Assembly (NCBI RefSeq): GCF_017355885.1
Contig: NZ_JAFEUU010000001.1
Location: 434,001-498,000, forward strand
Length of the DNA: 64,000 nucleotides
Direction: 5' to 3'
Source: Sabulicella rubraurantiaca
GTDB lineage: Bacteria; Pseudomonadota; Alphaproteobacteria; Acetobacterales; Acetobacteraceae
How positions within the stretch are numbered: position 1 is the stretch's first letter; the number at the start of each line of letters is the position of its first letter. The notes below the pieces were generated by a model. That model searched no databases. It saw only the letters and a list, made by a program, of their open reading frames with translations, and was not told where the DNA came from. A program made the position numbers and the translations under genes. Shown one piece after another: positions 1 to 64,000 of this stretch.

Positions 1-179
1 TGCATATTCTGCACCGTCTTCCACCGGTTCTCGCGAAAGCCGGTTACTTCGCCTCCAGCGGCCAAGAACTCCTGCCAAGTCTGATACGTGAAGAGGTTCA
101 GCCAGTACTGTGGAGCCACGGGAACATGCCTCGGTAGGTTTGTGTTGGCCGCTAGGTCACGCCCCTTGAAGTGGATCAT
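1..179 (-). CDS. EVE/PUA-like domain protein, N-terminal part (cut by window edge)
   Basis: This frame starts at ATG 179 and runs off the left edge, so only about 59 residues are visible. It is too short to be obvious as an ORF, but the residues look coding: PQYWLNLFTYQTWQEF followed by GFRENRWKTVQ. That resembles the start of small EVE/PUA-superfamily proteins (YWLNLFT..TW..F...G..V.GFRE.R), which continue into a region that binds modified bases or RNA. The frame is open upstream to about 235 but offers no better start codon, and no clear ribosome binding site is seen. It lies in a region with other defence-like genes. The family call is from memory of the motif; function is inference. Confidence 0.55.
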   Translation of the reverse strand, partial: MIHFKGRDLAANTNLPRHVPVAPQYWLNLFTYQTWQEFLAAGGEVTGFRENRWKTVQNM

Positions 180-648
180 CGGGAGGGTTGCGCGATACAG
201 GGCGAGGAGAACATGCCGCTTTCGAGCCGGTCAACGCGCGTCCCGGTTGCTCCCATGAAATGCCGCGAGCGACGATGCCGAGTAGGCTGAAGCGACGAAG
301 GCAATCAGGTCCGCACGGAGCGTTCCGGAAACTGAGCGCGACTTGGCGCGAGCTTTCAGGTGGCGGCTGGTAACGAGTGGGGCTCGGAGCGGAAGGTAAA
401 GCCCACTACACCTTCGCTGTCCCCCGCTATGAAGGAACACAACTAACCAACTCTGTCCCCCGCTATCCCGGAACGAGCTCTAGGGGGGTCCTATAGGGAC
501 CCTGAACGGGACCCGTAGCTAGTGGGAGGAGGGAACCTCCCCCTCTCCCATCCCCTGAATGACCCGTGAAGGTGAAGTCAACTCTACCATCAGGAGCCGG
601 GCGAGGACCGTAGCGAGGTCCCATCGTCTCCAAGGTCCCAAGCGCCCC
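180..648. other. Intergenic region with no convincing gene
   Basis: No reading frame here has a coding look on either strand. It holds a 14-base direct repeat and a short perfect hairpin: GGGTCC at 486-491 pairs with GGACCC at 497-502 around the loop TATAG. There is no T-run after the hairpin, so it is not a clear intrinsic terminator. Confidence 0.5.
417..466. repeat. 14-bp direct repeat, two copies
   Basis: CTGTCCCCCGCTAT occurs at 417-430 and again at 453-466, 36 bases apart start to start. The bases between are not otherwise repeated. It may be a binding site pair or a remnant of a duplication. Confidence 0.6.
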
Positions 649-924
649 CTAAGCTGCTTCGAGCAGCCCCGTCGCTCGGAACGCATCTTCCAAAGCCGAT
701 GCCGGAAGGACGAGCTCGGTCCCATCAAGCTGCCAAAGCCCCCAGAAGACGAGATTGCACAGGTAGTCCCGGAGTGGCGGAACAGCGGTGCTGCGTCTTA
801 CCGCTTCAACGAGGGCGAAGTCCGCGTCCACGAACCGCATAGGGTGGCCATCCAGCGTCACTTCGATGGTGTTCCCGCAGGCCACAATCACGAGGCCAGG
901 CGCGTAGATGGAGCGGTCCTGCAA
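649..924 (-). CDS. Hypothetical protein, 91 aa
   Basis: An ATG-started frame of 91 codons with a balanced amino-acid mix unlike the Arg/Pro-rich shadows around it. It has no cysteine cluster, signal peptide or membrane segment. The middle (VTLDGHPMRFVDADFALVEA) reads like a small beta-rich domain followed by a helix. I do not recognise a family. It sits downstream of the excalibur and recombinase genes on the same strand, in a gene-poor region, so cargo of a mobile island is the simplest context. The call rests on composition only. Confidence 0.5.
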   Translation of the reverse strand: MQDRSIYAPGLVIVACGNTIEVTLDGHPMRFVDADFALVEAVRRSTAVPPLRDYLCNLVFWGLWQLDGTELVLPASALEDAFRATGLLEAA

Positions 925-1225
925 TGGCTGAACTTTCGAGGGAGAAGTTGCACAGCGGCCCCCCGGTCGGGACCATCAACCGAGCCGCCGGTCGAAACTT
1001 AACGTTAGCTGAACGGCCGTTGCTGGATCAACAAGAAAATGCGCAGGAATGGTTTCGGGTCGCGGGCGCCCCATTTCATCGCGAAAACACGAGCGGGTAT
1101 CCGCAATCGCGGCGGTGGCGATTTCCCCCCGTGGCGGGTGGCGACCCCGGCCCCCCTTCGGTCCCGCGAAGGTGTAGTCGGGGCTCTACCTTCAGGGCCG
1201 TGAGCGTGGCCGTGCTGGCCTCCCG
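925..1225. other. Intergenic region, nothing recognised
   Basis: About 300 bases between two minus-strand hypotheticals. Frames crossing it are Arg/Pro/Gly-rich and look like noise. No repeat or strong hairpin noted. Confidence 0.4.
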
Positions 1226-1600
1226 CTAGCGCCGTCCGTCGCCTGAACCCCGTACCGAGTATGGCTCGCAGGCGAGGCCGTCCCCGTCCGCGTCTAGGCG
1301 CGTGCGGTAACCGGGGCTGCCAGCGGGAATGTTGTAGTATCCCGCCTCGTGAGCCGCTGCGCAGTTCGGGAAGTACAGCCCCCATAGAGCGGAGGTGAAG
1401 TAGGCTGCGGTAGCAGGCGGGTGATGGATTGCTTTGGGAGCGAAGAGCGCCACGCCAACGGCCAGGACGAGGAAGACCGGCAGCGGCATCCACTCTCTCA
1501 GGCGGCGAAATGTTCGCTTCCGGTCCAAGCTGCGCTGCTGTTGGGCGGCAATCCGAGCGCGGCGCTGCCTTTCGCGCTCTAGGTCGGCGACGGTTCCCAT
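1226..1600 (-). CDS. Excalibur calcium-binding domain protein, 124 aa
   Basis: The N-terminal ~35 residues are strongly basic and probably helical. A membrane segment follows at about residues 39-57 (PVFLVLAVGVALF), then an exposed C-terminal domain. That domain ends in the excalibur signature: an early FPNCAAA, then the EF-hand-like loop DADGDGLACEPY near residue 103. Excalibur domains are short extracellular Ca2+-binding modules often attached to surface nucleases or membrane anchors. Here there is no nuclease domain, so this is a membrane-anchored stand-alone copy. It is transcribed in the same direction as the recombinase gene 122 bases upstream. Confidence 0.8.
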   Translation of the reverse strand: MGTVADLERERQRRARIAAQQQRSLDRKRTFRRLREWMPLPVFLVLAVGVALFAPKAIHHPPATAAYFTSALWGLYFPNCAAAHEAGYYNIPAGSPGYRTRLDADGDGLACEPYSVRGSGDGRR

Positions 1601-1722
1601 AGAGGCATGGTAGCAGGCGAAGACGGCGGATAAACACTCCGTTGGCTTGCGGGGTCTCTCCCGCCCCTTGACCCCCTGAAAGCGCCGTTCGCTTCACCTT
1701 AGTAGGCCGCAACGAGACAGGC

Positions 1723-2295
1723 TCAGGCCGCCGTTTCGCCCGCCAGGATACGGTAAACGCTGGCCCGGCCGATCCCCAGACGGGAGGCAATCTCCGTGGG
1801 CCTCACCCCTTCTGCCTTCAGCTTGTGGACCTCATTGGCCTTACGCTGCGCGGTCGGGACGCGGCCCTGGTACTTTCCCTCCGCCCTTGCCTTGGCGATG
1901 CCCTCCCGCTGCCGTTCCAGCATTAGGTCCCGCTCGAACTCGGCCACGGCTCCAAGCATCGTGAGCATGAGCTTGCCGGTGGGGTTCCGGGTGTCCAGCG
2001 CGGTCCCGCCCATGGAAAGGACCCGCAGCGCCACGCCCTTCCCGTGCAGCTTAGCGACGATGGCGAGAAGGTCCGCAACGGAGCGGGCGAGACGGTCTGG
2101 CTTGGTGACCACCAGCGTGTCCCCGTCGCGGGCAAAGTCCAGGGCGGCCGCAAGCTGCTCTCGCTTGGCTACTGAGGACACACGCTCCGCGAAGATGCGC
2201 TCGCAGCCTGCTGCCTTTAGGTCCCGCTCCTGGGCTTCGAGGCCCGCCTCCTGCTCAACCGTAGAGGTTCGGGCGTAGCCGATGGTCATCCCCAT
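1723..2295 (-). CDS. Serine recombinase (resolvase/invertase family)
   Basis: 190 aa, the usual size of small serine resolvases. The catalytic serine is in GYARTST at the N-terminus. The conserved motifs PDRLARS (about residue 65) and EFERDLMLERQREGI (about 119) are present. The C-terminus is a helix-turn-helix (EGVRPTEIASRLGIGRASVYRIL) as in Tn3-type resolvases and DNA invertases. It would cut and rejoin DNA at a short res- or inversion-type site, using the serine as nucleophile. No transposase gene or element ends were recognised, so it is an orphan here. The spacer just upstream contains a short palindrome that could belong to its site. Confidence 0.93.
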   Translation of the reverse strand: MGMTIGYARTSTVEQEAGLEAQERDLKAAGCERIFAERVSSVAKREQLAAALDFARDGDTLVVTKPDRLARSVADLLAIVAKLHGKGVALRVLSMGGTALDTRNPTGKLMLTMLGAVAEFERDLMLERQREGIAKARAEGKYQGRVPTAQRKANEVHKLKAEGVRPTEIASRLGIGRASVYRILAGETAA

Positions 2296-2409
2296 GAAGG
2301 CGTCTCCTATACCGGCGGCTTGTCCCGCACGGGTCTTTGAGAGAGTGGGATGATCCGTCTCAGAACGTCAAGGCCACTTATGCGAGACACCACTGGCGCT
2401 TTTCCCGAT

Positions 2410-2423
2410 GGCTCACATGAGCC
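2410..2423. repeat. Short perfect inverted repeat upstream of the recombinase
   Basis: GGCTCA (2410-2415) and TGAGCC (2418-2423) flank two bases. It lies about 115 bases upstream of the recombinase start, in the spacer where resolvase-family genes often keep their own recombination site. No second matching site was found, so the role is only suggested. Confidence 0.35.
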
Positions 2424-2502
2424 TGCTTCAGCGAGACGTGGGGAAGCCTTGCATAGCGTCGATCAGGCGCCTTACCATTCTGGACATGTAAGGAGCTGAG
2501 CA

Positions 2503-2996
2503 ATGCCGTTTACACCGTCGAAGCTTAAGGCTGCTGCTGAGGCCACATTAGAACTTGCCTCCAGCGTCAAGCCCTCACTCGACACGTCCAGTCTCAGCGG
2601 ACTTGCGTCGAATGTGGCAAGTACACTGAAGGAACTGGCCTCAAACTCGTTTCGGTTGGAACAAGCGCAGTTTCCCGTACCGCTTCAGAGGCCGTAGAGG
2701 GCAGTGCTCGTGTCATCGCATCTGTTAGCGAGGTCGTAAGTGCCGTCGATGTGAGTGCGACCGTCAGCAAGGCTGCTGATTTGGCCACGTCCGCTGCATC
2801 TCAAGCAGCCGATATAGCAGTTCTTGCCGCTAAGAGCGAGATAACCCAGGCAGTTATTGAAGGCGCGGCTAGTGTAGCTCAGACCGCTGCCCAGGCTGCG
2901 GTTAGGGTGGTTACCAGTGAAGCCGTCCACACCGCTCTTGATCTCGGTAAAGAGGCTGCCATCGCGGTTATTGAGGCCGCACTTGATGGAGGCTGA
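2503..2996 (+). pseudogene. Frameshifted gene for an Ala/Val/Ser-rich helical protein
   Basis: ATG 2503 has a good ribosome binding site (AAGGAG at 2490-2495). The first frame encodes a helical start (LKAAAEATLELASS...) and goes out of register near 2643-2646. From there the other frame continues the same style without a break (LVSVGTSAVSRTASEAVEG ... KAADLATSAASQAADIAVLA) to the stop at 2996. Read together they give one protein of about 164 residues, almost entirely amphipathic Ala-rich helix with a loose repeat of about 11 residues. A one-base loss in the A-rich stretch explains it. No canonical slippery heptamer is seen, so programmed slippage is unlikely. Function unknown. Confidence 0.6.
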
Positions 2997-3423
2997 CCCC
3001 GCTTTTTCATGATGGGTGCGGCGCACGATGCGCGGAGCGGCGGGGCAGCTTCGGGGGCCTCTAGGTCCCGTTCATCGGACCATGCTGCCTTCCGTCTCCT
3101 ACCTTTGGTGGGTGAGGCACAGGCCAGCGGTGCGACCTCACTCCGTCACTTGGCGGAGTTCTTTTCCATATGGCGAGTGCCAACGCCTTTAGGGGCCGGA
3201 ACGTAGACCGCTACGGCCGTTCGCCGGGTGGAAGAACGGGCCGCCCGCGTGACCGGAGCGTCCCAATCAGATCGTCCCTCGACAACCGAGACTGTACCTC
3301 TTGCACTCCGCGTGAAGCGCCCCCTTATAGGTCATTATATTTGGAAATGAAAGCTAAGTGGAATGCATGGATGCTGAGCGAGAGTGCTTGCGCTGGCCTC
3401 ACACGAAAGGCGCTTTTTCTTGG
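2997..3423. other. Intergenic region, nothing recognised
   Basis: A 427-base gap between the frameshifted helical gene and the end of the metallophosphoesterase gene. The short plus-strand frames here have noise-like composition. No terminator, tRNA or repeat was identified. Confidence 0.4.
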
Positions 3424-4416
3424 TTAGACTGGATACAAATCTTGTCGATACTCATCGAAACGGTATTCGATTTTGTTCATGCGGATTAGCTTTCCACCCT
3501 TGATCTCGAACTCAAGGATCTGCGCTCCCAGACGAAGTCCCTTGTCATACGATGCGCCGCTTGCCACCACATGGACACTCACAGACCGTCCCGCCTTGTA
3601 CTCCATACAACTGTGCACGTGGCCCGCCAGGATATGATGCACACCGTGGTTATCTGCAGCATCTATAAGCTTCTGGCCATCAAGAAGCTTTAGCGTAAGG
3701 CTCCCCCCAGGGTCTTGCGGAGGAAAGTGGACCGCCCAAATCACAGCTTCCCTCCCGTGGTTGCGTGCAGCAAGGGTCGCGTCGCACATCTGACGCAAGC
3801 GGTTCTCATCTACCTTCCCTTGCCCAAGATGCATAAACGGCATCCCCCTTGGCTGCGCATCGGAGGCATTGGTCAAACTGAAATCACCGGCTACAATGGT
3901 CAGCGCCTCCCCATCTGTTGCATCAATAAGAGTCGAGGAAGAGACATCGGGCTTAGGCCATAGGTCGGCGAAAATAGCATCGAAGCGCCTACAGCCAGGC
4001 GTACCGCAGTCATCGGCGTATCGATCATGATTACCAGGAAGCAAGAGGACCAGATCTCGCGCTCTTACTTCTCCCAAATCTCCTCTCGATGATGAAGGGG
4101 TCGAGTTCGGTCTGAGGAAACGGGCCGCAGCATTAAGATCCTCCTCCATTCCGGATGTCGCAAGATCGCCCGTAATTAGAACCGCCTGCACAAATCCGTT
4201 GAGAGCTGCTCGGGTCGCAAAGCGGCCAACCACTCTCAGTGCCGTAGGATTGTAGCTACCGAATGGGCCAACCGCATAAGTAACGGTCGGAAACAGTATC
4301 TTACTTACCGCTTGCCAGAGCAGACGTCGTGCGGCTAAAGCTGGAGTTGGCGGAAATTGGGAGGGATTTTCAGCGATATGCAAATCCGAGATGTGAAGAA
4401 TTCGGATCACGCCCAT
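3424..4416 (-). CDS. Calcineurin-like metallophosphoesterase, 330 aa
   Basis: All the metal-binding motifs of the family are present in order: HISDLHI (residues ~8-14), GDLATSG (~82), GNHDRY (~127), WAVHFPP (~219) and GHVHS (~256). These coordinate two metal ions that hydrolyse a phosphodiester; the family covers nucleases, cyclic-nucleotide phosphodiesterases and lipid phosphatases. No signal peptide, so cytosolic. It is the last gene of a minus-strand cassette, 21 bases after the preceding stop. GC is lower than in the core genome. As the only recognisable enzyme in the cassette it is the likely effector or signal-degrading component; that role is inference. Confidence 0.9.
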   Translation of the reverse strand: MGVIRILHISDLHIAENPSQFPPTPALAARRLLWQAVSKILFPTVTYAVGPFGSYNPTALRVVGRFATRAALNGFVQAVLITGDLATSGMEEDLNAAARFLRPNSTPSSSRGDLGEVRARDLVLLLPGNHDRYADDCGTPGCRRFDAIFADLWPKPDVSSSTLIDATDGEALTIVAGDFSLTNASDAQPRGMPFMHLGQGKVDENRLRQMCDATLAARNHGREAVIWAVHFPPQDPGGSLTLKLLDGQKLIDAADNHGVHHILAGHVHSCMEYKAGRSVSVHVVASGASYDKGLRLGAQILEFEIKGGKLIRMNKIEYRFDEYRQDLYPV

Positions 4417-4437
4417 CGGATAGCCCTAATGACAGCT

Positions 4438-5400
4438 TTACGGTGTCCGCTCAATCAACGCCGGTGATAGCGGAGCGAACGGAAACTGCTCTGTGAGGTC
4501 TGGTATCGCAACTTCCATCGTCAGACCATCGCCGTCAAGTGCAATGTTCCCCCATGCTCCTCCGATCGACATGCCACGAGCAAGCTGCGCTTTGATGTCC
4601 GCTAGCAGGTCTGTCAGAAAAGCCGACGTCTCAGCAGGCCGCGTTGGGAATGCTTCGGCCAGTCGGTACTCGAATTGTAACGCCCAACCATCTTGCGTTG
4701 CAATATTGTGAGATCCCGCGCCTCGACGCGCAGCGAATTCTGTAAATACAAGCCAGAGCTGAGACGTTAGCTCTCCACGAAGCTGCTCGGCATCTACTTG
4801 TGTGTCCAGAATGTATGGGCTGAGGTCGGCCCACTTCGGATGTGAGTCTAATTCCTGCTCTCCAAGTATCCGCATGCTTTCGATGCCTCGCGCCACGTAA
4901 CCCGCTAGCGTTGCGCTGATTTGGTAGCGCTCCCCGAATCCATCGGCCGTCGGCTCAGCAGCTACTTTCGCTTCTCCACCTGGTCGAAGAAATACGACAT
5001 CAAATACATCTGCATGCACGGCAGCTAAGGCGCGCAACATATCTTTATCTAAAAGTGCCTCTCTTGCTCGCCACCTAAAAACGTTTTTTGAGTTTCGAGA
5101 ACGCGAAGCCTCAGTCATGCCAAAAGGCACAATATGTGGCGTTTCCAAGTATAAGCACAGAGCTGAATAATTGCCTTCATTACTCGAACTCAAATGAACG
5201 TTATCGTCTAGAAGCCAGGCATTAGGCTCTGGACTGAAATCCGCAAATAGAAATTCTCCCACAAGCGTCTCATTTAGGGGGCCGCTTAAGAAGTCCATGT
5301 CGCAAGATTGGTTAAAATCTAAATCCACCAAGGTACCTCTTGAGCCCCCCATTGCGCCGCTCACTTTGATGGAATCATATTTTCTCGTCGTGCCATGCAT
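4438..5400 (-). CDS. Hypothetical protein of the 3424-6524 cassette, 320 aa
   Basis: Starts at ATG 5400, one base after the stop of the 244-aa gene upstream, so translation is probably coupled. No membrane segments and no motif I recognise. The sequence is acidic and mixed alpha/beta, with an early segment LVDLDFNQSCDMDFL and a middle helical part (residues ~185-285). It does not look like a nuclease, methylase or ATPase; no Walker A is present. Codon use is more AT-rich than the core genome, consistent with transfer. The tight spacing to both neighbours argues for a joint function. Confidence 0.75.
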   Translation of the reverse strand: MHGTTRKYDSIKVSGAMGGSRGTLVDLDFNQSCDMDFLSGPLNETLVGEFLFADFSPEPNAWLLDDNVHLSSSNEGNYSALCLYLETPHIVPFGMTEASRSRNSKNVFRWRAREALLDKDMLRALAAVHADVFDVVFLRPGGEAKVAAEPTADGFGERYQISATLAGYVARGIESMRILGEQELDSHPKWADLSPYILDTQVDAEQLRGELTSQLWLVFTEFAARRGAGSHNIATQDGWALQFEYRLAEAFPTRPAETSAFLTDLLADIKAQLARGMSIGGAWGNIALDGDGLTMEVAIPDLTEQFPFAPLSPALIERTP

Positions 5401-5401
5401 T

Positions 5402-6136
5402 TCAGAACCTCACTCTTTTAGATATTTCTTTAAGGTGCTCAAGGTGAGCTAAAGCAACTTTCAATCTCAAAATGACTAATCTGAGCCTTTGCTCATCGAC
5501 TTGAAATGCCTGGTCATCTCCAAAATTATACTGAAGCCTAACTGATACAATTGGCAGGAAAGCAGAAATATCTGGGACGACTGGTTTCTCCAAATTCTGC
5601 AGCTCTTCCAAAGTTGGATCGCGCTGCTCACCAACAACAGCCCGCAGTTCGACACTCGTCTCAACATCTATGAGAAACGGTATTGGGCCTTGAGCTGCGT
5701 CGCGTAGCCTCATTTCGTCCTTGCGGCGTTGCGCAATGATTATGAGATCATTAATTGCCGCAGCAACAGATTCGACCGCGCTTGAGGTAAGCTCGATTTC
5801 GCGCGCGAGATCATCGGCGAACCTCCGAGCTTCGTCCTCAGGGACTTGGTAGGACTGAAAAGCTCGAACAAGCCCGATACAGAGCCGGATTAGACGTATG
5901 AAATCTGATCTTGGCCGCTGCATTTCGCCAGATAGCGATTCAATCGCGGCCTCGCGCTCCGAAGTTAGGTCGGAGGTAAGCAGGCGCTCAACCTGATCCA
6001 GCAATCTGTGCCGCGCATCGGGCTTTAACTCTGCAAGGGTACGAACGTCCTCTGCGAGCCTGCTCTCACGCAAGCCCCTTTGGCCAATCCGACTAAAAAA
6101 CTCAGACCTGTGGCTTGATGCCTCAGGCAGGTTCAT
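5402..6136 (-). CDS. Hypothetical helical protein of the 3424-6524 cassette, 244 aa
   Basis: ATG 6136 overlaps the stop of a small upstream frame (ATGA). The protein is largely helical: residues ~20-150 form long charged helices (LLDQVERLLTSDLTSEREA, RRFADDLAREIELTSSAVE). A ~40-residue segment follows (FLIDVETSVELRAVV), then a C-terminal region ending in a further helix (LRLVILRLKVALAHLEHLK). No membrane span or catalytic motif is visible. It may be a scaffold or sensor for its partners. The gene is relatively AT-rich and has no recognised homologue in my memory. Confidence 0.72.
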   Translation of the reverse strand: MNLPEASSHRSEFFSRIGQRGLRESRLAEDVRTLAELKPDARHRLLDQVERLLTSDLTSEREAAIESLSGEMQRPRSDFIRLIRLCIGLVRAFQSYQVPEDEARRFADDLAREIELTSSAVESVAAAINDLIIIAQRRKDEMRLRDAAQGPIPFLIDVETSVELRAVVGEQRDPTLEELQNLEKPVVPDISAFLPIVSVRLQYNFGDDQAFQVDEQRLRLVILRLKVALAHLEHLKEISKRVRF

Positions 6137-6276
6137 GGCCCAACTCCGAGGGTTATGGGTTGCTTCGCTCGTATTTTACTGCTTGAACGAATGAAGCTCG
6201 CCCTTCGCAAACATTCACTCGCTTTTGCGTCTAGTGCCAGCCATGACTCAATATGGTCCAAGTTTGAGACAATCAT
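6133..6276 (-). CDS. Possible small coupled ORF, 47 aa
   Basis: ATG 6276 overlaps the stop of an upstream 83-codon frame as ATGA, and its own TGA overlaps the start of the 244-aa gene, again as ATGA. The peptide (MIVSNLDHIESWLALDAKAS...) has a plausible helical start. Two exact 4-base overlaps in a row are the main support; composition alone would not decide. It could be a short leader or antitoxin-size component, or the remains of a longer gene. Confidence 0.4.
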   Translation of the reverse strand: MIVSNLDHIESWLALDAKASECLRRASFIRSSSKIRAKQPITLGVGP

Positions 6277-6524
6277 ATTAGGCTTTCCCGCATACTGTCG
6301 GCCAAGACTGCGTTCTCTCGGCACGCACCACAAGGAAGCCCGCCAGCGACCCTGGCAGTAGGGGTAACGGCAGTCCTTGAACAGCGTTGGTCGTTTCGAC
6401 CGGGGAGTTCACCCCGCAGATCAGCATCTGAGTATCTAACCACCAAGGCTGCCCCCTCAAAACCATGCCGGAGTCCGACCGTCTCATACACTACTGATGT
6501 AGTGCTAACATAACCTTCCGCCAT
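6273..6524 (-). CDS. Possible first ORF of the cassette, 83 aa
   Basis: ATG 6524 opens a frame whose stop overlaps the next small ORF by ATGA. Start of the peptide: MAEGYVSTTSVVYETVGLRH. The second half is less protein-like (TPTARVAGGLPCGACRENAV). The DNA is unusual in carrying four perfect short hairpins, which could mean a structured RNA rather than, or in addition to, a peptide. No family recognised. Confidence 0.35.
   Translation of the reverse strand: MAEGYVSTTSVVYETVGLRHGFEGAALVVRYSDADLRGELPGRNDQRCSRTAVTPTARVAGGLPCGACRENAVLADSMRESLI
6389..6504. other. Cluster of four perfect short hairpins
   Basis: GGTCG/CGACC (6389-6401, loop TTT), CGGGG/CCCCG (6401-6416), CAGAT/ATCTG (6417-6430, loop CAGC) and CACTAC/GTAGTG (6489-6504, loop TGAT). 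The first three directly abut each other. They lie at the 5' end of the minus-strand cassette. This density of stems looks like a structured leader RNA or regulatory region; it is not an intrinsic terminator because no T-tract follows. Confidence 0.45.
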
Positions 6525-6689
6525 TGGCGTCCCTTGTGCAACGCCGAAAGATCTCGGCCATCTTGCCTCACGTGCCGACCGAACGAGTAGCCTTCAAGGA
6601 CCTGCTGGCTGCAAGCAGGGTGCAGAAGTAACCTCGTCGGGCCGCCCGCGTCACCAGCTACCGGCCAAGTCGGCGTGGCCGTTCGGGTA

Positions 6690-6891
6690 TCGAGGCTGCG
6701 CTTCTTGCGCTCTTTGCGGAGGCGCTCCTGCGCGTGGGCAAGGGCGTCTTCCAGCGTCAGCAGCAACTTCCTGGCCTCGGCCGCAGTCTCGGGATGGCAG
6801 TCTCTGTCCATCTCTTCAATAAGCGCGATCTGAAGAGCTACGCGCTGCTCTCCCGCTTGGCTATGGCGAGGGCGTCTTCAGGCGGGCCCAT
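6690..6891 (-). pseudogene. Frameshifted small helical protein of a common alphaproteobacterial type
   Basis: From ATG 6891 the frame reads MGPPEDALAIAKRE and then hits a TAG. Shifting frame at a GAGAG run (~6850) gives a seamless continuation: QRVALQIALIEEMDRDCHPE, then TAAEARKLLLTLEDALA. The joined pattern (REQRVALQ..LI.E..RD.HPE.A..A..LL..LE..L) matches a small uncharacterised family frequent in Methylobacterium- and Bradyrhizobium-type genomes. One extra GA dinucleotide explains the break. The second frame stays open to 6491 but the later part looks non-coding. Function of the family is unknown to me. Confidence 0.6.
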
Positions 6892-7140
6892 GGTCTTCCT
6901 ATTGGCTAGCACCTTCCTGAACACCCCGGGTCTGGGCATGGCTGAGCGCGCCTTTATGGCTCACCTCAATCATAAGGGCCGAACCGGACCATTTCGTTGG
7001 CATAGCTGTTGCGTTTGCGGCCTCCGCTCGGTGCTGGATGCAGCAGCCGGACAGGGACTTGGAGGCAGGCGCGGGGAGGCTGCGGGTCATGGTGCCCAGG
7101 TACCCGTTCCGGCTCCCGCTACGGCCGTGAGGGCTGCGGA

Positions 7141-7375
7141 ATGAGCGCCGTAAAGCCCCTCCCCGCACCTCCGCTCGCCCGCGCAACTTCGGCGGTTCCT
7201 GGCCGCCATCGAGAAGCTTAGGGAGAAGATCAAGGCGCGGATGCAGGAAGCCCCCGACCAACGGGAACCGCTCCATCGGGAACTTGACGAGGTGGCAGGC
7301 GAAAAGCGGGCCTTTGAAATGGCCCTTGCCGAAGCCGAAGGCCGAGAGGCAGCCAAACCGGAACGGAGGAAGTAA
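7141..7375 (+). pseudogene. Frameshifted gene for a small charged helical protein
   Basis: ATG 7141 gives MSAVKPLPAPPLAR and soon stops in frame. One base later in register, from about 7181, the sequence is clearly coding: AQLRRFLAAIEKLREKIKAR, continuing through a second charged helix (HRELDEVAGEKRAFEMALAE) to TAA 7373-7375. The second frame has no start codon of its own and a TAA just upstream. The total length is 78 codons plus one base, so a single inserted base in a C-run is the likely cause. Product would be a charged helical protein of about 77 residues; family not recognised. Confidence 0.6.
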
Positions 7376-7522
7376 CAAGCAGTCCTGCGCAGGCCCGCCG
7401 CTATCGCCTAAGGATGGCCCCTTCCCGTGTCCCGGTGGGGGCCGTCAGCGGCTTTTCAGGGGGCTTGGGTGGGTTAGTCTACTCAGGTCCCGTAAGGCTT
7501 GCGACCGGAGGATGATGCACAG

Positions 7523-8179
7523 ATGGATGAAACTGCACGCGATATTGCTAAGGCAGCGGGCGAGATTGGGAAGGGCATCGGAAAGACGGCCGACTTTGGC
7601 GGGAAGGTGGTTGACGCTGGGACCGGGTTTGGCGGTTGGTTGAAGGATACTTTTGGCACGATCCCGCAAGACCTTCTCGGTGTCGCAGGAGGCGACTGGC
7701 TACACTATAGGCGCCGAATGAACCTGCTCCAACTGGAACTGAAGACCGAAGTCCTGCGTGAGAAACTGAATGAAAATAGATTGATCGAGCCCAGTCCGAG
7801 CATCCTGTTACCTCTCCTTCAACATGCCGCGAATGAAAGCAGAGATGAGCTGCAAGATCTGTGGGCTGCACTCCTGATTAGTGCGATGCATCCGGAAGCC
7901 TATAGACGAGTGAGGAGATCTTTTTTCGAAACCCTGATGAAGATGGAGCCGCTAGACGCTCTTGTATTCGATAAAATCATCAGATCAAAGACCCCAGCCG
8001 TAAATAAAGGAGCCAGGAAGTTCCTTGAAGAGGAGCTAGGCATCAGACAAACTGAGGTTCAGCTCAGTATGGCTGCCCTTAGTAATTTAGGACTACTTAC
8101 TGGCGATCAGTTCTCTTACGTTAGTCCCTACGGCTATGAATTTTGGAGAGCGTGTAATCCTGAGGAAGCGTCGGTGTGA
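7523..8179 (+). CDS. DUF4393/Abi-alpha-like protein, 218 aa
   Basis: The best start is ATG 7523, with GGAGG about 10 bases upstream; an in-frame TTG at 7499 would add eight residues that include this site. The N-terminal ~60 residues are Gly-rich and helical (GEIGKGIGKTADFGGKV). The central part carries the DUF4393 (Abi_alpha) pattern: PSPSILLPLLQHAANESRDE, then LQDLWAALLISAMHPE. The C-terminus is a winged-helix-like segment (ALSNLGLLTGDQ). Proteins of this family have been linked to abortive infection in phage-bearing contexts, though their mechanism is unclear. It is AT-rich against the core genome, consistent with island cargo. Confidence 0.75.
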   Translation: MDETARDIAKAAGEIGKGIGKTADFGGKVVDAGTGFGGWLKDTFGTIPQDLLGVAGGDWLHYRRRMNLLQLELKTEVLREKLNENRLIEPSPSILLPLLQHAANESRDELQDLWAALLISAMHPEAYRRVRRSFFETLMKMEPLDALVFDKIIRSKTPAVNKGARKFLEEELGIRQTEVQLSMAALSNLGLLTGDQFSYVSPYGYEFWRACNPEEASV

Positions 8180-8587
8180 AACCCGCTTGATCCACCTCTC
8201 TTTCGTCACGTCCTTGTTGCGCTCGTCGCGGTAACTTATCCACCACAGCTTGCACCAAGGGGCCAAGCGGGCCCACAATGCTCCCACAACCAACCCGCCG
8301 GAGCAGGAAAGGACGGCTGGATCAGTTGCTTAGGAGACGGACCCTGCGGCTCCAACCGCCGGAGCCATCACCCCAGCATTTCTGCAGTGTGCGTGGTTTG
8401 GCATTGCGTCCATTGCCGACCAAGGCCCGTTGGCTGCCGCCGTTCCGGTTATGAGACGCGGGCTTCCAGCTGGACGAGGGAGTCGATGTGCTGCCGGAGC
8501 GGACCACGGCCCCGATCTCGCTCTCGCTTCCAGGCAGCTGACCAGACGCACCATGCCCACGTTATCGGGGATCCGGTGGCGCGGTTG
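8180..8587. other. Intergenic region, no supported gene
   Basis: About 400 bases between convergently oriented genes. A minus-strand frame near 8290-8190 is Trp-rich (LAPWCKLWWISYRDERNK) and could be a fragment of a longer lost gene, but it has no start signal or family match. No repeats or terminators were clear. Confidence 0.35.
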
Positions 8588-9565
8588 CTATGGCTTTTCA
8601 GGCCGCATCAGACCGAAGTCGAGGGCAAGCGCCCGCCCCAAGTCGCGGAAGGAGAACGCGTTGCGCCGCGCTCCCGCGCGCCAAAGCGCGTCTCCAGTGC
8701 GAAACAACTGCCCTGTTCCCCTTATGGAGGCGGCATATCGGGCCGACCGCGCTTCCCTCGCGGCCCAATCCCGCACCAGTTCACTCGGCGGCTCAGCGTA
8801 AAAAAGGTGAAAGCCCTCTGACAAGGAAAGGACACGACGCCCCAAAGCTCGGGCGCAGGTGTCAAGGCTTGCCGAGGTAAAGATGGAAAAATGCCCGTTG
8901 CGAGGAGCTATGTACCACCAGTCAATATCGGCCTTATTGGGCAGGGTCAGAGTAGAAGCCAAAAATGCGCCGCTGGGTTTTGCAAAGCGAAGCGCATCGC
9001 GAGACGTGCCGATTGGATCGCGGCTGTGCTCGAAAACCTCAAAAGCGGTGATGAGGTCGTAGCTCTTCTCTTCAGGCTCCGCAGTTCTGTCCCCGAAATA
9101 GGGATCGTAGCTGTCAAACAAATAGCCTCTTTCGCGCATAATGCGCGTTAGCAGACCGTTTCCCCCGCCGTAGTCGAGAACACGGAGATGCTTGCGATCA
9201 GGGCCAAGCATGGCTTGCAGCACCTCCGCGCTGCTACGCGGGCGGGCCACTGCGAAGTCGGGATCCGCGAGATGGTAATCGCTGTTGTAGATCCTGATGC
9301 CGATCTCTGCATCCGTTAGCGCGTCGAAATGTGTAGTGAACACGAAGCCGCATCTTCCGCAGCGGACATAGGCGATGTCCTCGCCCATCCAGCGGAAGGG
9401 AGGCGGTCCTCGGCGATCCTCGCAACTTCGTGAGGCGTCCACGGACCCGAAGGGATAGAGGTTTGACCCGCCGCAACACTTGCAGTGCCCCGACGCATAG
9501 GCCGATCGCTGCTGTGTATGGCTCACACCCGACGAACCTCGCTCATCAATGCTTCCCATTTTCAC
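8588..9565 (-). CDS. SAM-dependent class I methyltransferase with N-terminal zinc ribbon
   Basis: 325 aa from GTG 9565 (ATG 9559 is two codons in). The N-terminus has paired cysteines, CKCCG (~residue 28) and CGRCGF (~71), the treble-clef pattern seen in front of many small-molecule and sugar methyltransferases. The SAM-binding motif I is VLDYGGGNGLL (~129), the acidic loop SYDPYFGD follows, and motif II/III region is YDLITAFEVFEHSRDP. The target is unknown; relatives act on nucleotide sugars or small metabolites. It is the last gene before a 550-base gap that separates the island from the core-like region. Confidence 0.85.
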   Translation of the reverse strand: MKMGSIDERGSSGVSHTQQRSAYASGHCKCCGGSNLYPFGSVDASRSCEDRRGPPPFRWMGEDIAYVRCGRCGFVFTTHFDALTDAEIGIRIYNSDYHLADPDFAVARPRSSAEVLQAMLGPDRKHLRVLDYGGGNGLLTRIMRERGYLFDSYDPYFGDRTAEPEEKSYDLITAFEVFEHSRDPIGTSRDALRFAKPSGAFLASTLTLPNKADIDWWYIAPRNGHFSIFTSASLDTCARALGRRVLSLSEGFHLFYAEPPSELVRDWAAREARSARYAASIRGTGQLFRTGDALWRAGARRNAFSFRDLGRALALDFGLMRPEKP

Positions 9566-10116
9566 ACACCCGGCGGGAATTCTTGGGCGTGAAGGCGTTG
9601 CGAAACAAGGAAATAATGGGCACTGTCGCTACATGCGCGAATTTCGCAGAATTATGCACACGACCGATTGACCCTTCCAACCACAGGGTCAGTCATTCCG
9701 AACTCGGTACGGCGCCTCGGAGATCATTCTCTCGCATAGAAACTGCTACCGAGTGCATAGGTCGTGTGACGACGCACGGCGTTTCATCGGGTTCGGCGAT
9801 CGCGAAGGCGCGACACTGTGCCTCTGCTCTCATGAGCGAAGACAGGGAACATGCGCTATACATTCGGCACGTAAGGCACATCCCTTCCCGGTCAGGGAAG
9901 GCACCCGCGAAGCTTCGGCACGGCCGCACACCGCCGCTCAAGTCGTAAATGCGCAGCCCCAGCGAGCGGCTTAGCGGCGTGAACTGCCTCCAAAAGAAGT
10001 GTGTTTCTCAGGCGGCCGAGCCGCACCTCAAGAAACCCCAGCGCCTGCGGAGCGTGCCTACTCGCCCCGCGGGGCAAGCACCTCGTTCGCGATGCTTTGC
10101 TGTTTCGGGGCCACCC
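9566..10116. other. Intergenic region between island and core-like genes
   Basis: No frame has coding composition on either strand. A small palindrome, GCGAATTTCGC, lies near 9640. No tRNA or direct-repeat attachment site was recognised, so the island boundary is not defined by sequence, only by the change in gene density and base composition. Confidence 0.4.
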
Positions 10117-11772
10117 TCAGTACCCGTATTCGCGCCGCGCCGCCTCAGGCGTCAGCAGCCCATCGGCCACGTCGCGCTCCACCAGCGCGCGGTCGCGAGT
10201 GCGCGGGTCGCCCATGCCCCCGCCGCCCGGCAGCTTGAGGACGAGATGGCGCCCCTTAGGGACAATCTGAAAGCCCTTAGTCCGCAGCACCGTGCCGTTG
10301 GGGTCGTTGAGCCCGACCCAGCCCCCAGCCCCATTGCCGCCGCCCTGCCTGCCCTTCGGCGGGTTCGCGACGCGGTCGAAGATGGCGTTCACCGCGAACT
10401 CGGCATCGTTCTTCGCGCTGATCTCCATGATCTGGCCAAAGCCACCGCGCGTGCGACCGGGGCCCGCGGAGTCTGGACGGAGCTCCTTGCGCCAGAAGAT
10501 GACAGGGGCGACGTTCTCCGTTGCCTCCACGGGCATGGTCCGGACGCCGGAAGGGAAGGCGATCCCATCCAGCCCGTCCTTACCGGGCCGGGCGCCCGTG
10601 CCGCCGCTATTGAAGGTAATGATCTCGAAATCATCGACCTCGGCCGCTTGGCCGCTCACCTGGGCACCGCCGCGCAAGGGCGGGTTCCACAGGGCGGAGG
10701 AGCCTTCGGCATTGACCCGGTCTGGCACGAAACCTTCGAGGCAGCCCATCATCAGGTCCGGCAGAAGCTGGCCGACCACGTGGCGCACGCTGACGGGGTA
10801 GGGCCGCGGTGCATTGAGGATGCAGCCCTCGGGGATGGACATGCGGAAGGGCAGAAGGCTCGCCCAGTTATTGGGAATCTCGGGCGCCACCACGCACTTG
10901 ATGCCGAAGCAGGAATAGGCCCGGCAATAGGCGGGCGGGACGTTGATGCCGCGGGTAGACAGGCCGGATGTGCCCGCGAAGTCCACCTCGATCCCGTCTT
11001 CCTTCACCTCCATCGCCGCCTTCAGCGTCACCGGCGCCTCGTAGCCGTCGGAGCGGATCTCGGCCGAATGGCGGCCGAGCGGCAACTTGGCGATCTCGGA
11101 CAGGGTGGCGCGCAGGCTGCTCTCGAAGATGAAGTTCGCGAGGTCGTCCAGCGAGTCCATGCGGTACTCGGCCATCATCTCGGCAAGGCGACGGGCGCCC
11201 GCGTCGTTGCAGGCGCAGAGTGAGTAAACGTCGCCCTCCAGCTCCACTGGCGTACGCGACCCCGCACGAAGGATGTCGAAGAAAGTCTCGTTTGCGCGAC
11301 CTTCGTCGAAGCACTTTACGATCGGAATATAGAGCCCTTCCTCGAAGACGCTCCGTCCCTCGGGGCCCATACCAAGGCCGCCAATGTCGATGATATGTGC
11401 CGTGTTGGCGAAGAGCCCGATGATCTTCCCATCATGGAAGGCGGGCGTCACCACCGTCAGGTCGTGCAGGTGCCCGGTGCCGAGCCAGGGATCGTTGGTG
11501 ATGTAGTGGTCGCCCGGCTTCATGATGTGAGCGGGGAACTTTGCCAGGAAATGCCCCACCGACTCCGCCATGGAGTTCACGTGGCCCGGCGTGCCGGTGA
11601 CGGCCTGCGCCATCATCCGGCCCTGCAGGTCGAAGATGCCTGCGGAGAGGTCGCCCGCCTCGCGCACCGTGGTGCTAAAGGCGGTGCGGATCATGGTCTG
11701 CGCCTGCTCCTCTACCACCGCGATCAGGCGGTTCCACTGGATCTGGCGGTTGATGGCCTGCATCGCGTCCAT
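10117..11772 (-). CDS. hyuB: Hydantoinase B/oxoprolinase family protein
   Basis: ATG 11772 shares its first base with the last base of the hyuA stop (TGATG), so the two are translationally coupled. 551 aa, typical for the family. Signature stretches are TVREAGDLSAGIFDLQGRMM (~residue 30) and TNDPWLGTGHLHDLT (~90), with a Gly-rich C-terminus (PGGGGMGDPRTRD). With HyuA it forms an ATP-dependent amidohydrolase or carboxylase of the N-methylhydantoinase, 5-oxoprolinase or acetone carboxylase group. Substrate cannot be told from sequence; no gamma subunit is adjacent, which argues against acetone carboxylase. Confidence 0.9.
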   Translation of the reverse strand: MDAMQAINRQIQWNRLIAVVEEQAQTMIRTAFSTTVREAGDLSAGIFDLQGRMMAQAVTGTPGHVNSMAESVGHFLAKFPAHIMKPGDHYITNDPWLGTGHLHDLTVVTPAFHDGKIIGLFANTAHIIDIGGLGMGPEGRSVFEEGLYIPIVKCFDEGRANETFFDILRAGSRTPVELEGDVYSLCACNDAGARRLAEMMAEYRMDSLDDLANFIFESSLRATLSEIAKLPLGRHSAEIRSDGYEAPVTLKAAMEVKEDGIEVDFAGTSGLSTRGINVPPAYCRAYSCFGIKCVVAPEIPNNWASLLPFRMSIPEGCILNAPRPYPVSVRHVVGQLLPDLMMGCLEGFVPDRVNAEGSSALWNPPLRGGAQVSGQAAEVDDFEIITFNSGGTGARPGKDGLDGIAFPSGVRTMPVEATENVAPVIFWRKELRPDSAGPGRTRGGFGQIMEISAKNDAEFAVNAIFDRVANPPKGRQGGGNGAGGWVGLNDPNGTVLRTKGFQIVPKGRHLVLKLPGGGGMGDPRTRDRALVERDVADGLLTPEAARREYGY

Positions 11773-13865
11773 CACGCGGCCTCCTTCACGAGTTCCAGGT
11801 ACCCCAGCCCATCCATCCGGCAGGTCCAACCTGGCCCCACCAGCGTGCTCGTCTCCGCCTCTGCCACGATGCAGGGGCCTGTCACGACAGCGCCCGGCGC
11901 CATGGCAGTGCGATCGTAGATGGCCCAGTCCGCCACCTGCCCGGACGCCGTGTCGCGCACGCGCTGCGTCCGGATCGGCGCCGGGCCGGGCGCGTCGGTG
12001 ACTTCGGCGGCGGGCAGCACCTTCTCTATCACGGTCGCGACGGTGACGGCGAAGCTGAGAACCTCAACGTCGCTGCCGGGCACCGGGCGGTCGTAGAAGC
12101 GCGCATACTCCGCATCATAGGCCGCGCGGATGGAAGCAACGTCCTCCGAAGTCAGTTCGCGCGTGGGCAAGGGAACCGCGATCTCATGTCCCTGCCCCAC
12201 ATAGCGCATATAGGCGATCCGGGCTTCGGTCGTCTCGGCGCCGAAGCTGCCCTGCGCCACGACGGAGGACGCCTCGGCCGCCATGTCCGCCAGCAGCGCG
12301 TTCACTCCCACGAGGTCGAAGGACGCAAAGCGCGTGTAGAGGCTTCGCACCACCTCATACGCGACCGGGGCGCGCAGGAAGCCGATGGCGCTGCCCACCC
12401 CGGCCCCGCTGGGCACCAGGATGCGGTCCACGCCGATCTTCTCGGCCACGCGGCAGCCATGCACCGGGCCACCACCGCCAAAGGCGATGATGGCGCGGCC
12501 CTCATAGGATTTCGCGCTCTCGATGGCATGGACGCGGGCGGCGTTGGCCATGTTCTCGTCCACCACCTCGACGATGCCGAGGGCAGCCATGCCGGGCTCC
12601 AGGCCCAGCCCCTGCCCCACATTCGTCGTGACCGCGGCCTCGCTGGCCTTCACATCCAGACGCAGGCTGCCGCCCGCGAAGCTTTCCGGATCGTAGCGGC
12701 CGAGCAGGAGGTTCGCGTCCGTCACGGCCGGGCTGGTGCCGCCGCGGCCATAGCAGGCCGGGCCTGGGTCGGCGCCCGCGCTTTCCGGCCCGACCTGGAT
12801 GCGGCCCAGGCTGTCGAGATGGGCGAGCGATCCGCCGCCCGCGCCGATCTCAACCATCTCGATCACAGGGATGCGGAGCGGCAGGCCGGAGCCCTTGCGG
12901 AAGCGCCCGACCCGCGCGACCTCGAAGGTGCGGCTGGCCTGGGGCGCGAAATTGTCGATCAGGCAGACCTTGGCCGTGGTCCCGCCCATGTCGAAGGACA
13001 GGACGTGGCTCAACCCGCGCTGCCGGGCCACATGGGCGGAGAAGATCGCTCCGCCCGCCGGGCCGGATTCGACGAGGCGGATCGGGAAGCGCGCGGCGGT
13101 GGCGATCGTGGTCAGCCCCCCGCCCGACAGCATCAGGAAGAGCGGCGCCGTCATGCCCATTGCGCGCAGCCCGTCCTCCAGCCGGCCCAGGTAGCTGGCC
13201 ATCAGCGGCTGGACATAGGCATTGGCGGCGGTGGTGGAGAAGCGCTCCCATTCCCGCATCTCCGGGCTCACCTCGGAGGAGAGAGAGACGGGAATTCCGG
13301 GCAGCTCCTCGGCCAGGATGGCGGCGGCGCGGCGCTCATGCGCCGGGTTCACGAAGGCGTGGAGGAAGCCGACGGCAATGGCTTCGATCGACTCCTTGCG
13401 CAGCACGGGCACCAGGGCGCGCAGCGCCGCCTCGTCCAGCGGGCGCAGCACCTTGCCGGTGTTGTCCAGCCGCTCCGGAACCGGCAAACGCCAGCGGCGC
13501 GGCACGAGCGGTTCCGGCAGGCTGATGTTGAGGTCGTACTGGTCGTAGCGGCTCTCATTGCCGAGAGCCAGGACGTCACGGAATCCCTCCGTGGTGATCA
13601 GCGCCGTCCGCGCACCCTTGCGCTCGATCAGCGCATTGGTCGCGAGAGTCGTGCCGTGGATCACCAGCGACAAATCGCCGGCCGCAAGCCCGGCCTTCTC
13701 CAGCACCACGCGCACCCCTTCCAGCACGCCCTGCTCGGGCGCACGGGGTGTGGTGAGGACCTTAGCCGTCCAGCGCTGGTGGTGCTCCTCGCCGGTCCGT
13801 GCCTCCAGCGCCACGTCGGTGAAAGTGCCGCCGATATCGGCGGCGAGGCGCACGTCGCTCACCAT
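11772..13865 (-). CDS. hyuA: Hydantoinase A/oxoprolinase family protein
   Basis: 697 aa from ATG 13865, which overlaps the end of the SDR gene. The N-terminus has the ATPase phosphate-binding loop LAADIGGTFTDVALE, and the middle repeats it as FDMGGTTAKV. AFGGGGPVHGCRVAEKIGVD is the typical C-terminal family segment. This subunit activates the substrate with ATP before HyuB completes hydrolysis. Gene order SDR-hyuA-hyuB with overlaps indicates one operon for breakdown of a cyclic amide or similar compound. Upstream residues in the longer open frame are noise-like and excluded. Confidence 0.9.
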   Translation of the reverse strand: MVSDVRLAADIGGTFTDVALEARTGEEHHQRWTAKVLTTPRAPEQGVLEGVRVVLEKAGLAAGDLSLVIHGTTLATNALIERKGARTALITTEGFRDVLALGNESRYDQYDLNISLPEPLVPRRWRLPVPERLDNTGKVLRPLDEAALRALVPVLRKESIEAIAVGFLHAFVNPAHERRAAAILAEELPGIPVSLSSEVSPEMREWERFSTTAANAYVQPLMASYLGRLEDGLRAMGMTAPLFLMLSGGGLTTIATAARFPIRLVESGPAGGAIFSAHVARQRGLSHVLSFDMGGTTAKVCLIDNFAPQASRTFEVARVGRFRKGSGLPLRIPVIEMVEIGAGGGSLAHLDSLGRIQVGPESAGADPGPACYGRGGTSPAVTDANLLLGRYDPESFAGGSLRLDVKASEAAVTTNVGQGLGLEPGMAALGIVEVVDENMANAARVHAIESAKSYEGRAIIAFGGGGPVHGCRVAEKIGVDRILVPSGAGVGSAIGFLRAPVAYEVVRSLYTRFASFDLVGVNALLADMAAEASSVVAQGSFGAETTEARIAYMRYVGQGHEIAVPLPTRELTSEDVASIRAAYDAEYARFYDRPVPGSDVEVLSFAVTVATVIEKVLPAAEVTDAPGPAPIRTQRVRDTASGQVADWAIYDRTAMAPGAVVTGPCIVAEAETSTLVGPGWTCRMDGLGYLELVKEAA

Positions 13866-14647
13866 CCGCGGACGATCCCCCCGTCCACGCGCAGGATCGA
13901 GCCGGTGATGTAGGCCGCCTGCTCGGAGCACAGGAAGGCCACCATGGGACCGTATTCCGCGGGGTCGCCATAGCGGCCGGCGGGGATGGTCTTCGAGCGT
14001 TCGGCGATCACCTCGTCCACGCTCTTGCCTTGGCGCTTGGCAAGGCCGCTTGCCGTCTCGATCGAGCGGTCGGTGCGGATCGCGCCGGGGGCGACGATGT
14101 TGCAGGTGACGCCCTCATGCGCGACCTCGGCGCTGAGCGTCTTCATCCAGCCCATCAGCGCGGCGCGTAGCGTGTTGGACAGCACCAGGTTGGGCAGGGG
14201 CTGCACCATGCCGGTGGACCCGACATTGATGATGCGTCCCCATTTCTGGGCCCGCATGCCGGGCAGCACCGCATTGGCGACGCGGATGGGCGACAGGACG
14301 ATGCGCTGGAACCAGGTGGCGAGAAGCTCCTCCGTCACCTCCAGCGCCGTGCCTGGGGGCGGGCCGCCATGGTTCTGCAGCAGGATGTCCACCCCGCCCA
14401 TGGCGTCCTGCGCACCCTTCGCCAAGGCGTCCATCTGGGCGCCGTCCGCCACGTCGGCGACAATGCCGACGGCGCTGGAGGCGCCACGTGCCTTCAACTC
14501 GCCGCAAACGGCGTCCAGCGCCGCCTGATCGCGGCCGGAGATGACGAGGTGTGCGCCCTCCGCGGCCAGAGCGTCGGCCACGGAGCGGCCCAGCCCCTTC
14601 GAGGCGCCCATTACCAGCGCGCGGCGGTTCTTCAGTCGCAGGTCCAT
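13859..14647 (-). CDS. SDR family oxidoreductase, atypical active site
   Basis: 262 aa from ATG 14647. The cofactor motif is VMGASKGLGRSVADALA and the NNAG equivalent is NHGGPPPG. At the place of the usual Tyr-x-x-x-Lys this protein has LSNTLRAALMGWMK, with no tyrosine, as in a known divergent SDR subgroup. It probably still binds NAD(P)H but the chemistry may differ. It heads the SDR-hyuA-hyuB operon; a divergent promoter must lie in the 109 bases before the D-2-hydroxyacid dehydrogenase gene. Confidence 0.88.
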   Translation of the reverse strand: MDLRLKNRRALVMGASKGLGRSVADALAAEGAHLVISGRDQAALDAVCGELKARGASSAVGIVADVADGAQMDALAKGAQDAMGGVDILLQNHGGPPPGTALEVTEELLATWFQRIVLSPIRVANAVLPGMRAQKWGRIINVGSTGMVQPLPNLVLSNTLRAALMGWMKTLSAEVAHEGVTCNIVAPGAIRTDRSIETASGLAKRQGKSVDEVIAERSKTIPAGRYGDPAEYGPMVAFLCSEQAAYITGSILRVDGGIVRGW

Positions 14648-14756
14648 GCCCGTTGCTCCCGGAATCTCTGGCGGCGGGGACCGTGCCGCCCCTGGCCCCC
14701 TCTGTCCAGCCGGGTCTGCGGATGTATACGGCAGGGACATCCAAGGAGCGTCCCCC

Positions 14757-15734
14757 ATGCCGAAGCCCGTCCTGCTCGTGACCCGAAAGCTGCCCGACCA
14801 GATCGAGGCCCTGGCCGCGGAGCGCTTCGATGCGCGGCTGAACCCCCAGGATGAACCCTGGTTCCGCGACGGCGCAGAGATCGCACGGCGGGTGGCAGAA
14901 TGCGGCGCAGCGGGCATCCTCTGCGCGGCGGGCGACCCGCTGAACGGCGCCGCCATTGCTGCCCTGCCCGCCTCGGTCAAGGCCATCGCCACCTTCAGCG
15001 TCGGCTATGACCACATCGATGTGATGGCGGCGCGCGAGCGCGGCATCACCGTCACCAACACGCCGGAGGTGCTGAGCTTCGCCACGGCCGAGACCGCCAT
15101 GACTCTGATGCTAATGGCCGCCCGCCGCGCAGGCGAGGGCGAGCGCATGGTCCGCGCGGGCAAGTGGGAAGGCTGGGCCCCGACCCAGCTGATGGGCGTC
15201 ACGCTGGAAGGCAAGAAGCTCGGCATCCTCGGCATGGGGCGGATCGGGCGGGAACTGGCGCAGATGGCACGCGGCTTCCGGATGGAAATTCACTACCGCG
15301 ACATCAATCGCCTCCCGGCCGATCTGGAACAGGGCGCGATCTACCACGACAATGACGACAGCTTCCTGGCCGCGATCGACGTGATCTCCATGCATGTGCC
15401 GGGCGGCGACGCCACGCGGAAATGGCTGAACAAGGACCGGCTGTCCAAGATGAAGCGCGGCGCGCTGGTGGTGAACAGCGGCCGCGGCGGCAGCGTGGAC
15501 GACGCTGCGCTGGTGGAAGCGCTGAAATCCGGCAAGATTCGCGGTGCGGGGCTCGACGTGTACGAGGGTGAGCCGAAGGTCTTCGAGGGATATATGAAGC
15601 TAGAGAACGTGGCGCTGCTGCCGCACCTGGGCAGCGCGACCATCGAGACGCGCGATGCCATGGGCCGGCGCGCGCTGGAGAATCTGGAGGCGGTGCTGAT
15701 CAAGGGCAGCCCGGCCCCGCATGAGGTCCGCTAG
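14757..15734 (+). CDS. D-2-hydroxyacid dehydrogenase (glyoxylate/hydroxypyruvate reductase type)
   Basis: 325 aa from ATG 14757, preceded by AAGGAG. The Rossmann motif is [13 protein letters not shown] (~residue 155). The catalytic triad of the family is visible: Arg in [10 protein letters not shown], Glu in DVYEGEP and His in LLPHLGSAT. The N-terminal half carries the substrate-domain segment [11 protein letters not shown]. It reduces 2-keto acids such as glyoxylate or hydroxypyruvate with NAD(P)H in the cytosol. It is divergent from the SDR-hyu operon and its last four bases overlap the convergent chemoreceptor gene. Confidence 0.92.
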
Positions 15735-18046
15735 GCGCTGCGGACCTGACGGAGGAAATCGGCGGATTTTTGCTCCAGCTGCGCCGCTTCCCCCGACAAC
15801 TCACCCGAAGCGGTGAGCATCTCGCCTGCGGCGCGGCCGTTCTCGCCGGCCGCAGTGCGGACATCCTCGATCCGCCGGGCCACGGTGCCCGTGCCCTCCG
15901 CCACCAGTGCCGCGGACCGCGCGATCTCTCGGGTCGCGGCGCCCTGCTCCTCCACCGCGGCGGCGATGGCGGTGGTCACCTCGTTCATCCGTTCGATGAT
16001 GCCGGAGATGTTGCGCAGCGCACCCACCGCTTCCTGGGTGGTGCCCTGGATGCCGCCGATCTGCGCGGCAATTTCCTCCGTGGCCTTTGCGGTCTGGGCG
16101 GCGAGATTCTTCACCTCGCTCGCCACCACGGCGAACCCCTTCCTTGCCTCGCCGGCCCGTGCCGCCTCGATGGTCGCATTGAGTGCGAGAAGGTTGGTCT
16201 GGCCCGCGATGTCGCAGATCAGCCGGACGACATCTCCGATCTTGGCCGCGGCCTGGGCGAGGCCCTGAACCGTGCCGTCCGTGGCCCGCGCTTCGGCAGC
16301 GGCGGCCCGCGCAACCTCGGCGCCCTCGGCGCCTTGGCGGGTGATCTCGGCGACGCTGGCCGCCAGTTCCTCCGCGCTGGCCGCGACAGCCTGCACATCG
16401 GCCCTTGCGCGGCCCGATGCCTCGGCCACCGCGTCAGCCTCGCGCCCGGAATGTTCGGCGAAGTGGGACAGGCTGCGGGCGGGTTCCTGCATGCGCCCGG
16501 CTGCGGCGGAGACCCGGCCCACCACCTGGCCGACCTCCTCCTCGAAGCGGTCCGCTAGGCGCGCCTGCGCCGTCACCTCGGTCCAGAGCATCATCGGGCC
16601 GACGTAATGACCCTGCCCGTCGCGGATGGCACTGACCTGGATGTCCACCACCTCGCGTCCCACCAGGATCGGGGCACGGTGGGGCAGCTTGTCCGGATCG
16701 GCGAGGACGGCGCGGATGTGCTCCGGCTTCTCATGGAAGCAGTCCAGGCTCTTCCCAACCGGCTCGCCAGCCAGGGCCGGAAGGCCTTCGGACGCCCTCT
16801 GCAGCGAGGCGCGAGCCTGGGGGTTCACGTATTGGATGCGGAACTCGCCGGATGGCTCAGCCATCATCACGCCGACGCTCATCTGCTCCAGCATCTGGGA
16901 CTGGGCGAAGGCGCGATTCACGGTCGCGCGAAGCTCCTCCAGTGCCTGGGCGATGCGGCCGATCTCGTCCGTGCGGTCGCGGTCGCCCACCGGCTTCGAG
17001 GCTTCTCCGGCCGCGATGGAGCGGACGGCGTCCGCCAGCCGGCGAAGTGGCGTACCGATCGCGCGCGAGGTGAGCCAGGAGGAGAGCAGGAGGATTGCCG
17101 CCACCACGCCGCCCACCATCCAGACGGAGCGGATCATCCCCGACATCGCGACCGTCGCTTCGGCGGCGCGGGCCTCGGCGGCCGCTGCGAGGTGCCCGTT
17201 GGCCTGTTCGCTCACGGTCAGAAGACGTTCGCGCGCCGGTTGGATCGTGCCGGTGCGGATCTCCAGCACCCGGCTGGCCAGGGCGAGCATCGCTTCCGCC
17301 TCGCGTGCTAGCGTCTAGCCCGTGTCGGCGAGCCGGCGCATGTCCGACTGAAGCGGCCCCTCGGAGACGGAGACGAGGCGGCGGGCATGGACCCTGCCTT
17401 GCGCGACCGCCCGCCGCACGCGCGTAGCAGCCTGCGGGTCATCGGTCGACAGGAAGCGCTGGATGCCCAGCCGCGTCTCATTCACCGACGCGACAAAGGT
17501 GTTGAGGATGTCGCGGACTTCCTCCCGCGCGTCGCCATTCAAGGTGAACGGTAGGTTGGCGGAGGCCGACTCCAGCGCTTGGTCGAAGAGCGGGAAGGCG
17601 GGGAAAAACCCGCGGTCGCGGCGCGACACCGTCTCGATCCGCGTCTCGACGCCGCTGGTGAAGGCACCCGCGAGGGATTGCAGCTCCATCCGCGCAGCGG
17701 CCAAGGCGCTGCCCGCTTGGCCTTCGCCCGCGGCGCGTAACGCATTCTCCATATGGGCCCCGGCCGCCTCCATCGCATTCCGGAGGGCCTCCGCCTCACG
17801 GAAGATGGTTTCGGGACTTTGCGCAATGAGGATGCCCCGCCAGGCAGTGTTCGCCGCCATGGCCTCCCGCACCATGGCGGCGGCGGATTGCTGCGCGCCC
17901 ACGGCGGCGCGCTCGCCCGACTGGGCCTCGGCGGCACGCCGCCCTTCCTGCACGACGAGGAATACGAGCGTGCCGAGCAGGGCCATGGCCACGGCGGCAC
18001 TGACGGCGAGCTTGCTCGCGACGGACAGGTTGCGAAGGAATCTCAT
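15731..18046 (-). pseudogene. Methyl-accepting chemotaxis protein interrupted by an in-frame TAG
   Basis: Two open stretches lie in the same frame: 18046-17315 (243 aa) and 17314-15731. They are split only by TAG at codon 244 (17317-17315). Together they make one normal receptor of about 771 residues. The first part has the basic start and TM1 (KLAVSAAVAMALLGTLVFLVV) plus a helical sensor. The second has TM2 ([19 protein letters not shown]), HAMP, a PAS-like region (~370-480 overall) and the signalling tip with the hairpin segment [22 protein letters not shown] to TAG is a one-base change. It may be a disabled allele, an assembly error, or be read through; a restart at ATG 17290 would lack TM1. 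Confidence 0.85.
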
Positions 18047-18168
18047 GCGGACCTTCTCTGGTGCTGTGCCGCACAGGATGCGGCGGCAAGCTTAAGGTCC
18101 GGTGAAGCCTCGACAGGGCCGAGGGTGCGCCGCATAAGCGTGAAAGCCGAAACTGGGGGAACCCAAGC

Positions 18169-18804
18169 ATGTTCTTCGACTTCGAGGCGCTTCCCGCTGC
18201 CGATCGCTACAAGCTCGTCGTCTCGACCGTCGTGCCCCGCCCCGTCGCCTGGGTGGTGAGCCAGGACGAGGCGGGCGTCCTGAATGCCGCCCCCTATTCC
18301 TTTTTCAATGCGCTGACGGATGATCCCGTCGTGATCGCCATTGGCTGCGGCCCCCGGCCGGACGGAGCGCGTAAGGACACGCTTGGCAATATCCGCGCGA
18401 CCGGCGAGTTCGTCGTCAACCTCGTCAACGAAGCGACGGTGGAGCGGATGAACATCACCGCCATCGATTTCGGCCCTGAGGTGAATGAGCTCGAGGAGGC
18501 CGGGCTGACGACGACCGCATCCTCGAAGGTTAAGCCGCCGCGCATCACCGAAAGCCCGGTGGCGCTGGAGTGCAAGACCTTTCAGCTGATCACGGTCGGG
18601 CATCACACCATCGTGCTCGGCCAGGTTCTTGCGATGCACATCGCCGACGAGGCCATGCTGGATGTCGAGCGGAAGTATGTGGACACCCCGAAGCTCGGCC
18701 TGGTCGGGCGCATGCATGGCCGCGGCTGGTATGCCCGGACCACGGACCGGGTCGAAGTTCCACGGATTGCGCTGAAGGACTGGCAGTCCCGCAAGGGCGA
18801 GTGA
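18169..18804 (+). CDS. Flavin reductase-like, FMN-binding split-barrel protein
   Basis: 211 aa. The first third has the flavin reductase core (YKLVVSTVVPRPVAWVVS, then NAAPYSFFNALTDDPVVIAI), followed by FVVNLVNEATVERMN and the conserved Glu/Cys strand SPVALECKTF. Such proteins bind FMN and serve as NAD(P)H:flavin reductases or oxidoreductase partners. It lies just before the iron permease gene in the same direction, so a role in reducing ferric iron is possible but not shown. No signal peptide. Confidence 0.88.
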   Translation: MFFDFEALPAADRYKLVVSTVVPRPVAWVVSQDEAGVLNAAPYSFFNALTDDPVVIAIGCGPRPDGARKDTLGNIRATGEFVVNLVNEATVERMNITAIDFGPEVNELEEAGLTTTASSKVKPPRITESPVALECKTFQLITVGHHTIVLGQVLAMHIADEAMLDVERKYVDTPKLGLVGRMHGRGWYARTTDRVEVPRIALKDWQSRKGE

Positions 18805-18863
18805 CGCGAGCTTCGGGGCCGGTCGTTCCCTCCGGCCCCGTCCCGCGCTATAGCGCGGCTGAA

Positions 18864-18878
18864 TGCGAATGCTTCTCA
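18864..18878 (+). promoter_or_regulatory. Fur-like operator before the iron permease gene
   Basis: TGCGAATGCTTCTCA ends 10 bases before the permease ATG. It matches 7-1-7 dyads seen upstream of the iron-binding protein gene (TGCGAA...TTCGCA), with the right half degenerate. An iron-responsive Fur/Mur-type repressor is the likely binder. Confidence 0.45.
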
Positions 18879-18888
18879 ATCACGGACG

Positions 18889-20526
18889 ATGAGCTCAGCG
18901 CTGCGTCCTTTGTCGCGCCAGCGGCGGCCGCTGCTGCCCTTGCTGGCGGCGGCGTTGCTGCTCCTGCCGATTGCGGCGGTGCTCGTCTCCGCCACGACTC
19001 CGACCGGGGCGGTCTGGTCGCATATCGCGCACACCTTCCTGCCAGAGATGCTGGGCAACACGGCCCTGCTTGGCATGCTGGTGGTTGTCCTGGCGGGGGC
19101 GACCGGGGCGGTGACGGCCTGGCTGGTCACGGCTTGCCGCTTCCCCGGGCGCGACGGACTGCAGGTGATGCTGCTGCTGCCAATGGCCATGCCCGCCTAT
19201 GTCGCCGGATATGCCTGGACTTGGCTGATGGACGTGTCCGGTCCGGTGCAGTTCGCGCTGCGCGGAGCCACCGGCCTCTCCTACGGCGCCTATTGGTTCC
19301 CCGAGATGCGTTCCCTGCCCGGCGCGGCCCTCGTGCTTGCCATGGTGCTATACCCTTACGTCTTCCTGCTGTGCCGCGCCGCCTTCCTGGCGCAGAGCAC
19401 CTGCTTGGTGGAGGTGTCGCGGACGCTGGGTCATTCGCTCGGCCGCACCTTCCTGTCGGTCGCCCTGCCGCTGGCGCGCCCTGCACTGGTGGGGGCCAGC
19501 GGCCTCGTGCTGATGGAGACGCTGGCGGATTTCGGGACGGTGCAGCATTTCGGCATCCGGACCTTCACGACCGGCATCTACGAGGCGTGGTTCGGCATGG
19601 CAGATCGCGGCGCCGCCTCGCAGCTCGCGGCGGCGCTTTTGTTCTGCGTGGCCCTACTCCTGGCGCTGGAGCAGGCGACGCGCGGCGGCCGGCGCTTCCA
19701 CCCCATGACGACGCGTCATGCGCCGTTCCAGCCCGTCCCCCTGCATGGCGCGAAGGCAGCTCTAGCCGGTATCGCCTGCCTGCTCCCGGTGCTGCTGGGC
19801 TTCGCGGTCCCGGCAGGGGCGCTGCTGGCCCTGATGGTGGAGGCGGGTGATCCGCTTGCTCCCTCGCGCTTCCTGCCCTTCCTGACCAACTCGCTGACCC
19901 TGGCCGGCATCACCGCAGCCTTCGCCGTACTGATCGCATCCTGGCTTGCCTGGTCGGCGCGGCTATCGGGCGGGAGAATGGCGCGGCTGGCCGGACGGGC
20001 GGCGGGGCTCGGTTATGCCATCCCTGGGTCAGTGATCGCCGTCGGGGTGCTGGTGCCCTTTGGCCTGTTCGACAACGCATTGGATGCCTGGATGCGCGCG
20101 CGCTTCGGCGTTTCCACCGGCCTGCTGCTCTCGGGCACGCTGGCGGCGCTGGTCTTCGCCTATCTGGTGCGGTTCCTGGGCGTCGCGCTTTCGGCGGTGG
20201 AATCCGGGCTGGCGCGGTTGAAGCCGACTCTGGGAATGGCAGCTCGCACCCTGGGCTGCGCCCCTGGCGAGGCGGTACGGCGCGTGGAGATCCCGCTGAC
20301 GCGCGGTGCCCTACTGACAGCCGGAATCCTGGTCTTCGTCGATACGATGAAGGAATTGCCGGCGACGCTGATCGTGCGGCCCTTCGATTTCGATACGCTG
20401 GCGGTCCGGGTCTACAATCTCGCGAGCGACGAACGATTGGCCGAGGCTTCCACCTCGGCCCTTCTGATCGTCTTTGCGGGTCTGCTTCCCGTCATCGCGC
20501 TGACCCGGGCGATGCGGAAACACTGA
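18889..20526 (+). CDS. Ferric iron ABC transporter permease (FbpB/FutB type)
   Basis: 545 aa with about 12 hydrophobic segments in two homologous halves, as usual for the fused iron/thiamine permeases. Each half carries the EAA loop that docks the ATPase: EVSRTLGHSLGRTFLSVALP and MAARTLGCAPGEAVRRVEIP. It would move Fe3+ delivered by a periplasmic binding protein across the inner membrane. A Fur-like operator precedes it. The binding protein gene lies 700 bases away on the other strand, and no ATPase gene is in the window, so the complex is completed elsewhere. Confidence 0.9.
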   Translation: MSSALRPLSRQRRPLLPLLAAALLLLPIAAVLVSATTPTGAVWSHIAHTFLPEMLGNTALLGMLVVVLAGATGAVTAWLVTACRFPGRDGLQVMLLLPMAMPAYVAGYAWTWLMDVSGPVQFALRGATGLSYGAYWFPEMRSLPGAALVLAMVLYPYVFLLCRAAFLAQSTCLVEVSRTLGHSLGRTFLSVALPLARPALVGASGLVLMETLADFGTVQHFGIRTFTTGIYEAWFGMADRGAASQLAAALLFCVALLLALEQATRGGRRFHPMTTRHAPFQPVPLHGAKAALAGIACLLPVLLGFAVPAGALLALMVEAGDPLAPSRFLPFLTNSLTLAGITAAFAVLIASWLAWSARLSGGRMARLAGRAAGLGYAIPGSVIAVGVLVPFGLFDNALDAWMRARFGVSTGLLLSGTLAALVFAYLVRFLGVALSAVESGLARLKPTLGMAARTLGCAPGEAVRRVEIPLTRGALLTAGILVFVDTMKELPATLIVRPFDFDTLAVRVYNLASDERLAEASTSALLIVFAGLLPVIALTRAMRKH

Positions 20527-20530
20527 TCTC

Positions 20531-21025
20531 TCAGTCTGCGTGCTGGTCCGGTGCGGGGGCGGAGTTCAGCTGGATGTAGCGCGGCAGGCCGATCTGCTCG
20601 ATCAGCGTAAATTGCGCGTGGAGGAAGTCCTCGTGCTTCTCCTCATCCGCCAGGATGCGCAGGAGCAGGTCGCGGGAGACGTAGTCGCGGACCGACTCGC
20701 AATAGGCGATGCCCTCGCGCAAATCCTCCATCGCCTTTTCTTCGATCTTCTGGTCGGCCTCCAGCACCTCACGCACATTCTGGCCGATCAGGATGTGGTT
20801 GAGGCGCTGCACGTTGGGCACGCCGTCGAGGAAGAGGATGCGCTGGATGAGGTCATCCGCGTGCTTCATCTCCTCGATGCTTTCCTCGTACTCGTGCTTG
20901 CCGAGGAGGGTGACGCCCCAGTGGTTCAGCATCCGGGCGTGCAGGAAGTACTGGTTGATGGCCGTCAGCTCGTTGGTGAGCTGTGTGTTCAGGTGCTCGA
21001 TGACCTTGGGGTCGCTCTTGGGCAT
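20531..21025 (-). CDS. bfr: Bacterioferritin
   Basis: 164 aa, close to the usual 158-160. The N-terminus (HLNTQLTNELTAINQYFLHARML) supplies ferroxidase Glu18. EEMKHADDLIQRILFLDGVP holds Glu51, the haem-ligating Met52 and His54. LRILADEEKHEDFLHAQ supplies Glu127 and His130. It stores iron as a mineral in a 24-mer haem-containing shell. It is the last gene of the fbpA-bfd-bfr run and convergent with the permease gene four bases away. Confidence 0.95.
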   Translation of the reverse strand: MPKSDPKVIEHLNTQLTNELTAINQYFLHARMLNHWGVTLLGKHEYEESIEEMKHADDLIQRILFLDGVPNVQRLNHILIGQNVREVLEADQKIEEKAMEDLREGIAYCESVRDYVSRDLLLRILADEEKHEDFLHAQFTLIEQIGLPRYIQLNSAPAPDQHAD

Positions 21026-21043
21026 CGCATGGGTCCCTTCCGT

Positions 21044-21217
21044 TCAGGCGGCCTTGGCCGACTCATCCCGGATCATGGACAGGATCGTGCCGGTGCAGCA
21101 ACCGCATTGGGCGGATTTCCCGCAGGCGCAGTAGACATCCTTGGGACGGTCCGCGCCGCCGGCGATGGCGGCGCGGATATCCTTGTCGGTCATGGCATTG
21201 CAGATGCAGACGACCAC
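21044..21217 (-). CDS. bfd: Bacterioferritin-associated ferredoxin
   Basis: 57 aa from GTG 21217, with GGAGGTAGG just upstream. The four [2Fe-2S] cysteines of the BFD domain are in MVVCICNAMTD and AQCGCCTG, with an extra YCACGKS. Bfd passes electrons to bacterioferritin so that stored Fe3+ is released as Fe2+. It sits between the iron-binding protein gene (6 bases upstream) and bfr, giving uptake, release and storage in one transcript. Confidence 0.92.
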   Translation of the reverse strand: MVVCICNAMTDKDIRAAIAGGADRPKDVYCACGKSAQCGCCTGTILSMIRDESAKAA

Positions 21218-21223
21218 GCGGGC

Positions 21224-22246
21224 CTACCTCCAGCCGGCGCGCTGCATCACGCGCAGCGCTTCGGGGGCATTGGCCAGCAGCTTGGCGCCATCTGGCGTCT
21301 CGGCCTTGAAGCGGCCGAGGGAGACCAGGAAGGGATGCGTCTCCGCCTCGGTCGCGGCCGGGTATTCCATGTTGCCAAGGGCGAAGATGCGCTGCGCGTC
21401 CGGAGTGGTCAGGAAGTCCAGGAAGCGACGGGCGTTCTCGGCATTCGGGGCGGTGCGCACCAGGGCGGCGCCGCTGATGTTCACATGGGTTCCGCGGTCG
21501 CCCTGGTTCGGGAAGATCACGGCCACGCGGCCGGCCAGTTCCCTGTCCTCGGCACGCTGCGAATTGTTCAGCAGCCCTAGGTAGTAGGTGTTGGCCAGGG
21601 CGATGCGCCCCTGCCCAGCCAGCATGGCGCGGATCTGGTCCGTGTCGCCGCCAGAGGGCGGGCGGGCCAGGTTCGCTGCGACGCCTCGCGCCCAGGCCTC
21701 GGTCGCCGCCTCGCCATTCGCCGCCAGGAAGGAGGAAGCGAGGGCGATGTTGTAGCCATTGCCGGAGGAGCGGATCAGGAACTGGCCGCGGAAGCGGGGG
21801 TCGGCCATGTCCTCATAGCGAGCGAGGCCCTCGGGCGCGCCGCGGGCGCGGTCGTACATCAGCACGCGGGCACGGCGGGACACGGCGAACCACATCCCCT
21901 CCGGTCCGATCAGCTCCGCCGGGATGCGGCTGGAGATGGCGTCGGAGCGGACCGGTTGGGTCAGGCCCATCTCGGCCGCGCGGGCGAGGCGCGAGGCGTC
22001 CACCGTCAGGATCACGTCGGCCGGAGAATTGGCGCCCTCGGCGCGGATACGCTCCAGGAGCTGGTCCGCATTGGCCTCGATCAGGCGGATGCGGATGCCG
22101 GATTGCTGCGCGAAGGTCTCGTAGAGCGCTCGGTCGCTGTCGTAGTGTCGCGAGGAGTAGAGGTTCACCACCCTCTCTTGCGCGGAGGCGAGGCGCGGGG
22201 CGGCCAGAGCGGCCGGAATGGCGGCGAGTAGGCTACGGCGAAGCAT
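21224..22246 (-). CDS. Ferric iron ABC transporter substrate-binding protein
   Basis: 340 aa from ATG 22246, after GGGAGGG. A cleavable signal peptide is clear (MLRRSLLAAIPAALAAPRLA, then SAQ). The mature protein starts with the family pattern VVNLYSSRHYDSDRALYETF and has the paired tyrosines ANTYYLG that bind Fe3+ in FbpA/FutA/IdiA proteins. It would capture ferric iron in the periplasm. Two Fur-like boxes lie 45-82 bases upstream of the start. It begins the fbpA-bfd-bfr operon. Confidence 0.92.
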   Translation of the reverse strand: MLRRSLLAAIPAALAAPRLASAQERVVNLYSSRHYDSDRALYETFAQQSGIRIRLIEANADQLLERIRAEGANSPADVILTVDASRLARAAEMGLTQPVRSDAISSRIPAELIGPEGMWFAVSRRARVLMYDRARGAPEGLARYEDMADPRFRGQFLIRSSGNGYNIALASSFLAANGEAATEAWARGVAANLARPPSGGDTDQIRAMLAGQGRIALANTYYLGLLNNSQRAEDRELAGRVAVIFPNQGDRGTHVNISGAALVRTAPNAENARRFLDFLTTPDAQRIFALGNMEYPAATEAETHPFLVSLGRFKAETPDGAKLLANAPEALRVMQRAGWR

Positions 22247-22290
22247 CGAATCCCTCCCGGGGAACGCGTCGCCATAGCGTATGCCGAGAT

Positions 22291-22328
22291 TGCGAAGCGT
22301 TCGCAAGTGGAAATGCGAAAGATTCGCA
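22291..22328 (-). promoter_or_regulatory. Two tandem Fur-like operators before the iron operon
   Basis: TGCGAAGCGTTCGCA (22291-22305) and TGCGAAAGATTCGCA (22314-22328) are dyads of the 7-1-7 type described for alphaproteobacterial Fur/Mur, with centres 23 bases apart. The outer ends extend to a larger inverted repeat, GAGATTGCGAA and TTCGCAATCTC. Position upstream of an iron uptake and storage operon fits iron repression. Confidence 0.7.
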
Positions 22329-22344
22329 ATCTCATAGGGGCAGG

Positions 22345-23922
22345 CTAATCCGGGATGGTCGCCATCAGAGTTTCCAATCGGTCCGCCTCGCTGGCCGGCT
22401 TGTCGCGGCGGATGCGGGCGATGCGGGGAAAGCGCAGCGCGACGCCGGATTTGTGCCGGCCGGAGCGCTGGGCCGCATCGAAGGCGACTTCCAGGACCAG
22501 CTCCTTCTCAACCTCCCGCACCGGGCCGAAGCGTGCCGTGGTGTTGTTGCGGATCCAGCGGTCCAGCCACAGCAGTTCCTCGTCCGTATAGCCGCTATAG
22601 GCCTTGCCGATAGGCACCAACTCCTCCCCCCGCCAGAGGCCGAAGGTGAAGTCGCTATAGAAGGAGGACCGCTTGCCGTGGCCGCGCTGGGCATACATCA
22701 GCACGGCATCAATGGTCAGCGGGTCCCGCTTCCATTTCCACCACAGCCCCTTCACCCGGCCGGGGACATAGGCACTGTCGGCGCGCTTCAGCATCAGCCC
22801 TTCGATGGACGCCGCCCGCGCCCCGTCGCGGATCGCTGCCAGCTCCTCCATCGAGGAGAACGGGATCAGCGGCGACACATCCATCAACGGAGGGCGCTCC
22901 CGCGCGAACCAGGCCTCCAGCCGTGCCCGCCGCGCGTCGAAGGGCAGGCTACGCAGGTCCTCCTCCCCGTCCATGAGGATGTCGTAAAGGCGGATCATGG
23001 CCGGGTGCTGCTGCTGCAGCTTGGCGCCTGGCGCCTTGCGGTTCAGCCGCTGCTGGAGATCGGCGAAAGGTGCGACCTCGCCCTCCCGCACCACGAGCAG
23101 CTCCCCGTCTAGCACGGCGTGGAAGGTCAGGGACGGCGCGAGATCCGGAAAAGAGGCGGACACGTCCTCGCCACCGCGGGACCAGAGCCGTGCCCCGCCG
23201 GGGCCGCTCGTCACCTGGACGCGGATGCCGTCCCATTTCCATTCCGCCCGCCAGTCCGCGGCATGGAGGGCGGCGAAATCCTTCTCTTCCAGCGGATGCG
23301 CCAGCATCAGCGGGCGGAAGACAGGGGCACCATTCGGGTCGGGGCGCGGCCCCTTCCCTTCCAGCCAGCGGAAGAGCGGGATGTAGGGCGGGGCGACGCC
23401 GTGCCAGACCTCCTCGATCTCATCCAGCGCGGTGCCCGACCATTCGGCCAGCGCCGTCTTCGCCAAGCGGGCCGAGGCGCCGACGCGCAGTCCGCCCGTC
23501 ACCAGCTTGATGAGGGCGAAGCGGGCGGAGGCATCGAGCACGTCCAGCCAGGAGGCGATGAGTTCCGGAAGATCGGCCTTGGAGGTGAGTTCCAGCAGCT
23601 CCACCACCTCGGCGAGGCCGGGGGGTGGCTGGTTGGCACCGGGGCGCTCGGGCCAGATCAGCGCCACCGTCTCGGCGAAGTCGCCGACGTAATCATGGGA
23701 GAGGGCCAGCAGCGTCGGATCGGTCCGGCCCGCGACGAGGTCCCGAACCAGGGCGGGCTTCGCCGTCTTCAGCGCCAACTCTCCCGCCAGGGCGGCGAGC
23801 CCGACGCCGCGATCCGGGTCCGGCGCGGTGGCGAACCAGTGGCGCAGCAGGCGCAGCTTGCCGTTGCGTGAAGGGGTGTAGACCAAGGATTCCAGTAGGG
23901 AAGCGAAGAGCTTGACGCTCAT
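22345..23922 (-). CDS. ATP-dependent DNA ligase of the ligase-associated repair cluster
   Basis: 525 aa. The nucleotidyltransferase motif I is EWKWDGIRVQ, with the AMP-bound lysine in KWDG. Motif III is LDGELLVV, motif IV EGLMLKR, and motif V WWKWKRD. An N-terminal helical DNA-binding domain occupies ~1-200 and an OB fold the C-terminus. It seals nicks with ATP. It is the last gene after the exonuclease (ATGA overlap) and belongs to the alphaproteobacterial 'cisplatin damage response' ligase group, found with Lhr-type helicase, exonuclease and PdeM. Confidence 0.93.
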   Translation of the reverse strand: MSVKLFASLLESLVYTPSRNGKLRLLRHWFATAPDPDRGVGLAALAGELALKTAKPALVRDLVAGRTDPTLLALSHDYVGDFAETVALIWPERPGANQPPPGLAEVVELLELTSKADLPELIASWLDVLDASARFALIKLVTGGLRVGASARLAKTALAEWSGTALDEIEEVWHGVAPPYIPLFRWLEGKGPRPDPNGAPVFRPLMLAHPLEEKDFAALHAADWRAEWKWDGIRVQVTSGPGGARLWSRGGEDVSASFPDLAPSLTFHAVLDGELLVVREGEVAPFADLQQRLNRKAPGAKLQQQHPAMIRLYDILMDGEEDLRSLPFDARRARLEAWFARERPPLMDVSPLIPFSSMEELAAIRDGARAASIEGLMLKRADSAYVPGRVKGLWWKWKRDPLTIDAVLMYAQRGHGKRSSFYSDFTFGLWRGEELVPIGKAYSGYTDEELLWLDRWIRNNTTARFGPVREVEKELVLEVAFDAAQRSGRHKSGVALRFPRIARIRRDKPASEADRLETLMATIPD

Positions 23923-24959
23923 TCCCCACCTCCCGGCTCATCCTCGATCTCATCGTCGCCCAGCCCGACGAGGTGCAGGGCACGGCCGCGCTGACCGCGC
24001 TGGGCCAGAGCGTGGATCAGCGCCTCATCGCGACCATGGGTGATCCAGATTTCCGGCGCCTGGACCTCGGCGCAGGTGTCCAACAACTCGTCCCAATCGG
24101 CGTGGTCGCTGATGACCAGCGGCAGTTCCACCCCGCCCTGGCGCGCGCGTTGCCGGACCCGCATCCAACCGGAGGCGAGGCAGGGCACCGGCTCCGCAAG
24201 GCGCCGGGCCCAGCGATCCTGGATGGCGGAGGGCGGCGCCAGGACGATGTTCCCCACGAATAGCGCCTTGTTGGCGACCGTCGCCGGTTCCAGCGGGCCG
24301 AGTGGCACGCCCAACTCCTCGTAGAGGCGGCACAGCTTCATCAAGGCCCCGTGCAGCGGCACCGGGCGATCCCATCCGGCCTCGCGCAGCAGGGCGATCA
24401 GGCGTTGCGCCTTGCCCAGCGCGTAGCAGCCGATGACATGCGTCCGCTCCGGGAAGAGCGCGACCGAGTGGAGCAGCTTGCCGATCTCCTCCGCCGGGTC
24501 GGGATGGCGGAAGACCGGGAGGGCGAAGGTCGCCTCGGTGACGAAGACGTCGCAGGGCACCGGCTCGAAGGGGGCACAGGTCGGATCGGAGCGGCGCTTG
24601 TAGTCACCGCTCACCACGGCGCGGCTGCCTTTCCACTCCATTACCACCTGGGCCGAGCCGAGCACATGGCCCGCAGGGCGCAGCGTCACGCGGACGCCGT
24701 TGATCTCCAGGACCTCCCCATAGGGAATTTCCTGCTGGACGCGCCCTGCCCTGTCCTTGCCCATTCGGGCACGCATGATTACCAACGTCTCGTGCGTCGC
24801 CAGCACGGCGCCGTGGTCGGGGCGGGCGTGATCGCTGTGGCCATGGGTGATGACGGCGCGCGGCACGGGCCGGACCGGGTCCACGAAGAAATCGCCCGGC
24901 TTGCAGTAGAGGCCTTCGGGCCGGGTGCAGAGCCAGGTTTCGGGATGGGGTGACAGCAT
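23919..24959 (-). CDS. Ligase-associated DNA exonuclease (metallo-beta-lactamase/beta-CASP fold)
   Basis: 346 aa from ATG 24959. The metal site is THGHSDHARPDH near residue 40. RPAGHVLGSAQVV and SGDYKRRSDP supply the following metal ligands, and SDHADWDELL the last. This is the SNM1/Pso2-like nuclease type that processes damaged 5' ends and crosslinks. Its start is 12 bases from the divergent helicase start, so the two halves of the cluster share one promoter region. Confidence 0.9.
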   Translation of the reverse strand: MLSPHPETWLCTRPEGLYCKPGDFFVDPVRPVPRAVITHGHSDHARPDHGAVLATHETLVIMRARMGKDRAGRVQQEIPYGEVLEINGVRVTLRPAGHVLGSAQVVMEWKGSRAVVSGDYKRRSDPTCAPFEPVPCDVFVTEATFALPVFRHPDPAEEIGKLLHSVALFPERTHVIGCYALGKAQRLIALLREAGWDRPVPLHGALMKLCRLYEELGVPLGPLEPATVANKALFVGNIVLAPPSAIQDRWARRLAEPVPCLASGWMRVRQRARQGGVELPLVISDHADWDELLDTCAEVQAPEIWITHGRDEALIHALAQRGQRGRALHLVGLGDDEIEDEPGGGE

Positions 24960-24971
24960 GTGATAGGGTGA

Positions 24972-27536
24972 ATGCGCCTTTGCCGCCCTCGGTTCCCCGC
25001 CTATATCGTGGCGGTGCCCGGAACATTGCCCGAACGTTTTGAGAGTTGGTTCGCGGCTCGCGGCTGGCAAGCCCGGCCACACCAGCTTGCCATGGTCGAG
25101 GCAGCCCAGGCCGGCCGCTCGGCGCTGCTGATCGCCCCGACAGGCGGCGGCAAGACCCTGGCCGGCTTCCTGCCCAGCCTGATCGAGCTCGCCGAGACGC
25201 CCGCTGAGGGGCTGCACACCGTCTATGTCTCACCCCTCAAAGCGCTGGCGGTAGACATCGCCCGCAACCTGTCCGCCCCGATCGAGGAGCTTTCGCTGCC
25301 TATCCGGGTCGAGGCGCGAACCGGCGACACGCCCGCAAACCGCCGTGCCCGGCAGCGCGCCGCCCCGCCACAAATCCTGCTGACCACGCCGGAAAGCCTC
25401 ACTCTTCTCCTTTCCCTGCCCGAGGCGAGGGAGATGTTCGGTGGACTACGCCGCGTGGTGGTGGACGAGGCGCACGCCCTGGCCGGCACCAAGCGCGGCG
25501 ACCAATTGTCTCTCTGCCTTGCCCGGCTGGAGAGCATCGCCCCCGACATGGCCGTCGCGGGGCTTTCGGCAACGGTGAACCACCCTGACGCGCTGCGGGA
25601 GTGGCTGCGGCCGGGCGGCGACGTGACGCTGGTGCGCGGCGCGGGTGGCGCACCGCCGGAGATCGGCGTCCAGCTTCCCGCCGGACGGCTCCCCTGGGGT
25701 GGCCACATGGGCCTCGCCAGCGCACCGGAGATCATGGCGCGCATCGCCCAAGCCGGCGTGACGATCGTCTTCGTCAACACCCGCGCCCAGGCCGAGCTGG
25801 TTTTCGCCGCGCTGTGGCGGCTGAACGATGCGGCGCTGCCCATCGCCCTGCATCACGGCTCGCTCACCATCGAGCAACGGCGGAAGGTCGAGGCGGCGAT
25901 GGCGGCCGGGACGCTGCGCGCCGTGGTGGCAACAGCCTCCTTGGACCTTGGGATCGACTGGGGCGCGGTGGATCAGGTGATCCAGGTCGGCGCCCCCAAG
26001 GGTGTCGCGCGCCTCCTGCAGCGCGTGGGCCGCGCCAATCACCGCATGGACGAGCCGAGCCGCGCCTTCCTCGTCCCCGCCAACCGCTTCGAGGTGATCG
26101 AATGCCGCGCCGCCATCGAGGCCGTCGCCGCCGGGGAGTTGGATGGCGATCCGCCGCGGCCTGGTGGGCTGGATGTTCTGGCGCAGCACGTGCTGGCGAT
26201 GGCGTGTCACGCGCCCTTTCACCCCGACGCGCTCTATGAGGAAGTGCGGCGCGCCGGCGCCTATGCCGAACTTTCGCGGCGCGACTTCGACGATGTCGTC
26301 CGCTTCGCCGAGGATGGCGGCTATGCCCTGCGCTCCTACGATCGCTGGCGGCGGCTGTTCCGCGATGCGGAAGGCCTCTACCACATCCGCGGCGATGGGG
26401 TGGCGCGCATCGTGCGGATGAACCTCGGGACCATCGTGGACACGCCGCTGCTCAAGGTACGGATGCGCGGCGGGCCGATGCTTGGCGAGGTGGAGGAGTG
26501 GTTCATCACCACCCTCGTTCCCGGTGACGCCTTTCTTTTCGCCGGGCAGGTTCTGCGTTTCGAGGGGATGAATGGCGTCGTGGCCGAGGTGTCGCGCGGC
26601 AGCGCCAGCGATGCGCGCGTGCCGACCTACGCCGGCGCGAAGCTGCCGCTTTCCACGCATCTTGCGGCGCGTGTGCGCACCATCCTGAACGACCCGAAGC
26701 GCTGGCGCGAACTTCCCAGCGAAGTACAGGACTGGCTGCGGCTGCAATCGCTCCGCTCCCGCCTGCCGGGAAGCGATGACCTGCTGGTGGAGAGTTTCCC
26801 GCGCGGCGGGCGCTGGTTCATGGTCGCCTATGGCTTCGAGGGGCGCCTGGCGCACCAGACCCTCGGGATGCTGGCGACGCGGCGGATGGAGCGTCTGGGC
26901 TGGGGGCCGCTCGGCTACGTCGCCACCGACTACGTCCTTGCCGCCTGGATGGCATTCGAGCCGGGCGACGCCGCGGAGATCTTCACCGAGGACCTCCTCG
27001 GCGAGGAACTCGAGGAGTGGATTGCGGAATCCTCGATGCTCCGCCGCACCTTCCGCAACATCGCCACCGTGGCCGGACTGATCGAGAAGAACCATCCGGG
27101 CCAGGAGAAGACCCGACGGCAGATGACCGTGAACAGCGACCTGATTTACGACGTGCTACGCAAGCACGAGCCCGACCATATCCTTCTGCGCGCCACCCGC
27201 GCCGAAGCCGCATCTGGTCTCACCGACGTGGCACGCATTGCCGCGCTCCTGAGCCGAGTGAAGGGGCGCGTCGTGCATCGCCGCCTCCGGCGCGTCTCAC
27301 CCCTCGCGGTGCCGGCGTTGATCGAACAGGGGCGCGAATGGGTGCCGGGCGGGGCAGAAGACGACATCCTGGCCGAGGCCGCCGCCCTGGTGAACGATGT
27401 GACGGACGGCGCCGAGCGCTTCAACGAGACGCTGGCGGAGCTGACCGATGAGATCCAGGTCCGTCCGGCCGTGGATCAGGACCGGTCCCGCTTCGGGCGA
27501 CCTGAGCGCCGCCGCCAGGCCAGGAGGCGAGCATGA
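24972..27536 (+). CDS. Ligase-associated DEXH-box helicase (Lhr-core type)
   Basis: 854 aa, near the usual ~820-850. Walker A is APTGGGKTLAGF (~residue 55), the Walker B/DEXH box VVDEAHALAG, motif III LSATVNHP, and motif VI QRVGRANHR. The C-terminal winged-helix and beta-barrel domain of Lhr-core proteins follows. It would unwind DNA or RNA:DNA hybrids 3'-5' during repair. GTG codons at 25008 and 25014 are alternative starts. It is divergent from the exonuclease gene and overlaps pdeM by ATGA. Confidence 0.93.
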   Translation: MRLCRPRFPAYIVAVPGTLPERFESWFAARGWQARPHQLAMVEAAQAGRSALLIAPTGGGKTLAGFLPSLIELAETPAEGLHTVYVSPLKALAVDIARNLSAPIEELSLPIRVEARTGDTPANRRARQRAAPPQILLTTPESLTLLLSLPEAREMFGGLRRVVVDEAHALAGTKRGDQLSLCLARLESIAPDMAVAGLSATVNHPDALREWLRPGGDVTLVRGAGGAPPEIGVQLPAGRLPWGGHMGLASAPEIMARIAQAGVTIVFVNTRAQAELVFAALWRLNDAALPIALHHGSLTIEQRRKVEAAMAAGTLRAVVATASLDLGIDWGAVDQVIQVGAPKGVARLLQRVGRANHRMDEPSRAFLVPANRFEVIECRAAIEAVAAGELDGDPPRPGGLDVLAQHVLAMACHAPFHPDALYEEVRRAGAYAELSRRDFDDVVRFAEDGGYALRSYDRWRRLFRDAEGLYHIRGDGVARIVRMNLGTIVDTPLLKVRMRGGPMLGEVEEWFITTLVPGDAFLFAGQVLRFEGMNGVVAEVSRGSASDARVPTYAGAKLPLSTHLAARVRTILNDPKRWRELPSEVQDWLRLQSLRSRLPGSDDLLVESFPRGGRWFMVAYGFEGRLAHQTLGMLATRRMERLGWGPLGYVATDYVLAAWMAFEPGDAAEIFTEDLLGEELEEWIAESSMLRRTFRNIATVAGLIEKNHPGQEKTRRQMTVNSDLIYDVLRKHEPDHILLRATRAEAASGLTDVARIAALLSRVKGRVVHRRLRRVSPLAVPALIEQGREWVPGGAEDDILAEAAALVNDVTDGAERFNETLAELTDEIQVRPAVDQDRSRFGRPERRRQARRRA

Positions 27537-28204
27537 TCGCGGCGCCCGTCCACCTGCTGGGGGAGCGGCTGATGCTCTGCCCCTCCGGCGCGCTGCACTG
27601 GCCCGCTGAGCGCACGCTGGTCGTCGCCGATCTCCATCTGGAGAAGGGCAGCGCCTTCGCTTCGCGCGGCGCCATGCTGCCGCCCTACGACACGCGCGAG
27701 ACTCTGCAACGCCTCTCCCTCGCCATCAGGCGCCATGGCGCGAAGCGTTTGGTCCTGCTGGGCGACAGCTTCCACGACGGCGCGGCGGCAGGGCGGATGG
27801 CGCCCGAGGATCGCTCGGCCCTGGAACGCCTCTGCGCGGGTCTGGAGGAATGCATCTGGGTGTCGGGGAATCACGACGCGGAGCACGGCGTGGCGGAATG
27901 GCGGCGCCGCAAGCTGGTCTTTCGCCACATCGCCAGCGATGTGGCGCGGAGCGAGGCGGAACTCAGCGGCCATTTTCACCCGAAGGCGACCATGCCGACG
28001 CGGATCGGCGGCATCACCCGCCCGTGCTTCCTCTTGTGCGCGAACCGTCTCGTCCTGCCTGCCTTCGGCGCATTCACGGGTGGGTTGAACGTGCTGGACC
28101 CGGCCATGGCAGGAATCGCGCGGAATGCCGTGCGCGTCTTCCTGATCGGCGACGCGCGGCTGCATTCCGCGCCCTTCGATGCGCTGCGACGGGCGGCCGC
28201 CTGA
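27533..28204 (+). CDS. pdeM: Ligase-associated endonuclease PdeM (metallophosphoesterase)
   Basis: 223 aa. Metal-binding motifs are VVADLHLEKG (~residue 31), LLGDSFHDG (~75), VSGNHDAEH (~109) and SGHFHPK (~145). PdeM-type phosphoesterases are found with Lhr helicases and are thought to cut DNA during damage repair. The start overlaps the helicase stop (ATGA). The four genes ligase, exonuclease, helicase and pdeM are thus all present around one divergent promoter. Confidence 0.9.
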   Translation: MIAAPVHLLGERLMLCPSGALHWPAERTLVVADLHLEKGSAFASRGAMLPPYDTRETLQRLSLAIRRHGAKRLVLLGDSFHDGAAAGRMAPEDRSALERLCAGLEECIWVSGNHDAEHGVAEWRRRKLVFRHIASDVARSEAELSGHFHPKATMPTRIGGITRPCFLLCANRLVLPAFGAFTGGLNVLDPAMAGIARNAVRVFLIGDARLHSAPFDALRRAAA

Positions 28205-28222
28205 CCGCCCGCCGCGACGCGA

Positions 28223-28840
28223 TTACTGGATCAGCGCGACGTCGATGGGCAGGACGACGCCGTTGCTGGCGATCATCTCCGGCACCAGGAAGCGCGTGGG
28301 GCGCAGCTCGGCATTCACGCCGCCGACGCCGAAGCCCGTGTCGCTGATGATGCGCGTGCGATACTCCTGGCCGGGCTGCGACGCGACCTCGACGACGTTG
28401 CCGTTCAGGGTGCGCAGCTGCGTGCTGGTGCTGGCCAGCTGCGCCAGAGTGTAGCGGCCCGGGATGATGTGCAGGTCCACGAAGGCCATCAGGCGCAGGC
28501 GGTCGCCTTGCTGGATGTTGCCTTCGTTCTGCTCCGTGTTCTCGGTGCCCATCCAGTTCTGGCGCAGCCCGGCGGGAATGCGGCCGATCGCGTCGTCGGT
28601 CGGGGCCAGCAGGGTGAAGGGACCGGCACCGCGCAGGTCCTCGACACGGCCGGCAAGGCGCGCCAAGGTGATGAAACGATTGAAGTTCCCAGCTGCCGCA
28701 AGCGTATCGATCACGTTCAGCGAGGAGGCCCGGGACTGGCTGCCGATGACGGGCATATTGCTCGCGTTCTGGGCTAGGGCGGGCGTGGCAAGCAGGGCGG
28801 CGCCAGCGCCCAGTAGGGCGCGACGTGAACGGATGATCAT
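28223..28840 (-). CDS. Secreted fasciclin (FAS1) domain protein
   Basis: 205 aa. Signal peptide at residues 1-23 (LLGAGAALLATPALAQ). The single FAS1 domain has the H1-type segment TLAAAGNFNRFITLARLAG, the FTLLAPTDDAIGRIP motif and the second conserved box LRTLNGNVVEV, then a late NGVVLPIDVAL. FAS1 domains mediate adhesion or surface binding. An insert of about 20 residues (MGTENTEQNEGNIQQGD) lies between the boxes. Convergent with pdeM. Confidence 0.9.
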   Translation of the reverse strand: MIIRSRRALLGAGAALLATPALAQNASNMPVIGSQSRASSLNVIDTLAAAGNFNRFITLARLAGRVEDLRGAGPFTLLAPTDDAIGRIPAGLRQNWMGTENTEQNEGNIQQGDRLRLMAFVDLHIIPGRYTLAQLASTSTQLRTLNGNVVEVASQPGQEYRTRIISDTGFGVGGVNAELRPTRFLVPEMIASNGVVLPIDVALIQ

Positions 28841-28940
28841 GGTATTCGCTCCTTGATCAGAGATCGTGTCGCCCGAACGTGAGGGAATCCCTTGCGGTTT
28901 CAGTCTTTCCGCGCGCGGCCTGCGCCACTAAATCGCATGC

Positions 28941-30341
28941 ATGACCGCTCCGGCCCTCATTTGGTTCAGGCAGGACCTGCGCCTGGCCGATCATCCTGCC
29001 CTGGAAGCGGCCCGCCGGAAGCCCATTCTCCCTGTCTTCCTGCTCGACGATGCGGCTGCTGGCGCATGGCGTGCGGGTGGCGCAGCGCGCTGGTGGCTGC
29101 ACCATTCCCTCGTCGCGCTCGACGCTTCCCTGCGGGCGCGCGGCGTCGCCCTGCACCTTGCGCGCGGCCGGGCGGAGGAGGTGATCCCGGCTCTCGCCGC
29201 GCGCATCGGCGCAAAGGAGGTGCATGCGGGACGCCTCCATGAACCCTGGGCGAGGAAGCGGGACGCGGAGGTGGCGGAGCGGCTGCGCGCCGAGGGAGGC
29301 GAGCTCCTTCTCCACTCCTCCGCCCTGCTGCATGACCCACGCACACTGCGAAGCGGCCTGGGCCGACCCTATGCTGCCTTCACCCCCTTCGCGCGCGCCA
29401 TCTTCGGAAAGGGCGAGCCGCCTCCTCCCCTTCCCGTCCCTGACAAATTGTCAGGCCCAGAACTGCCCGGGCTGGCCCTCGATGCGCTCGAATTGCTCCC
29501 ATCGGATGGACCGACCTGGTGGCAGGGCATGGAAGAAGCCTGGCGCCCGGGCGAGGCAGGGGCGCAGTCGCGCCTCGCCCGGTTCATGGCGGACGGATTG
29601 TGCGGCTACAGCGAGGGCCGCGACCGCCCTGCCATCGAAGGAACCGCCCGACTGTCGCCGTATCTGCGCTGGGGCGAGGTGTCGCCGCGCCAGGCATGGC
29701 ATGCCGCCCGCGCCGCGGGGGCCGAGGGAGACCACGCCTTCCTGAAGGAACTGCTCTGGCGCGACTTCTCGTATCACCTGCTCTGGCACCGGCCCGAAAT
29801 GCCCGAGGCACCGCTGGACCGACGCTTCGCCGCCTTTCCTGCGGTCCGTGACCGGCGCCTGCTCCGGCTCTGGCAGCGCGGCCGCACCGGTTTTCCGCTG
29901 GTGGACGCGGGGATGCGCCAGCTTTGGCACATAGGCTGGATGCACAACCGGGTGCGGATGATCGCGGCCTCCGTACTGGTGAAGCATCTGCTCCAGCCCT
30001 GGCAGGATGGGGCGGCCTGGTTCTGGGACACGCTGGTGGATGCCGACCTCGCCTCCAACAGCGCCTCCTGGCAGTGGGTGGCCGGTAGCGGCGCCGACGC
30101 TTCACCCTTCTTCCGCGTCTTCAACCCGGTACTGCAGGGCGAGCGCTTTGATCCGGAGGGCGAGTACATCCGCCGCTGGGTGCCGGAGCTTGCCGAGGTG
30201 CCACGCCGCTTCGTCCATCGCCCCTGGGAGATGCCAGGCGGCCCGCCCGCCCCCTACCCCGCGCCCCTCGTGGCGCCCGAGGAGGGGCGCCGTCGCGCAC
30301 TCGACGCCTTCGCGCGCATGCGAGCAACGGAGGCCGCGTGA
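28941..30341 (+). CDS. phrB: Deoxyribodipyrimidine photolyase
   Basis: 466 aa, normal for class I photolyases. The N-terminal antenna domain starts WFRQDLRLADHPAL. The FAD-binding C-terminal half carries RDFSYHLLWH, GFPLVDAGMRQLWHIGWMHN and DLASNSASWQWVAGSG, the most conserved stretches of CPD photolyases. It reverses UV-induced cyclobutane pyrimidine dimers using blue light. It adds to the neighbouring repair cluster and overlaps the following phosphatase gene by ATGA. Confidence 0.95.
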   Translation: MTAPALIWFRQDLRLADHPALEAARRKPILPVFLLDDAAAGAWRAGGAARWWLHHSLVALDASLRARGVALHLARGRAEEVIPALAARIGAKEVHAGRLHEPWARKRDAEVAERLRAEGGELLLHSSALLHDPRTLRSGLGRPYAAFTPFARAIFGKGEPPPPLPVPDKLSGPELPGLALDALELLPSDGPTWWQGMEEAWRPGEAGAQSRLARFMADGLCGYSEGRDRPAIEGTARLSPYLRWGEVSPRQAWHAARAAGAEGDHAFLKELLWRDFSYHLLWHRPEMPEAPLDRRFAAFPAVRDRRLLRLWQRGRTGFPLVDAGMRQLWHIGWMHNRVRMIAASVLVKHLLQPWQDGAAWFWDTLVDADLASNSASWQWVAGSGADASPFFRVFNPVLQGERFDPEGEYIRRWVPELAEVPRRFVHRPWEMPGGPPAPYPAPLVAPEEGRRRALDAFARMRATEAA

Positions 30342-31057
30342 TCGAGGAGCTCCGCCAGCGAGGGTTCACGGGGATCCGTGCCGTCGGCGACGTGCATGGC
30401 GAGGCATCGCAGTTCCGCGCCGCGATCGAGGGCGCGCGCGAGGCGCGGCTCTTCGTCGTGCAGCTTGGCGACCTGACCGATTACGGCCCTGATGGGGCGG
30501 AGGCGCTGCGCCTCGCCTTCGGGATGATGGACCGCAAGGAAGGCCTGTTCCTGCTGGGCAACCACGACCACAAGCTGCGCCGAGCCCTGGATGGCGCACG
30601 GGTCCGCTCCCCTGCCGAGGCGATCCCGCGCACCCTGGCGCAGCTGGGTGAAGCACCGGACGGCATCGCCCTTGCGACCCGCGCCCTGGAGGAGATCGGG
30701 CGCGCACCGGCTTGGCTGCGGGCAGGGCCGCTGCTCTTCGTCCATGCCGCCTTCCATCGCACCATGCTGCTGACTCCCCCGCCGCCGGATGCGGGGCGCC
30801 GCCGACCCGACCCCGTACTGTCGCGGGCGCTGTTCGGGCAGGTGACAGGCCGCACCTTGCCCAGCGGCTATCCGGAACGTCTGGTGCTCTGGGTGGATTC
30901 CATCCCGCGCGGCCTCACCGTTGTGGTCGGGCATGACCCGCGCTCCCGCGACGGGCGGCCGTTGCGCGTCACCGGCCGCTTGGGGGGCGAGGCGGTGTTC
31001 CTGGACACAGGCGCCGGCAAGGGCGGGCACCTCTCCTGGATGGATTTCCCGTTCTAG
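30338..31057 (+). CDS. Metallophosphoesterase, serine/threonine phosphatase-like
   Basis: 239 aa. Motifs in order: VGDVHGEASQF (~residue 15), QLGDLTDYG (~44), LGNHDHK (~70), FVHAAFH (~134) and VVGHDPRS (~200). This is the PPP/ApaH-like arrangement, so it is a protein phosphatase or small-molecule phosphatase in the cytosol. It is coupled to the photolyase by an ATGA overlap and its stop overlaps the convergent creatininase gene by four bases. Substrate unknown. Confidence 0.85.
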   Translation: MIEELRQRGFTGIRAVGDVHGEASQFRAAIEGAREARLFVVQLGDLTDYGPDGAEALRLAFGMMDRKEGLFLLGNHDHKLRRALDGARVRSPAEAIPRTLAQLGEAPDGIALATRALEEIGRAPAWLRAGPLLFVHAAFHRTMLLTPPPPDAGRRRPDPVLSRALFGQVTGRTLPSGYPERLVLWVDSIPRGLTVVVGHDPRSRDGRPLRVTGRLGGEAVFLDTGAGKGGHLSWMDFPF

Positions 31058-31827
31058 CCGGCCTCGGCCCAGAGCGCGGGGTTCGCCAGCACCTCGGCGC
31101 AGGCCTCCGCGATGGAGGCCAGCAGCCTCTCGCCCTTCTCAGGACTGGCGACGCGGGCATCACCGATGACGCCGCTCTTGCTCGCCTCGCGGAAGGAACG
31201 GCGCATGAGCAGGCCGGGAGGCTGGCCCGGCACGCGAGTGGAAGCCGGCCCATGCGCATCGGGCAGGCGTTCCTGCCGCACGCCCTCGGGAAGAATGTGC
31301 CAGACGAGGCTCGTTTCCGCCTCGCAGGCGTGCATCAGCCCTGGCTGGCGCTCCAGGTGCGGCGCGATGGCCTCGGGCACCAGGTGCCAATAGGTGCATC
31401 CCGCGACGCGGATGTTGAAGGCGACGGCCAGTTCCGTCGCAGCGGTGCCGATCGCCTCGCTGTTGCCGCCATGGCCGTTGAGAAGCAGGACCCGGCGGAA
31501 CCCGGCCCGCGCGGCACTGCCGACGATGCCGCGCAGCAGGGCCTGGAAGGTGGCGCTGTCCAGCGTCACCGTCCCACCAAAGGCCATGTGATGCTCGGCG
31601 AGGCCGGTCCAGACGACCGGCGCCACGACGCTGTCCGTTCCACGCCCGCGCAGGCGTCGCGCGGTTTCCAGCGCCACCGTCCCGGCCAGCAGGATGTCCG
31701 TGCCGGTGATGAGGTGTGGCCCGTGCTGTTCCAGCGAGGCGACCGGCAGGATCAACAGCGCACCGCCCGCGGCCCTGGCGCCGAGTTCGGCCGCCGTCAG
31801 CTTCATCCATTCCAGTGGCGCGTCCAT
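31054..31827 (-). CDS. Creatininase family amidohydrolase
   Basis: 257 aa from ATG 31827, preceded by GGGGGAGG. The family metal ligands lie in SLEQHGPHLITGTD (~residue 33), LNGHGGNSEA (~115) and HACEAETSLVW (~165). These proteins hydrolyse small amides such as creatinine, formamide-type intermediates of riboflavin or F420 routes, or other lactams. The exact substrate is not given by sequence. The open frame extends upstream, but the extra residues are noise. Confidence 0.9.
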   Translation of the reverse strand: MDAPLEWMKLTAAELGARAAGGALLILPVASLEQHGPHLITGTDILLAGTVALETARRLRGRGTDSVVAPVVWTGLAEHHMAFGGTVTLDSATFQALLRGIVGSAARAGFRRVLLLNGHGGNSEAIGTAATELAVAFNIRVAGCTYWHLVPEAIAPHLERQPGLMHACEAETSLVWHILPEGVRQERLPDAHGPASTRVPGQPPGLLMRRSFREASKSGVIGDARVASPEKGERLLASIAEACAEVLANPALWAEAG

Positions 31828-31877
31828 AGTGCCTCCCCCTCGCTGCGCGGCGATTGGAGGGACAGCGCCGCCTCGGG

Positions 31878-32495
31878 TCAAGCGAAGGGCTGGTAGATCA
31901 CCCGGCTGCCGTCATCGCCGACCGTGCTGAAGCCGGTCCAGACGCCGTCGCGCGAGAAGAGGCATTCCGCCTCGACCTCGCCGGTGCAGGCAATGGCGAA
32001 GCCCCCGTCCGGCAGGGCTCGCCGCGACCACCGCAAATCCATGATATGCCCAGTGGTGGTCCCGAAGATCGGCACGGCTCCGCCCAGCCGCGACGGGTCC
32101 CACCAGGAGAGCGGCGCCGCATTGGCCGGCAGCCGGCCCTGTCCCTGCGGCCCCTGCACCAGCACGCCGTCGGGCGTCACGCGGGCCGACACTTCCACGA
32201 TGCGACCATTCCGATTGAGGTGCGATTCGACGGAACGGAAACGCCATCCATCCGTCACTTCCGTGTAGCGATGCTCGAAACGATACACGACGACCCCCAG
32301 GACGCGGGGCGTGACCAGCACCTCCGAGCGCGTGACACGGTGCCCCCCCTGCTCACTCACGCGCACCTCATGGGTGCCGATGTCGGTGCCGTTGCGGGTC
32401 ACGCGGAAGCGCCAGCCGCTGGCAGGCGCCGGCTGCGCGGACGCCGCGGCGGGAGCCATGGCAAGGAGGGCGAGGGTGCGGCGGGACATGTCCAT
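31878..32495 (-). CDS. Exported DUF6134-like protein
   Basis: 205 aa from ATG 32495 (ATG 32489 is the alternative). A signal peptide is visible (RRTLALLAMAPAAASAQPAP). The mature part is beta-rich, with RFRVTRNGTDIGTHEVRVSE near the start and a late WTGFSTVGDDGSRVIYQPFA, the pattern of DUF6134 proteins common in Acetobacteraceae. A periplasmic beta-barrel or lipocalin-like fold is likely. Function unknown. It is in the same direction as the creatininase gene, 50 bases away. Confidence 0.8.
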   Translation of the reverse strand: MDMSRRTLALLAMAPAAASAQPAPASGWRFRVTRNGTDIGTHEVRVSEQGGHRVTRSEVLVTPRVLGVVVYRFEHRYTEVTDGWRFRSVESHLNRNGRIVEVSARVTPDGVLVQGPQGQGRLPANAAPLSWWDPSRLGGAVPIFGTTTGHIMDLRWSRRALPDGGFAIACTGEVEAECLFSRDGVWTGFSTVGDDGSRVIYQPFA

Positions 32496-32563
32496 CACGC
32501 GGGGGAGGATACAGAAGGCGGCGCGCCTCCGGAACCGCGCCGGGGCGACAAGCCGTTCGCCCC

Positions 32564-33109
32564 ATGCCATCATCGTTGCCGATGCGCCAACTCCTGCTGC
32601 TTCGCCATGCCAAGTCCTCCTGGGATGAGGCCACACTGTCCGACCATGCGCGACCGCTGAATGCGCGCGGGAAGCGCGCCGCCGCTGCGATGGCGGAACG
32701 GATGCGTGGGCTGGATCTTTCACCGGATGTGGTGCTGGTTTCCTCCGCACGGAGGACGCTGCAGACGCTGGAGGCGTTGCAGCCGATCGAGGGCGCGCCG
32801 ATCGTCGAGGTGATGGACGCGCTCTACCTCGCCCCCTGGGCGGTGCTGCTGGACAAGCTCCACACCGTGCCCGAGACGGCGCGCTCCGTGCTGCTGATCG
32901 CGCACAACCCGGGGCTGCATGATCTCGCCCTGGCCCTGACCGGGGCCGGCAATGCGGGCGGCGAGATGGCGCAGCGCCTTTCGGAGGCCTACCCCACCGG
33001 CGCCTTGGCCGAGTTTTCCGTCGCCTCGCGCTGGCGCGACCTTGGGGAAGGTGGCGGGCGGCTCGTCCGGTTCCTATGCCCGCGCGACCTGCCGGAGGAA
33101 GCGGCCTGA
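32564..33109 (+). CDS. sixA: SixA-type phosphohistidine phosphatase
   Basis: 181 aa; ATG 32582 is an equally good start and sits directly before the domain. The RHG-like motif is LLLRHAKSSWDE, and the second catalytic histidine is in LLIAHNPGLHDLA. SixA proteins remove phosphate from histidine of phosphotransfer domains. Its last 34 bases overlap the CHAD gene, a common pairing (SixA with CHAD/CYTH) linked to polyphosphate and phosphate metabolism. Confidence 0.9.
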   Translation: MPSSLPMRQLLLLRHAKSSWDEATLSDHARPLNARGKRAAAAMAERMRGLDLSPDVVLVSSARRTLQTLEALQPIEGAPIVEVMDALYLAPWAVLLDKLHTVPETARSVLLIAHNPGLHDLALALTGAGNAGGEMAQRLSEAYPTGALAEFSVASRWRDLGEGGGRLVRFLCPRDLPEEAA

Positions 33110-34452
33110 TCCTCGCCTTCGCCCTCCCACCGGGGGCCAGGCGTCCCCTCCATCCGCTTCTCGCCGCGCTTCCCACCTTCCGCCGGGAGAGCGTGACCTT
33201 CTTCCGTGCCGAGGATGGCGCCGTGATCGAGCGCCGACGCGGTGTGTGCCGGCTCCATCAACCGCTGGACCCGGGGCCTCTGCCTGGCGCCTTTGCGTCA
33301 GGGACGCCTTGCGCGCCGCCTCCACCCGATGCGGTGCCCTTGGCCCGCTTCGCCGCCCGCCGCGCGGAGCTTGCGGAGGGAATTTCCTGGCTTGAAGGCC
33401 GCATGGAGGCGGATGGCCGCCGGCATCGCATCGCCCTCTTGCTCCTTGAGGGCGAGGATGCCCTGCGTCTGGCCGCCATGCTGGCCGACGACCTGCCCCT
33501 CCTACCCGCCCGCGCCAGCCTCGCCGAAGAAGCACTGGCGCTCGTGGAGCAGCGGCCTCCGCGCGCGCGTGCGTCCGGCGCGCCCATCCTCCAGGGCGCG
33601 GAGACCGCCGAGTCAGCGCTGCGCCGAGCGACGGCGCATCTGCTGGAAGCCTTGATGGCGGAGGTGCCCTGCTGCGACCTCGCCCAAGGGCCGCGTGGCG
33701 TCCATCAGTCTCGTGTGGCGCTGCGACGCATGCGCTCCTTTCTCAAGCTGTTCCGGCCCGAGGGAGCAGCATGGTCGGAATGGGACGGCTCGCTGCGCGA
33801 TCTCGCCGAGATCCTGGGTCGTGCCCGCGACTGGGACGTCTTCCTGTCCGGCATCGCGGTCGGCACTGCTCAGGCGCTGGGGGATGACCGTCGCCTTCGC
33901 GGCCTCCTCCGCGCCGCCGAGGCCGAGCGGCGAGCCGCTTATGGGGTGTTGTCCGTTTTTCTCGCGGGGCCTGAGTTCCGCCGCCTGCTGGTCGAAGGGA
34001 TGCGCCTCGCCGCCTCACCCGCGGAAGCGGAGACACCTCTCTCCCCCCTCGCCACTCGTCTCCTCCGCAAGCGGTGGCGTCGCCTGAAGCGTGCCGGTGT
34101 GCGGATGGAGGAGCTCGACGCGAAGGGCCTGCACGAGATGCGCCTGGATGCGAAGCGCCTTCGCTACGCTGCCGAACCCTTCGCGGCACTGTTCCATGGG
34201 CGGGGGGCGAAGCGCTTCAACCGTCGGCTCGCCGCCTTGCAGGACGCGCTTGGCCTCGCAAACGACGCGGCCGTCGCACGTCACCTCGCGGCCGCTCTTG
34301 CCGGGCGCGGCGCGGGCGGCTTCGCGATCGGCACGGTCACTGGCTACGCCGCGGGTCGGGCCGAAGGCTCACGTCTTGCCTCGCTCGCAGCGTGGCGCGA
34401 GCTGCGCCGGACGCCTCGATTCTGGCGAGGCACAAACGTGGCCGATTCGTAA
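33076..34452 (+). CDS. CHAD domain protein with CYTH-like N-terminus
   Basis: 458 aa. The first ~200 residues resemble a degenerate CYTH/triphosphatase domain. The C-terminal ~270 residues are the CHAD domain: a helical array rich in His and Arg, with GVHQSRVALRRMRSFLKLFR, LAEILGRARDWDVF and LHEMRLDAKRLRYAAEPFAAL. CHAD domains bind polyphosphate and localise proteins to granules. The 34-base overlap with sixA suggests co-translation. The start could be a little later; the extra N-terminal residues are not conserved-looking. Confidence 0.88.
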   Translation: MPARPAGGSGLILAFALPPGARRPLHPLLAALPTFRRESVTFFRAEDGAVIERRRGVCRLHQPLDPGPLPGAFASGTPCAPPPPDAVPLARFAARRAELAEGISWLEGRMEADGRRHRIALLLLEGEDALRLAAMLADDLPLLPARASLAEEALALVEQRPPRARASGAPILQGAETAESALRRATAHLLEALMAEVPCCDLAQGPRGVHQSRVALRRMRSFLKLFRPEGAAWSEWDGSLRDLAEILGRARDWDVFLSGIAVGTAQALGDDRRLRGLLRAAEAERRAAYGVLSVFLAGPEFRRLLVEGMRLAASPAEAETPLSPLATRLLRKRWRRLKRAGVRMEELDAKGLHEMRLDAKRLRYAAEPFAALFHGRGAKRFNRRLAALQDALGLANDAAVARHLAAALAGRGAGGFAIGTVTGYAAGRAEGSRLASLAAWRELRRTPRFWRGTNVADS

Positions 34453-34505
34453 CATACGGTAATCTCCGGGTTGCTCGCCGCATGTCGAAGGTTTAACCGT
34501 GAGCC

Positions 34506-35063
34506 ATGCGACAGCGCCGCATCTTCAAGCCCGCCCGATCCGAATCCCGGCTGGGCCGCGCGGCCCTTGTCGGCATCGCTGCCCTCGCTGGCGCAGTGCT
34601 GGCGGGAATCGGTTTGCCGTCAGACCTCATGGGCTCCGCTCCACGCAATGCGGACTGGCACTCCCCGGCCTCCGAGATCCGCATCCTGGACGGCGACACG
34701 TTGCGCCTCGGCGAGCGGACGCTCCGCCTGCACGGCATCGCCGCCCCCGAGCGCGGACAGTCATGCACCGACGCCAGCGGCCGCCTGTATGACTGCGGCA
34801 CCGCCGCCGCAGCAGAGCTGGCGCGCTTGGTCCAGGAGCGTGCCGTGGAATGCCGCGTGCAGGGACGCGACCGATTCGGGAGGGCGCTTGGGCTCTGCCA
34901 GGCCGGGGGTGCGGAGTTGAACGCCTCAATGGTCGCGAATGGCTGGGCGCTCGCAGATGCGGACAGCCTACCTGCCTTGGTTCCGCTTGAGGCTGAGGCC
35001 CGCGCTGCGCAGCGCGGACTTTGGGCTGGAGGATTCGAACCCCCCGCGCACTGGCGTCGCTGA
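34506..35063 (+). CDS. Thermonuclease (SNase-like) family protein
   Basis: 185 aa. A membrane anchor or uncleaved signal spans ~20-40 (AALVGIAALAGAVLAGIGL). The SNase fold follows: IRILDGDTLRLGERTLRLHG with the Asp metal ligand, the Glu in APERGQ, then CRVQGRDRFGRALGLC with the arginine. These are the catalytic positions of staphylococcal-type nuclease. It likely acts in the periplasm on DNA or RNA. Cysteines at CTDASG, YDCG and ECRV suggest disulfides. Confidence 0.88.
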   Translation: MRQRRIFKPARSESRLGRAALVGIAALAGAVLAGIGLPSDLMGSAPRNADWHSPASEIRILDGDTLRLGERTLRLHGIAAPERGQSCTDASGRLYDCGTAAAAELARLVQERAVECRVQGRDRFGRALGLCQAGGAELNASMVANGWALADADSLPALVPLEAEARAAQRGLWAGGFEPPAHWRR

Positions 35064-35081
35064 GGATCCATTTCGCAGCAA

Positions 35082-36017
35082 TTGCTGAGGCGGCTGCGCC
35101 TGCTCGTTACCCCTCTCGTGCCGGTTCCTCTCCGGGGCGTTTTGCGCCGTATCTGGGTGGATTACGTGCTCGGTCTGAAGGTTGATCCCGCCGTCGCCCT
35201 GCCCGAGCATGTGGAACGCGAGTTCCGCTCCTTCGCGGAATGGAAGGATTTCCTGGCGGAGAACGAGGTACTGGTCTCGCGCGCAAGGATGGAGTCCATC
35301 ATCGCCCATGCGCGGCGTCGCGGCATCCATTCCACGCTGCTCGGCCGCCTGCCCCCGAGCGCCGTCGAGCTGCGCGGCCTGAACATCAGGGAGGAGTTCC
35401 TGGCCGGCGGTTTCAGTCCCCGGCTCCGCGCAGTCATGGAGCGCGTGCTGAACCATCCGCGCGGGGGAAAGAATTGGGACCTCCGCATCCACGCACATGA
35501 AGCGCTGACCAACTTTGCCCTGCTGCTCCGCGGGCGCTACGCGCGCTGCCTCTGCTCCGAATACGCAGGGTCAGAGGAGGAGGCGCGGAAGCTTCATCCC
35601 ATCCCCTCGATTGACATCACCCGGTCCGGCCTTCCCGACGCTTCCTTCGACCTCATCGTGAGCAACGAGGTGTTGGAGCACGTGCCGGACCTCGACGCTG
35701 CGCTCCGCGACATGGCCCGCATCCTGGCCCCGGGTGGCCGCCTGATCGCAACCTTTCCAGTGGGCGAGGAGACAACCGACCAGCGCGCGGCGATGGAGGG
35801 CGGGACGATCCGCCACCTTGCCCAGCCCGAGTACCACGGCAACCCACTGGACCCGGAGGGCGGCTCGCTCGTCTTCCAAATCCCGGGCTGGGATATCCTC
35901 GACCAGGCGAAGCGCGCCGGGTTCCGTGACCCGCGCTTCGTCTTCATCTCCTCCCACTGGCAGGGCATGACCGCCAACGACCCGGCGGGGGTACTCGTCT
36001 TCGAGGCGGAGCGATAG
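35082..36017 (+). CDS. SAM-dependent methyltransferase
   Basis: 311 aa; the only start in reach is TTG 35082. The N-terminal ~90 residues are helical and basic. The methyltransferase half lacks a textbook glycine loop but has FDLIVSNEVLEHVPDLDAAL and MARILAPGGRLIATFPVG, the later core motifs of class I enzymes. The RYARCLCSEYAGS segment is where the SAM loop would be. The substrate is unknown; relatives cluster with cell-surface glycan genes. Confidence 0.8.
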   Translation: MLRRLRLLVTPLVPVPLRGVLRRIWVDYVLGLKVDPAVALPEHVEREFRSFAEWKDFLAENEVLVSRARMESIIAHARRRGIHSTLLGRLPPSAVELRGLNIREEFLAGGFSPRLRAVMERVLNHPRGGKNWDLRIHAHEALTNFALLLRGRYARCLCSEYAGSEEEARKLHPIPSIDITRSGLPDASFDLIVSNEVLEHVPDLDAALRDMARILAPGGRLIATFPVGEETTDQRAAMEGGTIRHLAQPEYHGNPLDPEGGSLVFQIPGWDILDQAKRAGFRDPRFVFISSHWQGMTANDPAGVLVFEAER

Positions 36018-36131
36018 GCCGCCGCCGGGGGGGCCAATGGACAAGTCTCCCACGGCGCTTATCTTGCGTTGCACAAGGATTGCCCGCCCGGCGGGCCCGC
36101 ACTCGATGTCTCAAGGAAGGTCGCCCGCACC

Positions 36132-37430
36132 ATGAGCCAAGCCTCTTCGATCACGATCACGCTGGAGGGTACCAACTCCTCCGCGTCCATGCCGCTGCTG
36201 ACGGGCACGCTCGGGCCGCAGGTGGCGGATATCCGCAAGCTCTACAACCAGCTCGGCGTCTTCACCTACGATCCCGGCTACGGCACGACGGCGAGTTGCG
36301 AAAGCAAGATCACCTATATCGATGGCGACGAGGGCGTGCTGCTCTATCGCGGCTACCCGATCGAGCAGCTCGCCGAAAAGAGCGACTTCATCGAGGTCTG
36401 CTACCTGCTGATGTACGGGGAGCTGCCGACCCGCACCCAGCTGGACAAGTTCCGTGACGGCGTGACGCGCCACACTATGGTGCATGAGCAGATCCGCCGC
36501 TTCTTCGACGGCTTCCGCCGCGACGCGCACCCGATGGCGATTATGTGCGGCGTGGTCGGCGCGCTGGCGGCCTTCTACCACGACAATCTCGACATCAACG
36601 ACCCGCACCAGCGCGAGATCGCGGCGTTCCGCCTGATCGCCAAGGTGCCGACCATCGCGGCCATGGCCTACAAGTACGCGCTGGGCCAACCCTTCGTGTA
36701 TCCGCGGAACGACCTCAGCTACGCGGCGAACTTCCTGCACATGCTGAATGCCGTGCCGGCCGAGCCCTACAATGTCTCGCCGGTGCTGGAGCGGGCGATG
36801 GACCGCATCCTGGTCCTGCACGCCGACCACGAGCAGAATGCCTCCACCTCGACCGTGCGCCTTGCGGGATCCACCGGCGCCAATCCCTTTGCCTGCATCG
36901 CCGCCGGCATCGCCGCCCTGTGGGGTCCCGCCCATGGCGGTGCGAACGAGGCGGTGTTGAAGATGCTGGATGAGATCGGGACGCCCGAGAACATCCCGAG
37001 CTTCATCGAGAAGGTGAAGGACAAGAACAGCAACGTGAAGCTCATGGGCTTCGGGCACCGGGTCTACAAGAACTTCGACCCGCGCGCGAAGATCATGAAG
37101 GAAACCTGCCACGAGGTGTTGGGCGAACTCGGGATCAAGGATGAGCCGTTGCTCGACATGGCGATGGAGATGGAGCGCATCGCCCTGACGGATGACTACT
37201 TCGTCAGCCGCAAGCTCTACCCGAATGTAGATTTCTATTCGGGCATCATCCTCAAGGCCATGGGCATCCCGACCAGCATGTTCACGGTGATCTTCGCGGT
37301 GGCGCGCACGGTGGGCTGGGTGAGCCAGTGGAAGGAGATGATCGAGGATCCGTCGCAGCGCATCGGCCGCCCGCGGCAGATCTACACGGGCGCCGCCTCG
37401 CGCGACTACCGCGCCGTGGACTCGCGCTGA
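36132..37430 (+). CDS. gltA: Citrate synthase
   Basis: 432 aa from ATG 36132, with AGGAAGG upstream. It has the hexameric-type features: the N-terminal beta domain ending in [18 protein letters not shown], the catalytic His region [19 protein letters not shown], and [15 protein letters not shown] with the second His. It condenses acetyl-CoA and oxaloacetate at the entry of the TCA cycle. It stands alone, not in an operon with its neighbours. Confidence 0.97.
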
Positions 37431-37551
37431 AGGGCGCTTCCTGCAAGGGCGTTCTTCCCGGGATACTTGACAGACGGGCCGTCCCGCTTTCCCTTTTGGG
37501 GAGGACGGGGCGGTCCCTGACGCGCGCGTCCCGACTTCCTCCAGGAACTTC

Positions 37552-39057
37552 ATGATCGACGCATCCCTGCCCGTGGCGAGAAATGGCGTCCCGACCGGCA
37601 TCGCGGCGCTGGACGATATCCTGGCCGGCGGATACGAGGCCGGCCGCGTCCATCTGATCGAAGGCCGCCCCGGCTCCGGCAAGACCACGCTCGCGCTGCA
37701 GTTCCTGCTCGCGGCGCGCGAGCGGGGAGAACGCGCCCTCTACATCACGTTGTCAGAGAGCATCGACGAATTGCGGCAGTCTGCCGCGACCCATGGCTGG
37801 GATCTCGAAGGCATCGACCTCTTCGAACTGGTTCCCGCGGAGCTGAGCCTCGACCCTTCGCGCGAGCAATCGGTCGTCTACGCCTCCGACCTGGAGTTGG
37901 GCGAGACGGTGAGCCTGGTCATGGAAGCGGTGCAAAGGGTCCAGCCGCACTGCATCGTCTTCGACAGCCTTTCCGACATCCGGCTCCTCGCCGCCACCTC
38001 GCTGCGCTACCGACGGCAGGTGCTGGCACTCAAGCACTTTTTCTCACGCAATGGCGCCACCACCCTCTTCGTGGATGATCTGACGGAGGAGATGGACGAC
38101 GCCAACCTCCACAGCCTCGTCCATGGCGTGATCCGGCTGGAGCAGTTGACCATCGCTTTCGGAGCAGAGCGCCGCAGGCTTCGCGTGCACAAGATGCGTG
38201 GGCGCGCGTTCCGCGGCGGCTTCCATGACTACGTCATCCGCCGAGGCGGGCTGCAGGTCTTCACTCGGCTTGTTGCGGCCGACCACATGCCCCGGTCCGA
38301 GGATGAGGAGGAGTCGGTGCCCAGCGGCATCATCGAGCTCGACCGCATGCTGGGCGGCGGGCTCGAGCGCGGCACCTCCTCGCTCATCATGGGGCCGGCC
38401 GGATCGGGCAAGTCCACCCTCGCTCTGCAATACGCGATGACCGCGGTGAAGCGAAACGAACGGGCGATCTTCCTCTCCTTCGACGAGACGCGGCGCAACT
38501 TCCTCCGCCGGGCGAACGGGCTAGGCATCCGCCCCGATCAGGTGCCCGAATCGCTCTTCGCATTCCAGCAGGTGGACCCGGCGGAGCTTTCGCCCGGAGA
38601 GCTGTCCGGCCTCGTCCGCGCCGAGGTTCTGGATCGCGGGACACGGGTCGTGGTGCTGGACAGCCTGTCGGGCTACCAGCATGCGATGCCGGAGGAGCAG
38701 TTCATGCTGCTCCAGATGCACGAGCTGCTGACCTTCCTGAATCAGCGCGGCGTGCTCACGATCCTCGTGCTGGCGCAGCATGGTCTCGTGGGCCCGATGC
38801 AAACGCCCGTGGATCTCACCTACCTGTCCGACACCGTCCTCCTGCTGCGCTTCTTCGAGGCAGCGGCGGAGATGCGCCGCGCCATATCGGTGCTGAAGAA
38901 GCGCACGGGCGGGCATGAATCGACGATCCGCGAGTATCGCATCGACGCGCAGGGCATCCGTGTTGGCGAACCGCTCCGGCAGTTCTCGGGCGTCCTCACC
39001 GGCGTGCCTTCCTACGCCGGACAAGCCCGGGATCTGCTCGTGGACCGCGACGGCTGA
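37552..39057 (+). CDS. KaiC-like RecA-family ATPase with two domains
   Basis: 501 aa with duplicated KaiC/RadA-type P-loop domains. The first Walker A is GRPGSGKTTLALQF (~residue 41) and the second GPAGSGKSTLALQYAM (~281). The paired acidic catalytic residues are in LYITLSESIDEL and FLSFDETRRNFL. Bacterial KaiC homologues without KaiA or KaiB act in stress or light signalling rather than a true clock. The sensor kinase gene follows one base after its stop, so the two are a coupled signalling pair; which output they control is not visible. Confidence 0.9.
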   Translation: MIDASLPVARNGVPTGIAALDDILAGGYEAGRVHLIEGRPGSGKTTLALQFLLAARERGERALYITLSESIDELRQSAATHGWDLEGIDLFELVPAELSLDPSREQSVVYASDLELGETVSLVMEAVQRVQPHCIVFDSLSDIRLLAATSLRYRRQVLALKHFFSRNGATTLFVDDLTEEMDDANLHSLVHGVIRLEQLTIAFGAERRRLRVHKMRGRAFRGGFHDYVIRRGGLQVFTRLVAADHMPRSEDEEESVPSGIIELDRMLGGGLERGTSSLIMGPAGSGKSTLALQYAMTAVKRNERAIFLSFDETRRNFLRRANGLGIRPDQVPESLFAFQQVDPAELSPGELSGLVRAEVLDRGTRVVVLDSLSGYQHAMPEEQFMLLQMHELLTFLNQRGVLTILVLAQHGLVGPMQTPVDLTYLSDTVLLLRFFEAAAEMRRAISVLKKRTGGHESTIREYRIDAQGIRVGEPLRQFSGVLTGVPSYAGQARDLLVDRDG

Positions 39058-39058
39058 A

Positions 39059-41476
39059 ATGGCGGCCCGGCTCGGCATTCTGGCGCCAGTGGGCCGCGAC
39101 TCGCAGGTGGTTTCCGACATCCTGTCTGGCGTAGGCATTGACAACGTCGTCGCGCCGGATGCCCCTTCGCTCGTCGCCCTGCTCCGGCGGCGCGAGGTTG
39201 GAGCCGTCATCGTCGCCGAGGAGGCGATGGACCAGGATGCGCTCGCGCTCCTCGAGGGGTGGCTCCGGCACCAGCCGCCCTGGTCCGACCTTCCCGTCAT
39301 CCTGCTGACCCTCCGGCGCGAGGCAACGCTGCCGCGCTCCCACTTGGCCGAGCGGCTCGGGAATGTGACGCTGCTGGAGCGGCCGCTGCTGCCGGTCACG
39401 CTAGTTTCTTCGGCCCGCGCCGCACTCCGCGCACGTGCCCGCCAGCACGAGGCCGAGCGGCAGGTGGCGCGCCTGGCCGTGCAAGGCGCGCAGCTTCGCG
39501 AGGAACGCGACCGCACCCGCCGCTACCTGGAGGTCGCGGGCGTGATGCTGCTCGTGCTTGATGGGCGCGGCCGCGTCGCGGAGATCAATCCCAAGGGCGT
39601 CGAGATCCTCGGGCACCGCTCGGCGGAAGACCTGCTTGGCAAGGACTGGTTCGAGGCTGCGGTGCCGCCGCACCACCGGCAGGCATGGCGCGACACCTTT
39701 CAGCGCCTGATCTCCGGAGAGGAGCTGGACATTGCCTACCAGGAGAACGAGGTGCTGCGCGCGGATGGCAGCACGCGGGTCGTCGCCTGGCGCAACGCCG
39801 TACTGCGGGAGCCGGATGGGCGCTTCGCTGGGCTGCTTTCCTCCGGTGAGGACATCACCGAGCGCCGGGCGGCAGCGGAGGCGTTGCACGACCTGAACAC
39901 GACGCTGGAAGCGCGGGTCGAGGAGCGCACCCTGGCCCTCGCCACGAGCGAAACTCGGTTTCGCGGCATCTTCGACTCCTCCTTCCAGATCGCGGCCCTG
40001 CTTTCCACCGACGGCACGGTGCAGGAGGTGAATCGCACCGCCCTTGCCTGGGGCGGGCTGGCGGCGACGGATGTGGTGGGCCGGCCGATCTGGCTGAGCC
40101 CCCTCGCGGCTCATGATGCGGCCCTGGCGGAAACCCTGCGCGCCGATGTAGCGCGTGCCGCCGCCGGCGAGACGGTGCGGCGCGAGATCGAGATGCGCGG
40201 CGCCGGCGAAAGCCGGGCCTTGCTGGATTTCTCGCTGAAGCCGCTGACCGACGAGGTGGGCTGCGTCGTCTCCCTCGTCGCAGAGGGGCGCGACGTGACG
40301 GAACTCCGCACCGCCCTGGCGCAGTTGCACGAGACGGCGAAGATCGAGACGCTGGGCCAGCTGACTGGCGGCGTGGCGCATGACTTCAACAACCTGCTGA
40401 CGCCGATCATCGGCGCGCTCGATCTCCTCCGCACCCGCCATGAGGTAGATGCGCGTTCGGTGAAGCTGATCGGCGGCGCATTGCAAAGCGCCGAGCGTGC
40501 AGCGCTCCTGGTCCAGCGGCTGCTGAGCTTCGCCCGGCGGCAGCACCTGGAAGCAAGGCCAGTGGATATCGGCGCGCTGGTGGAGGGGATGCGCGACCTC
40601 GTCCAGCGCTCCATCGGTCCGCACATCACGGTCTCGGTCTCGGTGGAGCCAAATCTTGCTCCGGCTCGTGCCGACCCGAACCAGCTGGAACTTGCCGTGC
40701 TCAACCTAGCGGTGAATGCGCGCGACGCCATGTCGGGGGGAGGCCGGCTCGATCTGCGGGCGGAGGTGGTGGAGGCGCCGCCACGGCACGGCGGGCTGCC
40801 GCCCGGTTCCTATGTCCGGCTCTCGGTCAGCGACACCGGAACCGGCATGGACAGCGCCACTCTGGCGCGCGCGATCGAGCCCTTCTTCACAACCAAGGGG
40901 CCAGGCAAGGGCACCGGGCTCGGCCTCTCGATGGTGCACGGGCTCGCGGCCCAGCTGGGCGGCGCGCTCCGGCTCCGCAGCGCCCCCGGTGAGGGCACGA
41001 CGGCGGAGCTGTGGCTGCCCGTGGCGGCTGGGGAGGCGGAAGCACGGCGCGGCGGGACCGATGCCCCCGTGCCGCAGCCGAGCCGCGCCGCCGTGCTGCT
41101 GGTGGATGACGAGGAGCTGGTCCGCGCCGCGACGGCGGACATGCTGCGGGAGATGGGACACACCGTCACCGAGGCCTCGTCTGTCCATGCGGCCCTGGAC
41201 CTGCTGCGCGGCGACACGAAGCTGGACCTGCTGGTGAGCGACTACCTGATGCCGCAGATGCGCGGCAGCGCTCTGATTGCCGAGGCCCGGCGTTTGCGGC
41301 CCGACCTGCCTGCCCTGCTCATCACCGGCTATTCCACCCTCGGCGAGGGCGAGGCACAGTCCCTGCCCCGCCTCGCCAAGCCCTTCCGCCATGGTGACCT
41401 GGCGCGGGAGGTGGCGCGGCTGCTGCAGGGCGGCGCTGTGGTCAGCCTGGCCGGGCATCGCGCCGCGAAGGCCTGA
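39059..41476 (+). CDS. Hybrid sensor histidine kinase with C-terminal receiver
   Basis: 805 aa from ATG 39059, one base after the kaiC-like stop. Order: a receiver-like domain without the phospho-acceptor Asp (residues ~1-125), a coiled coil, two PAS domains (~155-285 and ~310-425), the kinase (H-box GGVAHDFNNLLTPIIGAL, N-box NLAVNARDAM, G1 SDTGTGMD, G2 GTGLGLSMVHGL), then a receiver with Asp in LLVSDYLMPQ. No membrane segments, so it senses a cytosolic signal. The pairing with a KaiC-like ATPase recurs in alphaproteobacteria. Confidence 0.92.
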   Translation: MAARLGILAPVGRDSQVVSDILSGVGIDNVVAPDAPSLVALLRRREVGAVIVAEEAMDQDALALLEGWLRHQPPWSDLPVILLTLRREATLPRSHLAERLGNVTLLERPLLPVTLVSSARAALRARARQHEAERQVARLAVQGAQLREERDRTRRYLEVAGVMLLVLDGRGRVAEINPKGVEILGHRSAEDLLGKDWFEAAVPPHHRQAWRDTFQRLISGEELDIAYQENEVLRADGSTRVVAWRNAVLREPDGRFAGLLSSGEDITERRAAAEALHDLNTTLEARVEERTLALATSETRFRGIFDSSFQIAALLSTDGTVQEVNRTALAWGGLAATDVVGRPIWLSPLAAHDAALAETLRADVARAAAGETVRREIEMRGAGESRALLDFSLKPLTDEVGCVVSLVAEGRDVTELRTALAQLHETAKIETLGQLTGGVAHDFNNLLTPIIGALDLLRTRHEVDARSVKLIGGALQSAERAALLVQRLLSFARRQHLEARPVDIGALVEGMRDLVQRSIGPHITVSVSVEPNLAPARADPNQLELAVLNLAVNARDAMSGGGRLDLRAEVVEAPPRHGGLPPGSYVRLSVSDTGTGMDSATLARAIEPFFTTKGPGKGTGLGLSMVHGLAAQLGGALRLRSAPGEGTTAELWLPVAAGEAEARRGGTDAPVPQPSRAAVLLVDDEELVRAATADMLREMGHTVTEASSVHAALDLLRGDTKLDLLVSDYLMPQMRGSALIAEARRLRPDLPALLITGYSTLGEGEAQSLPRLAKPFRHGDLAREVARLLQGGAVVSLAGHRAAKA

Positions 41477-41506
41477 CCTTCCGGCCCTTCCTGCGTTGGC
41501 AGGGCG

Positions 41507-42184
41507 ATGCGGTTCCTTCTGCTCCTTGTGGTCCTTGCGGGGCTGGGCTGGCTGGGCCTTCGCGTGCTGCCGCCGCAATGGAACCCGCGCACGCCGCTCG
41601 ACCTGCGCGCGCCGCCGAACCTGCTGACGCCGCTGAAGCTGGCGTGGCTCTCGCGCGACCCTGCCGCCTGCTTTGCGGCTTTCGAGAACTCGGGGATCAC
41701 GGCCATCCGCGTGCCCGACCGGCCATCGGAGGTGGGATGCGCGGTGGAAAGCGCCGTGCGCCTGCCGGGTCCGGTCGCGGCCAACCCCGCTGCGCCAACC
41801 GTGACCTGTCGCGTCGCCGCCGCGTGGGTGCTCTGGGAGCGCCACGGGCTTCAGCCTGCCGCGCGGCGCCATATGGGAAGCGAGGTCGTCTCCGTGCGCC
41901 ATCTCGGCACCTGGAACTGCCGCAACGTGAACCACGCGGCCAGCGGGCGCCGATCGGAACACGCCACGGCCAATGCCATCGACATCGCCGGCTTCCGTCT
42001 GGCCGATGGGCGCGAGGTGACGCTGCTGCGCGGCTGGACGGGCCCGCCAGAGCAGGCCGCCTTTCTGCGCGCGGCGCGCGACGGCGCCTGTCGCTCCTTC
42101 TCGGTGGTGCTAGGGCCGGATCGCGACGCGGCGCATCGCGATCATTTTCATCTCGACATGGGCACGTGGCGCGCCTGCCGCTGA
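41507..42184 (+). CDS. Extensin-like C-terminal domain protein
   Basis: 225 aa. A single N-terminal membrane segment or signal (residues ~2-20). The extensin-like domain carries SEHATANAIDIAGFRL with the metal-type His/Asp pair, and a late HRDHFHLDMGTW, the same arrangement as D-Ala-D-Ala peptidase-like M15 folds. Cysteine pairs (GCAVE, TCRVA, NCRNV, ACRSF) indicate a periplasmic protein. A cell-wall peptidase role is likely; plant extensin function does not apply. Confidence 0.85.
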   Translation: MRFLLLLVVLAGLGWLGLRVLPPQWNPRTPLDLRAPPNLLTPLKLAWLSRDPAACFAAFENSGITAIRVPDRPSEVGCAVESAVRLPGPVAANPAAPTVTCRVAAAWVLWERHGLQPAARRHMGSEVVSVRHLGTWNCRNVNHAASGRRSEHATANAIDIAGFRLADGREVTLLRGWTGPPEQAAFLRAARDGACRSFSVVLGPDRDAAHRDHFHLDMGTWRACR

Positions 42185-42242
42185 GGCAGGCAGGGCCAAC
42201 CCTCCCGGCATCGGCGCGTTACGCGCCGGAAAGCTGGGATTG

Positions 42243-42857
42243 ATGGCGCCACTCTTCACCCCTCGCGCCGATGCGCGGCTTCGGCTCGCGCTCGTCGTCG
42301 CGGCGCTCCTCGCCGTGCTCGCCCTGGCGCTCGGCTATGCCTGGGCGCGCTCCGGCTCGACATGGGCCATCGGAAAACCGACGGAGCAGCCCATCCCTTT
42401 CAGCCACGCCGTCCATGCGGGCCAGCTTGGGCTCGATTGCGGCTTCTGCCACAGCAACGCGGCGCGTGGTGCCAGTGCGGGGATGCCTTCCGGCGAGCTG
42501 TGCCTGGGCTGCCACCAGCGTGTCTGGAACGTCACCGCGCAATTCGCGCCCGTCCAGGCAGCAGTGGATACGGGGATGGCGACGCAATGGGCCTCGGTGC
42601 ACCGCTTGCCTGACCATGTCCGCTTCCACCACGCGGCGCACCTCGCTGCGGGCATGACCTGCGCGACCTGCCATGGCGCGGTGGAGACGATGCCACGAAC
42701 GGTTCGCGCGGAGACGCTCTCCATGGGCTGGTGCCTCGATTGCCACCGTGACCCGCGATCGCGCGGGCTGACGCCCGTGGGCCTCGGCGCGCAGCCATAT
42801 GTACATGCCGGGGTCGAGGTTCCTCCCCTCACCCGCTGCACGGTCTGCCACAAGTGA
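42243..42857 (+). CDS. actA: Alternative complex III subunit ActA (pentahaem cytochrome c)
   Basis: 204 aa from ATG 42243. One N-terminal membrane anchor (LRLALVVAALLAVLALALGY). Five CxxCH haem sites can be counted: CGFCH, CLGCH, CATCH, CLDCH and CTVCH. This matches ActA, the pentahaem cytochrome that passes electrons in the complex that replaces bc1. Its stop overlaps the GTG start of actB. It heads a six-gene operon in which every junction overlaps by four bases. Confidence 0.93.
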   Translation: MAPLFTPRADARLRLALVVAALLAVLALALGYAWARSGSTWAIGKPTEQPIPFSHAVHAGQLGLDCGFCHSNAARGASAGMPSGELCLGCHQRVWNVTAQFAPVQAAVDTGMATQWASVHRLPDHVRFHHAAHLAAGMTCATCHGAVETMPRTVRAETLSMGWCLDCHRDPRSRGLTPVGLGAQPYVHAGVEVPPLTRCTVCHK

Positions 42858-45487
42858 GCGGCGGCGCGACACGGCGCGATGCGCTGCGGGTGATGGGCGC
42901 GTCGATCGCGCTCTCCGCCCTCGCTGGATGCGATGAGCCGGACGAGTTCGGCCATCCGCTGCACGGGCGCGGTCGTGGCGTCGCCTCGGAGGATGCGGTC
43001 TTCGCCACCACGCTGGAGCTCGACGGGCTGGGGCGGGGAGTCCTGGTCCGGACGCGCGGCGGACACCCGATCAAGGTTGAGGGTAATCCTCGCCATCCCG
43101 CCAGCCTAGGTGCGAGCGACGTCTTCCTGGAATCGGCGCCGCTGTCGCTGCACGCACCCGAGCGCTCGCGGCAGGCGCTGCAACATGGCCGCCCAGCGGC
43201 GCCAGGCGCTTCGCGGGATGCCTTCAACGGGCTGCGCGGCGAGGGGCTGCGCATCGTCACTGGCCCCCTTTCCTCCCCGACCCTGCGACGTCTGGTGGCC
43301 GAGGCGCTGGCGGCAAATCCCGGCAGCACGTGGCATGTCCACGACCCGATGGCAGACCCGGCCTCCCAGGCGGCCGCCCTCGCCGCCTTCGGGGAGGCGG
43401 TGGAGGTGCTGCCCGACCTGCGGGCCGCAAGGACCATGCTGTGCCTGGGCGCCGACCCGCTTGGCCATGGGCCGGCGCAGCTGGCCCTGGCAAGGGCATG
43501 GCAGGCGGGGCGGCCGCGGCTCCTGGTCGCCGAGGCGAGCCCGAGCCTGACCGGAGCCCGCGCCGACCGCCGCCTTGCCCTGCACCCGGCGGAGTTCGAG
43601 CCACTTGCCCGCGCCATCGCAACGGAACTTGGCGTCGCGGGCCTGGTGGCCGGCGCTGCGCATCCTGCCGCCGCCTCCTTGGCGGCGTCGCTGCGCGAGG
43701 CAGGGTCCGAGGCGCTGATCCTGACGGGGCGTGGCCAGTCCGCCGCCGTGCATGCCATCGCCCACGCGATCAACGCGCATCTCGGCAGCCGCGCGCTGCG
43801 CTTCGTCCCCGCACCAGCCGCGGGCGGTGCCGAGATGGCGCCCTTGGAAGAGGCGATGCGCGCGAACGAGGTGAGCCGTCTTCTCCTGCTCGACGTGAAT
43901 CCCGCGCATGATCGGGCAGGCTTCGCCGCGGCGATGGGGCGCGTTGTCCATTCGGTGCATATCGCGGAACGGGTGGACGAGACGGGCCGCGTGGCAAGCT
44001 GGCACCTCCCTCTCAACCATCCGCTGGAAAGCTGGGGCGATTCCCGCGCCTTCGACGGCACGCCGAGCATCCGGCAGCCTGTTGCGCGCAGTCCCGGTGG
44101 TGAGGTGATGGGCGCCGTCGAGGCGTTGCTCGCTCTGCTGGGCTGGGAGGGCACTGGCCGCGACGCGGTGCGCGAAACGTGGCGCGGCGCATGGGGCGAG
44201 GGGGATTTCGAGTCGAAATGGGAAGAGGCGCTGGAAGCCGGCGTGGCCGGCGAATCCGTGCCCGCCGCATCCCTCGCCCTCCGCGCTGATTGGGACCTGC
44301 CCGGCCGTCCGATCCCTCCCGGCCTCGCCGCACATTTCGCGCCGGACCCACATCTGCGTGCCGGAGCCTTCGCCCATGAGGCTTGGCTGCAGGAATTGCC
44401 GCGCCCCCTGACCCGCCTGTCCTGGGGCAACGCCGCGCTCGTCGCGCCGGAAACCGCGGCGCGCCTGGGCCTCGCACCAGGCGACGAGGTGGAATTGAGC
44501 CTGGGCGGCGAAAGCCTTCGAGCCCCGGTGCTGCCACTAGCCGGGCAGGCGGTGGATTGCGTGACGCTGCCCCTCGGCTTCGGGCGACGCGCTGGCGGGC
44601 CGGTCGGTGAAGGTCGCGGCTTCCATGCGGCCGCACTGCGCCCGGCCGATGGCGCCTGGGTCGTGCCGGACCTCACTCTCCGCCCCACCGGGCGCCGCGT
44701 CGCGCTCATCGCGCGGGAATCCCAGCCGGGGCTTGAGCCCGACGCGGCCAAGGTCATCGGGCCGGGCGAGCGGCTGCCACCCTTCGCGCCGACACCGTCC
44801 CTGCACCAGCCCTGGTCCTATCCCGGCGCGGCCTGGGCGATGGCGATCGACCTCGACGCCTGCATCGGCTGCAACGCATGCGCCATCGCCTGCCAGGCCG
44901 AGAACAACGTGCCGGTGGTGGGCCCTGAGGACATGGCGCGCGGCCGCGGTCTTCACTGGCTGCGCGTGGAGAAGCACGATCGGCCTGAGGATCGCTCTGT
45001 CTTCCAGCCCGTGCCCTGCATGCATTGCGAGAAGGCGCCGTGCGAGCCGGTCTGCCCGGTGAACGCCACGCTGCATGACCATGAGGGGCTGAACGCCATG
45101 GTCTATCCGCGCTGCATCGGCACGCGGACCTGCTCCAACAACTGCCCCTACAAGGTGCGGCGCTTCAACTTCGAGGATCATCGCCGCCGCGTGGATACCC
45201 CGGCGCGGAACCCCGATGTGGCGCTGCGGCCGCGCGGCGTGATGGAGAAATGCACCTACTGCACGCACCGCATCCAGGCGGCGCGCGCCGAGGGGCGGCT
45301 CGACACGGTCGAGACGGCGTGTGCGCGGGCCTGTCCGACGCGAGCCATCCTCTTTGGCGACCTCAACGAACCTCAAAGCGATGTTGCGCGCGCCCGCCAG
45401 GATCCGCGTTCCTACCTGATGCTGGAGCAGCTTGGGACAAGGCCGCGCACCTCCTACCTCGCCCGTGTCGAGGAGGGGGGCGCGTGA
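42854..45487 (+). CDS. actB: Alternative complex III subunit ActB (molybdopterin-like plus Fe-S)
   Basis: 877 aa from GTG 42854. The N-terminus has a twin-arginine motif running into a lipobox-like cysteine (ATRRDALRVMG ... SALAGC). Residues ~30-640 resemble a molybdopterin oxidoreductase without cofactor ligands, as in ActB1. The last ~230 residues are a four-cluster ferredoxin domain: CIGCNACAIACQ, CMHCEKAPCEPVCP, CIGTRTCSNNCPYKVRRF and CTYCTHR with a late CARACPT. Located on the periplasmic side of the complex. Length fits the fused form of the subunit. Confidence 0.93.
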   Translation: MSGGATRRDALRVMGASIALSALAGCDEPDEFGHPLHGRGRGVASEDAVFATTLELDGLGRGVLVRTRGGHPIKVEGNPRHPASLGASDVFLESAPLSLHAPERSRQALQHGRPAAPGASRDAFNGLRGEGLRIVTGPLSSPTLRRLVAEALAANPGSTWHVHDPMADPASQAAALAAFGEAVEVLPDLRAARTMLCLGADPLGHGPAQLALARAWQAGRPRLLVAEASPSLTGARADRRLALHPAEFEPLARAIATELGVAGLVAGAAHPAAASLAASLREAGSEALILTGRGQSAAVHAIAHAINAHLGSRALRFVPAPAAGGAEMAPLEEAMRANEVSRLLLLDVNPAHDRAGFAAAMGRVVHSVHIAERVDETGRVASWHLPLNHPLESWGDSRAFDGTPSIRQPVARSPGGEVMGAVEALLALLGWEGTGRDAVRETWRGAWGEGDFESKWEEALEAGVAGESVPAASLALRADWDLPGRPIPPGLAAHFAPDPHLRAGAFAHEAWLQELPRPLTRLSWGNAALVAPETAARLGLAPGDEVELSLGGESLRAPVLPLAGQAVDCVTLPLGFGRRAGGPVGEGRGFHAAALRPADGAWVVPDLTLRPTGRRVALIARESQPGLEPDAAKVIGPGERLPPFAPTPSLHQPWSYPGAAWAMAIDLDACIGCNACAIACQAENNVPVVGPEDMARGRGLHWLRVEKHDRPEDRSVFQPVPCMHCEKAPCEPVCPVNATLHDHEGLNAMVYPRCIGTRTCSNNCPYKVRRFNFEDHRRRVDTPARNPDVALRPRGVMEKCTYCTHRIQAARAEGRLDTVETACARACPTRAILFGDLNEPQSDVARARQDPRSYLMLEQLGTRPRTSYLARVEEGGA

Positions 45488-46809
45488 GCACGGACACGCC
45501 TCCCCCCTCAACCGCGCGCGTCGCGGAGGCTGCGCTGCGGCCGCTCGGCTGGGGCGGCTGGCTCGGCTTCGCCTTGGCCGGGACTGGGGTGGTAGTGCTC
45601 GCCATCGCGGTGGCGCGGCTGCTCTGGGTCGGCATCGGCGTCTGGGGCAACAACATCCCACATGTCTGGGGCTTCGACCTGATCGCCTATGCGTGGTGGA
45701 TCGGCGTTGCGAATGCCGCGAGCCTCTTCGCCGCCGTGCTGGTCCTGCGGCGGCACGGATTGCGGACGGCGGTGAACCGTTTCGCCGAGGCCGCCGCGTT
45801 GGCCGCGGTGCTGGCGGCGGCGCTCTATCCCATCCTGCATCTCGGTCGGCCGTGGCTATTCTACTGGACGCTGCCCTACCCCAGCACCTGGGGGCTGTGG
45901 CCGCAATTCGGTTCGACCCTCGTCTGGGATTTCTGGGGCATCAGCGCGCATGTGCTCGTCACCTCGATGTTCTGGTATGTCGGGCTGATCCCTGACCTCG
46001 CAACGCTGCGCGACCGGGCGGCGCGGCGTGGCCGAATAGGCCTAGCCCGCGCCTACGGGCTGCCGGCGCTGGGCTGGCGCGGGTCGGTCGCGCATTGGCA
46101 TCGCCATCAGGCCGCCTACCGCATGGTCGCCGCGCTGGTGCTGCCGCTGCTGCTCTCGGCACAGACGGTGGTGGCGCTGGAATTCGCTGTCACCGTGGTG
46201 GCCGACTGGCACCAAGCGCGGCTGCCCCTGCATTTCATCGCCACCGGCCTCCCTTCGGGCCTCGGAATCGTGCTCGCCCTCGCCGTCGCGCTGCGGCATG
46301 GGCTGTCGCTGCGCGAGTTCGTGGACCGCGGTGACATGGATCTGCTGGCGCGGCTCCTCGCCGCCGCCGGCATCGCCGCGCTCCTCGCCTGGATGCATGA
46401 GGCGGGGACAGCATTACTGCAAGAGGATGGGACGACGCGCGACGCCTTCCTGGTCCGGCTTGCTGGGCCGGCCTGGTGGATCGCGGTGGTCATGAGTGGC
46501 CTCCTCCCGCAGCTTTTTTGGTGGCAGAAGTTGCGCCGTGACCTGATCTTTGTGCCCATCGGACTGCTCGCCGCGGCGGGGGTGTGGCTCGATCGCTGGT
46601 CGCTGGTGGTGGATGGGGTCTCCCGGCCCCGCGTTCCATTCCCGGTCACGGCCTATGCGCCGAGCGGCGACGAATGGGCCCTTCTGCTGGGCAGCGCGTC
46701 GTTCTTCGCCTTTGCCCTGCTGTGCTTCGGCCGCTTCCTGCCGGCCGTGTCCATGTTCGAGACACGGCACGAGGAAAGCGAGCAGGAGCTGGAGGAGGAG
46801 GAGCGGTGA
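45484..46809 (+). CDS. actC: Alternative complex III subunit ActC (NrfD-like quinol site)
   Basis: 441 aa from GTG 45484 (overlap GTGA with actB). About ten membrane segments; the NrfD/PsrC pattern is clear in WGFDLIAYAWWIGVANAASL, LGRPWLFYWTLPYPST and a later FEFAV-type quinol region (VALEFAVTVV). ActC holds a quinol oxidation site and, with ActF, is the membrane core. The C-terminal tail is strongly acidic (ESEQELEEEER). Confidence 0.92.
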   Translation: MSTDTPPPSTARVAEAALRPLGWGGWLGFALAGTGVVVLAIAVARLLWVGIGVWGNNIPHVWGFDLIAYAWWIGVANAASLFAAVLVLRRHGLRTAVNRFAEAAALAAVLAAALYPILHLGRPWLFYWTLPYPSTWGLWPQFGSTLVWDFWGISAHVLVTSMFWYVGLIPDLATLRDRAARRGRIGLARAYGLPALGWRGSVAHWHRHQAAYRMVAALVLPLLLSAQTVVALEFAVTVVADWHQARLPLHFIATGLPSGLGIVLALAVALRHGLSLREFVDRGDMDLLARLLAAAGIAALLAWMHEAGTALLQEDGTTRDAFLVRLAGPAWWIAVVMSGLLPQLFWWQKLRRDLIFVPIGLLAAAGVWLDRWSLVVDGVSRPRVPFPVTAYAPSGDEWALLLGSASFFAFALLCFGRFLPAVSMFETRHEESEQELEEEER

Positions 46810-47408
46810 AGCGCGTCCTCGGCGCCGCCCTCTACTGGTTGCTGCGGCGCCCGCGCGCGGCGGAGGTCGTTCTGCCGCCACGTGGCGCCGGCACTATCGC
46901 CGAGTTCCACGATGCTGATGCGCTGACCGAAGCCGTGCGCGCCGCTCGCGCCGAGGGCTGGACCCGCTTCGAGGCCTATGCGCCACATCCCGTTCCCGAT
47001 GCGGCGGAGGCAATGGGCATCCATGCCGCGCCGGTCGGCTGGATCGCGGCCGGGGCGGGCGTCGCCGCCATGGCGGGCGCCTATGGGCTGACCATGTACC
47101 TGTCGGTCGTGGACTATCCGGTGAATGTGGGAGGGCGCCCGCCACATGCCTGGCCGGTCTACCTGCCAGCGGCCTACATCGTTGGCGTGCTGGTCGCCGC
47201 GCTGGCGGCGCTGCTCTCCATGTTGTGGCTGAACGGCCTTCCGCGCCTGCACCATCCGGTCTTCGCCGCGCGCGGCTTCCTGAGAGCTAGTGAGGACCGG
47301 TTCTTCCTCTGGATCAGCCCGGACGACCCGATGCACACGCCGGAGGGCGCGCAGCGCTTCCTCCGGTCCCAGGCACCGCTGCGCGTCAGCGAGGTGCCGC
47401 CCTCGTGA
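46806..47408 (+). CDS. actD: Alternative complex III subunit ActD (DUF3341)
   Basis: 200 aa from GTG 46806. The first ~75 residues are soluble (IAEFHDADALTEAVRAARAE, then FEAYAPHPVPDAAEAMG). Two membrane segments follow at ~80-100 and ~120-145 with PVNVGGRPPHAWPVYLP between them, the hallmark of DUF3341/ActD. Its role is structural. Overlaps both neighbours by GTGA. Confidence 0.92.
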   Translation: MKRVLGAALYWLLRRPRAAEVVLPPRGAGTIAEFHDADALTEAVRAARAEGWTRFEAYAPHPVPDAAEAMGIHAAPVGWIAAGAGVAAMAGAYGLTMYLSVVDYPVNVGGRPPHAWPVYLPAAYIVGVLVAALAALLSMLWLNGLPRLHHPVFAARGFLRASEDRFFLWISPDDPMHTPEGAQRFLRSQAPLRVSEVPPS

Positions 47409-47812
47409 GACCCGCAGCGCTGCCCTTCCTAATGCTGCTCGCGGCCTGCGATGGCTGGGTGGAAAGCCCGCGCCCACCCCCGCCCATTCCCGCGCCGGAG
47501 GGCAGCGTGGCGCAAGGTGCCGCCGCGCGCCGCGCCGCCCTGGCCCCGCCTGGCCCCCCAGTGGACGAGGCGCTGCTGCGCGAGGGGGCGGAATTATTCC
47601 GCGTCTTCTGCGCCCCCTGCCACGGCCCATCCGGCGCGGGAGATGGCGTCGTGACGCGCCACGGCCATCCGCCCATCCCGCCCCTGCCTCGCGACGCATT
47701 GCAGAGCATGGCGGCACTTCAGTCCAATCTCGCCGGTGCGCATCCGGTCGAGGGGCGGCTGGACCCACGCCAGCGATGGGCCGTTTCGCGCTTCGTGGAG
47801 CGCCTGCCGTGA
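47405..47812 (+). CDS. actE: Alternative complex III subunit ActE (monohaem cytochrome c lipoprotein)
   Basis: 135 aa from GTG 47405. The signal ends in a lipobox (LMLLAACDGW), so the mature protein is lipid-anchored in the periplasm. One haem site is in FCAPCHGPSG, with a Met/His-rich stretch later (HGHPPIPPL). It is the likely exit point for electrons to the oxidase. Overlaps actD and actF by GTGA. Confidence 0.9.
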   Translation: MRPAALPFLMLLAACDGWVESPRPPPPIPAPEGSVAQGAAARRAALAPPGPPVDEALLREGAELFRVFCAPCHGPSGAGDGVVTRHGHPPIPPLPRDALQSMAALQSNLAGAHPVEGRLDPRQRWAVSRFVERLP

Positions 47813-48717
47813 GCGCCCTGGCCGAGACCTGGCTGCTCCTCTTTCTGCTCGCCGCCGGAATTGGGCTAGGGGCCGCGCTGGCCATGACGATAGGACGGTT
47901 GCTGAAGGAATCCTGGCTCGATCCTCTCCGCCCTACCCTGGCGCCGCTGGCGCGCTGGGCGCCGCTGGCAGCGCTGCTGCTGGCGCTGCCCATGCGTATC
48001 CTGGCGCCCTACATTTGGCCGTGGGGGAACGATCCCCGCGAGGCTATGGAAGACCCTACCGTGGTCTGGATCGCCTCGCTCGCCATCCTGTCGCTCTGGG
48101 CCGGGCTGGGTTGGCTCCTGGCGCGCCCTGCGGCCGGGCGCGGCAGTGCGGGCATGGCCCTGGCTGTGCTGTTCATCACGGGTGCGATTGCGATGGAGGA
48201 ATGGGCGCTTTCGCGCGATGCCGCTTGGACGGGGAGCGTGCAGGGCGTTGCCCAAATGACCGAGCAGGTCGCCTTCGTGCTGGCCCTGGCCACGCTGCTG
48301 GCGATGCGTCGCGGAGAACCATCGGAACCCGAGGCGCGGACCGGGCTGGAACGCGCGCTGTTGAGCATCGCCTTGGGCGTGTTGTGGCTGTGGTTCACGC
48401 AATATGTCGTGGTCTACTATGCCGATATTCCCGCGGAAGCCGCCTGGTACATGCGGAGGAGCGATGGCGCATGGGCTTGGCTGAAGGTCGGATGGCTCCT
48501 GCCGACGCTGCTTGGCGCGGTCGGGCTGGCCATCGTTCCGCAGTGGCGTGACTGGCGCTTCAAGCTGGTGGCTCGGCTTCTGCTGCTTCAGCATCCCGTC
48601 CACCTCTTCTGGGTGGTGCGGCCGGAGGCACCGCCAGGCGCAGTCTCCCCGGTGCTCGATCTGGTGGTGGTGGCGGCGCTGCTTGCGGGTTCCTTCCTCA
48701 TGCTGCGGCGGGCCTGA
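47809..48717 (+). CDS. actF: Alternative complex III subunit ActF
   Basis: 302 aa from GTG 47809. Eight or so hydrophobic segments; GAALAMTIGRLLKESWLDPL, MRILAPYIWPW and WFTQYVVVYYADIPAEAAWY match the ActF paralogue of ActC, a shorter NrfD-derived subunit. It ends the act operon. In relatives the caa3 oxidase genes usually follow; here the selA gene follows after 35 bases. Confidence 0.88.
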   Translation: MSALAETWLLLFLLAAGIGLGAALAMTIGRLLKESWLDPLRPTLAPLARWAPLAALLLALPMRILAPYIWPWGNDPREAMEDPTVVWIASLAILSLWAGLGWLLARPAAGRGSAGMALAVLFITGAIAMEEWALSRDAAWTGSVQGVAQMTEQVAFVLALATLLAMRRGEPSEPEARTGLERALLSIALGVLWLWFTQYVVVYYADIPAEAAWYMRRSDGAWAWLKVGWLLPTLLGAVGLAIVPQWRDWRFKLVARLLLLQHPVHLFWVVRPEAPPGAVSPVLDLVVVAALLAGSFLMLRRA

Positions 48718-48752
48718 CGCAACGGGAAGCCTCGCCTCCCCGTTCCGCCGCC

Positions 48753-50117
48753 ATGGATGCTGCTGCCTCTGATCCACGCCGCGCCCTACCTGCGCTGCAC
48801 CGCCTGCTTGCCATGCCAGAGTGCGAGATCCTGGTGCACGTGCGCGGGCGCGACCCTGTGGCGGACGCCATGCGGAAAGAGCTGGCGGCGCTTCGCAAAG
48901 CGGGAGAGAGCTTCGATGCGCGGCAGTTCTTCGCCGCGTTGGAAGCGCGCCTCGGAGCAGCGGAGGGCGTGCGCCGCGTGCTCAACGCGACCGGGGTGGT
49001 GCTGCACACCAATCTGGGCCGCGCCCCGCTCGCTGGCCCTGCCATCGCCGCGATGACGGAAGTCGCGCGCGGCTATTGCTCGCTGGAGATGGACCTGGAG
49101 TCCGGCCGGCGCGGCGACCGCTTCGGCGGGGCGACGGCATTGCTGCGCGAGCTGACGGGATGCGAGACGGCGCTGGTGGTCAATAACGGCGCCGCTGCCG
49201 TGCTTCTGGCGCTATCCGCTGTCGCTTCGGGCGGCGAGGCAATCGTGTCGCGCGGCGAGCTGGTCGAGATCGGCGGCGGGTTCCGCATTCCCGAGGTCGT
49301 CGCGCAGGGAGGTGCGCGCCTCGTCGAGGTCGGCACCACCAACCGCACGCGCCTGCCGGATTATGAACACGCAATCGGACCTGACGCGCGGGTGATCTTG
49401 CGGGTCCACCCATCGAACTACCGAATCCTTGGTTTTACCGAGGCGCCCGAGCCCGCCCGCCTCGCTGCGCTGGCGCGCGAGCGGGGCCTCGTCTCCGTCG
49501 AGGATCTCGGAAGCGGCGCGCTGCTCGATCTCGCACGTGTTGGGCTGCCAGGCGAACGTGGGCTGCGCCAGGCGGTGGCCGACGGCTTCGACCTCGTCGC
49601 GGCCAGCGGCGACAAGCTGCTAGGTGGGCCGCAGGCGGGGCTGCTCCTGGGCCGGGAGGATGCGATCGCGCGCTGCGCGCGGCACCCGTTGATGCGCGCC
49701 CTGCGTCCGGACAAGGCGACGCTGGCCGCGTTGGAAGCGACGCTGCGCTTGCACCGCGACCCGGAACTAGCCCTGCGCGAGGTGCCGGCGCTGCGGATGA
49801 TGGCAGAAGGAGCGGAAAGCCTGTCCCGGCGGGCCCAAACCCTTCTGACCCTTCTGCCCGAAGCGGCGCGGGCGGAGGCTGTGGCAGGGGACTCGCTCGT
49901 GGGGGGCGGTGCCCTACCGCTGGCGCGGCTTCCCACCACCCTCGTCGCACTGCACCCCGAGAACATGACGGCAGAGGAGCTTGCAGCCAGGCTGCGCCGG
50001 TCACGTCCACCCCTCGTCGCGCGGCTCGAACGAGGACGGCTGCTTCTCGACCCACGCACCCTCGCCGAGGGTGAGATTGGCGACGCGGCGCGCGCGGTGG
50101 CGGAGGCCCTTGCATGA
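48753..50117 (+). CDS. selA: L-seryl-tRNA(Sec) selenium transferase
   Basis: 454 aa, typical for SelA. N-terminal tRNA-binding helices (residues ~1-60) are followed by a PLP-dependent fold. Conserved pieces: [18 protein letters not shown], the active-site lysine in [14 protein letters not shown], and [14 protein letters not shown]. It converts Ser-tRNA(Sec) to Sec-tRNA(Sec) with selenophosphate. Its stop overlaps the selB start (ATGA). It is the entry to the selenium module between act and cox genes. Confidence 0.96.
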
Positions 50118-52000
50118 GGCGTGCCCTGATCGGCGTGCTGGGCCACGTGGACCACGGAAAGACGGCACTGGTGCGCACGCTGACCGGCACCGACACCGAC
50201 CGTCTGCCGGAGGAGAAGCGGCGCGGCATCTCCATCCTGCCCGGCTATGCGCGGCTGGAGGGCGAAGGGGCCGAACTCGATCTCGTGGATTTGCCGGGTC
50301 ATGAGCGCTTCGTGCGCGCCATGGCGGCAGGCGCCTCCGCCATGCGCGCCGCGCTTCTGGTCGTGGATGCGCGCGAAGGCCCGCGCACCCAGACGCACGA
50401 ACATGCAGGCATCGCCGCGCTGCTCGGCGTGCGCCGCGGCGTGGTCGCCGTCACGCGCACCGACCTTGCAGGCGGTGGTGAAGTGGCAGCGGCGACCGAG
50501 GGAGCACGTGCCCTTCTGGCTCAGCTCGGCCTGGGTGACTGGCCATGCCTGCCGTGTTCTGCCGTTTCAGGTGCGGGCTTGGCTGCGCTGCGCGCGGCGC
50601 TGATCGACCTCGCGGAGCCGGAAGTGACTGGCGAGGCAGGGCAAGCCTGGATGCCACTGGATCGTGCCTTCCATCGGCCCGGGGCGGGGCTGGTTGTCAC
50701 GGGCGCGCTGCGGGCAGGCCGCCTGATGCCCGGTGACACAGTGGAGATCTGGCCCGGCCCACGCCACGCCACCATCCGCGCCCTGCAAAGCCATGGGCGG
50801 GTGCTGGAGGAAGCCGGGCCGGGACGGCGCCTCGCCGTAGCGCTGAAGGGCGACGCGGCGGGACCGGGGGATGCGCTTGCATCCCCCGGGTTTTTGGCTG
50901 CGTCCCCGATGCTGGATGCCTGGGTGACAGTGTTGCCCGATGTCCCTCGCGCCCTGCGGCGGGAGGAGTTCCGCCTGCTCTGCGGCACGGCGGAATGCGG
51001 TGTGCGGCTGCGCCTGCTGGATCGTGCGGAACTGTCCCCGGGCGAAAGCGGCGCGGCGCAGCTTCAGCCGGATGTTTCCCTCGCCCTGCCAGTACGGGCA
51101 CGCTTCCTCCTGCGCCTGCCGCTTCCGGTTGGAACCGTGGCTGGTGGGGTGGTGCTCGATCCGGAAGCGCCACGCCACCGGGGGCGAGATGCGGCGCTGC
51201 TGCAATCCCTTGCGGCGCTGCGACCAGAACAGGCGGCGCAGCGTGTCCTGGAGGCTGCCGGTCCGCGCGGCTTGCCCACGGACCGCCTGCGCCGCCTCGC
51301 CGGAGGCCGATTGCCAGAGGGCGCGGTGGCGCTCACCGGCGGCCTCTCGCTGGCCGACTCAGTGCTGGCTGAGCTGGAGACGGCGCTGCGCGAGGCGGCG
51401 CGCGACGCGATTGCACGCAACACGCTGGGACCGGGGCCGGAAGCGCGCGCCCTCCTGCGCACCGCCCTCCCCGTCGGCGCGCCCGGCGAGGCCGTGGCAG
51501 CGCGCCTCATCGCCCGCGGCGTCCTGCGCCTCGTATCCGGCCGCTTCGCCCTGCCCGGCGGGGCTGCGCTGGGCGAAGCGGAACATCGCCTGTTGCGCGA
51601 GGTGGAGGCGGCATTCCGCAACGCCTCGCTTTCGCCGCCCGAGCCGGCCGCCGTGGCGGCGGGTGACCGGGTGCGGATGTCAGCGATCCGGCACCTGCTG
51701 GCGCAGGGCATCCTCTTCCGTGCCGCCGATGCCGTGCAGAAGCGCGAATGGATCTTTCACCGCGATGCGCTGGCCGAAGCGAGGCGCCGCCTTGCCCCTG
51801 CCCTGTCTGCTTCGACCGAAGGGCTGACCGTCTCCGATTGCGACAAGCTGCTCGGCATCACGCGGCGCCACGGCGTGCCGCTGCTCGAAAGGCTGGATGC
51901 GGAGGGCTTCACGCGGCGCGTAGGAGACCGGCGCCGCCTCAGTTCCGAGCCGGAAGGCGAGGCAGGGCCTCGGCCTCGTCACGCGTCAGCGGAAGGATGA
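50114..52000 (+). CDS. selB: Selenocysteine-specific elongation factor
   Basis: 628 aa, close to the usual ~610-640. The GTPase domain has [28 protein letters not shown] and a variant G4 box TRTD. The elongation factor domains II-III follow, and the C-terminal ~220 residues are the winged-helix repeats that grip the SECIS hairpin of the mRNA. It delivers Sec-tRNA to in-frame UGA. Overlaps selA by ATGA. The last 62 bases overlap the convergent PRC-barrel gene. Confidence 0.96.
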
Positions 52001-52247
52001 CGCGGCCCTGGCGGTTGCTCACCTGCTGGAACGGGACCAGCACGGCACCGTCCTCCATCTCGATCAGCAGGCCCATCGGCACCCCATCGCGGTTCGTCAC
52101 AACGCGCCGGATCAGGCCGATGCGCGCACCGTCCGAGGCAAAGGCCTCACGCCCCACGAAGGCCGCTGGATCCGGCGGCTGCTGCGCAAGGACCGGCAGC
52201 GTCATCACCGCCGCGCCGAAACCCCAACTCAGCAGCGACGTTGCCAA
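51939..52247 (-). CDS. Exported PRC-barrel-like small protein
   Basis: About 102 aa. Two starts are possible: TTG 52247, giving a full signal peptide (ATSLLSWGFGAAVMTLPVLA, then QQ), or ATG 52205, which cuts it short. I prefer the TTG. The mature part (FVGREAFASDGARIGLIRRV, PMGLLIEMEDGAVLVPFQ) has the PRC-barrel strand pattern. An ATG further upstream would overlap the tRNA-Sec gene and is rejected. Its 3' end overlaps selB tail to tail. Function unknown; the family often binds metals or RNA, or stabilises membranes. Confidence 0.7.
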   Translation of the reverse strand: MATSLLSWGFGAAVMTLPVLAQQPPDPAAFVGREAFASDGARIGLIRRVVTNRDGVPMGLLIEMEDGAVLVPFQQVSNRQGRVILPLTRDEAEALPRLPARN

Positions 52248-52250
52248 GAT

Positions 52251-52343
52251 GGAGGCGATTGGGGCCTGGTGGCCCCCACGGTCTTCAAAACCGCAGGCCC
52301 GCCGATGGCGGGCGGTGGGTTCGATTCCCATCCGCTTCCGCCA
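52251..52343 (+). tRNA. selC: Selenocysteine tRNA, anticodon UCA
   Basis: 93 nt including encoded CCA (52341-52343). The anticodon loop is C-T-TCA-A-A with anticodon TCA, decoding UGA. It has the long 6-bp D stem (GGGGCC/GGCCCC with loop TGGT), the extended acceptor stem (GGAGGCG paired to CGCTTCC), a long variable arm (GCCCGCC/GGCGGGC) and the T loop TTCGATT. These features are specific to tRNA-Sec. It ends 2 bases before the convergent focA stop and lies next to selAB, completing the decoding set. Confidence 0.95.
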
Positions 52344-52345
52344 CA

Positions 52346-53206
52346 TCATGCTTCATCATCCTTCTTCAGGCGGAGATAGGCGAACCAGTATGCCGCGCCG
52401 ACCAGCACGCCGCCAACGATATTGCCGAGCGTCACCGGGATAAGGTTGCGGACGAGGCCTTCCAGGCTCGCATCGGGATATTCCGCGGGGGTAAGGCCCG
52501 TTGTTTCCCAGAAATCCGAACCCGAAAGGTCGCGCACACCCCAGCCCAGCGGGATCAGCGACATGTTCGCCACCGAGTGCTCGGTGTTCAGCGCAACGAA
52601 GGCCGCGATGGGCGGAATGATGACGAGGATCTTGTCCGTCGCGCTGCGCGCGCCCCAGGCCATCCACACACCGAGGCAGACCAGCGAATTGGCGAGGATG
52701 CCGCTGACGAAAGCCTTTCCAAATGGGAGTTCACCCTTCGCCTGCGCGGTCTTCATCGCTGCCGCCCCAAAGGCGCCGTCGCCGGACATGGCAAGCCCCG
52801 CGCCCAGCGCCAGCGCCACGGCGAGGAGCGAGCCGATGAGGTTTGTCACATAGGCCAGCACCCAGGCCCGAGCGACATCTCCCAGGCTCGCGCGGTCCTC
52901 CGCCCAGGCCACCACCAGCAGCGTGTTGCCAGTGAAAAGCTCGGCGCCGCTCACCACCACGAGGATCAGGCCCAGGGTGAAGACCAGCCCGGCCAGGAGC
53001 CGCGACACGCCATAGGGCATCGCTTCCTCCCCGCCCGACAGCGCCACGGTCGCAAGCAGGCCGCCAAAGCCGATATAGAGCCCAGCGAGGATCCCAAGCG
53101 TCGCGAGCACCCGGAAGTCCAGATGCGCCTTTTTTGCCGTCTTCTTCGTGGCGGTCTCGGCGATCTTCTCGGGCGGGCGGACCTCCGTCTCGGGGGCCTC
53201 GGCCAT
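52346..53206 (-). CDS. focA: Formate/nitrite transporter (FNT), FocA-like
   Basis: 286 aa with six membrane segments. FNT signatures: SGAELFTGNTLLVV, NSLVCLGVWMAWGA and ALNTEHSVANMSLIPLG. The family forms pentameric channels for formate or nitrite. Placement downstream of the formate dehydrogenase subunits makes formate the expected substrate. The N-terminus has a 25-residue Lys-rich cytosolic extension. A ribosome binding site (GGGAGG) lies in the upstream 88-aa gene. Confidence 0.93.
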   Translation of the reverse strand: MAEAPETEVRPPEKIAETATKKTAKKAHLDFRVLATLGILAGLYIGFGGLLATVALSGGEEAMPYGVSRLLAGLVFTLGLILVVVSGAELFTGNTLLVVAWAEDRASLGDVARAWVLAYVTNLIGSLLAVALALGAGLAMSGDGAFGAAAMKTAQAKGELPFGKAFVSGILANSLVCLGVWMAWGARSATDKILVIIPPIAAFVALNTEHSVANMSLIPLGWGVRDLSGSDFWETTGLTPAEYPDASLEGLVRNLIPVTLGNIVGGVLVGAAYWFAYLRLKKDDEA

Positions 53207-53207
53207 C

Positions 53208-53474
53208 TCAGCCTCCCTTTAGGAGGTCGCGCGCCTTTTCCAGCCGCCCGGGACGGAACCCCGCCACCGGAAGCGCACCGGACCAGGTGAGCGCCAGCGC
53301 CGAGTTCACCCGGCGCAGATCCTCCTCGACCGCCTCCCCGGCACGGCGACGGCGCACTAGCTCGTCTCGCAAGCTGGACAGCGCCAGCAATGCATCGCGC
53401 GCCTTGTCCATCGTGCAGGGGCGCGGTTCGTCTGCGAGGTGGTCCAGTGCAGCACGGGCCTCGGCTGCGTTCAT
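53208..53474 (-). CDS. Small helical protein of the formate dehydrogenase operon, 88 aa
   Basis: ATG 53474 overlaps the stop of the membrane subunit gene (ATGA) and its TGA is one base from the focA start. The protein is helical and charged (DKARDALLALSSLRDELVRR), without membrane spans, signal peptide or metal motif. The translational coupling on both sides says it is a real operon member. I do not recognise a family; an accessory or assembly role for the enzyme is a guess. Confidence 0.8.
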   Translation of the reverse strand: MNAAEARAALDHLADEPRPCTMDKARDALLALSSLRDELVRRRRAGEAVEEDLRRVNSALALTWSGALPVAGFRPGRLEKARDLLKGG

Positions 53475-54391
53475 CGCCGCACCTCACGCGCGAAGCCGAG
53501 GGAGTCGAGCGGGCGCTTCGCGCTCTCGTCACCTGCGCGCAGCACCGCCTGGCGCAGCAGCGCGCTGCCGATCAGGATTGCGGCGGAGGCCAGGGCTGGA
53601 CGGCCCAGGGCGCGCAGCACGAGAGGCGCGGCGATGCCCAGCGCCTGGGCGCCCGCCTTGTGCAGCAGCGCGGGCGGACCCTTCTTGAGCGGCGCCGAGA
53701 CGCCGGCGCGGCGCTGCGCGTCGGAGAGCATCATCGAAGCCGCCGTCTCGGCCCCCAGCGCGGCGGCCGAAAGCCGCTCCAGGCGCCGCGCGCTTTCGAC
53801 CTTGCCGGCGCTCCGCTGGAGCAGCGCCATCGCCGCCGCGCCGCCCGCCATGGAGGAGGCGGCGAACTGCGCAGCCAGCGGCGCCCGGGCTGCGGCCCAG
53901 AGGGGGTTCGAGGTCGTGGAAAGCAGTGTCGCCGTATAGCTCGCCGCCCCTGCCCCGGCGAGGCTCGCCGGAATCTGCGCGAGGTCGGCGGCGCGACGCC
54001 AGCCCATGCGTTCCGCGCCCCAGGCCGCGAAGCTGGCCGCGCCGAAGGCGGTCAGCACCCAGGAGCCCCAGGACATCGGCGATTGCGGGCGCACGATGCG
54101 CAGCATGTTGTACCAGCGCTTTGGCGTCTTCAGGTGCCCAATGAGAATGGCCGGGGCGATGATGGACCCGGCAAAGGCAAGCGCACGGGCGCGCGAGGCC
54201 AAGCCGTCCCGATCCTCTGGATCCTCGGTGCGCGAGATGCCAGCGAGCAGCTGCGCCGCGCCCGCCACGCCCTGGACGGCGATGTAGGTCGCGACCTTCC
54301 AGTCGAACTCCGCGGGCTTGAGCGTCGGGCGGCCATGATAGGTCTCACCCTGCCAGGGCTCGGGCAGCGGGACCGGAGCCATCGCGTTCAT
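53471..54391 (-). CDS. NrfD-like membrane subunit of formate dehydrogenase
   Basis: 306 aa from ATG 54391 (ATGA overlap with the Fe-S subunit). Start: MNAMAPVPLPEPWQGETYHG. About nine hydrophobic stretches; the NrfD/PsrC features are TAFGAASFAAWGAERMGW-type and LAGISRTEDPEDRDG loops. It would carry electrons from the Fe-S subunit to the quinone pool, replacing the cytochrome b subunit of FdnI-type enzymes. The longer open frame upstream is noise from the preceding gene. Confidence 0.85.
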   Translation of the reverse strand: MNAMAPVPLPEPWQGETYHGRPTLKPAEFDWKVATYIAVQGVAGAAQLLAGISRTEDPEDRDGLASRARALAFAGSIIAPAILIGHLKTPKRWYNMLRIVRPQSPMSWGSWVLTAFGAASFAAWGAERMGWRRAADLAQIPASLAGAGAASYTATLLSTTSNPLWAAARAPLAAQFAASSMAGGAAAMALLQRSAGKVESARRLERLSAAALGAETAASMMLSDAQRRAGVSAPLKKGPPALLHKAGAQALGIAAPLVLRALGRPALASAAILIGSALLRQAVLRAGDESAKRPLDSLGFAREVRR

Positions 54392-55251
54392 CGCCGGCTC
54401 CCAAGGCCGAAGACCAGCGCAGCGGCTGCCAGACCTGCCAGAGTTCCCAGTCCGGCAAGCAGGGAGGGCTGCGCGCGCGGCGCCGGACGCACCGGCTCGG
54501 AAGGCAGGCCATGCACCTCCGGACGTTCGGTCAGCAGGAAGAAGGCATTGAGCTTCTTGATGCCGTGCGTCGCGCCAGGAGTGCCGGGCGCGCCGTAGAG
54601 ATAGGCGCGGTCCTGGCCCATCTCGTGCAGGTGCTCCACCCGCTGATGCGCGCGAGGGATCAGGTCCTCCAGTGCGCCGAACTGGATCGAATCCGTGGGG
54701 CATGCCTTGGCGCAGGCAGGCTCCATCCCGCCCTTCATCCGGTCGTGGCAGAGGGTGCATTTATGCGCCTTGCCGTCGGCCTTGGAGACCTCCACCACGC
54801 CGAATGGGCAGGCCGGGACGCAATAGGCGCAGCCATTGCAGATGTCCTGCTGCACTACGACCGTGTCGAACTCGGTGCGGAACAGGGCACCGGTCGGACA
54901 GGCTTCCAGGCAGGGCGCCGGGTCGCAATGCTTGCAGACGTCGCTGAACATGATCCAGTTGGACTGGAAGGGCTTCATCTCGCCTGGGCGATCGTCCAGC
55001 CGCTCTACGAAGCCGACATGGCGCCAGGTCTCGGCGCCCAGCGCGCCGGTGTTGTCGTAGGAATGGCCGGACAGGCGCATGTCGCCATCGGCCGGCAGGC
55101 CGTTCCACTCCTTGCAGGCCACCTCGCAGGCCTTGCAGCCGATGCAGAGCGTCGTGTCGGTGAAGAAGCCATAGGAACGGCCAGGCTCGATCCGCGCGCC
55201 GGCGGTGCGCTCGGCCTCCTGCGCGCCCCGGTTGATCAGCCCGCCATCCAT
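54388..55251 (-). CDS. Formate dehydrogenase iron-sulfur subunit
   Basis: 287 aa. Four [4Fe-4S] sites: CIGCKACEVACKEWNG (~residue 36), CKHCDPAPCLEACPTGAL (~107), CNGCAYCVPACPFG (~138) and CTLCHDRMKGG with CAKACPT (~163). A C-terminal membrane helix (LAGLGTLAGLAAAALVFGLG) anchors it. It links the catalytic subunit to the NrfD-like membrane protein. It starts one base after the catalytic subunit stop. No signal peptide is present, so the enzyme likely faces the cytosol unless carried by a Tat partner. Confidence 0.93.
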   Translation of the reverse strand: MDGGLINRGAQEAERTAGARIEPGRSYGFFTDTTLCIGCKACEVACKEWNGLPADGDMRLSGHSYDNTGALGAETWRHVGFVERLDDRPGEMKPFQSNWIMFSDVCKHCDPAPCLEACPTGALFRTEFDTVVVQQDICNGCAYCVPACPFGVVEVSKADGKAHKCTLCHDRMKGGMEPACAKACPTDSIQFGALEDLIPRAHQRVEHLHEMGQDRAYLYGAPGTPGATHGIKKLNAFFLLTERPEVHGLPSEPVRPAPRAQPSLLAGLGTLAGLAAAALVFGLGSRR

Positions 55252-55252
55252 G

Positions 55253-58200
55253 TCACGTCGCCTCCCTGCGCGGCCTTTGCACGCGACTCAGCCTTCCTGG
55301 CCGCAACGCGCAGGCAAGCGACTTGTTCTCGTGCATCCCCGTATTCGCGTCGCCGACCACGGCGGTCAGCACGTTGGCGACGTCGCCCGTGGCGAAGCCG
55401 GACCAGCCGAAGTGCCAGGGCAGCGCCAATTGATGGCACTCGCGGCCGTCTGGCAGGCGGAAGGGCCGCAGGCGGGACGTCACCATTGCCCTGGTCTCGA
55501 TCTCGCCGCGCTCGGTCGAGAGCACGACCCAGTCGCCCATGCGGATGCCGATTCTGCCTGCCAGCTCCACCGGGATCTCGCAGAACATCTCGGGCTGGAG
55601 TTCGGCGGTGGTGGTGACGATGCGCGTCGGAGTGCCGCCCGAATGGTGCTCGGTGAGGCGGAAGGTTGTCAGCATGTGCGGGTAGCGCGGGTCCGCTGGC
55701 GGGGCAAGGCGATTATCGTGCTGGTCCCAGCGCTTGGCCGCCGGGCTGGACGACATTCCGGGATGCAGTGGGTTGGTGGCCGGCGTCTCGACTGACTCGT
55801 AATGCTCCGGCAGCGGGCCGTCCTTCATGCCGGAGGGGGAAAACAGCGCGGCGCGACCATCTGCGATCATGATGAAGGGGTCGGAGCCGCTATGGGCTTC
55901 CATCCCCTTGGGCTTCTTCGACCAGTCGGGCTCGAAGTCAGGGCGCTTATCCTTGGGGAAATCGGGCACGTCGGGCCCGGACCACTCGCTCTTCTCCTCG
56001 TCCCAGGTGATCAGCTTCTTGCGTTCCGACCAGGGGCGGCCGTCAGGGTCGGCGCTGGCCCGATTGTTCAGCGTGCGGCGGTTGGCCGGCCAGGCGAAGC
56101 CCCAGCCGAGATGCGTGCCCGGCCCCTCGGGTCCGTCCGCCTTGCGGCTGCGGGCGAGGTTCTTCCCCGGTTCCGGAAAGACCCCGAGGTAGATCCACGT
56201 CCCACAGGCGGTGGAGCCGTCCTCCTTTAGGTCCTTGAAGTCGGATAGGAGCTTTCCGTCGGCGCAGCGATAGCCGTTGATCTCGCAAAGAACCGCTTCG
56301 GCGTCCGGCTCGTCCTCCTCGTCGCGTGGGTAGTTCCAGCGCAGGTTGAGGATCGCCTTGTCCTCGGGCCTCGTGCTGCCCGCATAGAGCTTGCGGATGC
56401 GCCGCCCCAGCTCGTCCACGAACCAGAGCTCCGAGGTGGAATCGCCCGGCGCGTCCACCACCTTGTCGTGCCACTGCACAAGACGGTGCGTGTTGGTGAA
56501 GCTGCCTGCCTTCTCGCCAGACAGGGCACCGGGCATGAGGAACACCTCGGTCCCGATCTCCTCTGGCCGCATTTCGCCGTCGCGGATCAGGTGGCCATCG
56601 CGCCAGAAGGTCGCCGTGTCGGTCTCGGCGATGTCACGCACCACCAGCCAGTCCAGCTTGGCGAGGCCGCGCTGCACGAGCTTGGAGTTGGAGCCGCCCA
56701 CCGCCGGGTTCTGCCCCATGACGAAGAGCCCGCGGATCACGCCATTGTCCATCGCGAGACTGATGGGGAGCATGCTGTGGTCGCCGACAATGCGCGCGAG
56801 CCAGTCATAGCCCCAGCCATTCGCCTCGGAGGCTTCGCCGCCATAGTAGGCGCGCAACAGCGAGACGGCGTATTTCGGGAACTCGGCCCACCATCCCGTC
56901 GGTGCGGTCTCGACCTTCAGGTACTCTTCCAGCGTCCCATGCGGGCGCAGCGCATGCGGCTGTGGCAGGTAGCCAGGCAGCATGTCGTAGAGCGTCGCGA
57001 TGTCGGTCGAGCCCTGGATGGAAGTGTGGCCACGCAGGGCGAGCATTCCCGCGCCCGGTCGACCCACATTTCCCAGCAGCCCCATCAGGATCGCGCCGGC
57101 GCGGATGATCTGTGCACCGACCGTATGGTGGTTCCAGCCGACGGCGTAGCAGATGGCACCCGTACGCTCGCGGCCCGAATTGCGCGCCATCGCCTCGCAC
57201 ACCTTGATGAACAGGTCGCGCGGACAGCCGGTGATGCGCTCCACCATCTCCGGCGTGTAGCGGGCGAAATGCCGTCGCATGATCTGGTAGACGCAGTTCG
57301 GGTGCTGCAGCGTCTCGTCACGCGGAGGAGGACCGTCGCGCATGTGCGACACACGCTCTGCGAAGTCTCCGCCCGTCTCCATCCACGCCTCGGCGAGCGG
57401 GGACGGCACGGTGAGGCCCTTGTACTGCCAGGTTTCCGTGCTGTAGCGCGTCTCCTCCTTGTTCCATCCGGAGAAAGTGCCGTCGCCCTCCGGGCCCGCG
57501 AACCCGTCCTCGATGATGGTGGCGATGTTGGTGTAGGGGATCGCCCACTCGCGGAACCAGAGGTCGTTCTCCAGCAGGTAGTGGATGATGCCGCCCAGGA
57601 AGGCGATGTCCGTCCCCGCACGGATCGGCGCGTAGATGTCGCACATGGCCGAAGTACGGGTGAAGCGCGGGTCCACATGGATCAGCGTCGCACCGCGGAG
57701 CTTGGCCTGCATCGCGAAGCGGAAGGCGATCGGATGATTCTCGGCCATGTTGGAGCCCATCACGAGCACCACGTCGGAGCGCGCGAGGTCCCACTGGGGC
57801 ATCGTCGCCGCGCCCCGGCCGAAGGTGGTGCCCAGACTGGGCACCGAATTGTTGTGTCAGACCCTGGCCTGGTTCTCGACGAAGACCATCCCGAGGCCGC
57901 CGGTGAAGAGCTTCTTGATCAGATAGTTCTCTTCATTGTCTAGCGTGGCCCCGCCAAGCGAACCGATGGCCATGGTGTGATTGAGGCGTGTCCCGTCCGG
58001 GGCATCGCCTACGAAGCTTTCGTCTCGGGTCTGCTTGGTGAGGTGCGCGATGCGGTCCATCGCCCAGTCGAGCGACACCTCGCGCCATTCTGTCGCATGG
58101 GGCGCACGATGCAGCACACGGTCCAGGCGCATAGGGCTGGTCATCAGCCCCATCGTCGCCGCGCCCTTGGGGCAGAGCGTGCCTTGGTTGATCGGGCTGG

Positions 58201-58444
58201 CGGGGTCGCCCTCCACCGCGATGGGCCGGCGGTCCTTGGCGTAGATCAGTTGGGCGCAGCCGACGGCGCAGTAGGGGCAGATGGAGGTTCCGACGGAATC
58301 CGCCTTCTCCGTTCGCGGACGGCCGCTTCGCGCCATGGCCGCTTCTGCAGCCTCGCGCCGGTGGTCCTGCCCGGCCATCTGCCGGGGAACGGACCACTCG
58401 CGCAGGAACTCGGCAGCGCGGTCGGGGATGGTGCGGCGGGGCAT
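55253..58444 (-). CDS. fdhA: Formate dehydrogenase catalytic subunit, selenoprotein (in-frame UGA)
   Basis: Two frames, 58444-57860 and 57856-55253, are in phase and split only by TGA at codon 196 (57859-57857). The flanks read VENQARV-U-HNNSVPSLG, the exact site of the catalytic selenocysteine in FdhG/FdoG enzymes (U-H...S.P.LG). Total ~1063 aa fits. It has the [4Fe-4S] motif CPYCAVGCAQL (~residue 57) and the bis-MGD core (GSNMAENHPIAF). No Tat signal is visible at the N-terminus. A SECIS hairpin follows the UGA. It oxidises formate to CO2. A ribosome binding site GAGGAGG precedes ATG 58444. Confidence 0.96.
57827..57859 (-). promoter_or_regulatory. SECIS element of fdhA (UGA codon plus hairpin)
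   Basis: The UGA is at 57859-57857. Eleven bases later a perfect 7-bp stem starts: GGTGCCC (57845-57839) pairs with GGGCACC (57833-57827), with loop AGTCT. The spacing and the GU-containing loop fit bacterial SECIS elements bound by the SelB C-terminus. The stem lies inside the coding sequence. Confidence 0.88.
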
Positions 58445-58455
58445 GGCGTGCCTCC

Positions 58456-58668
58456 TCAAAGGCGCTCGACGCGATGGGCCTTGCCGGACACGAGGCCCGG
58501 CGCCGGTTCCCATTCAACGCCAACGCGGCGATGCAGCAGCGGTGGCAGGTCCTGCGGCTCAATCGGGGCGGAGGGCGACAGGGCCAGCGTCAGGCCGCGC
58601 CCATCATCGCGCAGCAGCCTGAAGCGGCCCTCCTGGACGAGCAGCACGGTCCCTGTCGAATAGTTCAT
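58456..58668 (-). CDS. Small protein between selD fusion and fdhA, 70 aa
   Basis: Starts at ATG 58668 inside the 3' end of the selD fusion gene (65-base overlap) and ends 11 bases before fdhA. The peptide (MNYSTGTVLLVQEGRFRLLR...) is beta-rich, with a basic C-terminus and no cysteine. The composition is clearly coding. I do not know a family; position between the selenophosphate and selenoprotein genes suggests an accessory role. Confidence 0.7.
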   Translation of the reverse strand: MNYSTGTVLLVQEGRFRLLRDDGRGLTLALSPSAPIEPQDLPPLLHRRVGVEWEPAPGLVSGKAHRVERL

Positions 58669-60775
58669 CGCGCGGGCAACGGGCGGCGGCGACGCCGGGT
58701 TGCAGACGGATGCGAGGAGCGCCCTCGATCGCGTGCCCAATGATGCGCGCTTCGATCCCGGCATCGCGAAGGGCGTCCGCGCAACGCTCGGCTGCCTCCG
58801 CGGGGAGGCCGGCGACGAGCCCGCCCGAGGTCTGCGGGTCCAGCATCAGCGCGAGGCGTTCCGGCGGAGCCTCACCATCCACCTGAGCGAGCGCGGCCTG
58901 GTTTGCCGAGTGCAACGTGCTGCGGATGCCTGCAACCAGCGCCTCAAGTGCCCCGGGCAGGGCTGGGGACGCCTGGGGATCCAAGACGGCGCCGCAGCCC
59001 GATGCCGTCAGCATTTCCCCCAGATGGCCCAGCAGGCCAAAGCCGGTCACATCCGCAGCCGCCCTGGCGCCATGAGCGCGCAGGATGCGGGCAGCCGGCA
59101 TCGGGTCCGCCTGCATCTGCGCCCAGCACGCGGCGAGGTCGGCGCCACGCGCCTGCCCCATCATCGCGGCGGCCATGACCACCCCCGTGCCGAGGCGCCG
59201 CGTTAGCAGGAGCACGTCACCCGGCCGCAGCGCGCCACGCCGCAGCGTCGTGCCTTCCGGCGCATCGCCTGTCACGCTGAAACCGATCATGGCTTGCGCA
59301 GCCTCGGCACTGTGGCCGCCCAGCAATGGCACGCCGGCCGGTCCGAGCACGGACTGCGCGCCATGCAGCAACTGGAACAGATCACCTTCCTGCACCGTGG
59401 GGGCGGCGTCTGGCAGCGCCACCAGGGCCAGGGCTGCGCGCGGCTCCGCGCCCATGGCGGCAAGGTCGCCCAAAGCATGAGCGGCGGCGATGCGCCCGGC
59501 CACCCAGGGGTCCTCCACCGGGGGGCGGAACAGATCCACGCTCTGCACCGCCTCGCCGCGCAGGGGCGGAAGGGTGGCTGCATCCTCGGCGGGGCCGGCC
59601 GGCGCGCCGCCTAGGCGCGACAGCGCGGCGCGCAGCACGGAGGGTGCCAGCTTGGCGCCGCAGCCTTCGCAACGCATCGCCATCGGCGCGGGGGTGGCCT
59701 CCATCGGTGTGGGGGGAAGCTGGCGGAAGGAGTTCAGCCAGGCGCGGTCGATCCGGTCCTTCCAGCGCAGCGCCCAGCGCCCGCGCAGCGCGAAGCCGCC
59801 CCAGATCGCGATCGCCTCGTCACCCGCCTGCAACAGGGCAAGGCTGCGGCGCTGTGGCCGAAAGGGCCGCGTCGCGTGTCCCTCCACCAAAGCGCGGATA
59901 TTCTCGGCAAGCGGCGTGCCCTGCCGGACGGAGTAGACACCGTTGCGAGGGCGCTGCTCCCCCTCGACCGAGGCGATATCCCCGGCGAGAAAGATCCGCT
60001 CCTCCCCCACGGCACGAAGATCGAGCGCCACCAGGAACCACCCCTCGCCGTCACGGCGCAGGCCGGAGGCGGCCAGCCATGCAGGCGGCGCGGCGCCTGC
60101 CGCCCAGAGGCACAGGTCGAAGGGCACCGACGCGCCGTCCTCCAGCACCAGCCGCGCCGGCTCGACGCGCGAAGCCCGCGTGTCGAGGTGGCGCACGCAG
60201 GCCCGGCGCAACGACGCCTCGACGAGGCGCAATCCTAGCGGCCTTCCCGGCGAAACCAGGGTGATCGAAGCCCCGTCGCCCAGGCGCGACCGCGCCGCCA
60301 GCGCAGCCTCCACCCCCGCGGCGCCACCGCCGGCCACGACGACACTCCGCCCTGGCCGCAGCGCCGCCTCCCAACCTTTGAGAAAGCGACCGAGGGGCTT
60401 CAGCGGAAGCGCGTTGGCCTCGGCGCCCGGCACGGTGGCCATTGCGGCGCCGGGACATAGCGACAGCACGTCCCATCGCAATGGTGGGCGCTCTCGCAGC
60501 ACCACCTCGCGCGCCGCCCGGTCCAACCCGGTGGCCTCCGCCAGGATGAGCCGCGCACCGGCGCTGCGCGCGAGCCGCGCGAGGTCCAGCATCGCCTCCT
60601 CGCGCCGCCAGCGCCCTGCCATTACCGCAGGCACCGCACCCGAATAGGGTTGCTCCGCTTCCGGCACGATCAGGGACAGTCGGGCAAAGGGCGGCAGCGG
60701 CCGCATGGCGAAGCGGCGCAGCGCCACGAGATGTGCCGCGCCAGCTCCCACCAGAACGACATCGTACCGGATCAT
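58604..60775 (-). CDS. selD: Fused FAD-dependent oxidoreductase and selenide, water dikinase (SelD)
   Basis: 723 aa from ATG 60775. Residues ~1-370 are an NDH-2-like FAD/NAD(P) oxidoreductase: VVLVGAGAAHLVALRRF, then VVVAGGGAAGVEAALAA and the FAD-site IFLAGDIASV. Residues from ~380 are SelD: the active-site segment RCEGCGAKLAPSVLR with Cys and Lys, VDLFRPPVEDPWVAG, and LLGGHSAEAAQAMIG. It makes selenophosphate from selenide and ATP. The same fusion is known in cyanobacteria and some proteobacteria; the oxidoreductase may reduce the selenium substrate. The enzyme is Cys-type, not a selenoprotein itself. Confidence 0.95.
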   Translation of the reverse strand: MIRYDVVLVGAGAAHLVALRRFAMRPLPPFARLSLIVPEAEQPYSGAVPAVMAGRWRREEAMLDLARLARSAGARLILAEATGLDRAAREVVLRERPPLRWDVLSLCPGAAMATVPGAEANALPLKPLGRFLKGWEAALRPGRSVVVAGGGAAGVEAALAARSRLGDGASITLVSPGRPLGLRLVEASLRRACVRHLDTRASRVEPARLVLEDGASVPFDLCLWAAGAAPPAWLAASGLRRDGEGWFLVALDLRAVGEERIFLAGDIASVEGEQRPRNGVYSVRQGTPLAENIRALVEGHATRPFRPQRRSLALLQAGDEAIAIWGGFALRGRWALRWKDRIDRAWLNSFRQLPPTPMEATPAPMAMRCEGCGAKLAPSVLRAALSRLGGAPAGPAEDAATLPPLRGEAVQSVDLFRPPVEDPWVAGRIAAAHALGDLAAMGAEPRAALALVALPDAAPTVQEGDLFQLLHGAQSVLGPAGVPLLGGHSAEAAQAMIGFSVTGDAPEGTTLRRGALRPGDVLLLTRRLGTGVVMAAAMMGQARGADLAACWAQMQADPMPAARILRAHGARAAADVTGFGLLGHLGEMLTASGCGAVLDPQASPALPGALEALVAGIRSTLHSANQAALAQVDGEAPPERLALMLDPQTSGGLVAGLPAEAAERCADALRDAGIEARIIGHAIEGAPRIRLQPGVAAARCPRDELFDRDRAARPGGPLQAAAR

Positions 60776-60841
60776 TTCCTGCGCAGCCCTCCCGCGCCTT
60801 CCGCGTTGCCACAACGCCAAGGTGCAGCGAAAGGCCGAAGC

Positions 60842-61543
60842 GTGCCGCCTCTTCCTATCCCGTATTGCGGCGCGCCGCCCGTGCCGGGGGCCGTGTCGTG
60901 GAACGCCGATGCGGCAATTTCGGTGGCCATCCTGGGCCTTGTCGCGCTGGGGTGGCGCCGTTCGCCGAACCGCGTGGCGCTCCTTTTGGGCTCGGGGCTC
61001 GTCGCTCTCGCCCTGCTGTCACCGCTCTGCTCGCTCGCCGTGGCGCTGTTCTCGGCGCGGGTCGCGCAGCACATGGCGCTTGTGCTGACCGCGGCGCCGC
61101 TGCTGGCGGTCGGGCTTCGGGCCCGCGCGCCTTCGGCGCCGGTGGCCGCCTCCGTCTTCGCGGCGGTGCTGTGGCTGTGGCACCTCCCCGCGCCCTATGG
61201 CTGGACCTTCACCTCCGATCTGGCGTGGTGGGCGTCGCACCTCTCGCTGCTGGTGGCGGCGGTGTGGCTCTGGCAGGCGCTGCTGCAGGCGCGGCCAGAG
61301 TCGGCGCTGGCCGCGGGCATCGTGACCGCCGCGCAAATGGGCGTGCTTGGCGCCTTCCTCACCTTCGCACCCCGCCCCCTCTATTGGCCGCATGCCATCA
61401 CCACTCGGCCCTGGGGGTTCTCGGCGCTGGAGGACCAGCAGCTGGGCGGACTCCTGATGTGGGTGCCCGGCGGCGTGCTCTTCGCTGCGCTGGCTCTCGC
61501 CGCCGTGGCACGGGCGCTGCGCGAGGCGCGGCCGGCGGGATGA
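60842..61543 (+). CDS. ctaG: Cytochrome c oxidase assembly factor CtaG (caa3 type)
   Basis: 233 aa from GTG 60842. About seven membrane segments. Family marks are the copper-site type histidines in RVAQHMALVLTAAPLLAVGL and LWLWHLPAPYG, and the late segment YWPHAITTRPWGFSALEDQQ. CtaG-type proteins insert copper or assist assembly of caa3 oxidases. Its stop overlaps coxB by ATGA. It is the first gene after the selenium module and divergent from selD. Confidence 0.9.
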   Translation: MPPLPIPYCGAPPVPGAVSWNADAAISVAILGLVALGWRRSPNRVALLLGSGLVALALLSPLCSLAVALFSARVAQHMALVLTAAPLLAVGLRARAPSAPVAASVFAAVLWLWHLPAPYGWTFTSDLAWWASHLSLLVAAVWLWQALLQARPESALAAGIVTAAQMGVLGAFLTFAPRPLYWPHAITTRPWGFSALEDQQLGGLLMWVPGGVLFAALALAAVARALREARPAG

Positions 61544-62502
61544 AGCGCCTCCTGCCGCTTCTCCTGCTCGCTGGCTGTTCCGGCCCGCAAACCCCGCTTG
61601 ACGCGTGGGGGCCGCAGGCGGATCGCATCGCCACGCTCACCTGGCTGCTCTTCAGCGGCGGTGGGGTGATCCTGACGATCGTGGTGGTGGCCATCACCCT
61701 CGCGCTCTGGGCGCCGTCCTCTTGGCGGAAGCGCATGGGCAATATCCGCTTCGTGATCGGCATGGGCATCATCTTCCCAGTTGTGACGCTGACCGCCCTG
61801 CTCGCCCACTCCCTCGGCGTTTCGCGCGCCCTCGTCACCTCTGGCGGGGAAGAGCCGATGCGCATCGAGATCGTCGGCCGGCAGTATTGGTGGGAGATGC
61901 GCTACCTCGACACCGGCGCCGTCACCGCCAACGAGTTGCGCCTGCCGCGGGGGCGGGAGGTAGAGTTGATCCTGACCTCGGCCGACGTCATCCACTCGGT
62001 CTGGATCCCCAATCTGCACGGCAAGCTGGATATGATCCCCGGCAAGGCCAACGTGCTTCGCCTGCGCGCCGACCGCGTGGGCGAGCTGCGCGGACAATGC
62101 ACCGAGTTCTGCGGCGAGCAGCATACGCTGATGGCCTTCCCCGTCGTCGTGCACGAGCCGCCTGAGTTCGAGGCATGGCTCGAGCGGCAAATCGCCCCCA
62201 TCCCTGCCCCCGCCACACCGGAACTGGAAGCCGGGATGCGCGTCTTCGGTGCGGCCGGATGCGGCGCCTGTCATGCGGTGCGGGGGACCGAATGGCGGGC
62301 GCGCATCGCGCCCGACCTGTCGCGCCTTGGCTCGCGTCTCACCCTTGCCGGCGGGGCGCTGCCCAATAACCTCGGCAACCTTGCGGGATGGATTGCCGCC
62401 CCGCAGGACATCAAGCCGGGGAACCACATGCCCGCCTTTGCGCGCTCGCTCTCGGGCGAGGAGATCCTCGCCCTTTCCACCTGGCTGGACTCGCTGCGGT
62501 GA
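61540..62502 (+). CDS. coxB: Cytochrome c oxidase subunit II with fused haem c (caa3 type)
   Basis: 320 aa from ATG 61540. The signal ends in a lipobox (LLLLAGCSG). Two membrane segments precede the CuA domain: VIHSVWIPNLHGKLD and CTEFCGEQHTLMAFP hold the ligands. A C-terminal cytochrome c domain has CGACH near residue 243, so electrons can come directly from ActE or cytochrome c. It overlaps the coxA start by GTGA. Confidence 0.95.
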   Translation: MKRLLPLLLLAGCSGPQTPLDAWGPQADRIATLTWLLFSGGGVILTIVVVAITLALWAPSSWRKRMGNIRFVIGMGIIFPVVTLTALLAHSLGVSRALVTSGGEEPMRIEIVGRQYWWEMRYLDTGAVTANELRLPRGREVELILTSADVIHSVWIPNLHGKLDMIPGKANVLRLRADRVGELRGQCTEFCGEQHTLMAFPVVVHEPPEFEAWLERQIAPIPAPATPELEAGMRVFGAAGCGACHAVRGTEWRARIAPDLSRLGSRLTLAGGALPNNLGNLAGWIAAPQDIKPGNHMPAFARSLSGEEILALSTWLDSLR

Positions 62503-64000
62503 CGACGCCGAACCCCCTGCCCCGACCGCCAGAGGAGCTCGAACGTCTCAAGGCCGCGTGGGAGCGGCCGCGCGGCTGGCGCGCCTTCACCGACATCAAC
62601 AACAACATCATCGGCCCGCTCTTCATCGCGACGGCGCTGCTCTTTCTCACCCTCGCCGGGCTGCTGGGCGTCATCATTCGGCTGCAGCTCGCCTGGCCGG
62701 GCCTCGAGATCGTCAGCGCAGCCGCGTACAATCAGATCTTCACCATGCACGGCACGGTGATGATGTTCCTTTTCGCCGTGCCGGCGGTCGAGGCGGTCGG
62801 CATCACGCTGCTTCCGTCCATGCTCGGCTCGCGGGAGATGCCAACGCCGCGCCTTGGCGCCTATGCCTATTGGATCTACCTGATCGGCGGCTTGTCCTTC
62901 TACGCCTCGCTCTTCTTCGACGCGGCACCCGATGGCGGCTGGTTCATGTATCCGCCGCTGACGAGCAAGGAGAACTCGCCCGGCATCAACACCGACATGT
63001 ACCTGCTGGGCATCGGCTTCATCGAGATTTCCGCCATCGCGGGCGCGATCGAGTTGATCGTCGGCATCCTCCGCTGCCGCACGCCGGGCATGACGCTTGG
63101 CCGGATGCCGATCTTCGCCTGGGCGATGCTGGTTTTCGCCGGGATGGTCATCATTGCTTTCCCGGCGGTCATCATCGCTTCGACGCTGCTGGAGCTGGAG
63201 CGCGCCTTCGACTGGCCCTTCTTCCTGCCTGAGCGTGGCGGCGACCCGCTCCTGTGGCAACACCTGTTCTGGTTCTTCGGCCATCCGGAAGTCTACGTCA
63301 TCTTCCTGCCCGCCGCCGGAATGGTGTCCATGATCGTGCCGGCGATGGCGCGCACGCCGCTGCTGGCGCATTCGCTGGTGTTGCTGGCGCTGGTGGCGAC
63401 CGCCTTCCTGTCCTTCGGCCTGTGGGTCCACCACATGTACACGGTCGGCATCCCGGCGATGAGCCTCGCCTTCTTCGCCGCCGCCGGCTTCGCCGTCTCC
63501 ATCCCGTCGGGGCTCCAGGTCTTTGCCTGGATCGGAACGCTCGCCTCTGGAGAGAAGGCGCGGCTGAACGCGGCGGGGCTCTTCGTGCTGGGGTTCCTGT
63601 TCATCTTCACGCTGGGCGGGCTGACAGGCGTCATGGTTTCGGTCACGCCCTTCGACTGGCAGGCGCACGACACCTACTTCATCGTGGCACACCTGCATTA
63701 CGTGCTGATCGGCGGCATGGTGTTCCCGCTTCTCGCGGCGCTCTACCACTGGGCGCCTTCGGTCGGGACGCCGCTTTCGGAACGCCTGGGTAAGTGGGCC
63801 TTCTGGCTGCTCTTCCTCGGCACCAACCTCACCTTCTTCCCCATGCACATCTCGGGATTCCTGGGGATGCCGCGGCGCATCTACACCTACCCTGCGGGGC
63901 TGGGGCTGGAGATCTGGAACCTGCTTTCCACCCTTGGCGCGCTCACCGTGCTCGTGGGAGGCATCATCCTGATCTACGACATCGCCCGGAACTTCCGGCT
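62499..64000 (+). CDS. coxA: Cytochrome c oxidase subunit I, partial (right edge)
   Basis: GTG 62499 opens a frame still open at the window end (500 codons seen). Haem and CuB sites are present: FTMHGTVMMFLFA, WFFGHPEVYVIFLP (His-Tyr crosslink), FGLWVHHMYTVG and FIVAHLHYVLIGG. It reduces O2 and pumps protons. caa3 subunit I often carries a fused subunit III at the C-terminus, which lies beyond the edge here. The N-terminal 30 residues are soluble. Confidence 0.96.
   Translation, partial: MTTPNPLPRPPEELERLKAAWERPRGWRAFTDINNNIIGPLFIATALLFLTLAGLLGVIIRLQLAWPGLEIVSAAAYNQIFTMHGTVMMFLFAVPAVEAVGITLLPSMLGSREMPTPRLGAYAYWIYLIGGLSFYASLFFDAAPDGGWFMYPPLTSKENSPGINTDMYLLGIGFIEISAIAGAIELIVGILRCRTPGMTLGRMPIFAWAMLVFAGMVIIAFPAVIIASTLLELERAFDWPFFLPERGGDPLLWQHLFWFFGHPEVYVIFLPAAGMVSMIVPAMARTPLLAHSLVLLALVATAFLSFGLWVHHMYTVGIPAMSLAFFAAAGFAVSIPSGLQVFAWIGTLASGEKARLNAAGLFVLGFLFIFTLGGLTGVMVSVTPFDWQAHDTYFIVAHLHYVLIGGMVFPLLAALYHWAPSVGTPLSERLGKWAFWLLFLGTNLTFFPMHISGFLGMPRRIYTYPAGLGLEIWNLLSTLGALTVLVGGIILIYDIARNFR

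Follow-up and report, generated by a model that had tools for sequence, protein, structure and literature searches.

Positions 48753–60775 of the 64,000-nt stretch of Sabulicella rubraurantiaca DNA analysed here (hereafter, the window) probably constitute a self-sufficient locus for selenium-dependent formate respiration that, judged by its sequence, would have behaved in evolution as a loosely held cassette, its genes often keeping company and single genes being replaced now and then. A sequence-only reading had placed six parts here—selA, selB, the tRNA-Sec gene (selC), a selD fusion, a UGA-containing fdhA and a formate channel gene—and profile and tRNA searches recovered all of them at these coordinates, along with parts that reading had not listed: fdhB, an NrfD-type fdhC, two small ORFs and, on the opposite strand between selB and selC, a PRC-barrel ORF.

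The decoding genes open the block. selA (48753–50117, plus strand), encoding L-seryl-tRNA(Sec) selenium transferase (TIGR00474, 507.6 bits, cut-off 267.9; PF03841), overlaps by four bases with selB (50114–52000, plus strand), the gene for the Sec-specific elongation factor, whose product matched PF00009 and PF09107 above cut-off (42.7 versus 23.2 bits for the latter) and TIGR00475 under it (222.9 versus 242.25 bits). The end of selB is overlapped by the minus-strand PRC-barrel ORF (51939–52247; PF05239, 25.4 bits, cut-off 21.2; TTG start inferred by eye), present only in the window and genome G248 among 27 loci compared. selC (52251–52343, plus strand) was called by ARAGORN with anticodon tca (UCA) and scored 75.5 bits against Rfam RF01852 (cut-off 47) over 52251–52339. 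selD is fused behind a pyridine nucleotide-disulphide oxidoreductase domain (58604–60775, minus strand; TIGR00476, 224.8 bits, cut-off 125; PF07992; AIRS), and the fusion scored just under the cut-off of TIGR03169 (307.4 versus 310) and under that of TIGR04369, fusion_not_SelD (455.6 versus 700). Its SelD motif, GCGAK, retains the Cys and the Lys, both of which have a catalytic role. With SelA, SelB, tRNA-Sec and SelD all present, the window carries the gene set of the bacterial Sec-decoding trait, bearing out the earlier statement that nothing needed for decoding is missing. In the available part of Mariotti 2015 (PMC4561486), NADH-dehydrogenase-like/SelD fusions are described as the commonest SelD fusions; the window protein is like that type, with an N-terminal oxidoreductase domain and a SelD with Cys, and no departure from the part of the description available was seen.

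Genome-wide searches returned a single SelB (five other matches, at ≤51 bits), a single SelD and a single FdhA of this kind (three further places at 34–38% over parts). For tRNA-Sec there were 12 matches, two of them above cut-off, the second of these being a tRNA-Ser, as is a third match that was typed; no second tRNA-Sec was found among the matches typed. A second selC or selB, which the sequence-only reading had named as evidence that would tell against it, was not encountered in these searches.

The client gene, fdhA (55253–58444, minus strand), encodes a molybdopterin formate dehydrogenase of 1063 aa with Sec196, counted from the ATG at 58444 that, with GAGGAGG upstream, was judged by eye to be the better start. 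Its product matched TIGR01553 at 954.5 bits (cut-off 814.2) and NF041513 at 1390.2, just under the cut-off of 1400. The UGA at 57857–57859 (minus strand) is the sole stop within the gene and is followed by a SECIS-type hairpin (57827–57845, minus strand; eight base pairs, a three-base GUC loop, 11 bases between codon and hairpin), which is the arrangement expected for Sec decoding. All eight pairs are formed in 16 of 16 alphaproteobacterial Sec-type sequences, the window counted and G311, with its partial FdhA, left aside. By comparison, two pairs inside the stem are broken in one Cys-type relative, the Chelatococcus form (6/8), while a Thermomicrobium sequence forms seven and a classic-type sequence six of the eight. 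Changes among the Sec sequences are one-sided, with pairing preserved by wobble, and no two-sided compensatory change was seen among the sequences compared. Within the hairpin region an AGT serine codon is fixed (16/16), a codon used for 28 of 793 serines across 14 fdhA genes. Reading the UGA as a true stop, and fdhA as a pseudogene, draws on the in-frame UGA itself and nothing else; it is exceedingly improbable given this frozen hairpin, the frame that stays open for 867 codons past the UGA, and the position of the UGA in a Sec/Cys column that is invariant in 16 rows of the alignment and holds TGA in 16 of 17 sequences and TGC in the remaining one.

Downstream of fdhA lie fdhB (54388–55251, minus strand; 4Fe-4S subunit, PF13247, 83 bits; TIGR01582, 173.6, under its cut-off of 334.7), whose product has a single C-terminal hydrophobic segment by hydropathy, and fdhC (53471–54391, minus strand; NrfD-type membrane subunit, PF03916, 50.8 bits, cut-off 25.8). 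They are followed by the small ORF h88 (53208–53474, minus strand; no Pfam or NCBIfam match), with relatives in seven of 20 related loci, and by the gene for a FocA-like formate channel (52346–53206, minus strand; PF01226, 238.3 bits, cut-off 34.6; TIGR04060, 242, under its cut-off of 290.1). SelB, FdhB, the channel and, for FdhA, NF041513 are four matches under NCBIfam cut-offs. Immediately upstream of fdhA is h69 (58456–58668, minus strand; 70 aa), which has relatives in 15 of 20 related loci, the Cys-type locus L093 among them. FdhD, needed for the enzyme and not for decoding, is encoded on another contig, and FdhE (PF04216) was not found in the genome by a search that matched in one of 14 control genomes.

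By sequence, FdhABC resemble FqoABC, a formate:quinone oxidoreductase, and would face the cytoplasm, anchored by an NrfD-type subunit. The N-terminal 50 residues of the window FdhA show no Tat motif, whereas the classic-type FdhA of congener G322 bears SRRSLLK; NF041513 outscores TIGR01553 for the former and the reverse holds for the latter. In a tree, the window FdhA falls off the FdoG/FdnG branch, on a separate branch with support of 100/100. The locus thus differs from the fdoGHI-selABCD (FDH-O/N type) cluster, described for Sinorhizobium meliloti pSymA and other Alphaproteobacteria (PMC1794560; Mukai 2021, PMC8124441). Both link a Sec formate dehydrogenase to selA, selB, selC and selD, and both kinds occur on megaplasmids too; but the window FdhA shares 40% identity with its classic counterpart in G322, lacks the Tat signal of that cluster's periplasmic FdhA and is paired with an NrfD-type anchor. 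The window further departs in encoding SelD as part of a fusion, in placing selC outside selB and in having a formate channel gene and small ORFs besides. Its operon, in which the A and B subunits are FdnGH-like and the C subunit NrfD-like, instead has the gene content of FqoABC as given in the part of Calisto and Pereira 2021 (PMC8076601) available, where the complex is called uncharacterized, its name tentative, and is reported from Actinobacteria, Chlorobi, Crenarchaeota, Chloroflexi and Deltaproteobacteria. The window's host is alphaproteobacterial, a group absent from that list, Sec genes go unmentioned in that part of the paper, and simple hydropathy (threshold 1.0) gave six segments for FdhC versus eight in FqoC.

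The block is flanked by respiratory genes on both sides. Alternative complex III genes actA to actE and one last ORF (42240–48717, plus strand) precede it, with matches to Cytochrome_C7, Fer4, NrfD, ActD (163.1 bits) and cytochrome c; the last ORF has no Pfam match and, by position only, is likely actF. On the other side, ctaG, coxB with a cytochrome c domain and coxA of a caa3-type oxidase (60650–64000, plus strand; Caa3_CtaG, COX2 with Cytochrom_C, COX1) run on beyond the window end. ActB occurs in 14 of 16 genomes with this SelB type versus 68 of 381 others (Fisher 8e-9, kinship uncorrected). In seven of the 16 (the window genome G000, G248, G186, G166, G271, G036, G021) no more than 12 kb separates it from SelB or FdhA, and in seven of the 14 genomes with both it is on a different contig. 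Among the titles listed by a literature search, none dealt with Sec in this enzyme type or with its linkage to complex III.

In the working scheme that these genes suggest, SelD, fused to its oxidoreductase domain, would supply selenophosphate, SelA would convert Ser-tRNA(Sec) to Sec-tRNA(Sec), and SelB would deliver the latter to the fdhA UGA, steered by the hairpin after the codon. Formate imported by the FocA-like channel would be oxidised by the cytoplasm-facing FdhABC, electrons passing from FdhA over FdhB to quinone at FdhC and onward to oxygen through the two flanking complexes, alternative complex III and the caa3-type oxidase. What looks less ordinary here is the FqoABC-like enzyme that seems not to be Tat-exported and is set between the two respiratory complexes: an enzyme still tentative in print now stands beside the genes of the remaining respiratory steps. 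With somewhat more doubt than confidence, we propose that one neighbourhood packages a change to the genetic code together with a complete chain for aerobic formate use, running from the formate channel through a cytoplasmic Sec formate:quinone oxidoreductase and alternative complex III to the caa3 oxidase, that selection keeps the Sec machinery as that chain's dedicated supply line, and that lineages rebuild the set by swapping parts and not only by inheritance or block import.

The sequence-only reading had also stated that sel and selenoprotein genes are scattered or only partly linked in most genomes and that this locus looks like a portable unit, a view that is only partly supported. In a SelA scan of named genomes (80 loci out of at least 590 matches), SelB, selC, FdhA and SelD lay within ~10 kb in two of 35 full-flank loci, both alphaproteobacterial among the matches listed, a count that may miss distant linked loci because the probes were the window's own proteins. 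Scattering thus holds for the wider sample, but linkage is no rarity in Alphaproteobacteria, for which Zhang 2006 (PMC1794560) and Peng 2016 describe both linkage and transfer of selABC(D)-fdhA sets; the portable-unit idea is accordingly not new. A close likeness among named strains is Caenispirillum salinarum AK4 (L138), with fdhC, fdhB, fdhA, h69, selA, selB, selC and the SelD fusion within ~11 kb, in another order and with no formate channel found in its stretch. In Indioceanicola profundi SCSIO 08040 the set, tRNA-Sec included, resides on a plasmid of 1.18 Mb that is typed non-mobilizable (PLSDB). Both are relatives in which the scheme can be tested.

Distribution in the genus is patchy. 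A SelB search of 14 members, the window genome counted, found this type in two (G000, G248) and the classic Sec type in two (G175, G322); ten gave SelB matches of only ~1e-22 to 1e-24, or none. A single genus in which two dissimilar Sec formate dehydrogenases are each served by machinery of their own provides a natural experiment on the retention and transmission of the 21st amino acid. Three different sets occur under genus code g25 (G166, G271, G024). RpoB alone left the deep order of the genomes unsettled: its tree rejected neither the monophyly of {g1, g63, g25, g95} (p 0.08) nor a grouping of G271 with G036 (0.19), and it gave weak support (70/54) to placing G205 and G162 next to the other group. 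Seven rpoB-region proteins were therefore joined in one alignment (25 to 29 of 29 genomes per protein; quick tree, SH-aLRT only), in which G024 stands apart from G166 and G271 despite their common code.

A recently mobilised unit, in which the six genes entered the genome as one transferable cassette, would account for these unlike sets, for the plasmid copy and for the full cluster in Caenispirillum. It would likewise fit the trees of SelA, SelB and FdhA, which agree with one another against the core genes for G166 and G271, each rejecting their sisterhood (p 3e-5, 9e-5 and 5e-5, for clades named after the trees had been seen), and the rejection by SelA of a union of the genus's two sets (p 3e-51). 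We nevertheless consider it unlikely. The neighbouring proteins that were scanned include no integrase or transposase, nothing in the window matches the G186 integrase, and the G+C content equals that of the surroundings; G248 is colinear with the window over more than 40 kb, G398 has the same neighbours, and congeners offer no clean empty site, the flanking GltA and PrfC lying far apart or on other contigs. Moreover, single-gene histories deviate in G271, G036, G205, G162 and G021, so that the phylogenetic comparison proposed earlier gave congruence in some relatives and independent histories in others. SelA of G271 and G036 is of the classic type and their SelB is not; G205 and G162 are sisters by SelA and SelB but not by FdhA (G162 FdhA was partial in the earlier FdhA trees and tests, complete in a later one). 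For g1+g95, joint transfer is not supported because FdhA alone rejects the core grouping (p 0.003), SelA (0.14; G078 lacking SelA at a contig end) and SelB (0.15) not doing so. Some relatives thus show Sec parts that travel together and others show parts that have been exchanged singly, as expected of a loosely held cassette.

The absence of mobility genes among those scanned, the unchanged G+C and the neighbours shared with G248 and G398 fit old presence equally well as transfer. An old respiratory locus, passed down vertically within the genus and since lost by most of its members, is a possibility that we put only slightly below an even prospect. The order act-sel-fdh-selD-ctaG-cox is common to G000, G248 and, with an internal gap corresponding to window 50470–56591, G398; the last sits in another part of the genus in core trees, yet SelA and FdhA (cut at residue 625 in G398, ahead of its joint) unite all three. 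Against this, many losses would be required, G175 and G322 would have had to acquire the classic set separately, and the G398 assembly is fragmented (410 contigs) with 7% contamination, so its gap may be a misjoin.

In G186 and G166, the selAB half of the set and its fdh half are on separate contigs. Independent histories were considered for this split and rejected because, in the fdh half of each, a copy of the 3′ portion of selC precedes focA. The set appears to have been split in these two relatives by integration at selC, a gene that integrating elements appear to target; in a literature search, no paper combined all the terms for such integration in Alphaproteobacteria. The tRNA-Sec on which the enzyme depends would also seem to offer an insertion point to elements that disrupt the set.

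The Sec decoding set of the window (G000:C11:434001-498000, from a 5.02-Mb genome in 64 contigs, 99% complete) and its client enzyme proved to be real and complete, with all genes located in the window. Between 48753 and 60775 the genes run selA and selB (forward), a PRC-barrel ORF (reverse), selC (forward) and, all in reverse, focA, h88, fdhC, fdhB, UGA-containing fdhA, h69 and an oxidoreductase/SelD fusion. Alternative complex III genes lie on the left flank and ctaG, coxB and coxA of a caa3-type oxidase on the right; 2 bases separate selC from focA. Family searches gave no match for either small ORF, h69 (58456-58668, minus strand) or h88 (53208-53474, minus strand, 3' of fdhC). The former, with the motif VQE(G/S)RF...EPQDLP, adjoins fdhA or fdhB at 15 of 20 related loci and is also present in a Cys-type Chelatococcus operon; 7 of 20 loci carry a relative of h88. 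No second selC or SelB to serve FdhA was found in the genome: two of 12 tRNA-Sec profile matches exceeded the cut-off, the second being a tRNA-Ser, and SelB, SelD and an FdhA of this kind each occur once. FdhD is encoded on a different contig; a search for FdhE, which matched in 1 of 14 control genomes, did not find it in this genome.

The UGA almost certainly specifies Sec, judging from frame, alignment and hairpin. With the most likely FdhA start at 58444, Sec is residue 196; the frame stays open for 867 codons beyond the UGA, and the aligned column holds Sec or Cys in 16/16 FdhA rows. A hairpin begins 11 bases downstream, and its eight pairs all form in 16/16 alphaproteobacterial Sec sequences (13 distinct ones in a first round, with the identical window and congener G248 counted once, plus G162, Caenispirillum and G398). 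Stem substitutions were one-sided, with pairing preserved through wobble, and no two-sided changes were seen in the sequences compared. Thermomicrobium forms 7/8 pairs, G322, a congener with the classic Tat-exported enzyme, 6/8, and the Chelatococcus Cys form 6/8, both broken pairs being within the stem. Serine in the hairpin is encoded by AGT in 16/16; over 14 of these fdhA genes AGT accounts for 28 of 793 serine codons, a count that takes in the 14 from the hairpin. On a plasmid of Chelatococcus sp. CO-6 (L093:7759-13451), the same enzyme type has Cys for Sec and a broken hairpin, with no Sec genes among the 18 features of that stretch.

The enzyme itself differs from the classic type. Window-type and classic FdhA form separate branches (support 100/100); the best profile of window FdhA is NF041513 (1390 bits, just under the cut-off of 1400, which is exceeded by FdhA of G021, Indioceanicola, Chelatococcus and Thermomicrobium), and that of G322 is TIGR01553. 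The membrane subunit FdhC is NrfD-like, and FdhABC agrees with FqoABC, a complex tentatively named by Calisto and Pereira (PMC8076601). G322 FdhA carries the Tat motif SRRSLLK, and no such motif occurs in residues 1-50 of window FdhA. This absent signal suggests a cytoplasmic orientation, which would be consistent with the adjoining formate channel. A 2023 survey places the FdhG family in the periplasm (PMC10100899), from which a cytoplasmic member would depart.

Window-type SelB (at least 353 bits; next match 262) was found in 16 of 397 family genomes (G000, G248, G186, G166, G369, G271, G049, G036, G205, G311, G021, G162, G078, G181, G080 and G043). Window-type FdhA accompanies it in 15, partial in G311; G080 has classic FdhA. 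Seven (G000, G248, G369, G271, G043, G162 and G036) hold selA, selB, selC, fdhA and selD within ~22 kb, a count in which several remaining genomes are interrupted by contig ends; SelD is unfused in G043 and G162. Outside the family, the set is carried on a plasmid in Indioceanicola profundi and occupies ~11 kb in Caenispirillum salinarum AK4. Among 80 named SelA loci kept of at least 590 matches, 35 had full flanks; probing these 35 with window proteins placed SelB at 17, selC at 14, SelD at 15 and FdhA at 3, with all four at two (L138 and L155). A different SelB-like gene occurs at 22 of the 40 loci L205-L244 (e.g. L209-L211, L213, L216 and L217), with SelA and tRNA-Sec absent from the fetched stretches, some of them short.

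That such a module is a portable unit, as the sequence-only reading proposed, is an idea already known, and it holds only in part here. Linkage of selABC to fdhA in Alpha- and Betaproteobacteria and Pseudomonadales was described, with an argument for co-transfer, by Zhang 2006 (PMC1794560); Peng 2016 (PMC5029168) extends the linked set with selD, Mukai 2021 (PMC8124441) reports the alphaproteobacterial selB-selC overlap and the pSymA cluster, and Mariotti 2015 (PMC4561486) gives NADH-dehydrogenase-like proteins as the commonest SelD fusions. What stands out is the type of enzyme, together with the complex III and oxidase neighbourhood, part swapping and apparent breaks at selC.

In a core tree of seven proteins, genus g95 joins the window's genus g1, and g63, g25, g37, g17 and g22 form a separate group. 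In the SelA, SelB, FdhA and FdhB trees G186, G166 and G369 lie close to the window, joined in the FdhA and FdhB trees by G021. G369+G166 (p 3e-6) and G369+G166+G186 (8e-47) are rejected by the core data, which also reject G271+G036, though less strongly (0.02); these p-values, like those that follow, are optimistic because groups were named after the trees were seen. The g1+g95 grouping is rejected by FdhA (0.003) and not by SelA (0.14) or SelB (0.15). The expected congruence stood in part: SelA (3e-5), SelB (9e-5) and FdhA (5e-5) all reject G166+G271, which share a genus code, but other part-histories differ. SelA rejects a single window-type clade including G271 and G036 (0.004), and SelB rejects placing them with the classic type (2e-9). 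G205 and G162 are sisters in SelA and SelB, a relation FdhA rejects (3e-62). G021 (L061, L072, L080) combines window-group FdhA with SelB of the G271/G036 group, without adjoining selA, and a second selA-selB-selC closer to the classic type; at L061 (G021:C55) the window-type SelB has one in-frame stop, with neither selA nor tRNA-Sec alongside. These three patterns count against one unit.

For the set in the window itself, old presence in the genus followed by loss is at least as good an explanation as transfer, given the arrangement shared with G248 and G398 and the ActB distribution. G248 is colinear across the whole block, G398 has the same order minus a stretch matching 50470-56591, and the complex III marker ActB occurs in 4 of the 21 genomes of this genus (G000, G248, G398 and G377). 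At the G398 junction (L085:9595-9613) fdhA abuts selB, with 6.1 kb absent and no tRNA-Sec found on that contig; the gap may be a deletion or a misjoin in this assembly of 410 contigs and 7% contamination.

The selC gene of Escherichia coli is a well-known integration site. In G186, an integrase ORF (L053:9047-10153) is directed towards selC and ends ~45 bases past it. Beyond this ORF, ~16 kb (L053/L274) encode a GmrSD-like protein, a type III restriction enzyme and methylase, a helicase resembling DrmD and another integrase in inverted orientation. The last 127 bases at the far end of this contig recur at the fdh contig end (L073) and include ~60 bases of the selC 3' part, from anticodon loop to CCA; on the fdh contig this partial selC copy immediately precedes focA. 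A similar, slightly altered copy precedes focA in G166 (L074:1-340), whose two contigs as fetched gave no integrase match. The set was probably once contiguous in both genomes and then broken at selC.

ActB occurs in 82 of 397 family genomes, in 14/16 with window-type SelB versus 68/381 others, kinship ignored. In 7/16 no more than 12 kb separates it from SelB or FdhA, in at least three gene orders, and in the other seven of the 14 it is on a separate contig; a comparison of coordinates in four classic-type genomes (G003, G102, G236 and G312) put it ~970 kb away or on another contig. Elsewhere in the window, G+C falls to 51-59% at 2001-10000 versus about 70%, a stretch encoding a metallophosphatase (3424-4416), an Abi_alpha protein (7499-8179) and a methyltransferase (8588-9565).
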